Source: Owenia fusiformis | Lineage: Eukaryota; Annelida; Polychaeta; Sabellida; Oweniidae | DNA length: 64,000 nt | Assembly (NCBI GenBank): GCA_903813345.2 | Contig: CAIIXF020000002.1 | Location: 26,721,406 to 26,785,405, forward strand | Direction: 5' to 3' | Shown: positions 1 to 64,000 of the stretch, one piece after another | Layout: every line of letters begins with the position of its first letter | Numbering within the stretch: position 1 is the stretch's first letter | Made by a program: the position numbers and the translations under genes | Notes under the pieces: model-generated | The model's input: only the letters and a program-made list of their open reading frames with translations | Databases searched by the model: none | Told to the model about the DNA's origin: nothing

Positions 1-420
1 AGTAATTCAAACATGCCAAGTGTGTCTCAGCTTAAAGGATTTCAGTGTGTTAATTGATTGATATATGCACAAAAATGATTTTGCTGTGCATTTAATCTTT
101 GATATATGCATGGGTTGAGCAGGGATATTCTTTAAAAGGGGGTGAAAGCGAATCATCCATGTGTTATTTTCAACTAATTCTTCATAATTTTTCTGCATCA
201 AATTAATTATTCCATTTCCTTAAATATTTTGACAAACAAAATCTTCTCAATAGTTTTCAAATGGATATCAATTGTAACCCATCACCCCTATTGAGTATTT
301 CTAAATAATAAACTTTTCCAAAAACTTAATTTCTTCAAAGACAACAACCTTGAAGATGTACATGGTGAACTGTTCAACTTCATCATTGACCCCAGTCATG
401 TTTGAATTGCAATAAAGAAT
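1..420. other. AT-rich sequence without a recognised feature
   Basis: I see only AT-rich non-coding sequence with short open frames and no inverted or tandem structure. Nothing else can be supported here. Confidence 0.5.
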
Positions 421-563
421 CATGTATCATATTGGAAATATAAAAGCATGAGTGTATGTACTAACCCATTCTGATAATGCAATCAGGCTTCGCCTTTGTG
501 CATTATGTGTACGGGTTAGTACCTACACTCATGCTTTTATATTTACAATATAGAATGATACAG
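421..563. repeat. Hairpin-forming inverted repeat
   Basis: The left arm (421-~475) and right arm (~510-563) are reverse complements around a ~30-base loop. Both contain AAAAGCATGAGTGTA or its complement and continue out through ATGTATCAT / ATGATACAG. It may be a short foldback element or remnant; no clear target duplication was seen. Confidence 0.7.
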
Positions 564-577
564 GATTCTGAGATTCT

Positions 578-1409
578 CACAGGCTGGTGTCGAAAGATTT
601 GTCCACTGTGACGGAGCATGCTATTTTTAATAAAAACACTAAGAATGCTTCACGATTTATTTTTTAACTCATATGTTTCATTATATCAAAGATAATAACT
701 TACTCCATGCAATGGATATATCATTTGCGTGTAACCTTCACTACTGTTTGAAGTCCAATAACGCTAGGAGTAAAATCTATTGAAAACGGCGCCAGAGTAT
801 CAAACTCTAAAATGAACCATTTCTTTTTTAACTTTTTAATGGCATGATATAGTGACACGATAATATTAACATATATTTTCAGCATATCTCTGAATGTATT
901 AATGAGATATTAATGCATTGGGTCTTTTTAATTTTTTTATAAAAAAATAATATTAATATTTTTTGTCCGCTGTGACGGAGCATTTTCACAGTTCAAATTT
1001 GCAACTGCTCCGTCACAGCGGACAAAACAATTAAACATTATTTTTTATAAAAGAATTAAAAAGACCAAATACATCAAAATCTCATTTATACCTTCATAGT
1101 TATGCTGAAACCATGTGTAAATATTATCGTGTCACTATATCGTGCCATTAGAAAGTTAAACAAGAAATGGTACATTTTGAAGTATGATACTCCGGCGCCA
1201 TTTTCAATAGCTTTTCTTCCCAGCGTAATTGGACTTCAAACAGAAGTGAAAGTTACCCACAAATGATATATCCATTGCATGGAGTAAGTAATTTTGTATG
1301 GTATAACGAAAGATATGAGTTAAAAAATAAATCGTGAAGTATTCTTAGTGTTTTTATGAAAAATAGCATGCTCCGTCACAGCGGACAAACATTTCGATAC
1401 CAGCCTGTG
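578..1409. mobile_element. 832-bp palindromic foldback element with 5-bp target duplication
   Basis: The whole segment folds on itself around ~994. It opens CACAGGCTGGTGTCGAAA and closes with the complement TTTCGATACCAGCCTGTG, and ATTCT flanks both sides (573-577 and 1410-1414), so this is a complete insertion. A 19-base block like TGTCCGCTGTGACGGAGCA occurs four times, once just inside each end and twice at the centre (about 600, 964, 1004 and 1368). There is no coding capacity. CAC ends with a 5-bp duplication recall Transib-type elements, but the duplication is not GC-rich, so the superfamily is left open. Confidence 0.85.
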
Positions 1410-1414
1410 ATTCT

Positions 1415-1740
1415 TTATTCCTTAAAGTATCCGGAGATTCCCCAATGAAGGTGAACAAATGGCTGATTTCCAGGTGTACACATTTTTCATATTTCATCTT
1501 ATTTATTCGTTATACTTTCCATTAAAACCACCATTGATCGGTATAGAGGCAGCTGAATATTTGGTAAAAATAAAGCAAGCAGTTGAATTCAGTATTTCTG
1601 TTTCAGCCGTGAATAATCAGATCAGTCGTGCCTTTGAATAGGTAATATATGCTTACATCGCGTTGATCTTACTATTTAAGGAGTAACATCACAAAATCAA
1701 GAATTTATACAGGCCGAGCCATTATTTAGTTACAAAGATG
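1415..1740. other. Non-coding sequence without a recognised feature
   Basis: A 60-codon open frame at 1459-1641 has no recognisable motif and no splice context. I treat it as chance. Confidence 0.4.
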
Positions 1741-1850
1741 CAGGCCTGTCAACTGTCCAGCAACTTGCGTATTTGTCATGCATTTACTGAGGCCAAGCCG
1801 GTTTTTTTTGACATGACAGATTAACATGTCACGCAAATACACATTTTTTT
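1741..1850 (-). repeat. Fragment of the CAGGCCTGTCAAC-ended element (right end)
   Basis: This matches the reverse complement of the right end (about 6340-6444) of the complete element at 5946-6444, including CAGGCCTGTCAACTGTCC and the GCGTATTTGTCA.GCATTT.CTGA stretch. No second end is joined to it. Confidence 0.7.
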
Positions 1851-2001
1851 CTGATTATAGTCAAGCAACAAGGAAATGCAGCAAACTCCTCGAGTTGAGG
1901 TCTCCTAGTAAAAAAATGCCTGACCCTCTCATATATCTGTTGATTATCCCTGTTTAAAACTGATTCAAGAGCATGGCACTGAACAAACCTATATGCTTAT
2001 T

Positions 2002-2215
2002 CAGGCCCGTAGCCAGGATTTGCCAAGGGGGGTTCAGTTTTCAAAAATTTCCACGGGGGGGTTCACATTTGACAATTTTGGCCCAAATATGGCTAAAATC
2101 ACTTGAGAAGTGCTCAAAATGGTGAAAAACTCCATGATTTTGAAAGAATTTTTGGCCAGGGGGGGGGGGTTCGCCAGAACCCTGTGAACCCCCCCCCCCC
2201 CTGGCTACGGGCCTG
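2002..2215. mobile_element. G-tract MITE with CAGGCCCGTAGCCAGG ends and 6-bp duplication
   Basis: The ends are CAGGCCCGTAGCCAGG and its complement CCTGGCTACGGGCCTG. CTTATT flanks both sides (1996-2001 and 2216-2221). Just inside the ends are long G runs (left side on the plus strand) and a C run of about 14 bases (right side). At 214 bp it codes for nothing. Related copies lie at 6827-7049, 17,430-17,600 and inside the arms near 42,690 and 62,330. Confidence 0.85.
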
Positions 2216-2746
2216 CTTATTTGTTATTTGTTTAGTTGTTGGTTGGGTAACATGTTTATGACGTAACAAATGATGCAAAGGATCTTTCAACAAATCAGTG
2301 AAGTCTATATTAATCATTTGTTTAGTTGTTAATGTGGCAATAAGTGTCTGACGTCACAGGTGATTGCATCATATTCCAGTCACGCCATTTTACGACATCG
2401 CATAATTTGAGCTGATTTTGGCTTCATTTCACTTTATTTGAAAGACTTTTAAAAATATAATAATGAGTCAGTATTTTTCTAAAAAAATATTTATATTCGA
2501 ATCTGAGGTCAAAGTCCAAAAATTTGATCAACCAATTTGAATCACAATTTAAAGAGGTGAAGAAGTGAATAATTACAGGAGCAAACGTGATCAATGGTTC
2601 AAGAGAAGAACATCCAACTTGAAATGAAAGGCAAAACATCAAAAGAGGAGTGCTGAAAAAATCCTTTACACATTTCATTCAGAATTTTTATGCAAATTGC
2701 ATGTCATGCATTTGCTTTAAATTTTTTGTCTTCCCCGTCGAAATTT
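2216..2746. other. Non-coding sequence with a dispersed repeat
   Basis: The stretch 2217-2390 (ATTTGTTTAGTTGTT... TGACGTCACAG) resembles 57,345-57,430. The rest is AT-rich with no supported gene; the minus-strand open frame at 2424-2678 has no recognisable motif. Confidence 0.4.
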
Positions 2747-2754
2747 GGACCAAG

Positions 2755-3858
2755 TAGTGTTGTCACGATGTGATTTATCGTACATCGATGCATTGGCAAT
2801 TTTCAGTTAGTAAACATCGATGCACATCACGATGTACATCGAGAAAAAGTCAGAGAAAAGTGCACTGAAATCCTGAATGCTAATGCACTAAAATACCGAA
2901 CAGAAATTAATAAGAATACGCTGGTACATCCGGGAACTTCTAGTAACGGTGAAATGAAAGTAAAGTAATTTTTTTAGATAAATGGTTCATTTTGACTAGC
3001 TAAAACAGTTTTAAAGCGAAAGAATATCAGAAAACATTGGAAAATGAAATAAGACATGAGAAAGGTAAACGATTTGCGTCAAAATAAGATAAGAAAGGGT
3101 GATTTTTAGCAAATTAATTTTTTTTAAAAACATGGATGTTTTGTTTCAGACATCGATGCATCGCCAGAATCAGCTTTGGCGATGTACATGTACATCGCGG
3201 TGTATCGATTAAAGTGGGATTATCGACTGCCGAGTCGTATCCAATAATCCTGGGCCTATCGTAAAATGAAAGCTTTAAATATATTGTTGCCTTAAAAAAT
3301 GTATCTATTTTCCATGTATGCAACTAGAATTTGTGCACATACCTTATATCGATCGATAATGGCAAAGGAAAATCCTCCAATTTTTTGTCTTCCTTTCTCC
3401 TTTCGTGTCCGCCATTTTTTATTAAACCGGAAGTTTGTTCTCTGTCGTCCGCGCAATTTTTTTTCACTTTTATTTCAAATAACGCTTCAGTTTCAACTTT
3501 TAATGCTTTTTTATAATCGTCAAGTGTTTTCTATAAGAAAGTTTTCGATTCGAGCGGCCAGAAAAATTAGTTTCAATTTCACCGGCTAGGTGTTTCGACT
3601 TTGACTTGGAAAGAATTTGAAAAAATCTATGAGTGGGACTCCTTGTATGGAATTGTAGATTCTAAATGATTTGCCAGTTCTACTGGTTGATGAATATTGC
3701 CATATGCATACATTTTTATAAAATAGGAATAAGGAAGAAGATGTTAGACCAAACTTCGCCCCGATAGCTCAGAAAAGGTAAAATTTCTCCATTTTTCTCT
3801 CCACAGACTTGTAGAGCCGCTTTAATCGCGACGCTTTAATCGCGACAACACTAGTCTA
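2755..3858. mobile_element. Non-autonomous hAT-like element with 8-bp target duplication
   Basis: The left end reads TAGTGTTGTCACGATG. The right end carries the complement, CGCGACAACACTA followed by GTCTA. An exact 8-bp duplication GGACCAAG flanks it (2747-2754 and 3859-3866); 8 bp is the hAT signature. Subterminal sequence is full of short ATCGATGCATCG / ACATCGATG palindromes on both sides, as expected for transposase-binding repeats. At 1,104 bp it has no transposase. Part of its right third (about 3740-3830) resembles the TTAA-flanked MITE at 48,589-48,952. Confidence 0.8.
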
Positions 3859-3960
3859 GGACCAAGGTGTTTAGATTTGGACCAGGTGTTCACAATTTGA
3901 AGGAAGATGTTCAACATTTGTAAGTTACTTATTTAGGTGCTCCCAGGTTGACAGGCCTGT
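3859..3960 (-). repeat. Fragment of the CAGGCCTGTCAAC-ended element (left end)
   Basis: This is the reverse complement of about 5946-6050, including GGTTGACAGGCCTG at its right edge and the GGTGTTCA..TTTGGACC short tandem units. It abuts the hAT-like element; the first eight bases are that element's target duplication. Confidence 0.65.
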
Positions 3961-5647
3961 ATTTGAGACATCCACAAGTTCAAGAAAAGTCCCAAATTGA
4001 AGTTCAAAATTGGCAAAAAATCAAAAACAGCAAAGAAATTAACTAGAAAAAAAAGGTTTCTAGCCTACCTTGGAAGTTTAGTCGTCGTCGTACGACTGAT
4101 ACTGCAGCTCCTATCATGTCTAAGGTAGTGCTTCTTCCCATTGAGTGGGTAGTTTACAGTTTTAAATTGTAAAATGTTGAAGAAGTATTTTTCACAAACG
4201 TGTTGAATTTTTGTCTAGAAGTCAAACTATATGTGTAACATAATCTTTCGAAAACAAGAGAGAGAAAAATTAAAATGGTGAATAAACCTCCTAATAGAGT
4301 CTCTGAGTATCAGATATGATTTTATATAATTATCAAAAAATAATTTATTGTAGTTGATCTGTTAAAAAGCGAGCCTAAAATTTTAATTCGTTCTAAATAT
4401 ACCAATTCAAGTTTGACATGCCGAGATCTCTCACGGCCGCCAGAATGTCTGCGAATATGATCTAGAGATTGATGCAAAGATAGGAATGTTAGGCAGACGG
4501 CAGTGTCTAGACGACTAAGTAGCCTATTGTCGTGATACATACTTTAGTTTTGGGAGTCAGAGAAATATTCAAGTCTTCAGTGGCAGCCCAGACCGGGCAG
4601 GCACTTGCCCTGCACTTTGAATTTCGCAGCAGGTAACTTATCTATAGCCTAGATCTAGCCATAGGCCTATTCTGTGGGGGGGGGGGTTAAAGATCCAATT
4701 CTAAGCCAGGTTTTGGTAAGTTCACATTCGAGAACTGTGAAAGTGCGGTTCCAGGGGGCTAGTCGATGCCCCCCCCTTGAGTGGGCCCAGAAACGTTTTT
4801 AGGGCCCCAAATATGGCCAACAAATTTTGCTGGGCCTCCACTTACCCTTTGCATTCGTTTGACTTCACTTCTTAAAAGAGAGCTTCGTCTTCACTCTTTC
4901 AAACTAAAATAAACCTGTGAACTCACCGCGCCAATCAGTGTTTGTCGGCCAAATTTGACCGACGTTCTACATATGGTCATTCCTTCTGACGTCATCGTTG
5001 AGCCCAGAATTGACCAATGACATGCGCATATTTAATTAGAACGCATTTGGCGTATGTTTGTTCAGGCTCGCTGAATGGTGGAAGAAAGGTCAGCGCATAG
5101 GTCAGAAGTGATTTATATTATTACCCAAACTGTCACCGGTACCCGTCGTGGGGGCGGGGCTACTAAACTGTAATATGGTCTCTACTAGGCAGAGTGTAGT
5201 TTAACTAGACTCTGCACGCAGGGTACCAAGACTGGACTTTTGTTTGGCGAAACTTGGACTTCTGGGCCTTTTAGGCAAAATTATCTATAAATGGGCTTCA
5301 AATTTTTTTAGAACGTGACTCTGGGCACCCCCCCTCTGCCCCCCCCCCCAAACAGGAAATTAAAAAAGCATGAGGATTTTTTAATCTTTTTGAATTGTTA
5401 TAAAAGAGTTCTGTTTTGACCTTTAGTCCATTTTTCTTATAGACAGAGCCTAAGGATGAAGTATCAGCCTGAGAGACTTGCTGTGATCAAAGATAAAAGA
5501 GATTGAAAGATAAGAAGAATAACCAGTGTCTAGACGACTACAACAGTACTATTGCTACTTTCAGAAATCTTCATGTTCAATGGCATGCCTTGTACGTTTG
5601 CAGGTAACTTGATTATCCCTGACACCTGGGGAGGGTGATTACTAGTA
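3961..5647. other. Repeat-rich non-coding region with G/C runs
   Basis: No gene is supported. Visible features are a run of ~15 G at 4676-4687, C runs near 4770 and 5330-5350, and similarity between the flanks of these runs (both mention TGGGCC..CAAAT.TGG) that suggests a decayed inverted-repeat element between ~4665 and ~5350. The block CTTTGCATTCGTTTGACTTC...AGAGAGCTTCGTCTT (4850-4890) and TAGACTCTGCACGCAGGGTA (5205-5224) recur at 59,535-59,605, 60,635-60,715 and, inverted, at 15,930-16,030. CAGTGTCTAGACGACTA occurs twice (4500 and 5525). Confidence 0.45.
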
Positions 5648-5853
5648 TATCAGGGGCTTAGCCAGTTTTCAGACAGGGGGGGTGCGATCGTGGCATAAAG
5701 CAAGCCAATTTGTTTCTAAGAATATTGCAAAATTGATGCAACTTGAGCTAGAAAATAATAAAAAGCATTTTAAAGTTATTTTCTTCTTTTATCTCATGAT
5801 TCTATTTTAATTGGTTATGGGTTTGATTATGCTCCCCTGGCAACGCCTATGGT
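5648..5853. mobile_element. G-tract MITE, second family (GCGTAGCCAG ends), decayed copy
   Basis: It begins near AGGGGCTTAGCCAGTTTTCAG and ends near CCCCTGGCAACGCCTATGG. The interior GTGCGATCGTGGCATAAA matches the better preserved copy at 60,952-61,190. No target duplication could be read. Confidence 0.6.
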
Positions 5854-5945
5854 CCAATAGACGCGATAGTTCAGAGTGACAACAATATTCTACATCAAGC
5901 TCAACTTCTGGGTACAGATTTTTTATACATCTGGGTAATAAATTG

Positions 5946-6444
5946 CAGGCCTGTCAACTTGGGAACACCTAACATGAGTGACTTGGAAATGTTGAACACC
6001 TCCCCTCAAAATGTGGACACCTTGGTCCAAATCTGAACACCTTGATCCAAATTTTGAACACCTTGGTTTAAATTTTATGACATCTTGCCAAATTTTGAAC
6101 ACCTCAAATTTTTCGGCGCTCACTACGCTCGCATTTCAAACATCCATCAACGGGGGGGGGGGGGGGGGGTAGGTACAAAAAATTTCGAACGGAATGCGTG
6201 ACATATACGTAATTCGTGTGAAAAGTCCGAACGAAATGCGTACATTTTTTTCCGTCGTTCGTATTTTTGCTGTGTAGACGATCTTTTTTAGAAATTTTTC
6301 TACAGAAATATTTTTGCTTGACAATTACCAGGTAAAATGCGTATTTGCGTGACATTTTCTGTCACGCAAAAAAACTGGCGTGACTTCAAATTCTTCAGCA
6401 AATGCGTGACAAATACGCAAATTGCGGGACAGTTGACAGGCCTG
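5946..6444. mobile_element. CAGGCCTGTCAACT-ended element with 6-bp duplication
   Basis: The left end is CAGGCCTGTCAACTTG and the right end AGTTGACAGGCCTG. AAATTG flanks both sides (5940-5945, 6445-6450). The left half carries ~25-base tandem units of the type TTGAACACCTTGGTCCAAAT. The right half carries GCGTGAC / GTCACGC inverted repeats, and a run of about 18 G lies at 6152-6169. No protein is encoded. Partial copies lie at 1741-1850 and 3859-3960. The superfamily is not assigned; 6-bp duplications also occur at 2002-2215. Confidence 0.75.
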
Positions 6445-6826
6445 AAATTGATACAGGGTCCCATTTTAAACACATCATTTCAGCTTTATTTGACATTCTT
6501 CTTCACATGTATTTGCACAAACGATAAAAATACATCATATGAAATGCATTTTCACAAATATTTTCCGGACCAGCCGATAATCATTGAATGTTTTATCATG
6601 AAGTCATGACTTCGTTCCTGGAAACTGAGACCAGATGTCTCGATGTGAAACAAGAAGCAAGTTCTCGTGTATATAACATGGGCTTGATTTCATGTTGGTA
6701 TAGTTTGACTTGTATAAATTGTAAGGGTTGTAACTTGATAATAGTATAAACTTTATAACATGTGACTGAGACAATTACCAATCATGCATGCATATGATTG
6801 CCCATTAATGATCATTGTATGCCCTG
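6445..6826. other. AT-rich non-coding sequence
   Basis: I see no repeat structure and no convincing coding frame. Confidence 0.4.
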
Positions 6827-7049
6827 CTGGCCCGTAGCCAGGATTTACCTGGGGGGAGTGGTTTTACCAAAGGGGACTTTTTGCCTAGGCGGGGGGAGCT
6901 TTTTGACAGTTTTGGCAAAAAATCTTGCGAAAAGTGCTCAGAATAGTGAAAAACTACATGATTTTATAAAAGAATTTCTGTCCTGGAGTGGAGCTGCCCC
7001 TCCCTGCCCCCCCCCCCCCCCCCGCTCCCACCCCCTGGCTACAGGCCTG
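6827..7049. mobile_element. G-tract MITE, same family as 2002-2215
   Basis: The ends are CTGGCCCGTAGCCAGG and CCTGGCTACAGGCCTG. The interior matches 2002-2215 (GAAAAGTGCTCAGAATAGTGAAAAACT.CATGATTTT split across positions ~6930-6965), with a C run of ~15 near 7009-7023. The flanks (GCCCTG / CTCTGC) are at best a decayed duplication. Confidence 0.75.
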
Positions 7050-7404
7050 CTCTGCTTGTTAATTATTATTAGACATATACTGATGCAATTTGTATTATCT
7101 GGTTCAGGATGAGCAAGGATGGAAAAAGTGGGATGGTGCAGTAAGAATGTATAATCCAATTTTTCAACACACGACTTTATCACAGAGAGTCAGACTGATT
7201 TATTTTTCAAACAACAGACAGAGGTAAGGGCCCTAAACTTTGATGATTTTTATTATCAGACACTTGGGTGCTAAATTGTGATCAGTTTGCTGGTCAATGC
7301 ATAGGCGGTTGGGCAGTCTTTCAATAAATCTTGTCTAGGCTACAGATTTCAAGCCAAATCAGTCAATTCAGCTTATCAGTTTAGGACTGATAGTGTATTT
7401 GTCA
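7050..7404. other. Non-coding sequence
   Basis: No gene is supported. CTTGGGTGCTAAATTGTGATCAGTT (in pieces, 7263-7287) resembles the start of the tandem region at 35,920, so this is probably a short dispersed repeat. Confidence 0.35.
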
Positions 7405-7782
7405 CTCAATGTCATATCTTGTATCATACCATATCACTGACTGTCATATCATGTGTCAAACCATGTCACTCCCTGTCATATCTTGTAACATACCATGTCA
7501 CTCACTGTCATATATCGTAACATACCATGTAACTCATTGTCACAACTTGAAACATATTGTGTCACTTACTGTCATACCTTGTAACAATCCATGCCACTCA
7601 TTGTCATATCTTGTAACACACCCTGCCACTCAATGTTATGTTTTGTTTCATACCATGTCACTCACTGTCATATCTTGTTACATTCCATGTCACTCAATGT
7701 CATATTTTGTATCGTACCATGTCACTCACTGTCATATGTTGTAACATACCATGTTACTCACTGACATATCTTGTAACAATTA

Positions 7783-8207
7783 CCCAAATGCGAGTAGGTA
7801 GTTACCAGTTTTACCACCAGGTGGCTGATTCGGGTCAATTAACATGGCAGGTATATAAGAAAGTTTCCTTAAACTTGAATATTATCAATTTAAGTGGCTC
7901 AATTTTCATATAACCCTTATGTGCCTAATACTTATACTAATGGAAATATGTCCGGTAAAGCAAAATATTATCTGTCCACTAAAAGAAAAGATATTTCATT
8001 TTTTGTGATTTTATAGCATGGGGTCTATGAGGAATCTCCCCGAGCTAGAAGTCACATTTTCAAAGAAAATTAATTTTTCAAAGTTGATAAAAACTTTTTA
8101 AAACCACATTTCTAGATGTAATTTAACATGTAGATTTCAAATATGACTTTGACTGAATTTTGAATTTTTAATGACGTAAATCAAGATAATTTCTACTCGC
8201 ATCTGGG
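7783..8207. mobile_element. MITE with CCCAAATGCGAGTAG ends and TTA duplication
   Basis: The left end CCCAAATGCGAGTAG and right end CTACTCGCATCTGGG are imperfect inverted repeats. TTA flanks both (7780-7782, 8208-8210), and the element sits inside the minisatellite. A TTA/TAA duplication is typical of PIF/Harbinger-type elements, but the end sequence differs from the Harbinger element at 27.5 kb. Its right ~100 bp recurs at 18,515-18,625, and its left part (ACCAGGTGGCTGATTCGGGTCA-like) at about 47,465-47,515. Confidence 0.8.
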
Positions 8208-8550
8208 TTATTAATGTCATATCATGTATCATTCCATGTCACAAACTGTCATATAATGTGACATATCATGCCACTCATTGTCATATCTTGTATCATACCA
8301 TGTCACTCACTGTCATATCATGTATCATACCATGTCACAGAATGTCATATCGTGTAACATACAATGTCACTTACTATCTGATCTTGTAACATATGTCACT
8401 CAATGTCATATCTTGTAACATAGCGTGTCACTCAATGTCATATCTTATATCATTCCATTCCACTAACTGTCATATCTTGTAACATACCATGTCACTCACT
8501 GTCATATCACATATCATACCATGTCAAAGACTGTCATATTATGCGACATC

Positions 8551-8985
8551 AAATTTTTACTGTTTTTGAGATATTTGACGTCAAAAAAACAGTAAAAATA
8601 AGTTACTTTTCAACTTGCTTCACTTGACCAAATTTTTTTTGAAAATCATCTTCAAGTTGCCAGGAGTTCAAATTTGACATTAGTTTTAGGATTTGACCTT
8701 TACTTGACCTTCAGTACAGTGACCTTTGAAAGGTCAAAAAGGTTGATTTTTCAAATTGATTTTTGGATGTAAATTTTGGTCAGCTTAATCACGAAAGACC
8801 TTATTGAGCTCTGAATAATTTAAAATTTTCAAGGTCAAAGGTCATCAAACTAGGTCACACAACTGTGCTATCTAAGTTTCTCAAAGTTGGAGACTACAAA
8901 TCCAAATCAATAGTTTTGTTTGAAAGTCAGGATATACATTCCTCTGAAGGTTCCAAACTGTGTGAGCACAGGACTGTGGGTCCTT
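8551..8985 (+). repeat. Dispersed repeat, empty-site copy of the 23.2-26.6 kb element
   Basis: This block is the reverse complement of 26,190-26,578 joined to 23,231-23,285. It carries no palindrome between those two parts, so it preserves the sequence as it was before the 2.9-kb palindrome entered the other copy (junction near AGGTTCCAAACTGTG / CATTCCTCTGAAGG, about 8938). It contains several TGACCTTTGACC-like hexamer pairs. It interrupts the minisatellite. Confidence 0.8.
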
Positions 8986-9556
8986 ATTTTGTAACATACC
9001 ATGTCACACACTGTCATATCATGTATCATACTATGTCACAGACTGTCATATCTTGTAACATACAATGTCCCTTACTGTCTGATCTTGTAACATATGTCAC
9101 TCAATGTCATATCTTGTAACAAACCGTGTCACTCACTGTCATATCTTATATCATTCCATTCAACTAACTGTCGATATCTTGTAACATACCATGCCACTCA
9201 CTGTCATATCATGTATCATACCATGTCACAGTCTGTCATATCATATGACATACCATGTCACTCACTGTCATTTATTGTAACATACCATGCCAATCACTGT
9301 CATATTTTGTAACATATCACGTCACACACTGTCATATCATGTATCATACCATGTCCCTTACTGCCAAATCTTGTATCATACTACATAACTCACTGTCAAA
9401 TCAGGTAGCATACTATGTTACTCACTGTCATATCTTGTAACACCATGTCACTCATTGACATATCTTGAAACATACCATGTCATCTACTATCATATTTGTA
9501 ACATACCATGGCACTCAATGTCATATCATGTATCATACCATGTCACTGACTGTCAT

Positions 9557-10585
9557 TTTTGAAAAATGACCACCATTTTTACTTTTTTTTTACTATAAAT
9601 CAAAAAGTAGTGAAGTGATTTTGTTCATATTTGGTATGTGAATACTATAAGCATGGCACACTGTCTAATGACACTTTTGGTGGAAGGCTGCCATTTTTCA
9701 ATATGGCTGCCATTTTAATGGTTTTTACTGTACCTCAAAACGTAGTGGAGGGTTTTTGTTCATATTTGGTATGTGAATACTATAAGCATGGCACACTGTC
9801 TAATGACACTTTTGGTAGAAGGCGGCCATTTTGAAAAATGGCGACCATTTTTACATTTTTTACTATAGCTCAAAAAGTAGTAGAGCGATTTTGTTCATAT
9901 TTTATATGTGAATACTATAAGCATGGCACACTGTCTAATGACACTTTGGGTAGTAGGCGACCATTTTGAAAAATGGCGACCATTTTTACATTTTTTACTA
10001 TAACTCAAAAAGTAGTAGAGCAATTTTGTTCATATTTTATATGTGAATACTATAAGCATGGCACACTGTCTAATGACACTTTGGGTAGTAGGCGACCATT
10101 TTGAAAAATGGCGACCATTTTTACATTTTTTATTATAACTCAAAAAGTAGTAGAGCGATTTTGTTCATATTTTATATGTGAATACTATAAGCATGGCACA
10201 CTGTCTAATGACACTTTGGGTAGTAGGCAACCATTTTGAAACATGGTGACCATTTTTACATTTTTTACTATAACTCAAAAGTAGTAGAGCGATTTTGTTC
10301 ATATTTTATATGTGAATACTATAAGCATGGCACACTGTCTAATGACGCTTTGGGTAGTAGGTGACCATTTTGAAAAATGGCGACCATTTTTACATTTTTT
10401 ACTATAACTCAAAAAGTAGTAGAGCAATTTTGTTCATATTTTATATGTGAATACTATAAGCATGGCACACTGTCAAATGACACTTTGGGTAAAAGGCAGC
10501 CATTTTTCAAAATGACCACCATTTTTTACTCTTTTTATTCTTACTCGAAAAGTAATAGAGCCATTTTGTTATTGGTTATGGGGAA
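9557..10585. repeat. 135-bp tandem satellite, seven copies
   Basis: The landmark GTGAATACTATAAGCATGG occurs at 9638, 9773, 9908, 10,043, 10,178, 10,312 and 10,447, a strict 135-bp period with one 134. Each unit also holds an inverted pair around GACCATTTTGAAAAATGG and an ATGGCGACCATTTTTAC block. Copies 3-6 are nearly identical; the first and last are more diverged. Open frames across it share the same repeat and are not genes. Confidence 0.92.
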
Positions 10586-11124
10586 GAGGGTTTGCACCCA
10601 TCATGCCTCCCCCCCCCCCGCCACACCAATGATCTAATACAAATGGTCACCCAAATACTTGAATTGGTGATTATTCTGATATACATGAATCATTTTAATG
10701 TTTTTTTTATATTTGCAAATCAAGGGTAAGGTAGATGATAAATATTATGTTGTGGCATACAGATTCATGAATTTAGTGTTCTTTGGCATTTGCTGCGCTA
10801 TGGAGTTAGCATATTTCTAGTACTTTATTCAATTTACTGGACATAAGTGAATGATAAATGAACAAAAGGCACAATACAGAAAAGAAAATAATTTAAATAT
10901 TATTTGCTTATTTCAGGATGTATGGCATGGGTAATCAGCATGTCAAAAACATATAGATAGAATATGGTGGAATAACAGCAGGGAATAGATGGAAAAACAG
11001 ATTGCATGTGGAATTGCCACAATACTTCACCGGTATTTATCGTGAAGAACAACTTTTATTTAATTCACTGGAAGGAGCTGTTGACATATGAACAATTAGG
11101 ATGATAAATGATATGGAGGGCTTG
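10586..11124. other. Non-coding flank of the 11.3-kb element
   Basis: No gene is supported. The last ~113 bp (11,011-11,124) resemble the sequence just beyond the other side of the element (22,421-22,535), so the insertion probably entered a short tandem duplication. Confidence 0.45.
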
Positions 11125-11960
11125 CACAGCAAAAAATGTGAATCAAACCACTGAATCCTGGAGTCAGGATTCATACAGGATTCATATGCACATATGAATC
11201 CTGTATGAATCCTGCCTCCAGGATTCATACAGGATTCGCTGTTTAAATAGTTTACAAATGAATCCTGCCTTCAGGAATCATACAGGATTCATATGCAATA
11301 TAGTTTACAAATGAATCCAGCCTTCAGGATTCGTACAGGATTCATATAGAAGGTAGTTTGCAAATGAATCCTGCCTTCAGGAATCATACAGGATTCATAT
11401 GCAATATAGTTTACAAATGAATCCAGCCTTCGGGATTCGTACAGGATTCATATAGAAGGTAGTTTGCAAATGAATCCTGCCTTCAGGAATCATACAGGAT
11501 TCATATGCAATATAGTTTACAAATGAATCCAGCCTTCAGGATTCGTACAGGATTCATATAGAAGGTAGTTTGCAAATGAATCCTGTAGCCAGGATTCAAG
11601 CAGGATTCATATGCAATATAGTTTACAAATGAATCCAGCCTTCAGGAATCATACAGGAATCAAACGAAAATTGGAATTGATGTGTATGTTTCTATTCTAA
11701 CACTCACATTGGCGTATCGCATATATTACGCCAAATGCGCACAGGCGTACCAAATGAATTCGAAAAATTTAATAAAAATGTGTAATTATTTAAAAGTTGT
11801 TCTGTGTGCTAATTTAAAATACATTGTTTTATTTATATTGTCTTCCCCGAATGGGTATATAAACTTTAAATATACATGTAGCCATGTTTATTGAAAAAAG
11901 GACATTGTTTTTATTCGGTCCGTTTTATTCTTATTGGTATTAACTCGCAAATGTCACTAC
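11125..11960 (+). repeat. Left terminal inverted repeat with internal 106-bp tandem repeats
   Basis: The outer ~560 bp are tandem units of 106 bp (landmark GAAGGTAGTTTGCAAATG at 11,349, 11,455 and 11,561), each made of two ~53-bp half units that are themselves small palindromes (GAATCCTG..CAGGATTC). The inner ~280 bp are single-copy and contain a 70-codon open frame at 11,682-11,894. The same frame occurs in the other arm only because the arms are copies. Confidence 0.88.
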
Positions 11961-12000
11961 ATAGAGGTTTGTTGCAAGACCATTTCTGCGATGACCAAGG

Positions 12001-12284
12001 AGCGTATTTTGGTTTTATAACGGGGATATTGTACGAGCTGAAATAACAAATAAAAGACATGTTCTTATTCTTTCCTTTGATTGTCGTATTAAGCTGCGCT
12101 GCACGCATAACGTTAAGATTGTTAAAACATTAAAAACAAAACTTTATTTTCTTTCAATTTACATAAAAATGAAACAGATTAGATTCGAATTTCAGTCACA
12201 CCATTCACTGGTCAAAGGAAGTTCAAATATCTAGACTAATCAAATGTCTGAGAATTAGATAACTGTCTGGGATCCAATGTATAG
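12001..12284 (+). repeat. Internal block shared with the element at 50.2-61.5 kb
   Basis: From TTTTGGTTTTATAACGGGGA to CTGTCTGGGATCCAATGT this matches 53,962-54,245 in the same orientation with modest divergence and a few small indels. It links the two giant elements. Confidence 0.8.
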
Positions 12285-15200
12285 CCAAAACGCTAAAAAA
12301 ATCTCTGACTGACAGCTGGGTACGTCGATCGGTGCACTCCTCGATGCATTGGCCAACTCCAACGTGGATCGGAGAATGCATCATGATAAACCATGACATC
12401 TCATTTCTTCTAAGAAATGTACAGTACTGATCATGCCTGAAATCACACCGGCACGCGCCTAGGTGTTTTGTGTTTTGGAATGAAAAGATTTGATGGTGTT
12501 AATTTATTTTTATATTGGAATGTATACCAATATTATTTTTTAATTGAGGATAAGGGCTCCGCCTAATCTGACTTTGATGGCTCGAAATCTGTAAATCGAG
12601 AGCCATGTACATGTAGCAGTTAAAACAGAAAAGCCCATTAGAGTTGAATAAATCATGGACCTATATCCTATAGGTCCATGAATAAATACATATCAATGAA
12701 TTATCTGTTCATATAATTTTAATATATTTATTCTAATAGGCTAATTGACACTTAAACATGCATTTAATTAATGCGTTGTGTTTGGGATTCATAATATTAC
12801 TAAATACAGTATCTAAAATTGATTATATGAAGTGTACCTGTTATTTTTACATTAAAGATGATCTGTTTTATTAGTCGCAACAAAACTTTTTTAAGTACAT
12901 GTAGTATATCCGATCGTACATCAGTGAAGAAGCTACGGCTACCCGTTTTACGTGCAGTATGGCAATTCTTGAAATACTTGTATTTATTATGAATTACATT
13001 ATTAGTCCAAAATACACATTTCGTTCAATAAGAAACACATAAAAACGTTCAATACATTATCTATCACGCCCAGCGATCGGACAAAATGAACGAAGGAGGG
13101 AGGTCAGCCCATTTTTGATAGACACCAGGTGCCTCTACAGGTGAATAAAAACAACGTATTGCAAAAACCGTATTGTTATATTAAGATCTAGGAGTATTAT
13201 AGTACTAAGTGTTCGAACGCGGGATTTCTAAACTGCCACCAGACTACTGACTCTATAAAATACGCTTTACTACTAATTATTGAACCGTTCAGTGAACCAG
13301 ATTTGGAATCAATAGTTGTAGTCCGTGATAAAATGAACTTGATACATGTTACTTGAATTTCTATCAACTCATTTTTATGATCAGAGATGGTCAAACGCTA
13401 TATTCTATTGACAACGTAACATTCATTTGTCATCGTGACCTGCAGGTCATGCCAACCATCAACATGCAATGGTGTATCAAACTTGAAATCAGGAGTTTTA
13501 TTTAGACGGGACTTCCCCTTTTTATGTCACCACCATAAGTGGTCACATATTGTTAAAGTCTCCAACTTTTTTATGTACGGTGTTTAGCGTCTGGGGTCGG
13601 CGTTCAGCGTCTGTAACAAATGGCGGGTGGTGACATTTTTCATGTTTATGCCTTGTTTAATATTTAAGGCTCCAAATGAAATATGATATCTGATATCATC
13701 ATGATGTTATTCTTATTATATTATTCTGTTTTGCAGGTGCCAATGAGTATGACACACAAGCAGTGACAATTGAGATTTCAAGTCCAGTTTGAAGAACAAT
13801 ACGCCGTTCTTCAAGTTATAGCCCAGGGAGTTCAAGTTTATGCATCTTGCCTCAAGTAAAGTGTTAAAGACAGGACCGTTGGGGAAATGGCACAGTTGCT
13901 TGATGCAAGAGTAAAACTTTGAAATAACCATAGATAATATTACAATAGATAAAAGTTTGGCATGCATTATTTTTTTCGTTTCATTATTAGATTTGAGAGC
14001 AGGTAGACGTATACAGCAGTGCAGTGAATTATGTTTGTATTTTAAGAAGTTGTTTTTCAGGTGTTACCAGCGATGATTGCAGGCATGAATACACTTTAAA
14101 TATATTTCCTAACATATTCCTTCAGTAAATACACCCGTTTGCATGTTTTAAATAAGCCGTAAATAAAATGTTTAAACTTTGTTAGCATGGTCTATAAACT
14201 ACAACGACCGTCAACCTGTTTAGGTTTTGATTTCTTTTGTTGAAATTAGATTAAGAAATAAGTCTTTCAAATGACACCAGTGTCTTTAGGGTTGAGGTTT
14301 TAGGTCGGTTTAAATTAGAATAATTCTTTACTATCTGGTTTTGTTTGCTTCATTGTGAAATGTTCATCGATTTGTTATTTTTCGAATCATTTCCATTTCG
14401 TTACATAAGTTATTTGGAATAAACTTAATTTCAGCTAAAATGCAGGGTAGTGCATGGCTGTTTTTGAAAATTTTGACGTTTTGTTGCTTATCACCGTATT
14501 AATTATGAGCACAAGTTTTTTATTTTGTTTATTTGTTTTTATTTCTTATACAAGTACAAGTAAGTTATACATTGCAAGTCACACCCGTAGTAAACCCTGC
14601 ATTGCCTTACAAAGTTTACATGAGCAGTTTCGAGAAACATTAGAATATGGGAGGGGTTCAAGAAGAGACCCGGTGTAAAAGGGTAGGAGGTCCAGACAGT
14701 ATCTGTTGGAATGTTATATATTTCCCTATCCATTATATGATAGGCGTATGCATGAGTGGAGGGTTGTGGAAATAGGGCCTCGTGAGAGATACATGTACTT
14801 GACAGACAGTAATTGTTTACACCCCCCCCCCCCCTTCCTTGAAATGCTGAACTAATGTGCTTTTTTGTTCATTGAAACAATACGAAATCAAAATTGACTA
14901 GTTTCCTAATTACAGTAAAAACAAACGGCTGATTAGAAGATTACAGTGACTGTTTCCCGTCATTACATAACAATGTTGAAGGTGGGCAAAGGAAATCGAG
15001 TCTGTATTGATCTAGTTAATAAGCATGATACGTGATTGCAAACGTAGAGTAAAGGAAATGCCAGGAAATTTTTTAGAATTCTCATTGTAATCAGAACTAT
15101 GTGAATTTATACCATTCGCTCGGACATGGGCTAAAATTTTGATTCTTTTCAGCCTAATATTCTATCCAACAGCATTAAATGATCAAACTCAATTATTTAG

Positions 15201-15379
15201 TAAAACTTCAATAAGGGATCACGTGAATTTCGATACAGCAGTAAATGAAAGTTTTATGCTTATTATGCGGGAACTATGAAATATTAGATTTAATTACCTA
15301 GGTACCGTATTCGGGGGGACATTTTATCCTTTTTAGATTTTATATCGATTTTGACATTTTTGGCCTCTGGCTATGAAAT

Positions 15380-15616
15380 ATGTCTCTGATATTTATGTAT
15401 TTCCCGAGAGAAAATTGGACATTTGCGGGGCCTGATGCAAGACTAGTTATCTGTTTTCCTGGCTTGTTTGAAATGGATAAACTTTGCAATGTCGTATGTT
15501 TCAATGAAGCCAATGTGGGAATGACAGACTGTAGACCTAGAAATCCATATTTATATACTTTTGATCGAGATAGAATAGTAATACAAAATATAGTATTCCA
15601 ATTTCCAGTATCATAA
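15380..15616 (+). other. Orphan open frame, 78 codons, unrecognised
   Basis: The predicted peptide is cysteine-containing (five Cys in the middle third) and less low-complexity than its neighbours, with segments such as NWTFAGPDARLVICFPG and RPRNPYLYTFDRDRIVIQN. It could be an exon remnant or cargo inside the 11.3-kb element. I recognise no family and see no signal peptide; a chance frame remains quite possible. Confidence 0.15.
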
Positions 15617-15667
15617 TAGACACCAACTTTTAAATACTAAAACAGAACAGAAAACACGGGAAACACA

Positions 15668-15765
15668 GGGGCGTAGTCAACTTTCAGTCAGGGGGGGGGT
15701 GCGATTGCCCCTTAAAAATTCGGTTTTCAGTCAGAATGGGGTGGGGGTGCGATTAGCAAGCAACT
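15668..15765. repeat. Fragment of the GCGTAGCCAG G-tract MITE
   Basis: GGGCGTAGTCAACTTTCAGTCA followed by nine G and GTGCGATTGC (read in pieces) matches the left end of the copy at 60,952. The fragment seems duplicated on itself (TCAGTCAGAATGGGGTGGGG). No right end is visible. Confidence 0.6.
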
Positions 15766-15929
15766 TAATTATTAACTTTCAAGTCTTAACAATTTAACAT
15801 GTAACTGTAACATGTAACTGTAACATATAACATATATATCGCCTCGAGGGGTCATTTTAGCTTGATGAATAACCCCTCTGGTATTAGAGAGGTTTCGCAC
15901 AATGGATTAACCTCAACTCGTTTTAGTGC

Positions 15930-16030
15930 TGTACCCTACGCGCAGAGCCTAGAAATAAACTACAGAAGATGAAGCTCTCTTTTAATTAAGAAGTGAAGTC
16001 GAACGAATGTAAAGGGTAATAAATTTGGTG
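15930..16030 (-). repeat. Dispersed repeat (CTTTGCATTCG..AAGAGAGCTTCGTCTT), inverted copy
   Basis: The reverse complement of 15,960-16,020 matches 4850-4890 and 60,640-60,680: CTTTACATTCGTTCGACTTC, then ACTTCTTAATTAAAAGAGAG. The unit has no coding content. Confidence 0.65.
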
Positions 16031-17429
16031 AACACAACACGTTGAGCTAAAAACTTGCGAAACCTCTCTATAAACGCATTGTTGAACGCAAATGATCATG
16101 TGGATTCACTTAAATTCTGAATTATATTCAACTGTTTCTGTAAACTTCAACGAATGCATTTAATCCCATGATGCGTTTCACTCCTATCTGGAGTCTGGGA
16201 GTGCAGACTTGCACCCCGGGACTTGCACCAACCCTTGCCCCTCTTCCACCCCGTGTCATCCTTGAGGTCCATGCATAGCCAAACACTTCACATGCCTGTA
16301 TCACCCCGTTAATGGAAACAACCTGTAAAAAATGAATATCATATTAAACAAATGCCTTTTATGACCAGGTGACCGAGACATCAAAGTGATATTGAGTAAA
16401 TTTCCTCCAACTCAAAACGTAATTATCTCTTCATAAAATCTAAAGTTCATAATCCTTATCTAAATTGTGTATGGAACAAAACCAGAAGTCTGTTATATTA
16501 TTAGTCTACAAAATGTCCGGTGACTTAACTGTATGGAATTTTGAAATATAAAAATTTTATTGTAGATATATAACCTAAACACATCAACATGGAAAAATTC
16601 AATACAGTTATATTGTAACAATATTCATATTATATTGATTAGAGGGACCAAACACATTCGCTATTGCTAAGGTTTCTACGACTTTAACTGTCTTATCAGC
16701 ATCTTGATCCATCAAGGTATTACAATATTGTATGACTGAAGGAATACACTGGTATGCTATGTCAGAGCAGCATGAAATCACAATTACACTATGCTTAATA
16801 GGCGGCTTCATACTCCTTACGTCTCAAAATCTCTTAATTTTCAAATGGGAGTATATCATTTTCGTGAGCGGGATTTGGCGGGACAATACGATTTTCTTTC
16901 AAAATCAAAAATATTCCAAGGTGTTATTCATCGGGAAGTAGTATCATGGGATAAATTTAGATATATCATTGCATCCCACGACCGGTTTGATTATCAATAC
17001 GCAATCAGTCTGGTACTGGTCAAGCAGTAATAAATAACAGACGCTAATAAGACACAGGATGCAATCAGGTTAATTATCGTCTTTTATTGTCTTAAGTCTC
17101 AGCGTACCTTGTAAGATAATCATTCCCGTTTGATTTTGTTTGAATCGAAATTAAACGGAGGAGGGGGGGGGGGTGAACATTTAAATCTTAATTTTATTCC
17201 TTACAATAGTTAAGAAAACAAACAAAAGACCATTCACTAATCCATCAATTTCCGTGCTCTGCGGATGTTTGGCTACTTTGATTACAGAAAAGTCTAAACA
17301 TCATCCAGAACTCTGATTGCAGCAGAAGTCGTCTAGGACTCTGATTATAGAAAATATCGTCTTAGCTTTTGATTACAGAGATCGTCTAGGTTTTCATCTT
17401 TAGACCCACCTTGTGGATTGAGTGTATCA

Positions 17430-17600
17430 TGATCACTTCCAGAGTGATGGGGGCAGGGGGTCCACATTAAACAACATTGGTCATCACTTAAGTTAAAAAA
17501 AGCTCAGAATGATGAAAAACTGCACGATTTTAAATAAATTTTGGAGAGAGGCGTTCTTGAACCCCCCCCCCCCCCCTTCTCTGACTAGGGGTCTGACTTT
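17430..17600. repeat. Decayed copy of the G-tract MITE of 2002-2215
   Basis: Shared internal text includes AGCTCAGAATGATGAAAAACTG and TGCACGATTTTAAATAAATTT followed by a C run of 17 at ~17,561. The terminal GTAGCCAGG boxes are degraded. Confidence 0.55.
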
Positions 17601-18514
17601 GTCAAATGTCATGGAGGTCGCAACTATATTCATAGAAAAGCATAAATTAAATAACTTCCCCACATTTTTGCGTCTTTGATTTTTATTTTCTTATCCTTCA
17701 GGAAAAAAACTAAAAATAGAAGGACATGTGATTTGATCGTATATCCTATACCAAAGGTCTCAAAAGTTTTAAATTATTTTTGAAAAACCTCTACCACAGA
17801 AATAACACCGGAGGAGATGGAAATGACTTTGAAGCCTTACAAATTAATGTTTCAAAAGTACACAAGCGCTTGCGTGTATACTTGCTAACTGTCAAAACAA
17901 AACAAAGAATGCAATTTTATTGGCGATCATGCACATGCTCTCTTCGAGAGCTTTACCATACTTAAGTCAATTATCAGAAAACTTTATGAATTAAAATCAA
18001 TTGTAGGCTATATGGAATTCCTTGTTAGCTAACTCCCGTTAAAGATTAGTATAAACAAAACACATAGATAGAACAAAAAGTCCTTTGAAAAGTATATCAA
18101 AATGAAAAATGGATTAATAAATATTTCAACATATAAATCCGCTTATTAAGGAATAACAATTAACACAACTGGAAAAAATGTTCATGCCTTATAATCAGCC
18201 ATCTCGATGCAGATAAAACCGTCTAGATAGAACAAGTAACAATAACGAAAACAATTAGCAGATCCATGCCAATTAATTAATTATCGGACTTTGGATTTTT
18301 CTTAGTTTATACTCGCTTCAACAACTGCGCACCCCTCTCTTGTCAGTAAACACAGTTCGGAAGAAATCATCATGAGATTTTGACATTGTACTTGAGGCAA
18401 TTTTCATAAACTATAACATAAAGACCGGCGTGTTATAATCTTGACGACTCATTTAACCTGCCATATATTGCCCGTGTTGTCGTAATTTTCAAATTTGATA
18501 AACAATTTTCGAAA

Positions 18515-18625
18515 CCGTATTTTTAGATGTACTTTTTCATGTAGATTTCAAATTATGACATCACTTTGACTGAATTTTGAATATTTAATGACGTAAATCA
18601 AGATTATTTCTACTCGCATCTAGTC
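18515..18625 (+). repeat. Right-end fragment of the 7783-8207 MITE
   Basis: It matches 8105-8207: CATGTAGATTTCAAAT, TGACTGAATTTTGAAT, AATGACGTAAATCAAGAT and TTTCTACTCGCATCT. It ends at the same place as the complete element. Confidence 0.75.
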
Positions 18626-21579
18626 TATTTCAAGGGGAATATGTGAAACAGAATACAAATATTACATACGATATATTAAGAACGGAATGATAAAGTATGT
18701 AAAATTCCTGCTGAATATACAGTATGCATGTATGAATCTGGGAAATCTCTCGGTGTATCGAATGTTGCGACGATCGGAACATTCACTGGTTTAATCCCGG
18801 GGGTTTAATCTCCCGACGTGATATACAGCAAGTACTCCCGGGCAAGTACAATCCTTTGGAATACCAAAGCATTAGATAAAGTGAGACTCTAATAGATCAG
18901 AATGTCCCGACACGGAAATCAGAATGACAGAAATATAATTTTGAATAATTTTGAGAGGTAGGGAATCGAACAATTTTGTAATTCCAATGCTGCCCTTTGT
19001 GTTTTATCAACATTATACAACGATGCAAACAAAACAGATCGTATTTAAATCTTATTCTAATTTTAATTCCTACATGAAATCGCAGCCCCCCCCCCCCAAA
19101 CACTGGTAACATTTTAAAGACTTTATCTAATTCAAACAATCAAATCAAATCCAAATTAAAACATGCAAACAGGTATATCTGCTTATGGAGGAATATCCGA
19201 GGAAATGTGTGACGCTGGTTTTCAGTCCTTAATCGCCGCTTAATACCTGAAAAGCAACTTATCTGCTTATTATAAGTTATCAAATAATTTAACAATTAAA
19301 CAGAAACAATGCATGCCAAACATTTATCTATAATTGTTATATTACGGTTATTTTATAGTTTGCACTTGCATCGAGCAACTGACGTGTATCGGGCTGTGTA
19401 TACCCCTTTCTCAAACCCAATATGGGATTTAACACGTCACTTGAGGCAAGATTCATAAACTATATCTCCACGGGCTATAATTTGAAGAACGCCACTGACG
19501 GATCTGTCCCTTTTGGATGGGCTGTATTGTTCTTGTGTGTATCTTACCCACGGGAACCTACAAAACAGATATAATTGCATTGTGAAAAGGAAGTCCCGTC
19601 TCTATAAAACTTCCTAGAATAAGATTCAAGTAGTGTATATAAACATCCATATTTGCAAAAATAACGATAAACCACTGTCATTAAGTAGTTGTAGTACCAT
19701 ATTCGTATAGCTTTTGGGAAAGACGATAAAACGCAAAATATGATTGGAATATTTGCTGAAGTCTGGGATCGATGATCTGACAGAAAATTTAAGGAAGGCG
19801 TTGATCATGACTGAGCAAAATGAAAGAGCAAAATAATAATAATTGCAATTTATGTTTATCATTTCAACTATTCCGAGTCAGAGAAAATCAAGAATAAAAA
19901 TGAAACTTTCCTTAGATATCTGTCGCATTGGCTTTACCGGGAAGGCTAGTTCCGGGGGGGGGGGGGGCTTGTTTAAATTTTAAATTATTAAGATCAAAAT
20001 GGTAAGGTCATATTGACGAATTTCCAAAATGACAAATTATTGTGCAGTGCGTTAAATTGGAATATCTTTTGATTCTTTTCCACTGGGGTACGCTAATATC
20101 CGATCTTAGTACTTCAATATTTTTGTTTGAAAACAAGATCTTTAATGTAAACATCCGCATTTCAATATATCCTGAGACTATCATAGAATAATTCTGTGAA
20201 TCCCAAGCACAACCCATCACAATATCAGTCTATAAGTCAATCTGTATAACAACAAATGAATAACAATCCCGAAAACAGTTCAACTATATTTGGCTTTGAC
20301 TTATTTGTTTGAGAGGGACACGAAATGTAGGAATAAAAGTCACCGACGGTCCAACTTCAACTGCGAACAATCTACATATACAGACTTATCTTACTAATTT
20401 AAATAATCATTTGTCCTCATCGTGATTTGCCCGTCTGATTATACAGGTTTTACTTTCAATTTAGCCTCACTCAGACACACAAATAAAATGTAAAATTATA
20501 ACATCATATTATAAAAACATTATCCAACCTCGAATTAACACTAATGAACACGATGTGATGACTTTATTACTATCTATGAGGAACCATTAAACAATTATGA
20601 ACGAAATCCAGATACGTACAGTTTATTCATGAATTTGGAATATAATGATGGTCTGTACTGTATACAATATAATAAATAAACATATTTCCTCACCGTAAAA
20701 CTCAGTGCAAAAGGAAGCACACTTCTTTGCGCATAGAATCCCGGGACCTGTCGGAATTTTCCCACTGTGATACTCAAAGATGCAGAAGCTTCAAACATCG
20801 AGGCGGGGAAAAGAGGCCTTTTTTCGAAGAAGTATTTTACAGCAAAACATTAATTTGCATCGATTGTAGACCTATCTATTCCATTATTTTGTAATATGTA
20901 GGCTAACTAACTTTCACGTAAGGTAGATTCCCCGGGTAGATTCGCGAGATTCGTGATTATTCCCCCGGGATTAGGCTATTCCAAAGCAAACACCAAAGAT
21001 ACCAAATCGAACTCCCAATGAATTATTGATCGTATCTATCCTAGGGCCTATCATTTCAATGTAATTTAAAGGCTTACAGGGGTGCTTCAAAATCATCCCT
21101 GCGGCCCAAGAGTAATTCATTGCATTGTGACATTCATGAGCTGCTATGAAAGCAGTGAAGGACCGATCTTGAAGGATGCTTCAAAATCGGGTTCAAATTG
21201 TAATATTGAGGCCTACTAATCTTTCATAACACGTGACGCATTCTATATTAGCATTAAGAAATGAGAAATGGGCGTAGGAGCGGAGTAAGAGACCCAGGAT
21301 AAGAAGAACCATTGGGCAAGATGGCCCACCAAGTTTGTTTATCATCAAATATACATCGCCTGATATTATCTCCTGACAGGGACAGCATCGATCTCAATGG
21401 CCATTGCACTTTGTTTCATTTAGGCGGCACCTTCTCCAAGAAGAAACTCTTTTAACGGCACCACTTCTGTAAGTCTGTGGTAAAAAACCTCCCGTCCGAA
21501 GAAGTTATCTTACAGAACGGCCCCTTTTGACCCTCGGGGGCCCTTCTTGCCCTGCCATGGCCACACAAAACCATTTCCA

Positions 21580-22415
21580 GTAGTGACATTTGCGAGTTAA
21601 TACCAATAAGAATAAAACGGACCGAATAAAAACAATGTCCTTTTTTCAATAAACATGGCTACATGTATATTTAAAGTTTATATACCCATTCGGGGAAGAC
21701 AATATAAATAAAACAATGTATTTTAAATTAGCACACAGAACAACTTTTAAATAATTACACATTTTTATTAAATTTTTCGAATTCATTTGGTACGCCTGTG
21801 CGCATTTGGCGTAATATATGCGATACGCCAATGTGAGTGTTAGAATAGAAACATACACATCAATTCCAATTTTCGTTTGATTCCTGTATGATTCCTGAAG
21901 GCTGGATTCATTTGTAAACTATATTGCATATGAATCCTGCTTGAATCCTGGCTACAGGATTCATTTGCAAACTACCTTCTATATGAATCCTGTACGAATC
22001 CTGAAGGCTGGATTCATTTGTAAACTATATTGCATATGAATCCTGTATGATTCCTGAAGGCAGGATTCATTTGCAAACTACCTTCTATATGAATCCTGTA
22101 CGAATCCCGAAGGCTGGATTCATTTGTAAACTATATTGCATATGAATCCTGTATGATTCCTGAAGGCAGGATTCATTTGCAAACTACCTTCTATATGAAT
22201 CCTGTACGAATCCTGAAGGCTGGATTCATTTGTAAACTATATTGCATATGAATCCTGTATGATTCCTGAAGGCAGGATTCATTTGTAAACTATTTAAACA
22301 GCGAATCCTGTATGAATCCTGGAGGCAGGATTCATACAGGATTCATATGTGCATATGAATCCTGTATGAATCCTGACTCCAGGATTCAGTGGTTTGATTC
22401 ACATTTTTTGCTGTG
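21580..22415 (-). repeat. Right terminal inverted repeat of the 11.3-kb element
   Basis: It is the reverse complement of 11,125-11,960, the same 836 bp length, with the tandem 106-bp units in register. Such identity over arms 9.6 kb apart implies recent insertion or recent gene conversion between arms. Confidence 0.9.
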
Positions 22416-22893
22416 TTGAGGAATGACCACATTACTTCACCAGTGTTTATATACATATATATTAGCTGATTAAAAAATAAAAAGACATATGCAACATTAA
22501 CAATAGGCATAATATATGATACAGGATGGCACACAAGGATTTATGTACATACTGCAAATCATATTCAAGGATATTTAAAAGATACCAGATGGAATGATGA
22601 TTTGTGACAGTTGTGATTCTTATAGACCATGATGTGAGTCAACTCTGGAGATGCCCCCCCCCCCCTCACACACAAACAATAGCATTTTGAATCAAGTGTG
22701 TACATGCCACCCCTCCCAATAAACTTTAGCAACATTTCAAAGATAAAAGACTGATGTTGATATAATTCAGTACAAAGATGAAAAATGGAATTTTTTGCAA
22801 GGGTTAATATAGTATGGTAATTACATAGAGATACATGTATGTGATGGCTTGATAGCATATACTTTGATCAGCATTAGTCAAGTTTTGAAATCA
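22416..22893. other. Non-coding flank
   Basis: It contains the TTG duplication (22,416-22,418) and the ~113-bp segment related to 11,011-11,124. A run of 11 C lies at 22,655-22,665. No gene is supported. Confidence 0.45.
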
Positions 22894-23000
22894 CTTTATC
22901 CCGCAGCAAATTTTTTTACCAAGCGCTGGTACGGGACAGTGGGTTTGAAAACCTGACTGTCCCGTAGCTCAGTGCTACAAAGTGCTCATACGGGATAAAG
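22894..23000. repeat. Compound hairpin (CTTTATCCCG .. CGGGATAAAG)
   Basis: The outer arms CTTTATCCCG / CGGGATAAAG enclose the inner arms GGTACGGGACAGT..GGTTT / AAACC..ACTGTCCCGTA. Together they form an imperfect ~100-base stem. Further GATCGGG and ATATCCCG words follow downstream to ~23,110. Function is unknown; it may be the end structure of a foldback element. Confidence 0.6.
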
Positions 23001-23230
23001 GTGTTTGACTTCGTGAATATCCCGCGAGCCCTATAAAATTACGTGACAGTGTAACTTCGATTCATCATATCCCGATCTGTGAAAAACATTTGTCGTGATC
23101 GGGACTAAAAATCAGATCTGTATCCTCGACAATAATAGTATTTGTTTGCTATCAGTATCAGCAATGGTCATTTTTATTTTCTAGCACTCGATCGGGACCA
23201 GCTGGGTGTACAGTGTAACTGTATTCTTAA
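23001..23230. other. Non-coding sequence
   Basis: Short; no gene or complete repeat is recognised. Confidence 0.35.
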
Positions 23231-26200
23231 AAATAAGACCCACGGTCCTGTGCTCACACAGTTTGGAACCTTCAGAGGAATGTCATAGGCCATCAGCTTC
23301 GCTCCAAAATTTAGGTTAACGGTATCAAGTTAGGGGAATAATCGCCAAAGTGATTTTTGGGAAGGTTAAGACCTCTAGAGTAAGAAAATGTGTGATAGCA
23401 TTGCAATAGTTGTAGCTAAATGGGTGTTACCACCCATTTTTCAAAATGGCCGCCGGTGCACGAGTTACAATATAAAAGTAGGTATATCTAAGCATACTGA
23501 GATACAAAAACTGTGATTTTAGAATCCATGTTTGGATTTAAGGGGTCAAGGATTTCATTTATGTCTAAATTGGAGTCATCAAATGATCAGTTTTCATAGA
23601 AATCCAAGATGGCTGCTAAAATGGGTGCCAAAACAAATTTGTAATTATTGATATGAACTCAAAAATACACTTAAGAACAGTAATTTTGGAGCCCATGTCT
23701 ACTTTTTAGGGGCCAAGGATTCCATTTATGTGTAACGCTCTGAGTCCTTAAATAATTACTTTTCATAGAAATCCAAAATGGCCGCCAAAATGAGTGCCAA
23801 AACGAATATGTAACTTCGGATTTAAGCTTAAAAACCACTAAGAACAGTGATTTTGGAACCCATGTGTACATTTTAGGGGTCAAGGATTTCATTTATGTCT
23901 TAACCTTCGAATCATTAAATAATTGCTCTGCATAGAAATCCAAAATGGCCACCGAAATGGGTGCCAAAACAAATATGTAACTTCTGATTTAAGCTAAAAA
24001 ACACTTAAAAACAGTGATTTGGAGTCCATTTGCACATCTTAGGAGTCAATGATTTCATTTATGTCTAAATCAAAGTCATCAAATAATAACTTTTTAAGAA
24101 ATCCAAGATGGCCACCGAAATGGGTGCCGAAACGAATATGTAAACATTGATTTAAGCTCAAAGAACAGATGAGAACAGTGATTTTGGAGACCATGTCCAC
24201 GTTTTAGGGGTCAAGGATTTCATTTATGTCTAAATCTAAAAAAGTCATCAAAAAAAATTACTTTATATAGAAATCAAAGATGGCCACCAAAATGGGTGCC
24301 AAAATAAATATGAAACTATTGATTTAAGCTCAAAGAACAATTAAGAACAGTGATTTTTGCACACCATGTATATTTTTGTAAAGGCCAAGGATTTCATTTA
24401 TGTCTAAATCTAAGTTATCAAATAAATACTTTTTATAGAAATTCAAGATGGCCACCAAAATGGGTGCCAAAACAAATATGTAACTGTTGATTCAAGGTTA
24501 GAACATTTCAAAACAGTGAATTTTGGATACTGTGTCCAGATTTAATGGGGTAAGAATGTGTATAAGTCATCAAATAATTCCTTCATTTGGACATCAAGAA
24601 GGCCGCCAAAATGGCTGCAGAAGTGAATATGCAGAAGTGAACTTTTTATCTAAACATAGAGCAGTTAGGACATTATTTTAAGATGTCATTTCTAATTTGT
24701 GAGGTCAATGATTTTAATTTTGTCAAACAAAATCATTGAATAATTTATTTATATAGATGTCCAATATGGCTGCCAAAATGACTGCCAAAATAAAAAATTA
24801 ATGGAGCCTAACTATTGATATAAGCACATGGATCACTTAGAACAATAATTTTTGAAACAATGGTATTCTCATCTCCTTTTGATTGCACAGTCTTAGTTTT
24901 TGGTCTGCTCCCATTGTACTGCCTTTTTAAGTTTTCACGTGTGTGAGACTTCTTCCGATATAGGCACTAATACTAGCCCCCTCGCTTATGCTTTCAAAAT
25001 GACTGTTGTTAACTGTTCTTTGAGCTTAAATCAAAAGTTACATATTCGTTTTGGCACCCATTTTTGTGGCCATCATGGATTTCTATAAAAAGTGATTATT
25101 TGATGACTCAGATTTAGACATAAATAAAACCCTTGGTCCCTAAAATGTAGACACGGGCTCCAAATTCACTGTTCTTAAGTGTTTTGAGCTTATCAATACC
25201 AACATATTCATATCGGCACCCATTTTGGTGGCCATCTTGGATTTCAATTAAAAAGTAATTATTTGATGACTCAGATTTAGATATAAATGAAATCCTTGAC
25301 CCCTAAAATGTAGACATGGGCTCCAAAATCACTGTTCTTAAGTGTTTTTAAGCTTCAATCAATAGTAACATATTAGTTTTGGCACCCATTTTGGCAGCCA
25401 TATTGAATATATATGAAAAGAAATTATTTAATGGCTCAGATTTAGACATAAATGAAATCCTTGACCCCCTAAAACCTAGACATTGTCTTCAAAATCACGG
25501 TGCTCTGAGTTTAAAAAAAAGAGTTACGTATTCATTTTGGCAGCCATCTTGGATTTCTATATAAAGTAATTACCGATGACTCAGATTTAGACATAAATAA
25601 AATCCTTAGTCCCTAAAACATAGACGTGGGGTCCAAATTCACTGTTCTTAAGTGTTTTTGAGCTTAAATCAATACCAACATATTCATTTTGTCACCCATT
25701 TTGGTGGCCATCTTGGATTCCAAGATTATTTGATTACTCAGATTTAGACATAAATGAAATCCTTGACCCCTAAAATCAAGACATGGGCTCCAAAATCACT
25801 GTTCTTAAGTGTTTTTAAGCTTAAATCAATAGTTACATATTAGTCTTGGCACCCATTTTGGTCGCCATCTTGGATTTCTATAAAAAGTAATTGTTTGATG
25901 AGTTAGATGTAGACATAAATGAAATCATTGACTCCTAAAAAACAAACATAGGTCCTAAAATCACATTTTTTTGCATCTCAGTGTGCTTAGATAAACCCAC
26001 TCTTATAGTGTAACATTTGCACTGGCGGCCATTTTGAAAAATGGGTGATAACGCCCATTTAGCTACAACTGTTGCAATGCTATCACATATAATCTTACTC
26101 TATGGGTCTACACCGTCCCAAAAATCACTATGGGGATTATTCCCCTGATTTGATACCGACCAACCCCCCAGGCTGATGGACTAATTCTGACTTTAAAACA

Positions 26201-26578
26201 AAAATATTGATTTGGATTTGTAGTCTCGAACTTTGAGAAATAAACTTTGATAGCACAGTTGTGTGACTTAGGTTGATGACCTTTGACCTTGAAAATTTTA
26301 CTTATTCAGAGCACAGTAAGGTCTTTTGTGATTAAGCTGACCAAAATTTACATCCAAAAATCAATTTGAAAAATCAACTTTTTTGACCTTTCTATGGTCA
26401 CTGAAGGTCAAGTAAAGGTCAAATCCGAAAACTAATGTCAGCTTTGAGCTCCTGGTTACTTGTAGATGATTTTCAAAAAGAAATTGGTCCAATTGAAGCA
26501 AGTTGAAAAATAATTTATTTTTACTGTTTATTGACGTCAAATATCTCAAAAACTGTAAAATTTGGTGCTGACATATAT
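23231..26578 (-). repeat. Dispersed repeat interrupted by a 2.9-kb palindrome
   Basis: The two outer parts (23,231-23,285 and ~26,190-26,578) together equal the reverse complement of 8551-8985. The central part is absent from that copy, which serves as an empty site and shows that the palindrome is a later insertion. Confidence 0.8.
23286..26190. mobile_element. 2.9-kb palindromic tandem array with YY1-like motifs
   Basis: About nine ~165-bp units run forward (23,447-24,800) and about seven run inverted (25,050-26,040), so the whole folds around ~24.75 kb. The ends GGCCATCAGC (23,288) and GCTGATGG (~26,173) are inverted, and the outer ~150 bp also pair. Each unit has CAAGATGGCCACCAAAATGG or its complement plus CAAGGATTTCATTTATGTCT. 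AAGATGGCCGCC-type words match the well-known vertebrate YY1 core (AAnATGGCnGC); binding here is inference. No coding frame spans the units. Confidence 0.85.
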
Positions 26579-27116
26579 TGAGCAATATGTAGGGAATGCT
26601 TAAATCTAGTAATGATGTAATTCATTGCAAGAAATGATGCAGTATAAGGCAAACTTTGAGAAACTTGTCAATCACAAAACCTGCCATTGACATGAGAAAG
26701 TTTCCTGAAAATGACGAAGTCTTACTTTTTGTCAAATTTTATAGAGTAAACACCAAAAACTGTAATTCCAAGAGCTTTGAAATCTTCAGAGGACATAATT
26801 TGCATATACAGCAACTACTAAAAATTATTTGAAAGTTCTACTTCAACAAAGGTCTAGTATTTACAGAAAATTTGACTTTTTGACGTCAAAATCCGCAATT
26901 TCTCGGAAACTTGCGAAGGCGAACTTGGGAAATGGCGATGATAGGTCAAATAGGCACTATGGATATACATAAAATGAATGTGGATATGACTCAATCTGAA
27001 TAGCAGTTTTAATTTGTGCGGCCAATGTTGACGGACGGACGGATCAACGGACGGACGGACGGACGGACGCCTGGTCGATTCCATGGTAATTCCATAGGCT
27101 CACCGTGTGAGCCAAA
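26579..27116. repeat. Dispersed repeat ending in a (GGAC)n run
   Basis: A run of GGAC tetramers at 27,031-27,070 is followed by CTGGTCGATTCCATGGTAAT and CATAGGCTCACCGTGTGAGC. This tail, with a hairpin-like GGCTCAC..GTGAGCC, is a common form of interspersed repeat in mollusc genomes as far as I recall. Upstream text (GAAAATGACGAAGT..., TTTGACGTCAAAATCCGCAA) is repeat-like but single-copy here. Confidence 0.6.
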
Positions 27117-27437
27117 AATAAGCAATCAAATGACCATATTGAAACAGTATAATATGTTAAAATAGAAACATTTATATTTATCCTAACTTTTGTATATTTT
27201 AGTTTGTTTTCTAGTTTAGCTATCATATCTGTGTCCTCTTATATTTTGATACTTCTCTGCCATGTTATTTTCGGAAAAATTAACATGGCTGAAACTCCCT
27301 AAATTACAAAAGGCCACAGCTTTGCTGCGCATTATACATTACTATCTGGAATATACAAAAGTTAGGATAAATATAAATGTTTCAATTTTTCATAAACTGT
27401 TTCAATATGGCCATTAGATTTCTTATTTTTTAAATTC
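27117..27437. mobile_element. 320-bp palindromic MITE-like element
   Basis: The left arm (AGCAATCAAATGACCATATTG... CCTAACTTTTGTATA) and right arm (TATACAAAAGTTAGGATAAA ... CAATATGGCCATTAGATTTC) are reverse complements around ~27,280. No clear target duplication could be assigned. Confidence 0.7.
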
Positions 27438-28012
27438 AAAGTACTCACAAACATGACTGTTATGACTATAGTGCTGTGTTCCATGATGCAAGGCTCGCAC
27501 ATCTATTAAATAATTTTAAACCTACAGCCCCCCTCACATATGAACGAAAACCCCTTTACGTCAACTTGCATATAGTGGCGAATAGGAAATTAGTCAAATT
27601 CGTTCTCATTAGTACGAGTTCGCGAAAGTACGTCGCAGTGTTCGTATAGATGCGTTTGTCAGCGTTTACCTCGGTTGAAATTAGTCTTTTTCGTCGGAAA
27701 ATTTTGAACATGTTCAAAAAATTGCAGCGAATAAAAGTTTCGTGTGTCATTCGTTGAAATTCGTTTCAATGCGTTAACGATCGGTTAACCTTCGCATTGG
27801 CTTCGTCAAGTGACGTTACAGATCGCTGGGGATAAGGTCGTATCCCCATAATTTGCATATTAAGCGACTGACGACGATCCCATTACGAACCATTACGAAC
27901 CATTGCGGCAGTTTGCAACCTTGTACGCAGTGGAACGAATACTTACGAACTGGATCTACGTTAAGCTGAATAATTGAGAGAATACCAAATTAAATCAAAT
28001 AATTATTTTGTC

Positions 28013-29688
28013 ATGGAAGACACAGATCGACTGAGGCTGCAGTATGTGGCTGCTATGGCCCAGCAAGAAGTTTTAACGCAGCAACTTAACATTCATGAGT
28101 TCATCAGAGGCCGTTTTAGGCGGAGAAGGGGAGCCAGAGGACGTGGCATCTGGAGGAGACAATGGTTGAATCCAGAGAGACGGCGCCAATTCGGCATATA
28201 TGATCAGCTCATGGTGGAGCTGAGAAGAGAGGACCCCAGAACATTCAAAAAGTTCCTCTGTATGCCAACAGAAATGTATGACGAAATCTTTGAGAGGGTC
28301 CGTCCTCGGCTATGGAAACAACATAGCTGGTACAGAGAGCCTTTAGGTCCAGGCCTCAAACTAGCTGCCACTATTCGCCACCTGGTTTCTGGTGCCAAGT
28401 ACTCTGACATGCAGTACTCCTGGCGGGTTGCTGAGAATACCCTCTCTGTAGTGGTAAGAGAAGTCTGTCAAGCTATATGTGACGAATATGTTGATGGGGT
28501 CATGACAGCCCCCTCCACACCTGAAGAATGGAAACAATTGGCTGATGGTTTCCTCGAGAAGTGGAACTTTCCAAATTGCGTTGCTGCAATTGATGGCAAA
28601 CACATAGCCATCAGAAAGCCTAATAGCTCTGGTTCCTTATATTATAATTATAAGGGTTTCTACAGCATCATCTTACTGGGAATTGTCGACTCAGACTACA
28701 AGTTCGTGTGGTGTGATCTGGGTGGTGAGTAAACTCTACATACGTTACTGCATTAATTTTGTAATTATATAGATTTAATACAATTATAGCTATATTTGCA
28801 ATGCATACTGACAATATTTTATCCTCTTACTCTTGTATAATTTCAGGATATGGTGCAAGTGGAGATGCCAGGATCTATAATGCATCGGAATTCTTGGAGA
28901 TGGTGCAGGATGGTTCGATTGCATTTCCACACCAACAGCCATTTCCCAACGACACCGTTGATATGCCTTTTTTCTTGGTAGGGGATGACCCATTCAGCCT
29001 CAGTGATCACATGCAGAAGCCCTATGGACATAGAACCCTCACTAGAGAGGAAATAATTCTAAACTACCGGTTATCGAGGGCTAGGAGGGTTTCAGAAAAC
29101 GCCTTTGGAATTTTGGCCAACCGATTCCAGGTACATTGTAATTTATAATATTTGTCGGCGAAACAAACAGTTAAACTCGAAGTTCCTGGGACTATCTAGA
29201 TACGTTTATTCGACTTCGAGTAAATGAGACTTCATTCGAACTTCCGCTAATTGAGACATGAAAAATAGTATGTTTTGTTTGATAAATAATTTGAAAGATG
29301 CGCATAAATTGGAACCAACTGAGTTCCACATTCGACCTATAACAGTTTAACTATTAATCCGTATTTTCAAATTAATTCAATTTAACGCATAATAACATTT
29401 CAGGTACTCCTCTCAACGATAGTCAAGACATGCTGCATTCTCCACAACTTGATGAGAATGAGGTACCCTACAATGCAAAATGCACTGATTGACCAAGAGG
29501 ACAGACGAGGCGACATGGTTCCTGGGGAATGGAGGAGAGATCGCAACTTGGAAGATGTCAGGGCTGCCAATATCAGAGGCCACAACACAGCAAACAAAAA
29601 GGGGAAGATTGTGAGAAATACTCTGAAGCACTGGGTCAACTCTCCAGCAGGAAGTGTACCATGGCTAGACAGGATCGTGCCAAATTAA
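28013..29688 (+). CDS. HARBI1-like PIF/Harbinger DDE transposase, three exons
   Basis: The exons are 28,013-28,724, 28,847-29,130 and 29,404-29,688, giving 426 residues and no internal stop. The introns are 122 and 273 bp with GTGAGT..TTTCAG and GTACAT..TTTCAG borders; the first intron splits a Gly codon. I chose the ATG at 28,013 because the open frame upstream begins only with TTG. The N-terminus is arginine-rich (RGRFRRRRGARGRG, about residues 33-50), followed by a helical region and the DDE_Tnp_4 nuclease fold. The catalytic residues are visible: D194 in AAIDGKHIAI, D244 in YGASGDARIYNAS and E321 in RRVSENAFGILANRFQ. ILHNLMR follows near residue 348. Transposases of this family cut and reinsert their own element in the nucleus. 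The gene looks functional, but a partner Myb-like protein is missing. It is a transposon gene rather than a domesticated HARBI1 because inverted repeats and a target duplication surround it. Confidence 0.93.
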
Positions 29689-30186
29689 AGGTTGGACTTT
29701 GAGAAATAATCTAAAGCACTGTGTCAACTTGAAATTAAGTGTCATTTGCCTGACATAAATTGTAAAAACTAGTTTAAACGTATTTTTGTTTTACGAGTCT
29801 AATAATAAGAAATGTATTGATATAATATCAAAGGGAAAATATCAAACATGATCAGAAAACACAAGAGAAACAAAATCTTTAAGCGAATATTGTCATTAAA
29901 AACAAACCCCAACTATCCTAAATGAAATTCAAGCGTCAAAAGAAACAGTGTCCAACACCCCTCCCCTTCCATTCTAATATCAAATATTACGACCAAAAAT
30001 CATAAAACATAGGGATATTTCATTCAAACTGAAGAAATTACAATAATTGCTTGGCATGGTAACCAATTGTACGTGTTAATAACATTCCCAATGGATGATC
30101 ACTGTATGAATTTCACATCTGTGTTGACTACGACCTCTTAATTAAGGTAGACTATGTTAGAAATGTCAGAAGAGCCATATTAAATA
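29689..30186. other. 3' non-coding part of the Harbinger element
   Basis: AT-rich, no open frame of interest. I see no clean AATAAA close to the stop codon. Confidence 0.4.
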
Positions 30187-30647
30187 CAGGGTGACGCCAA
30201 AAAATGCCACCCACTTATTTCAGAATGACTTTCTTTTATGTGTAGATAGAGTGTTCAATGGAAGAAAGATTGGTATGCTTGCATTGCATCAATAACTAAG
30301 AATAAAGAGATATCACATTTTCCGCGGAGGCATGCTCTGACACAAAATCGTTCGAAAATGTAATTTAGGAATCTTTCTTTTTTTAAATTTACTTAAAAAG
30401 TGAGTCAGTTCCTCAAATATAGCACAAAATATGAAGGAAAATGGGTAGATATGACATTTAAATGATAAAATATGTGAAAGGAATACAGAAATGACACAAA
30501 TAATGGCTAAGAAAGAAATCTCAATTTCAAAAAATTGTATTTGATGCAATTCAAGTACATCAATCTTTGATAAAAAATAACGAAGATTCCGTCGTTATTA
30601 ACAAAGTTATTTCAGAATAAGTGGGTGGCATTTTTTGTGTCACCCTG
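30187..30647. mobile_element. Tc1/mariner-type MITE nested in the Harbinger element (TA duplication)
   Basis: The ends are CAGGGTGACGCCAAAAAATG at the left and CATTTTTTGTGTCACCCTG at the right. The inverted repeats run ~40 bp, through GCCACCCACTTATTTCAGAAT. TA flanks both sides (30,185-30,186, 30,648-30,649). The 461-bp interior is non-coding. A CAGGGTG terminus with TA duplication is common among Tc1/mariner relatives. Confidence 0.85.
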
Positions 30648-30695
30648 TATATTGGCACGGTAACAGAACATATTGCCAAAAATCTGCTTGAACTT

Positions 30696-30869
30696 AGGTT
30701 CGTTTAGATTCGGAAGCATGCGCAAAATTGCGCTTTGGTTCGCATGTATGCGTTGTTAATCGCTGACGGGAATCGCTGACGCCTCCTGCCTTTCGTAAGG
30801 CTTCGTTCAGATTCGGAAGAATGCGCATAATTACGCTTTATTTCGCATGTATGCGTTATTACTCGCTGA
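30696..30869 (+). repeat. Subterminal tandem repeat in the Harbinger right end
   Basis: Two ~75-bp units (30,696-30,775 and 30,798-30,869) share TTCG.TTAGATTCGGAAG, ATGCGCA.AATT.CGCTTT and TTCGCATGTATGCGTT. Similar TTCG-rich words fill the left subterminal region (27,590-27,800). Such repeats are plausible transposase-binding sites, which is inference. Confidence 0.6.
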
Positions 30870-31474
30870 AGGGGATGTCAAAGGTTGTTTGCGAGAGGCA
30901 ACACATCTTAGCGAAGAAAAGTAGTAATTCGTCACACTTCGTAAAACATTCGCAACAAATAGTTACCTTACATTACTATTCGTTATGTTTTCTATTGTGT
31001 AACATATTTTTAAACATTTTCGCTCAATATTCGCCATTTACCACATGCGTCAGGCTGCGTTTGGTGGATTCGTTCATATGTGAGGGGGCCTTACATGTAC
31101 GATGACTGCCTATTCAATAACAATTAGCATGAAATACGAGGGGTGATCAATAAGTAATGTACGCTTTTTTAACGCAGATGCTTTTTATGGACCAATCTCA
31201 TTGATTTTTTCACCAGTGATACATCATTCAATTATCTATCAACTCTGAAGATTTGAAGACAAAATATGTGATGCATGTTGATATATCTTTATTTCCGTGA
31301 AGGGGGTACAGGTACCCCGGGACCGACATTTACGTCGCTTATTCTGAAGTAATGCCAACTTGGCATATCAGTTAGATTTGAACTTTTTGATTTGCCACAA
31401 GAGTTGTGTTATTTGAATATCATGCTGCCTGTAGTAACACATAAAAGATAAGTATTGTAAGGTTAAAGTGTTGT

Positions 31475-31855
31475 ATGGTCAGGGTTTGCAGGTTGATTGA
31501 GAATGCAATGTGGAAGAAGAGGTTAGTGAGAGGAGGTAACACCCTACTCCATGTGGACAATGCTCCTGCCCAAATATCTCAAAATGTCCAAGATACAATA
31601 TCCCTGGACATGAACATGAAGCCCTTGGCGCATGCACCCTTTAGTGCAGATCTGGCCATATGTGACTTTTATGTCTATACTACTTTTTCTATAGAAAAAT
31701 GATGCAGGTTAAATGACATTGATGAAATAAAACAAGCTGTGCAACTGCAGTTTGCTACCACGTCAGAGAATGGAATCGGCCATGTCTTTCAATCGTGAGT
31801 AAGGGGATAATGGGGAAGTGTGTAGCACTTAATGTAACCCATGTAGAGGGCCCTG
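31475..31855 (+). pseudogene. Mariner transposase fragment, C-terminal half
   Basis: An open stretch at 31,475-31,702 reads HVDNAPAQISQNVQ ... HAPFSADLAICDFYVY, which aligns with the mariner motifs HxDNAPxH and PYSPDLAPCDF. These carry the second and third catalytic aspartates; I count 35 residues between the two, close to the D34D spacing. The normally conserved His is Gln, and Pro-Asp has become Ala-Asp. After a stop at 31,700 the frame still resembles the family (NDIDEIKQAV, then KCVALNVTHVEG-like text near 31,817-31,848) but with several stops. The N-terminal DNA-binding half and first aspartate are absent. It is not functional. Confidence 0.8.
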
Positions 31856-32378
31856 AAGAATGAATGTGGCATGAATGCCACAAAGTGAAAGCAAGATATT
31901 CATAATCGTATGGCGTATCGAAATGGTGTAATTCAAAACCATCATGGTTCGTTTTGTTCAACCTGCATTAAACTGCATCGCACATTATTACCACCTTGCC
32001 GGGCCAGTTCTAGGGGTTTTAGTGCTAGTTTAGAAGGCATTCATTTTACTATATCGACCTGAGAAATGTGTGACGTCATGGTGGTGGTCCATATGGACCG
32101 GTGTGAAACAAATTATGGTCCCCCAGGGATTATGGTCCTCCCTTTTAAAGGCCCTTGCTGGCCCTGATTGTGTATAAGATAATAAGGGAAAGAGCACAAA
32201 GAGGTCACCATATGAATCAATGGAGAGTAGGACCATAAATTAATCGGACCTCCTACCCTTTTACACCTGTCTAGAATATATTCTGGACCGGCAATTTTCC
32301 CCGGGAAATTAGATATCGTTCAATGCGTAAGATTTTCTTGCTGTTTCAGTCCTGGTCGTTAACGGTGGTAATTATACT

Positions 32379-32464
32379 AATAACGTCATTTCTGCGAGCA
32401 ATATAGTGAAATATTGTACCGAGGTCCAACATTTCACTATATTGCCCTTAGAAATGACGTTATT
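32379..32464. repeat. Hairpin AATAACGTCATTTCT .. AGAAATGACGTTATT
   Basis: The arms of ~35 bases (AATAACGTCATTTCT, then GCAATATAGTGAAAT) face their complements across a ~15-base loop, inside the mariner-like element. It may be a separate tiny foldback insertion. Confidence 0.7.
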
Positions 32465-32774
32465 GTACTATTAAATGAGCTAAATAGCTTCAGAATGTGT
32501 GACGTTATGTCGGTCCCGGGGTACCCATACATCCTTCACAGAAATAAAGATATATCAAAATATATTTCATATTTTGTCTCCAAATCGTCAGGGTTGATAG
32601 AAAATTGAATGATGCATCACTGGTGAAAAAATTAAAGAGATTGGTCTATAAAAAGCATCTATGTAAAAAGCGTCCATTACGTATTGATCACCCCTCGTAT
32701 ATGCCCAAATGATCTACCTAATATATACGTATTATATAGATTTCTTAATCATCCTGTACTTTATGTTGTTTTAG

Positions 32775-35478
32775 GTTTATTCACTGCACCTTTTCAAGGA
32801 TTATACCATTTTGAGTCCCATCTTCAAAGATACGGTTCCTATACTGTGTATTGTTTCATACGAGTGAATAATGTACGACTGAGGGTAATAGAGGTCGATC
32901 CATACAGTAGTTACCCTGGTGTAAGTTGATTTAACGTGTCATTTCGAACTTTTCACAATTTCTGCAAATGGTCTTGTTTTGTGAAACCCGGAAACCTTCA
33001 TTGAAGTAGTGTTAAAATGAGAGAAAACATTTCAATTGCAAAGCTAAATGGAACCATTACTACTTTTTATACTTGTTCTTTTTTTAGAAAAGCTTGATAC
33101 ACACTGTCATCATGAATCCCAATGAACAAAGTTCGTAGTGATATGGAAAATTTATCCCTCCTTTCGTCCGTCCGTCCATCCCTCCGTTCATGTGTCTGGG
33201 CGATAACCCAAATACCGGTCGACGGATTAGGTTCAAAGGACCATATGCATATTTCATTTGGATCTCCCCATGAGAAAAAAATTCATCTGATTTTTCAAAA
33301 TGAGTATTCTGCTTTAATTATTACATTTATATGCACACTAGTATCTTGTTGACCTATATTCAGCACTGTATTGATGTATAGGCCACTTATTAGGGTCATA
33401 ATTCAATCATGAAGGTAGAGGCATAGATTCCAAACCAGGAAGTATTTTTGTGTCTGTCAAAATCCATTTGCATCCTCCACATCCCTACATCTTATCCAAA
33501 TATGTTACTACATGATGAAATATAATAGTATATTAATTGGTTTTACAAAGTTGTATGATTCTTGATAAGTGTAAAAGTTCTTTTTGGAGCATTTTTCTAT
33601 AGGCATTTTGTAGGAAAAAAATGATGAAAAAATGAACAATCTTTTAATTTTAATTATGACCTGAATCGATTGCAAACTTCATATTTGCACATTTGACGAG
33701 ATAAACCATTTGTGTCATGTTTGCAATCGATTCAGGCCATAGTGTATTTTTGGTATTTTGTGATAATCAATGGAAACCAATGGCCTCTGCTTATATCCTC
33801 ATGTCAATGATGCACAGCCCCATGTAAGTCAATACAACCTGACTGAACTAAATGGTCCCTATCTCAGCCTATGTGTGCCCGAGCACTTTAATGTTTTCCA
33901 AAGAGTCATATGACATTCTATTCTTCATGTTACACCTAAGAATTATTCATTTTGACCATAGGGGTATTTGCCAATAAACGCACCTCTTCCTTTTATAGGC
34001 TTATGCCTTATGGGTGTAGGACCTCTGCTCGAGAAGGAATTCTTAACATGGCAGCTTAATTCAAATTGAACCCAAGGAACGAAGTTCGTAGGGATATAGA
34101 GAAGCCTTTCGTCCGTGCGTCCATTTGTTCGTGTGTCTGGGTGATAACCCAAACACCGGTTGACGGATTAGGTTCAAACCTACGGTTTTGGTTCAAATGT
34201 TTTACTGTAGCCTATGGATAAAGGGGCTTTGCTCGAGAAGGGATATTCTAGATGTCCTGAATTTCAAAATGGCTGCCATTTTCGTAAAAACATAATCTTT
34301 GAAAACTCAAATACCAGTTGACGGATTTGGATCAAATTTTTCGAAGGATTGGTATCGAAATAGTGAACTTTTTGAACACACGTTTCTCTTAAACCAGTCA
34401 TCAAAAAAATTCTGAAAATTTTACACATCGTCCATTTAATGGTCATCTTTTGAATGGTAACAATATAATTTGAAATATATATATGATTTTCTCTATATTG
34501 TTTTAGAAAATACATGAAACTCTTCTTTTGTTCTTGGTTTCATATGTTTAGATAGAAATGAAACACCTATCCGAACCTCATTGGAACAAAACGACATAAA
34601 CACAAAGTGCTTAGGTCTTTCAATATTGTAATTGTACAAAGGAAAGTTTGGTTGATTTAAAAAAAGTATCTTGTTAATGAAATAATAGGTTTATCTTAAT
34701 TTTTAGCTATTTTTGATTTAATTTTTTGAATACTTTTTGTTAAATCAACCAAAATCTCTTTTGTATAACTATAATATTGAGAGGTCTAAGAAAATGTTGT
34801 ATCTGCTATTGTGTTCCAACAAGGTTCGGAAATATATTTTATCTCATTCTCAAGAATTGGTAGAAAGGAACAAAAAAACAATTGCACTAAAAACAAAATA
34901 TGTTGTCAATCAGCCAACATTACATAAAGGACCGTGTTTTTTATAGAATGTTTTTAATAATTGGTTTAAGAGAAAAACATTGTTGAATCCAATCCTTTAA
35001 ATTAATGTTGGTGCCCAGAATATTTTTTGCAGAAATTAAGTGTTATAGCTATGTTTTATTTCAAGATAGGATGGGTTTTACTTGGAATGGGTTGTCTCGG
35101 GGAGGAGTTGTCTTGGAATGAGTTGTCTTAGAGATGATTTGCCCTCGTTACCTTCCACTAGCCATTCGGGTTTTTATTTTTTTCCATTTCAGTTACAACT
35201 TGTTTTTTTTGTTGTTAAGAAAGCGTTTGGGTGTTTAGAGGTAATATATAAATATACTGTGTAGGAAACATAGTTATTTCTGAAAATTTGAATCGATATT
35301 TACATTTTTATTCTATTTTGTTTATTTATAGAGGGGAAGTGCAAGCTTGAATGTGCAGTTAAACAAGGGAGATACGGTGTATGTAGACAACCGAGGCACG
35401 GGTTACCATATCAGGTTTAACACATTCGACTCATCATTCAGTGGACTTCTCATTCAACATGGTGACGGGAATAACTAA
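32775..35478 (+). CDS. C1q-domain protein, last two exons (partial gene)
   Basis: Exon A (32,775-32,920) follows TTGTTTTAG and ends GGT|GTAAGT. It encodes LFTAPFQGLYHFESHL, which fits the right half of the C1q signature (F-TAP-x-x-G-x-Y-x-F), then more beta-strand sequence. Exon B (35,332-35,478) follows TTTATTTATAG and encodes SASLNVQLNKGDTVYVDN ... TFDSSFSGLLIQHG before the stop, matching the typical C1q end (LxKGDxV ... SFSGxLL). The exons join in phase 0; exon A needs one base from an earlier exon (phase 1). The intron is 2.4 kb and full of repeats. The first third of the C1q domain and any signal peptide are not recognisable in this window. C1q-domain proteins are secreted trimers used as recognition molecules, and are very numerous in bivalves. 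AATAAA occurs at 35,480 and 35,753. Confidence 0.82.
33118..33245 (+). repeat. Interspersed repeat with CGTCC run, copy 1 (in C1q intron)
   Basis: AACAAAGTTCGTAGTGATAT, CCTTTCGTCCGTCCGTCCAT, then GATAACCCAAATACCGGTCG and ACGGATTAGGTTCAAA. A second copy in the same orientation lies at 34,075-34,185 with the same landmarks. It is related to the (GGAC)n repeat at 27,031. Confidence 0.75.
33655..33742. repeat. Hairpin with CCTGAATCGATTGCAAAC arms
   Basis: TATGACCTGAATCGATTGCA (33,655) pairs with TTGCAATCGATTCAGGCCAT (33,721-33,740) across ~45 bases. Small foldback in the C1q intron. Confidence 0.7.
34343..34998. mobile_element. Foldback MITE, copy 1 (in C1q intron)
   Basis: The left end GAAGGATTGGTATCGAAATA and right end GAATCCAATCCTTT are inverted relics of the better preserved ends at 38,508-39,203. 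Inside are TTTCTCTTAAACCAGT facing ATTGGTTTAAGAGAAA, and TTTGGTTGATTTAA facing TTAAATCAACCAAA. It is non-coding, and its interior is collinear with copy 2 (e.g. AACAAAACGACATAAACACA). Confidence 0.75.
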
Positions 35479-35919
35479 CAATAAACTTTTATACCATAAC
35501 ATTAATTATTATTAGATTAAATTCCCCTTCATTAGTTAGAAAATATACACTAACATACTGTAGAACAAGCGCAAGACCTGACTACTAGTACAATACTCAT
35601 ACACACACACATCATACTGTACGGTGTATACAACTTGGCACATGTACTTCAAGCATCCTCCCCAAGATTGATGTTACTTGAGTAATATAGTGAAGATGTA
35701 AATTTAAGATTCAGTGCACTTATTGTAAAATATATGAGACTTAATGGAAAGTAATAAAGATATTAGGTATAATATAACGCTACATACCAGTAGCTGCTTC
35801 TATGCAGAATACGCAAACCTAGTGACATGAAATATATTATTTTAGTATAAATGGCAATGTTTGTAGAATAAAATGGCTATATTATTGTTATATTGCATCT
35901 TATTCATTTTTATCGCACC
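35479..35919 (+). other. Presumed 3' region of the C1q gene
   Basis: AT-rich sequence after the stop with AATAAA at 35,480-35,485 (overlapping the end of the coding region too closely to be the main signal) and at 35,753-35,758, the more plausible polyadenylation signal. Transcript end not provable from sequence. Confidence 0.5.
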
Positions 35920-36560
35920 CTTGGGTGCTATATTGTGATTAGTTCCACGGGCGGATGGGTAGGCGGGCGGTGGGCGAGCGGACAGGCCGGTGTCCCGTGA
36001 ATTATTTTGTCTTCAGGTCTCCAGCCAAACCGTTTCATGGATTCATCTCGAATTTTCAGGGATGTTTCTCCGAAAGAACGTTTAGAACTGATCAGTTTTG
36101 GCGCATTTTGGGTAAATGTAATGCGGCCAATTTGGATTTTCTGTTTAAATCTTCTCTGTCGAGGCTTGTCTATAGGTTTCCAGCCAAACCGTTTTGTGGA
36201 TTCATCTGAGATTCTCAGGGATGTTTCTACATTATGAAAGTTTACAACTGATTAGGTTTTGGGCATTCTGGATAAATGTTATTCGGCCACTTTGGATTTT
36301 CCGTCCTTAAATCTTGTCTGTCGAGGCTTGTCTACAGGTCTCCATGTTTCATGAATTCATCTTAAATGTTTGAGAATATTTCTACGTTTATGAAATTTAG
36401 TTTTTGGGTAGTCTTGGTAAATGTTAGGGCAGCCATTTTGAATTTTCCGTCCCGAAAACTGTATTTTGTTCACAGGTGCGATTCTGTTCACTGTGTCTTG
36501 TTTCTTTTAATCATTCCTATGGTAGCAACTCTAGATTTGCAAAACATGTTTGTCCCTGGT
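35920..36560 (+). repeat. ~160-bp tandem repeat, three diverged copies
   Basis: CCAGCCAAACCGTTT..GGATTCATCT occurs at ~36,021 and ~36,181, and a decayed third unit starts at ~36,337. Each is followed by TTTCAGGGATGTTTCT-like text and TTTTGG..ATTTTGG.TAAATGT..GGCC. It is preceded by CGCACCCTTGGGTGCTATAT and a G-rich GGCGGGCGG stretch. Open frames here follow the repeat and are not genes. Confidence 0.7.
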
Positions 36561-36910
36561 ACAATTGTAGGCTAAACTAATTTGTTTGTTACGCCTGACG
36601 TCAACAAGAACAGTCAACAAGAACAGTGGAAACTTTAAGCAATGCATATGTAAAATAGAAACGTCAACTGTGAGCACAGGTTGCCCTATACAAATGCATG
36701 TAGTTTTTTCACACTAATAATCGTTCAGTTACAGTGTTTACTTAGTCCGTTACATAGAGTACACATAATCTTGTAATATGCCATTGATAGTTATATAGCT
36801 AATTTTCTACGATACATATTCTAAACAAGCTCGTTTCATAAGATATTTGGAGCTAAAACATGTGTGACACAAATCATTTACCAAATTGCCAGCATAGTAC
36901 GTATTCAATA
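36561..36910. other. AT-rich non-coding sequence
   Basis: TCAACAAGAACAG is duplicated in tandem at ~36,600. Nothing else is supported. Confidence 0.4.
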
Positions 36911-39900
36911 GAAATGAATAATCATGACCGGTGATCGGACAAAATGAATGGAGGGGGGAGTAGACGATTTCTGCAAGAAAATTCAACAAATCTGGAAGAT
37001 TTATAGGCCAGGACATAGCATGGATTTTGGGAAGTTCAAGGGCCACTTGATAGACATAATGTTTCTAAAATATGACTTCATTTAGCATCAATTCATATAT
37101 GTCTGGGTCTTTTTTAGTTTGTGGACGAAGGATTCTGAGCAGTTTTACCCCCCTAGAATAATATTTCAGGGGGTACTATATTATCATTCTATAAAATCAG
37201 TTATACATTAACTATAGCACTGATTTATAGATATTATGTTGCTAGCACTGTAGTCAAGTGTTTCCCAAAGTTGTAGGGAGATATGTTGATTGGTTTGGGA
37301 GAAAATATAATTTATAGAAATAAAAAGCATAGTTTCGTTATCTTTTTAGTTTCACCAATCTTACTTTTGCAGCTTCAGAGAAATAATAGTCAGTAATAGT
37401 GCCCCAAGTAGTAATCAAAAATCATTTCCAGGCTATGTGTGACATTGTAATATAAGGAATGTAATGATTGAGTACTATTTTGTATTTTTAATATGGCTTT
37501 GTTGACCCCTACCCCTTACCCCTTTTTCGTCTTACCGATTTTATTGTTGCAGCTTCAGAGAAATAATAGGCAGTTATAGTGCTCCAAGTAGTATTCAGAA
37601 ATCATTTCCAAGCTATGTGTGACATTGTAATGTAAGTAATGTAATGATAAAGTACTATTTTGTATTTTTAATATGGCTTTGTTGACCCCTACCCCTTAGA
37701 AATACAAGAAAGCGGAGGTGGCACAATTGGATCAGAAATTCTATGATGACTACTTATGTCCTGCCTTGTATATTATTTTCTTCAAGAATATGTTTCACAA
37801 GTGTCATAAAACACAAATTTCTTGGGTCAAAAGCCTGTTTCAATGTTTATATATAGACCTAGAGGATGGGAATTTATGGGCTGAAAGATATGGGCCGAAA
37901 GAAAATAATGTACATGCTAAGAATGCCTATTAATATAAAGTGCACGATGTAAAGTTTGACATAATTAGAATTTTCCTAGTGAACATGAACATTATACATT
38001 CTCAAATATTATGCACCATTCAAAGAGTCCTGAGAGTAGAGACTTTCAAAAGTACATGTATATTGTTAATAATAGGAATTTTCACTATATTTGACTCTCT
38101 ATTATTGCTTCCAGGGTGGGGAAGTTGAAAATAGGTTACTCCCATGATTTGAGTTTGACAGCTCAATCTTTATTTTGTCAAAACCTCCACCACTTCCCAT
38201 GTGGGAGTTCTCGCACAAACCTTTGAATTATGCTCAACTGCACATGGGTAAAGGGGATATTTGAAAAAATGATTTTGGAATAAGTGAGAAAAGTCCAGTC
38301 CTTCTCCCTTATTAATTGAATGAAATGGGGGAGGGGGAGTCATTCGGAGTTTCTTCAGAGTCAGAGGTACATGCAAACTTTATATATTATAGAATCATTT
38401 TTAGATATAAAAGGAATATTATAAGAAATATTTCTAAACAATCATTTCTGTCTTTCTCCTTTTGCTCATTGATAAAGTGGAGCAGTAGGGGGTTAAGTCA
38501 TCTTCAAAGGAGTGGTATCGATATGGTGAACTTTTTGAATACACGTACGTTTCTCTTAAACCAGTCATCAAACATTCTGAAAATTTTACACATCGTCAAT
38601 TTAATGGTTATCTTTTGTATGGTAACATTATAATTTGAAATATATTTATATACTTTTCTCTATATTGTGAGACACTTGAAACACTTCTTTTGTTCTTGGT
38701 ATCATATGTTCGGAATGAAATGAAACATCTATCCCAACCTCATTGGAACAAAACGACATAAACACAACGTGTGTAGGTCTCTCAATATTGTAATCGTACA
38801 AAGGAAGGTTTGGTTGATATTAAAAAAGTATCTTGTTAATGAAATTAAAGGTTGAACTTAATTTTTATCTATTTTGGGGGGTTTTGTAAAGGTTTTTGCA
38901 TACTTATTGTAAAATCAACCAAAATTTCCTTTGTATAACTATAATATTGAGAGGTCTAAGAAAATGTTGTATATGTTATTTTGTTCCAACAATTGGTAGA
39001 AAGGAACAAAAAACAATTGCACTAAAAAACAAAAAATGTTAACAAAAACAGTTATATAAAATATATATAAATAATTTTTGCATTAAATTGTTGCCCATCG
39101 GTCAAAATTACATAAAGGACCGTGTTTTTTTACAGAATGTTTTCAATAATTGGTTTAAGAGAAAAACATTGTTGAATTCAGTTCACCATATCGATACCTA
39201 TCCTTTTTCTTGGGAGCAAAAACTGTTTACAGTTCCAAACATGACCCTCCGAGGTAGTATATATAAGCTTTATAAGTCATATTACGATTTCCCTTTGAAG
39301 CACAAACTGTAAACAGTTCCACACACCACCCTCAGAGGTACACATGTATATGTGAACTTTATCTACTGTAGAATCCCTTTATGGCTATGTTATTAGAAAT
39401 ACTTTAGGAATTAGTGACTGCTGTCTATCTCCTTTTGTTATAGTATTTTGTGGATGGTGTTAGAGGGTTGGCAGTTGGCAGTCAATGGTCGATATCTGTA
39501 GCAAATGGCAGGTGGAGACATTTTACATCTCCTTTTGTTAATGAGATAGATTAAAATTCTCCTTGGGAGCACCATCAGCCATCATGTCCATAAGCCATCC
39601 TCTATCGATGAATTGGGGAGGGATAAGTGATATAAGAATTTTCCTCCTTTGTTAATGGATGGGGTGAGGGGAGGTTAAGGTACAACTGTAGATTAAAATT
39701 CTCCTTGGGAGCACAAACCACAAACATTATACAGTTTCTTAACCCTCAGAGAAATGGGTGAAATGTATCAACTGTAGAATCTTGCCATGGCTTTAAAAGG
39801 TTTGCTTTATGAACTACTTTTGAAGTAAGTGAGTATATACTCGGAACAGAGTGGGACTGGGGGGTAAACAAATAAAATATATAATCCCTTCATGAATAAA

Positions 39901-41782
39901 TCATATAAGAATTTTCCTCGGAAGCACAAACAGCTAACAGCTCTACAACGCATCCTCAGAGATGCAGCTGAACTTCCCGAATGAGAATTCTTTCATGGGT
40001 AAAGGTGTAGTTTAGAGTCACATGTGAATTTAATCAACTGTAGGATTCCTTCAGTGGTAAACAGTGCATTTAGGAGTGCAGTGTGAATAAGTATGTAACG
40101 TCAATTGTCCCTATTGAATGATTATAGGGGGGGGGGTTATAGAAGGTGCTGATATGGCTACTCCCTATTAAACTATATTTAGTTTTAAGACTGACAGCAT
40201 AGACTCAATAGCAATTACCTGTTCCCCCTGGAAGGAATCCCTTAGCTGATAAAATGCACATGTGCCTGTCCTGGTAAGCTATGCTGGACTAGACAGAGCT
40301 CATGCTTCAAGGCATCATTGGGATGTAAATTATTGTACTTTTAAGGATATAGTAAATGAAATAATGAGCATACAAATGCAGACTGATGCATCTGAATAAG
40401 AATCGTAAGACCTTGACTTATAAAGAGAAATTCTTGATTAATTTTTAGAAAAAGAAAAATATAAAAACAAGAATTTAACATGAAGAAGTGACCCTTTAGA
40501 CTAACAAAGGCATCCAGAAAAAAAAAAGTTGATCATTACAAAATTATAAAATTATTCCATAATAGCATGTTTTCCCTGGGAAATAAACAGGGAATAGAAT
40601 TGATATTCAAAAGATCCCATATTATAGCTAGATTCCTATATCAGATCCCGTATTGGATCCTGTATCAGCCTAAATCACATATCAGATCCTATATCAGAAC
40701 CATTCCCAGGGATTTCTCTTGATTTTTATGTTTCAGAAAAAAAAAACAATTTAATAAATAGGTTATTGATGGTGTTGGTGGAATATGAATTTTATTTATT
40801 TTATTCGCCTCGAGACCTATCATATTAACACTCTGGCTATTGCCCTCAGTCAATATGATGTTTTCCTTGGCCAATATCATATTTTCCCTTTGAATAAAAT
40901 TCATATTCCATCCCTCCCATTAAATTACCTCTACATATCACACATAGATTTTTAAAATGCTACTTGGAGAAGTATTAGTACTCATTATAGAATTTCTGAT
41001 CTAATTGTGCCATCTTCACTTTTTCATATTTCTAAGGGGTAGGGGTCAACAAAACCATATCTAAAATTCCAAATAGTAATTGTATCATTACATTCTTTAT
41101 ATTACAATTCCCCACATAGATTGGAAATAATTTTAGATTACTTCTTAAAGCAGTATTGGTGCCAATTATTTCTCTGAAGCTGCAACAATAAAGTTGGCGA
41201 GACTAAAAAACGAATGAAAATATGCTTATTTATTACTATAAATTGTGTTTTTGTCAAAACTGATCAACATATCTCCCTATAACTTTGGGAAACACTTGAC
41301 TACAGTGCTAGCAACATAATATCTATAAATCAGTGCTATAGTTAATGTATAACTGATTTTATAGAATGATAATATAGTACCCCTGAAATATTATTCTAGG
41401 GGGGTAAAACTGCTCAGAAACCTTCGTCCACAAACTAAAAAGACCCAGACATATATGAATTGATGCTAAATTAAGTCATCTTTTAGAAACATTATGTCTA
41501 TCAAGTGGCCCTTGAACTTCCCAAAACCCATGCTATGTCCTGGCCTATTATTTTTTCTGACGTTGCGCCTTTTTTAAGAGATCTCATAACTTAGAAGCGT
41601 ATCGGTTGAAAAAAATACTAGAAGACCTAACACATTTTACCATGTTCTGCGCCTATTCATTGAGCGATTCAGCGGTAAACTTTTACTTGAAAAAATAAAT
41701 CTTCCAGATTTATTGAATTTTCTTGCAGAAATCTCCCCCTCCCTTCATTTTGTCAGATCACCGGGCAAGATAATGATTCCCG
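36911..41782. mobile_element. 4.9-kb inverted-repeat element
   Basis: The left arm (36,911-~37,755) pairs with the right arm (~40,975-41,782): CCGGTGATCGGACAAAATGA against TCATTTTGTCAGATCACCGG at the outside, then AGCACTGATTTATAGATATT, ATTCTAGG then four-six G, and GCAACAATAAAGTTGG against CCAATCTTACTTTTGC at the inside. The left arm has a 180-bp tandem duplication (37,350-37,525 and 37,530-37,700) ending TTTGTTGACCCCTACCCCTT. The right arm has ~147 bp of extra sequence (41,547-41,693). The centre holds a MITE (38,508-39,203) and diverged ~300-bp tandem segments with GGGAGCACAAAC and ATCAACTGTAGAATC landmarks (39,210-40,080). No transposase is seen and no clean target duplication was read. 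An outer-end fragment lies at 13,070-13,110. Confidence 0.7.
38508..39203. mobile_element. Foldback MITE, copy 2
   Basis: The ends are AAAGGAGTGGTATCGATATG and CATATCGATACCTATCCTTT. The interior pairs on itself as in copy 1 (34,343-34,998) and is collinear with it. It is nested in the 4.9-kb inverted-repeat element. Confidence 0.8.
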
Positions 41783-41981
41783 TTGACACCAACGCGAAAT
41801 TGCAAATCTCTCGTTCGAAACACAGCTCTGTAGCTGATCGGGTATTTGAAGTAGACTAAGTAGCGCTTGTTTTGTATGCGCGCTATATACATTACTGTAT
41901 TGATTCATTGGCTTTGCGTTCACGGTAACGTTGTGAAAAATATCGTTAGCGTTCTTCACGCGTCATGTAAGCTCCGTTTAG

Positions 41982-43572
41982 TATGGTGTAAATTCTGTGT
42001 CAAAAGTATTACATACCTAATTCAGTAGTTTGGGTGCACCAATATAAAAATCAGTGCCTATTTTGTACTCCTAACATATTTAGTGGAAATTCCGGTACCT
42101 ATCTCTATATTAGATGCCTGTTTAAAATTAGATGACCCAACTTTATTTTTCGGTCACCTAATTTTATCTGGTACCCGAATTCTGTACTATGATAAACACT
42201 TAGCCCAATTGTTCTCTCAATCAGTACTGGAATCAATTCCGTATCTAAAAACATTCAGTACGTTAAAAAAATCCGCTACCAGAAAAAATTCCGTACGTCG
42301 AAAAATCGGGTGCCGGAAAAAATTCCGTACGTCGAAAAATCGGGTGCCGGAAAAAATCCTGGACCCGATTATCGCCTCCCTTTATTAAAAGATGTCGTGG
42401 TGGTCGAGCGTCCATAATTTCTTGAACAAAAATATGGATCCGATTATCGCCTCCCTTTGTTAGAAGATGTCGTGGTAATCGAGCGTCCATAATTTCTTGA
42501 ACAAAAATATGGATCCGATTATCGCCTCCCTTTATTAAAAGATGTCGTGGCAATCGAGCGTCCATAATTTCTTGAACAAAATATGGATCCGATTATCGCC
42601 TCCCTTTGTTAAAAGATGTCGTGGTAATCGAGCGTTCAGATATTTCTTGGCCAAATAATCAATCAGGCTATGTACCTGATTGATTTTGAAAGAATTTCTG
42701 GCCAGGGGGGGGGGGCAACCAAATCGGGGGCGATGAAAAAAAGCCCCATAATCATCATCAACATCGTGTTTAGGAGGGTGAGGTATAGTCCTGTGTTATC
42801 CTCCCTTCTGGTTTGTTTAGTACAGTATTCATATTAGCGGTTATTTGCTAGATCTATCTTTGGTATTTTATTTCCCAAAGACAATTGCACGTTGTGGGGG
42901 GGCAGTTGTGGGGGGCAGTTGCACCAAAATTTGGGTAAAATTGGACAAAAAACTGGACACATAATGAAAGGCCCACCTGTTTTAGTCTCAAAAAATATTT
43001 TGAGATTGATGATGATGATTGATGATGCCACTTTGAAATAGCCGCCAGTAAATCCATCCAATCAGGACTCCTGTAACAAATAACGCGTGGGCAAAGCTGT
43101 GTCAAACAATCAAATTAAGGCTTACTTATTCCGGATGGCGGATATAAAATTAATCTGTTATCGCACGGTTTTTGGGAGTGGTGACTTAGACAATGTCCTG
43201 ACGACATCACCTGTAGTAAATACGCATATGTCATGCAATCTGTATCAATGGTGATAGGTCTCGTTCGGGGGGGGGATGGGGGCTGGGAGACAACGTCTGG
43301 TAGCTAAGCTTCCCCTAACCACCGTCAGTACTCATGTGACGGGTCGTGTATATTTGGTAGATCCTATCATATGGTAATGACATTGGTGTGTTATTCCCTA
43401 TCTTCAATCACGTAGAGAGAGGCCGGACATCCCGATCCTGTAGCGGATCTTCTCCCTTATATGTTGGTCATTATAAGGGCCCAAGACTGTTTCGAACTCA
43501 AGGGGGTATTCCATGATTGTTCTTCATCAGCGGCCGAAAGAATGTTGTATGTGATTTGATTCTGAATGATAA
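41982..43572 (+). repeat. Left outer arm with 79-bp tandem repeats
   Basis: It matches 61,461-63,082 in inverse. At ~42,290-42,350 a ~34-bp AAAATTCCGTACGTCGAAAA unit is repeated. At 42,375-42,640 a 79-bp unit (GATGTCGTGGTAATCGAGCG .. ATGGATCCGATTATCGCC) is repeated about four times. A G run at ~42,702 is part of a relict G-tract MITE (GAAAGAATTTCTGGCCAGG). Open frames at 42,083-42,388 and in the mirror arm are copies of each other; they show no known domain. Confidence 0.85.
43165..43535 (+). repeat. ~370-bp direct repeat, outer copy
   Basis: From TTTTGGGAGTGGTGACTTAG through GGCCGGACATCCCGATCC and TAAGGGCCCAAGACTGTTTC to TGTTCTTCATCA. A second copy lies at 44,825-45,180. The outer copy is also present, inverted, at 61,495-61,860. 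No coding frame is conserved between copies. Confidence 0.8.
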
Positions 43573-43739
43573 TGCTGTTTTATTTCTATCATTCAGTTGT
43601 ATTTTAATAGGTTTCCCGTATTCGTTTTTGGCGGGAGGGGGGTGGTTGTTTATGCGTATTGGTTTATTGCATACGGGTGTGGTCAGTTTATTGATAAGTT
43701 TTGGTTTGGTTTGCGGTTAGGCCATGATATGGTCGTGTA

Positions 43740-44830
43740 TGTTATACATGAGTGTATTTAAAGGGTTGTTGGCTTGTTCGTGTTCGGTTGTATCTTGTGG
43801 CATTTTGTGGTGTTTTCAATTTGTTGAGTTGGTGTGCGTTTGGCGGTGACTGTGGTAGGTTAAGGGTGGGTGAATAGCTTTTTGGTAGTTCAGGTGGTTT
43901 ATTTAGTGTTTCAGCTTTCCGTTGGTATATGCGATATGTAGCTAGTATTTCTTGTTGTTGAGATATTAACTTAAATTTACCGTTTAGTGGTCCGTATTTC
44001 AAATATTTCGATTTTCTTGAATTGTATTTTGTTTTAATCGAACGCGTATACGTATTGGTTGATTATATTGGGGTATGGTCAGTTCAGTGTTGGAATTTGA
44101 TTGGTTGTTTTGTTCATTGTTTGCGCTTCATTGTCATGTGTGTTTTGTGTATTTTGTGTGTTTGAGTAGAGATTAATTTGTTCGTGTATGGTTGTATTTT
44201 TTATTTTCCGGCATTTTGCTGTATTTTCGATTTGTTAAGTCGGTTTGAATTTGGTGGTGACTGGCACTGGGGTGGGTCAATGGTAGGTAAATTGTCTTTT
44301 GATGGATCAGGTGGCTTGTTTAATGTTTCAGCTTTCTGTTGGTGTGTGCATTATGTTCGTGGCATGTTTTGTTGTTGAGATATTAACTTAAATGTAGGGC
44401 TTGATGGCCCGTATTTCAAATATTTTGATTTTCCCATATTTGTGTTTTATCGGGAGGGTGTATGCGTATTGGTTAATTGCATCAGGGTATGGTCAGTTCA
44501 ATGTTGAAATTTAATTTGGTTATTTTGTTCATTGTTTCAGCTTCATGGTCAGGTATATGTTATGTTTAAATTTTGTGTATTATAAGAGTTGTTGACTTTT
44601 TCCGTGTTTGGTCGCGTTTTGATGTTTTCGGCATTTTGCGGTATTATCGATTTGTAAAGTTGGTTTGAGTTTGGTGGTGACTGGGATGGGTCTTTGGTGG
44701 TAAATTGTCTTTCGATGGTTCAGGTGGCTTGTTTAATGTTTTAGCTTTCTGTAGGTATGTGCATTATACTCGTGGCATATCTTGTTGTTGAGATATTAAC
44801 TTAAATGTAGGGTTTGATGGCCCGTATTTT
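43740..44830 (+). repeat. 412-bp tandem repeats, left arm, about three units
   Basis: The landmark GAGATATTAACTTAAAT occurs at ~43,962, 44,377 and 44,790. The plus strand is strikingly poor in C and A. The minus-strand open frame at 43,742-44,002 (proline-rich, starts MKYGPLNG) has a near copy in the opposite arm at 49,749-50,072, but other units of the same array have stops, so I do not call it a gene. Confidence 0.8.
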
Positions 44831-45180
44831 GGGAGGGGTTGACTTAGACCATGTCTGAGACATCACCCCTTGTGAACACGCATAAGTCATGCAATCTGTG
44901 TCAAATGGTGAACGGTCTCGTTTAGGAAACCTGGGAGACATAGTCTAGTGTCTAAGCTTCCCCGAACCACCGTCAGTGATTATGTGCCAGGTAGAGTATA
45001 TTTAGTTGATCCTAGGATGATGACATTGGTGTCACTCCTATTGTCATTTTTGTAGAGAAAGGCCGGACATCCCGATCCAGTAGTGAATCTTCTCCCTTAC
45101 TTGTGAGTCACAGTAAGGGCCCAAGATGTTTCGAACTCATGGTTGGTGGTCCATGATATGTTCTTCATCATATGAGCAGC
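44825..45180 (+). repeat. ~355-bp direct repeat, inner copy
   Basis: A diverged copy of 43,165-43,535 in the same orientation (GGTTGACTTAGACCATGTCT, AAAGGCCGGACATCCCGATC, AGTAAGGGCCCAAGATGTTT). It truncates the third 412-bp unit. Confidence 0.8.
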
Positions 45181-46612
45181 CTAAATGAGGGGGAGGGGGA
45201 TGGGTTGTCCCTGATTTTGGTTTGTTTTGGGATTGTCTCCAGTTGGAGACTAAGTAAATTGGTATCATAGTTTAGTTGTGTTTGCAGGTTGTGTCTAATT
45301 GTATTTAATATAGTAGTTTAATTGATTCAGTATTGGGTTGTGACTGGTTCTGTTGCGGTGGTTGGTGTCAGGTTGTGTTGTGTTAATTCAACAATGGGTT
45401 GATTTGAGTTTGGCCTCGTTGGCTATGTTGTGTTGTGTCGGTTTGTTGTTTGGTTGTGCTCGATTGTGTTCGTTTTATAGTCGATTGTGTTTTGGTGGTT
45501 GTTTGTCTAGTTGAGCCTGGTTGTGTTGTGTAAGTTTGGTATCGGGTTGTGTCTCATTAAGTTATGTTAATTTCAAAGTGGTTGTGTTATGTTGTAATTG
45601 TGTTATGTTGGTCGGGTAGTGGGTTGTGCCCATGTAGGATGAAGTATCTGGTTGTGTCAGATTGAGTTTCGTGATTGGTGTTGTTTTCAGAGAGTGTTGG
45701 TTGGTTGGTTTAGCATTCCAGTTTGGTTGTGCCTTATTGTGTTTTGATTGTTTTGTGTAAAATTGGGTTGTGTTTTGCTTTTGTTGTTTTATTATTGGGT
45801 TGTGCCAAATTGTGTTTCGTATATTTGACAATTGGTTGTGTTTTCGGAGGTAAAAATAAGGTTGTCGTATTGGGTTGTGCCGTATTGTGTTGATGGTTTG
45901 TAGTTTGGTTGTGTCTGGTTGTTTTGTTTTAGCTTGGTGTCTAGCTGTGCCTCATTGTGTTCATAATGCGTTGTGTTATGTTGTGATTGTGTTGTGCTGG
46001 TCGGGCGGTAGGTTGTACCCAGTCGGGTGAGGTATCTGGTCGTGTCTGATTGTGTTGTGTGGTCGGTTGTGCCTAGTCGGGTGAAGTATGTGGTTGTGTT
46101 CGATTGTGCATGTGTTGTGTGATTATTGTAAACTCCAGTTCGAGAAAGTTAGTTGTGTGTATTTGGATTTTAGTTTGGTTGTTCCTGATTGTGTTGTGCT
46201 AATTTGAGATTGGGTTGTGTTCTTCGGTAATTGTGAGTCAGGTTGCGTTCTGATTCTCCTGACATAGGTTTTGTTGCGTTGTTGGCGATCTTCTAGGTTG
46301 TGCTTAGTTGTAATGGTTGGTTGTGATAGGTTATGTATTAAGAGGCAGGTTATGCCGGATTGTGTTTTGGTGTATCATGGAGTTTAGATACAAGTTAGTG
46401 GTTTTGGGTATTATATTGTAGGTATATTCGTTAATTCTTGGTAGAGTGAATAGTTCAATGTATTTGTGTACATTGTTAGTATATGTAAAAGGTTTGATAC
46501 CTATTCATACATAGTGAGATCTCTGGTGTGAGAAGCACATCTGGCATGATGGGCGTTAGTCTTGCGTTGTTCTTTGGTTCTGATGAGGTACTTTCTTGTG
46601 GTTCTTTGGATC
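45181..46612 (+). repeat. G/T-rich minisatellite-like tract
   Basis: About 1.2 kb of irregular units around GGTTGTG, GATTGTGTTGTG and CCTAGTCGGGTGAAGTAT on the plus strand (46,020-46,090 shows two clear units). A and C are scarce. Stops are frequent on the plus strand; the minus-strand frame at 45,562-45,831 is Asn/Thr/Gln-rich low complexity and not a credible gene. Confidence 0.7.
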
Positions 46613-46673
46613 TCATTATCTTATTAAACTACAATCCTGGACGAACAAAACAAGACCACCCAAACCAAAAACA

Positions 46674-47313
46674 ATGGAAGTCGAACAAGACGATTTTATA
46701 GCATCTACAGAGCTAACAACAATACCTGATAGCCAAATAAACAAGCTCAAACGGCAACACCATGCAAACTTGGGCAAAACCAAAACCAAGGCGAAGCTGA
46801 AGCTGAACCTCAACAAGAAAGACGCCACCCTACCCTACCCAACCCCCGGGAAAAGCAACATCTGGAAACACTGGGACTCACGACAGCCAAAACTGCCAAA
46901 AACAATCAACATGCCACAGAACAAACAACCTTAGAGTCGCTAAAACAAGAAATCTTTTGGGAAACAAGACACCAAGGCGCCCTACAAGCAATTACCAACT
47001 CGCCCTCGGGGATCCCAAAAGGGCTCATCCCCAAAATACCATGTGGGGTACCCGAAAAAGACACGACTGACATCAAAGAAGCGTTCGACGCAATATTGTA
47101 CAAATGCGGGGACGACTTGAAAGATGCGGCAACCCTACACAGCACACAAGACTTGCCTTCCACAAAAAACAGGTGGACACCCTCACAATCAAACTGGCCA
47201 GCACAATGGGTAAAACTGAAGCAGAGAAAACAACCAAAGAACTACGAAACACAGCTTCAGAATACAAATCAAAAAGGAAACAAGCCACGACACCTAACCA
47301 ACGCAGCAGATAA
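46674..47313 (+). pseudogene. Frameshifted lysine-rich ORF of the giant element, unknown family
   Basis: Three overlapping frames read as one protein of about 210 residues with two frameshifts. Frame 1 from ATG 46,674 (MEVEQDDFIASTELTTIPD, then KTKTKAKLKLNLNKK) runs to about 46,840. The second frame runs to about 47,150 (LESLKQEIFWETRHQ, PKGLIPKIPCGVPEK, DIKEAFDAILYKCGDDLK). The third ends at the stop 47,311-47,313 (FHKKQVDTLTIKLASTMG, EAEKTTKELRNTASEYKSK). It is highly charged and probably helical. I do not recognise the family; a nucleoprotein-like product of the element is one guess. A histone-type stem-loop lies 19 bases after the stop. Sequencing error cannot be excluded as the cause of the shifts. 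Confidence 0.45.
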
Positions 47314-47331
47314 CAATCTTCAACAAACCCC

Positions 47332-47350
47332 GGCCCTTTTCAGGGCCACC
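47332..47350 (+). promoter_or_regulatory. Histone-type mRNA 3' stem-loop
   Basis: GGCCCT-TTTC-AGGGCC followed by ACC matches the metazoan replication-dependent histone 3' stem-loop (six-base stem GGYYCU, four-base loop, AGRRCC, then ACC). It starts 19 bases after the stop codon of the upstream frame, within the usual range for histone mRNAs. A purine stretch CCAAAAGAG lies ~20 bases downstream, where the U7-binding element would be expected, but it is only a weak match. In histone mRNAs this structure binds SLBP and replaces the poly(A) tail. Confidence 0.7.
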
Positions 47351-47749
47351 TATTTCTACCAAAAGAGTTATTACATTTATGAAGTATAACCCAAATTCCT
47401 TGAAATAACCTACCAATGTATGACTGTATGAATGAATAAATGAATGAATATAACAACCAATAACGCATCACCAGGTGACTTGTTCGGGTCAGATAGCATG
47501 GCGCGTATAGTAGAAAGTTCACATATAACAACTACCGACACCAACAATATAACCTTACCCATTCATACACTTCGAACTCACCAAAATCAACCTTACCTAC
47601 CAATCTTAAAAAATATCGCCCCTTTTAACCAAACTTAAGGGAATTAATAAAAAGCGACATCTTCCTATAAAACCGACAACAATTCCGCAACACACGGAAA
47701 ACAAGATCTGAATATTCATATACGGGAAGACAGCAGAAAGACAGCCCCC
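47351..47749. other. A/C-rich non-coding sequence
   Basis: It includes a fragment (47,465-47,515, CACCAGGTGACTTGTTCGGG) related to the left part of the 7783-8207 MITE, and AATGAATAAATGAATGAATA near 47,432. No gene is supported. Confidence 0.4.
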
Positions 47750-50227
47750 AAAATCAATTCAATATCTCCACAACAAAACATGCCACCAACACAACACACA
47801 CACCAACACGAAGCCAAAACAAAACACAGAACAACCAAACCATTCAAAACAAATTAACCCACCAAATGGGTACCACATACGCCACCAAACCAACACCACA
47901 TCCACAAACCAAAACACCTCAAAACTCAGATTAAACCCCAAAAAACGGTTATGCGCAAACAAGTTCATAACTCCCTCAAAACAGATACTATCAACACAAA
48001 AAATACCTCACAATAAAGGATAAAGAAAAAACAACACAACTAAACCAGACTTAAACAATAAACCAATCACACACAGACACAATCAACCAATATGCATACA
48101 CCCTCCCGATACAAAACAAATGTGGGAAAATCAAAATATTTGAATTACGGACCACGAAACCCTATATTCAGGTTAATATCTCAACAACAAGATATGCCAC
48201 CAACATAATACACACACCAACAGAAATCTAAATCATTAAACAAGCCACCTGGACCATCAAAAGACAATTTATCTACTATAGACTCACCCTAGTCACCACC
48301 AAACTCAAACCAACTTAACAAATCGAAAATACCGCAAAATGCCGAAAACACCAAAACGCGACCAAACACGGAAAAGCTAACAACTCTTCTAATACACACA
48401 ATATGGACATAAAATATACCTAACCATGAAGCTGAAACAATGAACAAAACAACCAAATAATATTACAACACTGAACTGACCATACCCTGTGGCAATCAAC
48501 CAATACGCATGACCTTCCCGATAAAACACAAATATGGGAAAATCAAAATATTTGAAATACGGGCCATCAAACCCTACATTTTAGTTAAAGGTGCAATAAT
48601 TAGTGCAGAGGGGTCATTCAGCGATCATGGACCAGTGTCAAAATATATTTAAGTTTGGATATTTCATCAAGACTAACATCTATTTTTATTATCTGCACAG
48701 AAAAGCCCTAGATAAACATTATTTTAGCTGTTATTCTTCTTGAAACATGGTGGGTCTTAAAAATATAAAAGTGGAAGTCCCCTTTTTGAAGCTTTGAACT
48801 GAATTTACACTTCTTAATGCTGAAATTGATAATTTATCCATACATTTTAAGAAAATAGTTATGTCAAAGAAGATGTTAAACCAAATGTTGCCTTGATAGC
48901 TCAGAAAAAATGAAAAAACTTTCCTATTTTCTCTACAGTCCTTATTGCCCCTTTAATATCTCAACAACAAAACATGCCACGAACATAATGCACACACCAA
49001 AAGAAAGCTAAAACATTAAACAAGTCACCTGAACCATCAAAAGACAATTTACCTACCAAAGACCCATCCTAGTCACCACCAAACTCAAACCAACTTTACA
49101 AATTGATAATACCGCAAAATGCCGAAAACACCAAAACGCGACCAAACACGGAAAAAGTCAACAACTCTTTTAATACACACAATATGAACAAAACATATAC
49201 CTGACCATGAAGCTGAGACAATGAACAAAACAACCAAATTAAATTTCAACATTGAACTGACCATACCCTGATGCAATTAACCTATACGCATACACCCTCC
49301 CGATAAAACACAAATATGGGAAAATCAAAATATTTGAAATACGGGCCATCAAGCCCTACATTTAAGTTAATATCTCAACAACAAAACATGCCACGAACAT
49401 AATACACACACCAACAGAAAGCTGAAACAATAAACAAGCCAATTGATCCATCAAAAGACAATTTACCTACCATAGACCCACCCCAGGCACCACCAAACTC
49501 AAACCGACTTAACAAATCGAAAATACAGCAAAATGCCGGAAAATAAAAAATACAAACATACACGAACAAATTGATGCCTCCTCAAACACACAAAATATCA
49601 ACACAAAACACACATGACAATTAATGAAGTGCAAACAATGAACAAAACAACCAAACCAAATTCCAACACTGAACTGACCATACCCAAATACAATTAACCA
49701 ATACGTATACGCGTTCGATTAAAACAAAATACAAGAAAATCGAAATATTTGAAATACGGACCACTAAACGGTACATTTAAGTTAATATCTCAACAACAAG
49801 ATATACTAGCTACATATCGCATATACCAACGTAAAGCTGAAACACTAAATAAACCACCTGAACTACCAAAAAGCTTTTCACCCACCCTTAACCTACCACA
49901 GTCACCGCCAAACGCACACCAACTCAACAAATTGAAAACACCACAAAATGCTACAAGATACAACCGAACACGAACAAGCCAACAACCCTTTAAATACACA
50001 CAATATCAATGTATAACATACACGACCATATGGCCTAACCGCAAACCAAACCAAACCAAAACTTATCAATAAACTGACCACACCTTTATGCAATAAACCA
50101 ATACGCATAAACAACCACTACCTTTATGCAATAAACCAATACGCATAAACAACCACCCCCCTCCCGCCAAAAACGAATACGGGAAACCTATTAAAATACA
50201 ACTGAATGATAGAAATAAAACAGCATT
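47750..50227 (-). repeat. 412-bp tandem repeats, right arm, about five units
   Basis: The landmark TTAATATCTCAACAACAA or close variants occurs at ~47,764, 48,176, 48,584/48,953 (split by a MITE), 49,370 and 49,783. It is the inverse of 43,572-44,830 but with more units, so unit number has changed since the arms separated. A small tandem duplication, CTTTATGCAATAAACCAATA, occurs at ~50,084 and ~50,121. Confidence 0.82.
48589..48952. mobile_element. PiggyBac-type MITE with TTAA duplication
   Basis: The ends are AGGTGCAATAA and TTATTGCCCCT, flanked by TTAA on both sides (48,585-48,588 and 48,953-48,956). The neighbouring 412-bp units keep the empty site (AAGTTAATATCTC), which confirms the insertion exactly. 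Its right part (GATGTTAAACCAAATGTTGCC, GATAGCTCAGAAAAAATG, in pieces) resembles 3740-3830 in the hAT-like element. Confidence 0.9.
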
Positions 50228-50343
50228 CACAACGAGAAACACTATATAATAAACATCAATACGACGAGATAATAGATTTATTATCCAAATTGAATAATAA
50301 CTGATAAGATCAGGTACTGTTGAATAATATTCTGCCCGGGATT

Positions 50344-52077
50344 TCAGGCCCGTAAGACACTTTTCTCCAAGGGGGTGCGGTTTTTAGCTTACTAAACAGA
50401 ATATAAAATTGTCAATTTTTTTGCCGCGTAAATCAAATCGTGTAAGTCAGAGGGGGGGGGGGCTCATTTACTCCCTATATTGGTTTGGAATTAACAAATG
50501 CAACTTCCAAACGTTCCAATTGTTTTGTGGGGGGTGTGAGGAGTGGTCCACTCCCCCTAGAAAATTTTACAGTTTTGAGATGCTATTTGGTGCTTTCTGG
50601 GCACTTTCAAAGTGTAAGTTTCCAAGTAGTACGCCACCACCATGGGAATAAGAGTTGCGAATAAAAAACCGAGCTTTCAGGGGGTCTGGGGGTTCTCCCC
50701 CAGGAAAATTTTGAAATTTGGTTGTATTTGGAGCGAATTTGCAACCATCTGGTACGCCTGTGCGTAATGAGTCAATAGGAAAAATGTGTATTTTTTCAAA
50801 TTCTTTTGGGGGTGTCAAAGTGGATGAGAGGGTGAAGTGGGGTGTGGTGCCAGTAGGGGAGCAAGGGGTTGTCCCCCAGAAACATTGACCATATGAAGGT
50901 GCTATTTGATGATGTCTGGGCACTTAAAAAATGTCTGAGACAATACATGAAATTCGGAATATTTTTTTTGTTTTGTGGGGGATGTGAGGGGTGGCTAACT
51001 CTCCTAGAAAATTTTACAATTTAAAAATGATATTTGATGCTTCTGGGCACTTTTAAAGTGTATTAGTCAATAAAAACATTGAAAAACAATCACAATTTTT
51101 TCAAATTTTGGGGGTGTCAAAGGGGGGGGGGGTGCCAGAGGGGGAGGTGGGGCTGGGGTGCCAAAGGGGGAGCAAGTGTTTGTCCCCCATATCAAAATTT
51201 ATGATACCAAGGTGCTATTCGATGAAGTTCGGGCACTTTAAAAGTGTCTGTGCCTAAAAGTGCCTATTTCCCAAGAAAATTTTACAATTTTAAGATGCTA
51301 TTTGGTGCTTTCTGGGCACTTTAGTCAATAAAGTCAATAAAAAATTTTTTTGGGAGGGGGGTGTTAAGGGGGGGGGGTGGCAGAGGGGGAGGTGGAGTGG
51401 GGATGCCAGAGGGCGAGTAAGTGTTATCTTCCAGAATCATTAACTTTATCAAGGAGCTATTTGATGATGTCTGGGCAATTTAAAAGTGTCTGAGACAATA
51501 CATAAAACAAATTCAGAACTTTTCCATTGTTTTGTTTGGGGTGTGAGGGGTGGCCCACTCCCCCTAGAAAATTTTACAATTTTACAACGCTATTTGGTGC
51601 TTTCTGGGCACTTTCAAAGTGTATGAGTCAATTAAAGAATTTGAGAAAATCACAATTTTTTTTTTGGGGGGGGGGTCAAGGGGGGGGGGTGCCAGAGGGG
51701 GAGGGGGTCTATGCAAGTGCAAGTTGCAAGAGGGGGAGTAAGTCTCCCAGAAACACTAACTATATCAAGGAGCTATTTGATGATGTCTGGGCACTTTAAA
51801 AGTGTCTGAGACAAAACACTAAAATAAATTTAGAACTTTTCCATTGTTTTGTGGGGGTGTGAGGGGTGGCCAATACACCTAGAAAATTTTACAATTTTAA
51901 AATGCTATTTGGTACTTTCTGGGTACTTTCAAAGTGTATGAGTCAATGAAAAAAAATTACAAAGAAAAATATTTTTCAAAAAAAAATTTTTTTCAAATTT
52001 TTTTTTTCAAATTTATTTTGGGGGTGAAAAAGGGGGGTGCGGTCGCACCCATCGCACCCCCCCATCTGACGGCCCTG
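50344..52077. repeat. G-rich tandem array between GGGTGCG ends
   Basis: About five ~300-bp units carry TAGAAAATTTTACA, ATGCTATTTGGTGCTTTCTG, GGGCACTTTAAAAGTGTCTG and long G runs (GGGGGTGCCAGAGGGGGAGG). The array opens CAGGCCCGTAAGACAC and closes GTGCGGTCGCACCCATCGCA then CCCCCCATCTGACGGCCCTGG-like text, so it is probably one large member of the G-tract MITE class. Open frames here are repeat artefacts. Confidence 0.7.
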
Positions 52078-52520
52078 GATTTGTTATTAATCATATAGAA
52101 ATGTCTTATCCGAACAGCTTACATGTACGTATTATCCGTTGCAGCCATTAACAATTTTACATATCTAATTAGCTAAGTAAATAAACATGCGTCGACACAG
52201 TCGCAGTTGACTATGAAAAGTTCAATCATCAATCTTATTTTTATTTTCTTGATTTAAAGATTTATTAAGAAAATGTTTGATTTTTAAGTTCAACCTTTAA
52301 TTCTTATTATCAAGAACGCGCATGCAAATTCGCCAAACATGTACATTATTTGCAGTCTGCGCAATTTAATGTAAATCATTGTACATTTTTCGATATACTG
52401 TAATACTATTCATTATTTGTAAAATTGAACCGAATATAATCTAAAATTAATCAGCTTTAAATACAATGTCATAAAAGTTGCCTTAAAACAATACAATTCG
52501 TGCGTTTGTAAATGCTCTAA
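52078..52520. other. AT-rich non-coding sequence
   Basis: No repeat or gene is recognised. Confidence 0.4.
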
Positions 52521-52610
52521 AGCCCCGCTAGTATATGAACGAATCCTAAATAGAAATGAGTGAAATTCGTTCCCATTAGTGTGTACACGTTCTACACCGA
52601 GACTTCTCCT
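52521..52610 (+). repeat. Possible Harbinger left-end fragment
   Basis: AGCCCCGCTAGTATATGAAC resembles the Harbinger end AG/CCCCCCTCACATATGAAC at 27,526, and GAAATTCGTTCCCATTAGTG at 52,562 resembles CAAATTCGTTCTCATTAGTA at 27,594. The right end was not found. It is a diverged relative or a solo end. Confidence 0.5.
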
Positions 52611-53961
52611 TTAAATCAAATCAGTCCACTAGTATGAGTTAAGAATGGACAGAGGGACGGAGGGCTTCATTCAATGGGATAATTAAGATATTTCAAAACC
52701 AGTGTCATTCTTCTATGCATACATCACTCCAATCATAACATAAAACAAGCTGTTTATTTTAAAACTATTCTTTACGAATTGATGATAAGTGTATAATGTT
52801 CAATCATACAAATCGCAGTCAGTGATTGTTCTCCACACTCACCCCTCCCCCTTCCTGACATGAACTATTTTGTAAAACCATTGACAGTGTGGAAAGGATT
52901 CTTACACTCGAGTGTCAAGGAGGGGGGGGGGCAGTTACAGAAATATACAAGGCGATGGTTCAAATTAGACAATTTTCAAAACTGCTCAACATGGTGAAAA
53001 CTTCACGTTTTTAAAGAATGCTTGCCCGGCGAGTGGTTTGCTTTGTATTGCGAGAGAACAAAAACTTTGAGTTATTAGATTACTATCATTAATCTAAACA
53101 ACTTTTTAAACCGTCTCTGACTACATATCATGCCAATTAATACCATTATTGTGTTGACAGGATTAAATATGATATCTATGGAATTATAATTTAATGAACT
53201 CAATCGTCTAAATGATAATAAGTTCATAATTTAGTCTTGGCTGACTAGTCTTGCATCATCAGAGTTGGATTGCAAATACCTCCCTAAATCAAATATTTAA
53301 AATTTACAAATTTACTAGTGTACGGGGTGGGGAAACAAGTCTCCATCCAACCACTAAAGTTTAAAAAGAAGACTATAGTGTCCCGTGAATTCATTATAAT
53401 TATCTTAGACAATGGTGAAGCGGTACAATCCTTGGAGTGTTAATTACTCGGAATGCAAGTTTGATTTAAAATAACTCCTTTGGATCAAATATTTAAATTC
53501 TACTAGAATGCGGGGAGTGGAAACAAGTCTCCATTCAAGCACTAAATATCAAAAGAAAGATTTCAGTACCCCTTAACTTCACTCCCGGACTTCACTATTC
53601 ACCACCACCCTCCCCTTCCCCAAGTATCCCTTATGACCCCAGAATGTTCGTTTCTGTGCCCCCCCCCTGTCCATGGCCAGTAAGTAATCTATGTGTATAT
53701 TGGCTCCCTCCCAAAGGTGGGAAAACCAGATGCAGGCATAGACATTGACAAGGTGAGGGGATTTAAATATAAAAATAGTCTTGTTTTTGGCTCTGACTTA
53801 TATATTTTGGCACTGTTTAACGAAGCCGGTTTAAGGAATGAGAGGCAGAAATAATTCCCCTTTGTCTTTATCCTTCCACAATCGGCAGATAAGAGTGGCT
53901 CTGGCATACCAGAATGAGATGGCCTGTCTTTACTGTAATCAAGATATGGTACCTAAGCGCA
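52611..53961. other. Non-coding sequence with a short direct repeat
   Basis: GTGGAAACAAGTCTCCATTC-like text occurs at ~53,330 and ~53,517, about 190 bp apart, each preceded by AATCAAATATTTAAA or similar. G run at 52,921-52,930 and C run at 53,660. The minus open frame at 53,689-53,907 has no recognisable domain. Confidence 0.4.
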
Positions 53962-54245
53962 GTTATTTTGGTTTTATAACGGGGATATTGCTCGAGCTTG
54001 AATAACAAATAAAAGGCATGTTCTTATTTCTGTATTTGACCTTTGATTGTGTATTTAGTTGAGCTGCACGCCAAACTTTAAGATTGTTAAAACGCTTAAA
54101 ATAAAACTTTATTCCTCTCAATTTACATAAAAATGAAACAGATTAGATTCGAATCTCAGTCACACCAGCACCACTGGTCAAAGGAAGTACAAATATCTAT
54201 ATTAATCAAATGTCTGAGAATTTGATAACTGTCTGGGATCCAATG
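53962..54245 (+). repeat. Internal block shared with 12,001-12,284
   Basis: The orientation and content are as at 12,001 (TTTTGGTTTTATAACGGGGA, TGAAACAGATTAGATTCGAA, AACTGTCTGGGATCCAATGT). It ties the two ~11-kb elements into one family. Confidence 0.8.
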
Positions 54246-54781
54246 TTAATTTTATTGAAGCAAACTAAGAAAAGTATAAAGATGAATTTTAAACGTTTAG
54301 AGGGAAAAGTCAAATATGCATTGTAACCCTAAAAATAATTCATTAAAGTGTCGTACACATTTTATAACATTTATATAAATAAAACAAATAAAGCACAACC
54401 CTAATGCCCAATAATGAATTCATATCGGCGCTAAACGGCCCTTGCAATAAAAACGCATCGAAGCAGGGAATGCTTGGAAAATTCTTCCGAGACTGACTTT
54501 TGTTATTTCAAAATTGAAATATGCCTAATTCCTATGAACACGCGATCTTTTTCCCTGGGTTTTACTCTATTTTAGATTTACTAGATTTACTAAAATGTTT
54601 ATATGATGATTGCGTTTGCTTCTCACGAGTTCATTGAAACGTTCAGTCGTAAAACTTTAGAGATCAAAAGACTAATTAGGCACCTGATTGCGAAAGTTTG
54701 ATTGCATTTCGATCGCCGGGATTTTACAAACGTATTGTTTAAGTAGCGATCGTGTTCTTGGGATCTTGATAACTTCCTATT
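54246..54781. other. Non-coding sequence
   Basis: AT-rich; nothing recognised. Confidence 0.4.
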
Positions 54782-54785
54782 TTAA

Positions 54786-57666
54786 GGGGACTCATCTCTA
54801 ACCTAGCCGATTTTGGGATACCCTGCACGCACTGTTTATGTTTCTTTTTTCCGAAGGGTATCATATATGCTTTCATTTGATGTAAAAAACATTAGATGTT
54901 AGCCATCAAAATATTTCACTTCATCGTCTGAAAGATGGGTGTGACTTTACGGAAAAAGCGCCTCAATTTACCCGTTTCACTAGAATACGCTTGCTTTAAA
55001 AGCGACACGTTCTCAATTTATCAATGATTGATAGGAAAATCGTCACACGGCCACCAAGATTGTTTTTAATTTACGGCATTTGATAAGCTGAAGACTTTTG
55101 ATGCCAATTATTTTTCATGGGTACTAATAAAGCATAATATGAACAGCTTAGATAAAGAGTTTTGACCCCTTACCCAAGTTCGGCAGTGCAATTGACGCCA
55201 TATAAAATTTTAATTGTATTCCAATTTTCATAAACTTTGACATTTTTTGAGGAAAAAACTAAAACATTGACATATTGTTTTTATTGTTTCAAACAATAGT
55301 TCACGTACCCCTAAATGACATTTGAAAATATCAAAAGGTTCCACCGTCGTTTTTTTCTGTTATTTAGATTCAAAATGTCGACGTTTTCTGATATTTTTAA
55401 GAATTTCATCAATTATCTCTCCAACAAGAAATGTTTATATTGCTCACCGGTATTGTTTCGCCATACGCATATAAGAGATGTGAATTATTATACAACCGCT
55501 TAACATGTCTTTGATTAACTTCACTTTGATTATCTGAAGTTCCAAGAAAATTCGATCCGGGGTAAATAAAGCATTATTATATCAATCTTTGTAAAGGCCT
55601 CTTACCCCTTACCCAAATTCGGCAGTACAATTGACGTCATATCAAATTTTAATTGACTTTCAATTTTCATAAACTTTGACATTTTTTGAGGAAAAAACTA
55701 AAACATTGACATATTGTTTTTATTGTTTTAAACAATAGTTCACGTACCCCTAAATAACATTTGAAAATATAAAAAGGTTCCACCGTCGATTTTTTCTGTT
55801 ATTCATTTTCGGAATTTCGGCTTTTTTTATATTTTCAAGAATTTCATCGATTATCACCAGCAAAAACTGTTTTTAGTGCGAAACGGTATGATCTCGCTAT
55901 ACGTGTTATTGGGCATGCGAATCATTTTACAATCGCTTAAAATGATATAAATGCAATGCCTTTTATTATCTAAATAGTTTGAATGTCAAGAAAATTAAAA
56001 TTAGGGTAAATAAAGCATCATAAAACCAACCTTTGTAAAGAGTTGTGACCCCTCACCCAAGTTCGGCAATAAAAATTACGCCATGTCGAACTTAAATCAC
56101 CTTATTACCATAAACTTTGACATTCTTTGAGGAGAAAAATAAAACATTGACATATTGTTTTTTTTGTTTTAAACAACAGTTCACGTACCCCTAAATGACA
56201 TTTGAAAATATAGAAAAGTTCCACCGTCGATTTTTTCTGTTATTTAGATTCAAAATTTCGGCTTTCTATGATATTTCTAAGAATTTCATCAATTATCTCC
56301 AACAAGAAATGTTTACATTGCTCACCGGTATAGTTTCGCCATACGCGTATAAGACATGTGAATCATTATACAATTGCTAAAAATGTCTTTGATTAACTTC
56401 AGTTTGATTATCTGAAGAGTTTGAGTTCCAAGATAATTCGATTCGAGGTAAAAAAAAGCATTATTATATCAATCTTTGTAAAGGCCTGTGACCCCTTACC
56501 CAAATTCGTCAGTACATTGACGCCATATCAGATTTTAATTGACTTTCAATTTTCATAAAATTTGACATTTTTAGGGAATAACTAGAACATTGACATATTG
56601 TTTTTATTGTTTTAAACAATAGTTCACGTACCCCTAAATAACATCTGAAAATATAAAAAGGTTCCACCGTCGATTTTTTCTGTTATTTATTTTCGGAGTT
56701 TCGGCTTTTTCTTATATTTTCAAGAATTTCATCGATTATCACTAACAATTTTTTTTTAGTTCGAAACGGTATGATCTCGCTATACGTGTTATTGGGCATG
56801 CGAATTATTTTATAATCGCTTAAAATGATACAAATGCAATGCCTTTTATCATCTGAATAGTTTGAATTTCAAGAAAATTCAAATGAGGGTAAATAAATTA
56901 AAGCCTTATGTAAGACTAACATTTGTAAATGGTTCTTGACGCAATGTTGAATTTCAATCGCCTCTTTATTTCAATAAACTTTGATGTTATTTGAAGTAAA
57001 AAATCGATGGTGAAACTTTTTTTATTTTAGATGTTTTTAAGAGGCACACAACTCGGTGGCTATACCGTAGGCTAAAACGATTTTCTTATACATCAGTAAT
57101 ATATGGGATACTTATCATTTTGATTTCAAAGGTAATATATGATGAAACCTTATATAAATTGCTCATACAAATGGCATTTAGCGGAAAAAAGAAAAAAGCA
57201 AGTTACATGCTGGTTTGCCATGTCTATAAAACATTTGCATGCTTGTTATACTGCTGGAATAAAGCGAACTAAGTTTGAACGAATACAAGAAAACAAAGCA
57301 AACACCCAATTCAAATTATGCAATTATTTGGGAAATCAGTGACGTATAGGTTATTTGTTTGTTTAATTGTTGATGGGGCAATGTGTCACTGACGTCACAG
57401 ATGATGGTACCATATTCCAAGAATTCGTGAACAAGAGTGTTATATGACGTCATGATAAAACACTGCTTCGAGTGAGGAGCCCATAGTTGCTATGAGTTAC
57501 TATGTCGTAATGTGTCATATACCGTCATTCAGCGTCATTAACATTTAATTATAGAACACTTGTCAAACGTGAAGTTAACAAACAAGCTTTTCCTGGAGAT
57601 ATATATTTTCTGTTCTGCAACTGGCAGGTGTATCACCATTGTCGTAAGGGTTAGAGATGAGTCCCC
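54786..57666. mobile_element. 2.9-kb element with TTAA duplication and GGGGACTCATCTCTAACC ends
   Basis: The left end is GGGGACTCATCTCTAACC and the right end GGTTAGAGATGAGTCCCC, an 18-bp perfect inverted repeat. TTAA flanks both sides (54,782-54,785 and 57,667-57,670). A TTAA target is the piggyBac hallmark. The interior is filled mainly by a 441-bp tandem array (55,160-56,925) and has no transposase frame. Near its right end, 57,345-57,430 resembles 2217-2390. Confidence 0.85.
55160..56925 (+). repeat. 441-bp tandem array with dimeric higher-order structure
   Basis: TGACCCCTTACCCAAGTTCG or its variants begins units at ~55,165, 55,606, 56,047 and 56,487. Units 1 and 3 share AACAAGAAATGTTTA and TTTCGCCATACGC, whereas units 2 and 4 share CGAAACGGTATGATCTCGCT and TTATTGGGCATGCGAA, so the true repeat is an ~882-bp dimer present twice. 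The 61-62-codon frames at 55,315 and 56,195 are 880 bp apart for that reason and are not genes. Confidence 0.85.
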
Positions 57667-57670
57667 TTAA

Positions 57671-58580
57671 GTTTTGGGTTGAAAGCAATGAGTAGGCTTA
57701 TGTCGGACTTTCTCAAGTCCACATAATGAAACAATATCCCTTTATATTAGTCCAATCGGAATTTGCATAAGCATACCAGTTTTATATTGCAAAAAGAACT
57801 GTAATTAATAGCCTACATAAAAGCATCATGATAAATAAAACATTAAAGCATATATAAAGCCTATTGATATCGCACCCCCCCCCCTCCTGGTTACGCCTGT
57901 GGATATTTTGGCAACTTTCACGTTTACCCCGCCCCCTAATAATTCTTGCGCCCCCTCTAAATATCAGACCCGTCAGGCGTTGAGGCATGGATCAGGATAC
58001 CCTGACTCCCAAGCTGTGCGACTTCTGGCAACCGCTACCTATATTCCCGGGGAAAACGCTTTTAGAAAAATTGTCAAATATGGTCGTGTGTGGGCAAACA
58101 CGGAGGAGGAGGAGAGGGGTGTGTGCATTGTGTGCGACCCTTCATCAGTTGTGTACCTTATTTTTTCTATGAATTTCTTCCGAATAGTTATGCTAGAGGG
58201 GTTCTGATATTTATTTCTGTTTTCAAATGAAATAATTTCACCCTTGCCCGACTGACTTGTAGATAATGCACGAATCAAATAGCATGGAGATCAGATAATC
58301 AGGTTGATTCGTATTTTCGCAATCAGATGAATTAACTTATTGTTTTCTCTGATTAAAAAGCAGTTTGGAGCTACTTTTACAGGATTTGTAAATTCGCAAT
58401 CAGACTGGCTTATTTTAATATTTAGTCAGTGAAAGAGGAGGGGACTATAATGTAGAAAATTGTTTTGATTTCGACACTTACTGAATAATTTATCACAATT
58501 GTTAAATAAGCAAACAGAAACAGGTTTAAAAATGAGAATAGAGGCAAAAAAGTCTATACATAAAATGTAATTAAAACCCG
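57671..58580. other. Non-coding sequence with a C-run MITE end
   Basis: CGCACC then ten C and TCCTGGTTACGCCTGTGG at 57,870-57,902 is one end of a G-tract MITE. The plus frames at 57,899-58,207 and 57,987-58,172 overlap in different phases; neither shows a domain I know. Confidence 0.4.
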
Positions 58581-59265
58581 GGAATTAAAAGCAATTTTAG
58601 ACTGTTAGATGATCTCTTCTGTAATCAAGGTGATGTTGGTACACTTCCGCCGTTAGAAAAACAAAGACTAAGACAAAGACTATTTAGCAATTAATCCTTT
58701 TGTAATCATTAAATGTTAGATTCTTAATATTTTGTTGGACAATGTTCAGACTTCTGACCAAGATTAAATCATTTATGTTTGTATTTAAAAAATAGTATTT
58801 CAATCAGACAGACGTTCTAATGAGTTAGAAAAATACACTTGTCCATTTCCTCTCAAGAAGTTTTCAAAGGTAATCAAGTCGATTTGTTTGAGTGTTTAGC
58901 ATTGTTTTTCATAACTTGAGGCTTCCATGAACAGAATGACTTTGAAATGAGTTTTTATAGTTTTAGCTTTTATACGGACATGCTTTTTGTATATTTCTAT
59001 ATGAACGTTGTGGTTATGTGATGTAACATCACCCCCCCCCCCCCAAATTACAGGTATACAAATTTTGGTCGGAATGCATTAACTTGCAATTAAAAGCAAT
59101 TTTAGACTGTTAGATGATCTCGTATGTAATCTAGGTGATGTTGGTACACTTCCGCATTTAAGAAAACAAAGACTAAAACAAAGAGAACTAAGCAATTAAT
59201 CCTTTTGTTATCATTAAATGTTAGATTCTTATTTTTTATTGGACAATATTAAGACTTCTGTCTCC
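58581..59265 (+). repeat. Direct repeat, two ~178-bp copies 506 bp apart
   Basis: TTAAAAGCAATTTTAGACTG, GTGATGTTGGTACACTTCCG and GCAATTAATCCTTTTGT occur at 58,586-58,760 and 59,091-59,265. A C run of 12 lies between them at 59,031. Confidence 0.8.
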
Positions 59266-59534
59266 GATTGTTATGCAGGTATGTGTATAAAATCATGTGA
59301 ACAACATTATCGTGGAAACTCCCATATTCATTCTCATAATGTCTTACAGCTATTTCGCAAATGACATAATCCTAAACAACATATGGACATAATATTGCAG
59401 AACTGAGCGAAAAGAAAGGTGGAACAAATCAGATTAAGATATTTTATTTTTGAAATGCACAAAGGGCAACAGTTGAAGAACAAAAGTTAAAGGCGTTGTG
59501 AAATAGATCGTGCTTTTATATGATCCCCTTCTAT

Positions 59535-59605
59535 AGTGCCCTACCCTTTGCAGTTTCGTCTTCTCGTAGTTTATAATTAGACTCTGCACGCAGCGTAATA
59601 GTGCC
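59535..59605 (+). repeat. Dispersed repeat CCTTTGCAGTTTCGTCTT .. TAGACTCTGCACGCAG
   Basis: Shortened relative of 4850-5225 and 60,640-60,715. The TAGACTCTGCACGCAG motif is the best conserved part. Confidence 0.6.
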
Positions 59606-59652
59606 CCTATTATCCATGTTCATGTTCTCATTCGATTTTTCATCAGTTATGA

Positions 59653-59782
59653 CTTGGTAACATTTGCTCCGATTTTCATTACGGCGCCCGGCCGATTGAG
59701 TATTTTGTTCAGAATTGAATACAATTTTGAACAAAATACTCATCGGCCGGGCGCCGGTGCTGAAAATCTGAGCAAATGTGAC
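59653..59782. repeat. 130-bp hairpin with GGCGCCCGGCCGAT core arms
   Basis: GTAACATTTGCTCCGATTTT ... GGCGCCCGGCCGATTGAGTA ... faces TACTCATCGGCCGGGCGCC ... AATCTGAGCAAATGTGAC, centred at ~59,717. The opposing open frames starting MVTFA on both strands are a consequence of the palindrome. Confidence 0.8.
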
Positions 59783-60634
59783 CACGGCATTATAAAAGCA
59801 TACTCTTTAATACACGAACAGATTCAAAATGAGACTTTATCTATCAGAGAAATAAAAATGGAAAATTTGTTTTATGAAAATATTAACTGATGCATTGTTT
59901 AGTATTAAATATTAAGTTTTACAGTCGGAAACCTCAAGGGACGGGAAATTTGATTAAACAAAACGCCGGATTAATATGTGGACAACTTGCAAATGAAATG
60001 TAAGTAACATGACAGAACGAGTATGTACGCCCAATAAATACTTTTATAGTTTTAATGTGCATTCAAAGGACCCCGTTTGTAAAATTGATAGAAATGAATA
60101 GTTTTATTATCGGAAAAAAACTGAGAAATATCTACCCGATTCGACAGAATAGTCATCATCATATCAGTGCGAAAAATTAGCTATATTTATTTTCTATGCG
60201 ATATACACCTGATATTGATAGCCTTCCACGATCATGGTCCGTTGACATCATCAACCTTGTGATTTGCCATAAGTGATTAACCAACATTTTTTGATTAAAA
60301 GTCGGGGTTGACGTTTCTTGACTTTTCACACTGACATCAAAACAAAACATAATTTGAAAATAAAAGGCATAAATGGCCATTAAAAGTACATTTTTGAACA
60401 AAAGTATCAACTTATATTACACTGCACGCAAATACAAAGTGAAAATAACGTCTTCCCGGAGATTGAAATACGGATCGGTAAGTCAACAAATCTATCTGTT
60501 AAATAAACAAGCTTAGCCTATGTCTGCGATTGTTTGTCTGAGTGGCCAGATGTTATCCGTTTCGGATAATAAATTTCTGAGAATACTACTGATATCTAGA
60601 ATACATCTTCCGTGATATTTTTCATAAAACTACC
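59783..60634. other. AT-rich non-coding sequence
   Basis: No repeat or credible gene is recognised. Confidence 0.4.
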
Positions 60635-60715
60635 CTTTGCATTCTTTGACTTCACTTCTTAAAAGAGAGCTTCGTCTTAGTGTAGTTTAACTAGACTCTT
60701 CACGCAGGGTATCAT
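60635..60715 (+). repeat. Dispersed repeat CCCTTTGCATTC..AAGAGAGCTTCGTCTT
   Basis: Matches 4850-4890 closely, joined directly to GTGTAGTTTAACTAGACTC (5195-5213 in the other copy). The ~290 bp that separate these parts at 4.9 kb are missing here. Confidence 0.7.
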
Positions 60716-60951
60716 AAAACAGGCATCTTAGCTGCAATTTTGAATAATAGCGTAATTCATAGCACAATATAAATTAACCCGCCTCTGTTTAATTCAAATA
60801 TGCATTATCCTTAAGATTTATACACTTAGACACCTTTTCATTCTTGATTCGAATTTTTATCTTGTCTTCATCTAAATTTGTGGATTAATAACAGTTTTAG
60901 TATACAAATTGAACATACAAAATGTAGCGTATTGATTACACGTTACAGTGG

Positions 60952-61190
60952 CGTAGCCAGCTTTCAGTCGGGGGAGGGGCGGGGGTCGATCGTGGCATAA
61001 AAAATGTTTTTGAAGATTTGTTTTGAATTTTACAAAAATTGGTGCAACTTCGTTCAAAATCGAGCTAGAAGCTTCAAATAAAAAGCATTTTAAGACTTTT
61101 TACTTCTATCTAATGGTTCTATTTTCATTGGTTATGGAGGGGGGGGGGTGCGATCGCACACATCACATCCCCCTGGCTACGCCTATGGGC
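60952..61190. mobile_element. G-tract MITE with GTGGCGTAGCCAGC ends
   Basis: The left end CAGTGGCGTAGCCAGC and right end CTGGCTACGCCTATGG are inverted. The interior GTCGATCGTGGCATAAAAAA and AAATCGAGCTAGAAGCTTC match 5648-5853. G runs lie near 60,970 and 61,138. Non-coding. Confidence 0.75.
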
Positions 61191-61460
61191 TATATTAATA
61201 TAACAAGGTTATCATATCATGCCAATAGTTAGATGGTTAACTAATATTAACACAAAATAATAATACACGATAATTAAAAAAATAAACCTCGGTATTCGGG
61301 CCTAAAATCCAAGGATACGTGTACCATTACTTAAGTGTAAGCTGCAATACCATATCGAATACCTGTACCATTACTCAATAATAACCACTAGTAAGACCAT
61401 AATAACAAGCTTAATAACTAGCTTATCGCAAGTTATTCCATACGATTTTGTCTTGTGATT

Positions 61461-63082
61461 ATCATTCAGAATCAAATCACATACAACATTCTTTCGGCCG
61501 CTGATGAAGAACAATCATGGGATACCCCCATGAGTTCGAAACAGTCTTGGGCCCTTATAATGACCAACATGTAAGGGAGAAGATCCGCTACAGGATCGGG
61601 ATGTCCGGCCTCTCTCTACGTGAATGAAGATAGGGAATAACACACCAATGTCATTACCCTAGGATCTACCAAATATACACGACCCGTCACATGAGTACTG
61701 ACGGTGGTTAGGGGAAGCTTAGCTACTAGACGTTGTCTCCCAGCCCCCATCCCCCCCCCCCGAACGAGACCTATCACCATTGATACAGATTGCATGACAT
61801 ATGCGTATTTACTACAGGTGATGTCTCAGGACATTGTCTAAGTCACCACTCCCAAAAACCGTGCGATAACAGATTAATTTTATATCCGCCATCCGGAATA
61901 AGTAAGCCTTAATTTGATTGTTTGACACTTTGCCCACGCGTTATTTGTTACAGGAGTCCTGATTGGATGGATTTACTGGCGGTTGTTTCACAGTGGCATC
62001 ATCAATCATCATCATCAATCACAAAATATTTTTTGGACACTAAAACAGGTGGGCCTTTCATTATGTGTCCAGTTTTTTGTCAAATTTTACCCAAATTTTG
62101 GTGCAACTGCCCCCCCACAACTGCCCCCCCCCCCACAACGTGCAATTGTCTTCGGAATATAAAATACCAAAGATAGATCTACCAAATAACCGCTAATATG
62201 AACACTGTTACTAAACAAACCAGAATGGAGGATAACACAGGACTATACTTCACCCTCCTAAACACGATGTTGATGATGATTATGGGGCTTTTTTTCATCG
62301 CCCCTAATTTGGATGCCCCCCCCCCTGGCCAGAAATTCTTTCAAAATCAATTAGGTACATAGCCTATCTTTGGCCTGAGACTAACATAATTTTATGTTAG
62401 TCTCAGCTTTGGCCAAGAAATATCTAAACGCTCGATTACCACGACATCTTTTAACAAAGGAAGGCGATAATCGGATCCATATTTTGTTCAAGAAATTATG
62501 GACGCTCGATTGCCACGACATCTTTTAATAAAGGGAGGCGATAATCGGATCCATATTTTTGTTCAAGAAATTATGGACGCTCGATTACCACGACATCTTT
62601 TAACAAAGTGAGGCGATAATCGGATCCATATTTTTGTTCAAGAAATTATGGACGCTCGATTACCACGACATCTTTTAATAAAGGGAGGCGATAATCGGGT
62701 CCAGGATTTTTTCCGGCACCCGATTTTTCGACGTACGGAATTTTTCCCGGCACCCGATTTTTTCGACGTACGGTATTTTTTCGGGTACCGGATTTTTTTA
62801 ACGTACTGAATGATTTTAGATACGGAATTGATTCCAGTACCGATTGAGAGAACAATTGGGCTAAGTGTTTATCATAGTACAGAATTCGGGTACCAGATAA
62901 AATTAGGTGACCGGAAAATAAAGTTGGGTCACCTAATTTTAAACAGGCATCTAATATAGAGATAGGTACCGGAATTTCCACTAAATATGTCAGGAGTACA
63001 AAATAGGCACTGATTTTTATATTGGTGCACCTAAACTACTGAATTAGGTATGTAATACTTTTGACACAGAATTTACACCATA
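61461..63082 (-). repeat. Right outer arm of the giant element
   Basis: Reverse complement of 41,982-43,572, with the 79-bp tandem units at 62,405-62,705. It differs by a small extra hairpin at 62,371-62,404 (GAGACTAACATAA / TTATGTTAGTCTC). The 111-codon minus frame (62,646-62,981) corresponds to the one at 42,083 and is extended only because of point differences. Confidence 0.85.
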
Positions 63083-63910
63083 GTATAGTTTATAACAGTA
63101 TCGTTTAGTTAGGAGGTTATTTATCAAACAAAAATTAGAAGAAAATGTTGTTAATCTTTAAGTACACTGGACTTGAATTACAAAATATTTTATATGATTT
63201 GCCTCTTGGGTGATTAGAAAAAAATGCTTCTTATTTGGTAACTTTTTGAAATACATCTCTTCATTCGTATTTATTACCTCCAAGAATCGATTTGAAAATC
63301 TAAATAATTTGAGATGGACAAATATAGTGTAAAGACTGTTACATTTCTACTTACTGTTACAAAAATGCACGTGTATTCCCAAGATATGCCTTCCTTACAA
63401 GTTACAAATACAGAAAAAGCATCCAGCACACTCAAATTAACAAGAACAGTATTGCATTCATTAGGCGTCATGTAAGCTCTGTGTAGTTTAAAAAGTATTT
63501 ATCAAACAAAATAAAATAGACGAAAATGTTGATCATCTTTATGTACGCTGGCTTTGAATTACAAAAGGTTTTAAATAATTTGACTCATTTGCGTGTTTAG
63601 AATCGATATCAAAAGTATAAGATAAAATAACTAAGCGTATGGAGAGTCGAAGGATTGCCAAACATTTCGATCAACGCTAGAGTATATTTCGCTTAAAACA
63701 GGCAAAGAAAATGATTTATTCAATAATTTTATATTCTTTACCCTAAAAGCTGTAGGTTTGATAGATTCAGTCAAATTTAAATAATTTTTAAAGCTGGGTT
63801 ACTTCAAATCAAATTATATTCGAAATTGTTATGATTAATCTCAGAGTACTTGTTAAAAATAAATAGCATTTATATACTACTTTCTTGTTTTGTTGTTGTC
63901 TTCTTATAGG
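63083..63910 (+). repeat. Flank with a ~380-bp tandem duplication
   Basis: TTTATCAAACAAAA, GAAAATGTTG..AATCTTTAAGTAC and TTGAATTACAAAA occur at 63,120-63,190 and again at 63,499-63,565. GCGTCATGTAAGCTCTGTGT at 63,466 matches the sequence just outside the opposite end of the giant element (41,970), so the element entered a copy of this duplicated unit. No gene is supported. Confidence 0.65.
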
Positions 63911-64000
63911 TTCTGGAATTGTCGACTGAAATCAGAGTATCCCTCTGCATTGTTTGTCCCCATACCCGCCAAAGCAGTTTTGGTGAAAATAATTCTCTCG
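63911..64000 (+). other. Possible start of an exon cut by the window edge
   Basis: A pyrimidine-rich stretch (CTTTCTTGTTTTGTTGTTGT) ends in CTTATAG at 63,904-63,910, a good splice acceptor. The next 90 bases are open in two frames (e.g. FWNCRLKSEYPSALFVPIPA) and less AT-rich than the flank. I recognise no family, and a chance acceptor is possible. Confidence 0.25.

Follow-up and report, generated by a model that had tools for sequence, protein, structure and literature searches.

The window, i.e., the whole 64,000-nucleotide stretch of Owenia fusiformis DNA under investigation, harbors a dead copy of a transposon with terminal inverted repeats (TIRs), whose only recognisable gene, ORF1, is followed by a histone-type 3' ending; the overall picture, which we consider likely, is that in live copies of the element the ORF1 transcript would be cleaved by SLBP/U7 to give an S-phase mRNA. 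The ending itself is very probably a conserved functional histone-type signal of the ORF1 family. The features of the element are the following (window coordinates, with the strand where one is assigned):

41976..41981: left target-site duplication GTTTAG, with one mismatch relative to the right one, GTATAG
41982..44829, + strand: left TIR/arm, starting with TATGGTGTAAATTCTGTGTCAAAAGT and consisting in its inner part of ~415-bp subrepeats (self-comparison; terminus shared by two other copies)
44830..46660, + strand: G/T-rich core spacer with no recognised gene
46665..46868, + strand: ORF1 remnant in frame 1, aligned to residues 13-80 of L003 (an intact relative), with its first ATG at 46674 (tblastn)
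46820..47143, + strand: ORF1 remnant in frame 3, aligned to residues 63-172, with a frameshift separating it from the frame 1 part (tblastn)
47116..47313, + strand: ORF1 remnant in frame 2, covering the C-terminal part as far as residue 228, with the stop TAA at 47311-47313 (tblastn)
47332..47350, + strand: histone-type 3' stem-loop GGCCCT-TTTC-AGGGCC plus ACC (RF00032 over the cut-off; kept in relatives)
47359..47367, + strand: histone downstream element CCAAAAGAG (sequence; same spacing as in the host histone genes)
47758..50227, + strand: inner part of the right arm, inverse of 43571-44829
50228..61457: ~11.2-kb nested insertion that interrupts the right arm and lies outside the element proper (arm pairing; not present in the C6 and C2:24.98M copies)
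61458..63082, - strand: outer part of the right arm and terminus
63083..63088: right target-site duplication GTATAG

The stem-loop and ACC that the original prediction had placed at 47,332-47,350 were found at exactly these coordinates, GGCCCT-TTTC-AGGGCC occupying 47332-47347 and ACC 47348-47350 in the window sequence. The covariance-model search that had been proposed along with it gave a match to RF00032 at 47327-47372 (36.0 bits, E 8.8e-07, model positions 1-46 of 46), above the curated Rfam cut-off of 34 bits; it is the sole Rfam match across the 64-kb window, and the sequence has the layout of RF00032, with a 6-bp stem, a 4-nt loop and ACC after the stem. The signal extends beyond the stem-loop reported originally, since the U7-type downstream element CCAAAAGAG belongs to it. 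The latter contains the heptamer AAAAGAG, which begins thirteen bases past the stem, within the ~20 nt required of a U7-complementary element, and is complementary to CUCUUUU of the U7 snRNA; it is a classical U7-type histone downstream element. The same downstream element, with the same spacing, is located behind the histone genes of the same genome. RNA cleavage is predicted between the stem-loop and this element, at ~47351-47355.

The reading frame said to end just before the stem-loop has to be described differently. Its non-histone nature was borne out (no Pfam match), and the gene does end close to the stem, the ancestral ORF1 stop (TAA) being 18 nt upstream of it rather than 19; however, it is not one frame. 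The alignment with the intact relative L003 (C12:22897353, about 230 aa), taken as the reference, distributes the window ORF1 over three frames separated by two frameshifts, and no single open frame runs in the window from 46674 to the stem-loop. Judging from this split, the window copy is a pseudogene and cannot make the protein. A TATA box is also absent from it.

The giant inverted-repeat element proposed originally was recovered by self-comparison at 41982-63082, spanning 21.1 kb, or 9.9 kb without the nested insertion. Its inverted arms hold the ~415-bp subrepeats, with 41979-43573 of the left arm pairing with 61458-63085 and 43571-44799 pairing with 48953-50227. The terminus TATGGTGTAAATTCTGTGTCAAAAGT recurs genome-wide and TATGGTGTAAATTC termini are present in dispersed copies. 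Exact 6-bp target duplications flank the C6 copy (GAATTG) and a TIR relative at C8:33183293-33193489 (L098, L099), which cleanly splits a reverse-transcriptase ORF (GTCGTT) and helps to delimit the termini of the transposon. Since inverted termini and 6-bp target duplications occur together at dispersed sites, the window element is classified on its sequence as a TIR transposon, with no superfamily assigned. No transposase was recognisable in the core, where the only gene is ORF1, without a known domain; non-autonomous TIR DNA transposons lack a transposase too. A DNA search returned 45 matches in the 498-Mb genome (G000), and ORF1 is carried by five complete elements whose ends are closely related:

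the window element
C6:29716881-29728657
C2:24977497-24985035
C12:12735851-12748640
C2:18742555-18754302

The stem is perfect in four of these five, with one mismatch in the C2:24.98M copy; at C2:18.75M, the downstream element contains a small insertion. ORF1 is missing from related 10.4-kb TIR elements, and the 8.4 kb read of one of them (L100) contains no long ORF, so that ORF1 may be cargo.

Other repeated sequences are present in the window. Within the nested insertion lie ~440-bp tandem repeats at 55119-56929 and, at 50547-51929, a family of 61-nt repeats. Another giant inverted repeat is located at 11125-11960 / 21580-22415; its 836-bp arms, 100% complementary, 9.6 kb apart and built of 53-bp repeats, look very recent. 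At 27974-28732, a 252-aa ORF resembles by eye a PIF/Harbinger-type DDE transposase.

The original prediction had suggested searching the other copies of the element for the stem-loop; it was found at the same place past the stop both in other copies and in relatives (about 41-47% protein identity), and on this basis it characterises the family rather than being a hairpin formed by chance. Five deep lineages or more, reaching down to 41% identity at the protein level, have the histone ending behind their homologous ORF1 genes, and the stem is intact in the window group, L003, L023, L028/L030/L093 and L092/L097. In the deeper lineages, which were retrieved by protein search, the stem is always GGCCCT/AGGGCC, with CAC after it and the downstream element soon past the ORF1 stop. 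The loops vary (TCTT in L003; TTTC in L023/L064; TCTC at C518/C420/C1/C5/C11; TTTA at C4:29.5M). RF00032 also scores above the cut-off in L002, L006, L023/L064 and L028, and just under it in the element of L003 (L066, 33.4 bits) and in L030 (31.5 bits). Damaged stems were observed in L004, L005, L012, L090 and L091, mostly copies with broken or truncated ORFs (truncation at the 5' end in L005 and L090, a frameshift in L004). L064 and L030 also share their upstream region, including a conserved TATA box that lies under 100 bases upstream of the ATG. The spacer of the ORF1 family, CTCTACCAAAAGAG, differs from that of the H1 genes, TACTTACAAAAGAG, suggesting descent of the cassette within the family rather than repeated recapture.

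The ORF1 proteins are about 230-260 aa long and 35-47% identical between lineages. The copies at C518 and C5 differ by a dS of 0.36 with a dN/dS of 0.13, and between the deep lineages synonymous sites are near or at saturation (pS 0.67-0.80); from these sequence comparisons, ORF1 is under purifying selection. No compensatory changes occur in the stem within the ORF1 family. Nevertheless, the stem pairs and the downstream element stay unchanged across near-saturated distances while the loop and the spacer change, which is best explained by selection acting to keep them. As to the protein, no Pfam or PDB match exceeded the cut-off, a histone identity included, and the AlphaFold model (mean pLDDT 50, disordered N-terminus, one long C-terminal helix) is too poor to interpret. 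The protein has a basic tail and a predicted long C-terminal helix, and it probably binds nucleic acids. A transposase role for ORF1 was considered and rejected, given the lack of a domain and of a PDB match and a predicted fold too poor to search with.

ORF1 also occurs in a different genetic context. At C518, C420 and C1:50079004-50086002 (L029, L030, L068), it forms, with its stem-loop and a 634-aa reverse transcriptase (Pfam RVT_1, E 6.3e-13), a 6.3-kb unit arranged in tandem and inverted arrays in which no endonuclease domain was recognised. From its DKG, LPKIHK and YIDD-type motifs, this enzyme presumably belongs to a Penelope-like element. A near-identical ORF1, at C1:34082094, adjoins the TIR of the window element. 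Being found both in the 6.3-kb unit and beside this TIR, ORF1 is shared between different element types, either as an element gene or as mobilised cargo. The reverse transcriptase is limited to the C518-type unit, none having been found in the window or in L061-L067, and no hammerhead ribozyme was detected in the loci scanned. The window element was not assigned to the Penelope-like elements, because window-type copies have no reverse transcriptase and show clear TIRs and a target duplication; similarly, the 6.3-kb array at C518 is not a histone repeat, because it contains no core histones and encodes a reverse transcriptase.

In order to survey histone-type endings genome-wide, two exact patterns (the stem GGCCCT or GGTCCT, then AAAAGAG) were scanned over 498 Mb, giving 52 + 74 = 126 sites versus 0 + 0 for the reversed patterns and recovering all three core-histone clusters. 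Histone genes account for about 70 of the sites: the three core-histone clusters contribute 54, H2A genes elsewhere 2 and H1 genes 14 (13 read and one inferred from position and spacer). The published Owenia fusiformis core-histone clusters comprise 35, 29 and four genes, H2A being encoded on the opposite strand (PMC12153100); this layout is matched by the three clusters found here, two of them large and one small. The remaining sites, about 56, are not histone genes, so that the histone ending, which the original prediction regarded as a feature of the transposon, is indeed a feature of its family but not a private one. They consist of 18 ORF1 sites and 38 others, the latter partly read, with some assigned by tandem position or identical flanks and four unread; these 38 include small coiled-coil proteins, Tc1/mariner-like transposases, GDSL-esterase-like genes, a Cys-rich RING-like gene (L072) and a dispersed element (L060/L088). 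Across 26 genes, 99.3% of the stem pair cells are standard (slid controls reach at most 65%); the sole covarying pair, C-G to U-A with both sides changed in 5 of the 26, varies between gene families.

The Tc1/mariner-like genes are, from their sequences, a second and unrelated mobile-element family with histone ends. The ending lies 30-54 nt past the transposase stop in L050 (C3:1551305), in the degenerate L073 (C10:32898215) and in L081 (C2:30913534), the third case, which came from the Rfam search. It is the same histone-type ending as that of ORF1, but behind an unrelated DDE_3-domain protein. L050 is an intact transposase of 337 aa (Pfam DDE_3, E 7.8e-18) with a TATA box; no TIRs were found around it.

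Several other gene types show the same kind of ending. Small coiled-coil-like non-histone proteins are encoded at L034, L035, L038, L046, L051, L056, L057, L079, L084, L052, L058, L077, L069, L076, L080, L082, L086 and L087; tandem arrays of such genes occur at C8:18.5M, C3:16.38M and elsewhere, and they are probably host genes. GDSL/SGNH-esterase-like ORFs with a histone-type stem-loop are located at L048 (C12:29027420), L070 (C1:55259340) and L055/L078, L055 being a fragment. Finally, L060, L085 and L088 (C9:1951023, C10:5272657 and others) represent a dispersed element with at least six near-identical copies and the histone stem-loop on one strand; a divergently oriented 114-aa ORF, ~3.7-5 kb away (two copies checked by position), matches the C518 reverse-transcriptase ORF at its N-terminus only.

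Other explanations of the ORF1 ending can be envisaged. ORF1 might be a host replication-linked gene family, transported as passive cargo by inverted-repeat transposons, whose stem-loop serves the host gene. This agrees with the many other non-histone genes sharing the ending, with the related TIR elements devoid of ORF1, and with copies, such as that at C5:26431983, for which the search found no matching TIR end nearby. Nonetheless, it appears unlikely: ORF1 is present in all five of the closely related complete elements counted, it also lies beside the same TIR at C1:34082094 and in the unit with the reverse-transcriptase ORF, and its copies are dispersed and many of them broken, as expected of a mobile gene.

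The stem-loop could also be a functionless relic of one capture of a histone 3' end, the copies resembling each other through recent ancestry or gene conversion. Agreement within the window subfamily proves little by itself, its copies being 92-98% identical overall; on the other hand, the stem and the downstream element persist at near-saturated synonymous distance where the nearby UTR, the loop and the spacer differ, and most of the damaged stems belong to copies whose ORFs are broken or truncated, which makes a relic very improbable. A captured fragment of a histone gene was likewise rejected, since the protein is non-histone and the ending has been inherited with ORF1 across deep lineages. 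A chance hairpin retains practically no probability, being refuted by the RF00032 match and by the absence of any match to the reversed patterns, as opposed to 126 exact sites.

The preferred interpretation is a conserved 3' end used by the element, and the best reading of the sequences is that transposon genes, together with other genes of this genome, would have their 3' ends processed by the SLBP/U7 histone pathway. The host genome contains an SLBP gene; no convincing U7 gene was found, the best candidate (C9:17266387) scoring 24 bits with an E of about 1. ORF1 is built like a replication-dependent histone gene: its 3' UTR is short, it ends in a stem-loop and a U7-type element, and two of the deep lineages have a TATA promoter. 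In live copies, host SLBP and the U7 snRNP would most likely cleave the ORF1 transcript past the stem-loop; the product would be a non-polyadenylated ORF1 mRNA accumulating in S phase, and the protein might be made while the element DNA replicates, to the benefit of transposition. Since the ending is a family feature, a non-polyadenylated, replication-linked mRNA would be its natural consequence. That the ending times the activity of the element to S phase is plausible, although we propose it tentatively.

Histone mRNAs have been described as a class without the poly(A) tail found on all other eukaryotic transcripts (PMC12775136). TIR transposons and histone endings are each known, and their combination is new as far as our literature search reaches: no report of a transposon or other non-histone gene with a histone ending was found in the open-access papers that it covered. 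If true, a conserved and selected histone ending in a transposon family, within a genome that has dozens of further non-histone cases, would break the histone-only rule and would represent a novel means by which mobile elements tie their expression to S phase; such mRNAs would have escaped RNA-seq based on poly(A) selection. More generally, we lean towards the view that histone-type processing is used in this genome by dozens of non-histone genes and was recruited independently by several mobile-element families (the ORF1 TIR family, the Tc1/mariner-like one and others), tying their expression to DNA replication.

In the giant Terminons of rotifers, which are endonuclease-deficient Penelope-like elements arranged in tandem arrays, coiled-coil ORFs occur alongside GDSL esterases (PMC6431247). 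Like Penelope-like elements and Terminons, the C518/C420/C1 lineage of ORF1 is associated with a reverse transcriptase in tandem arrays; unlike Penelope-like elements, the window-type elements have TIRs and target duplications and no reverse transcriptase, and no hammerhead was detected in the loci scanned. The window element shares with Foldback-type/TIR transposons the inverted arms made of tandem subrepeats, the short conserved termini and the 6-bp duplication, but it differs from them in that no transposase was found in its core and in that it carries a gene with a histone-type 3' end. The closest correspondence of this 3' end is with metazoan replication-dependent histone genes, with which ORF1 has in common the stem, the 4-nt loop, the ACC, the AAAAGAG element with its spacing and the short stop-to-stem distance, and its stem GGCCCT/AGGGCC is identical to that of the host H1 genes; unlike the metazoan replication-dependent histone genes, ORF1 encodes a non-histone protein and resides within a transposon.
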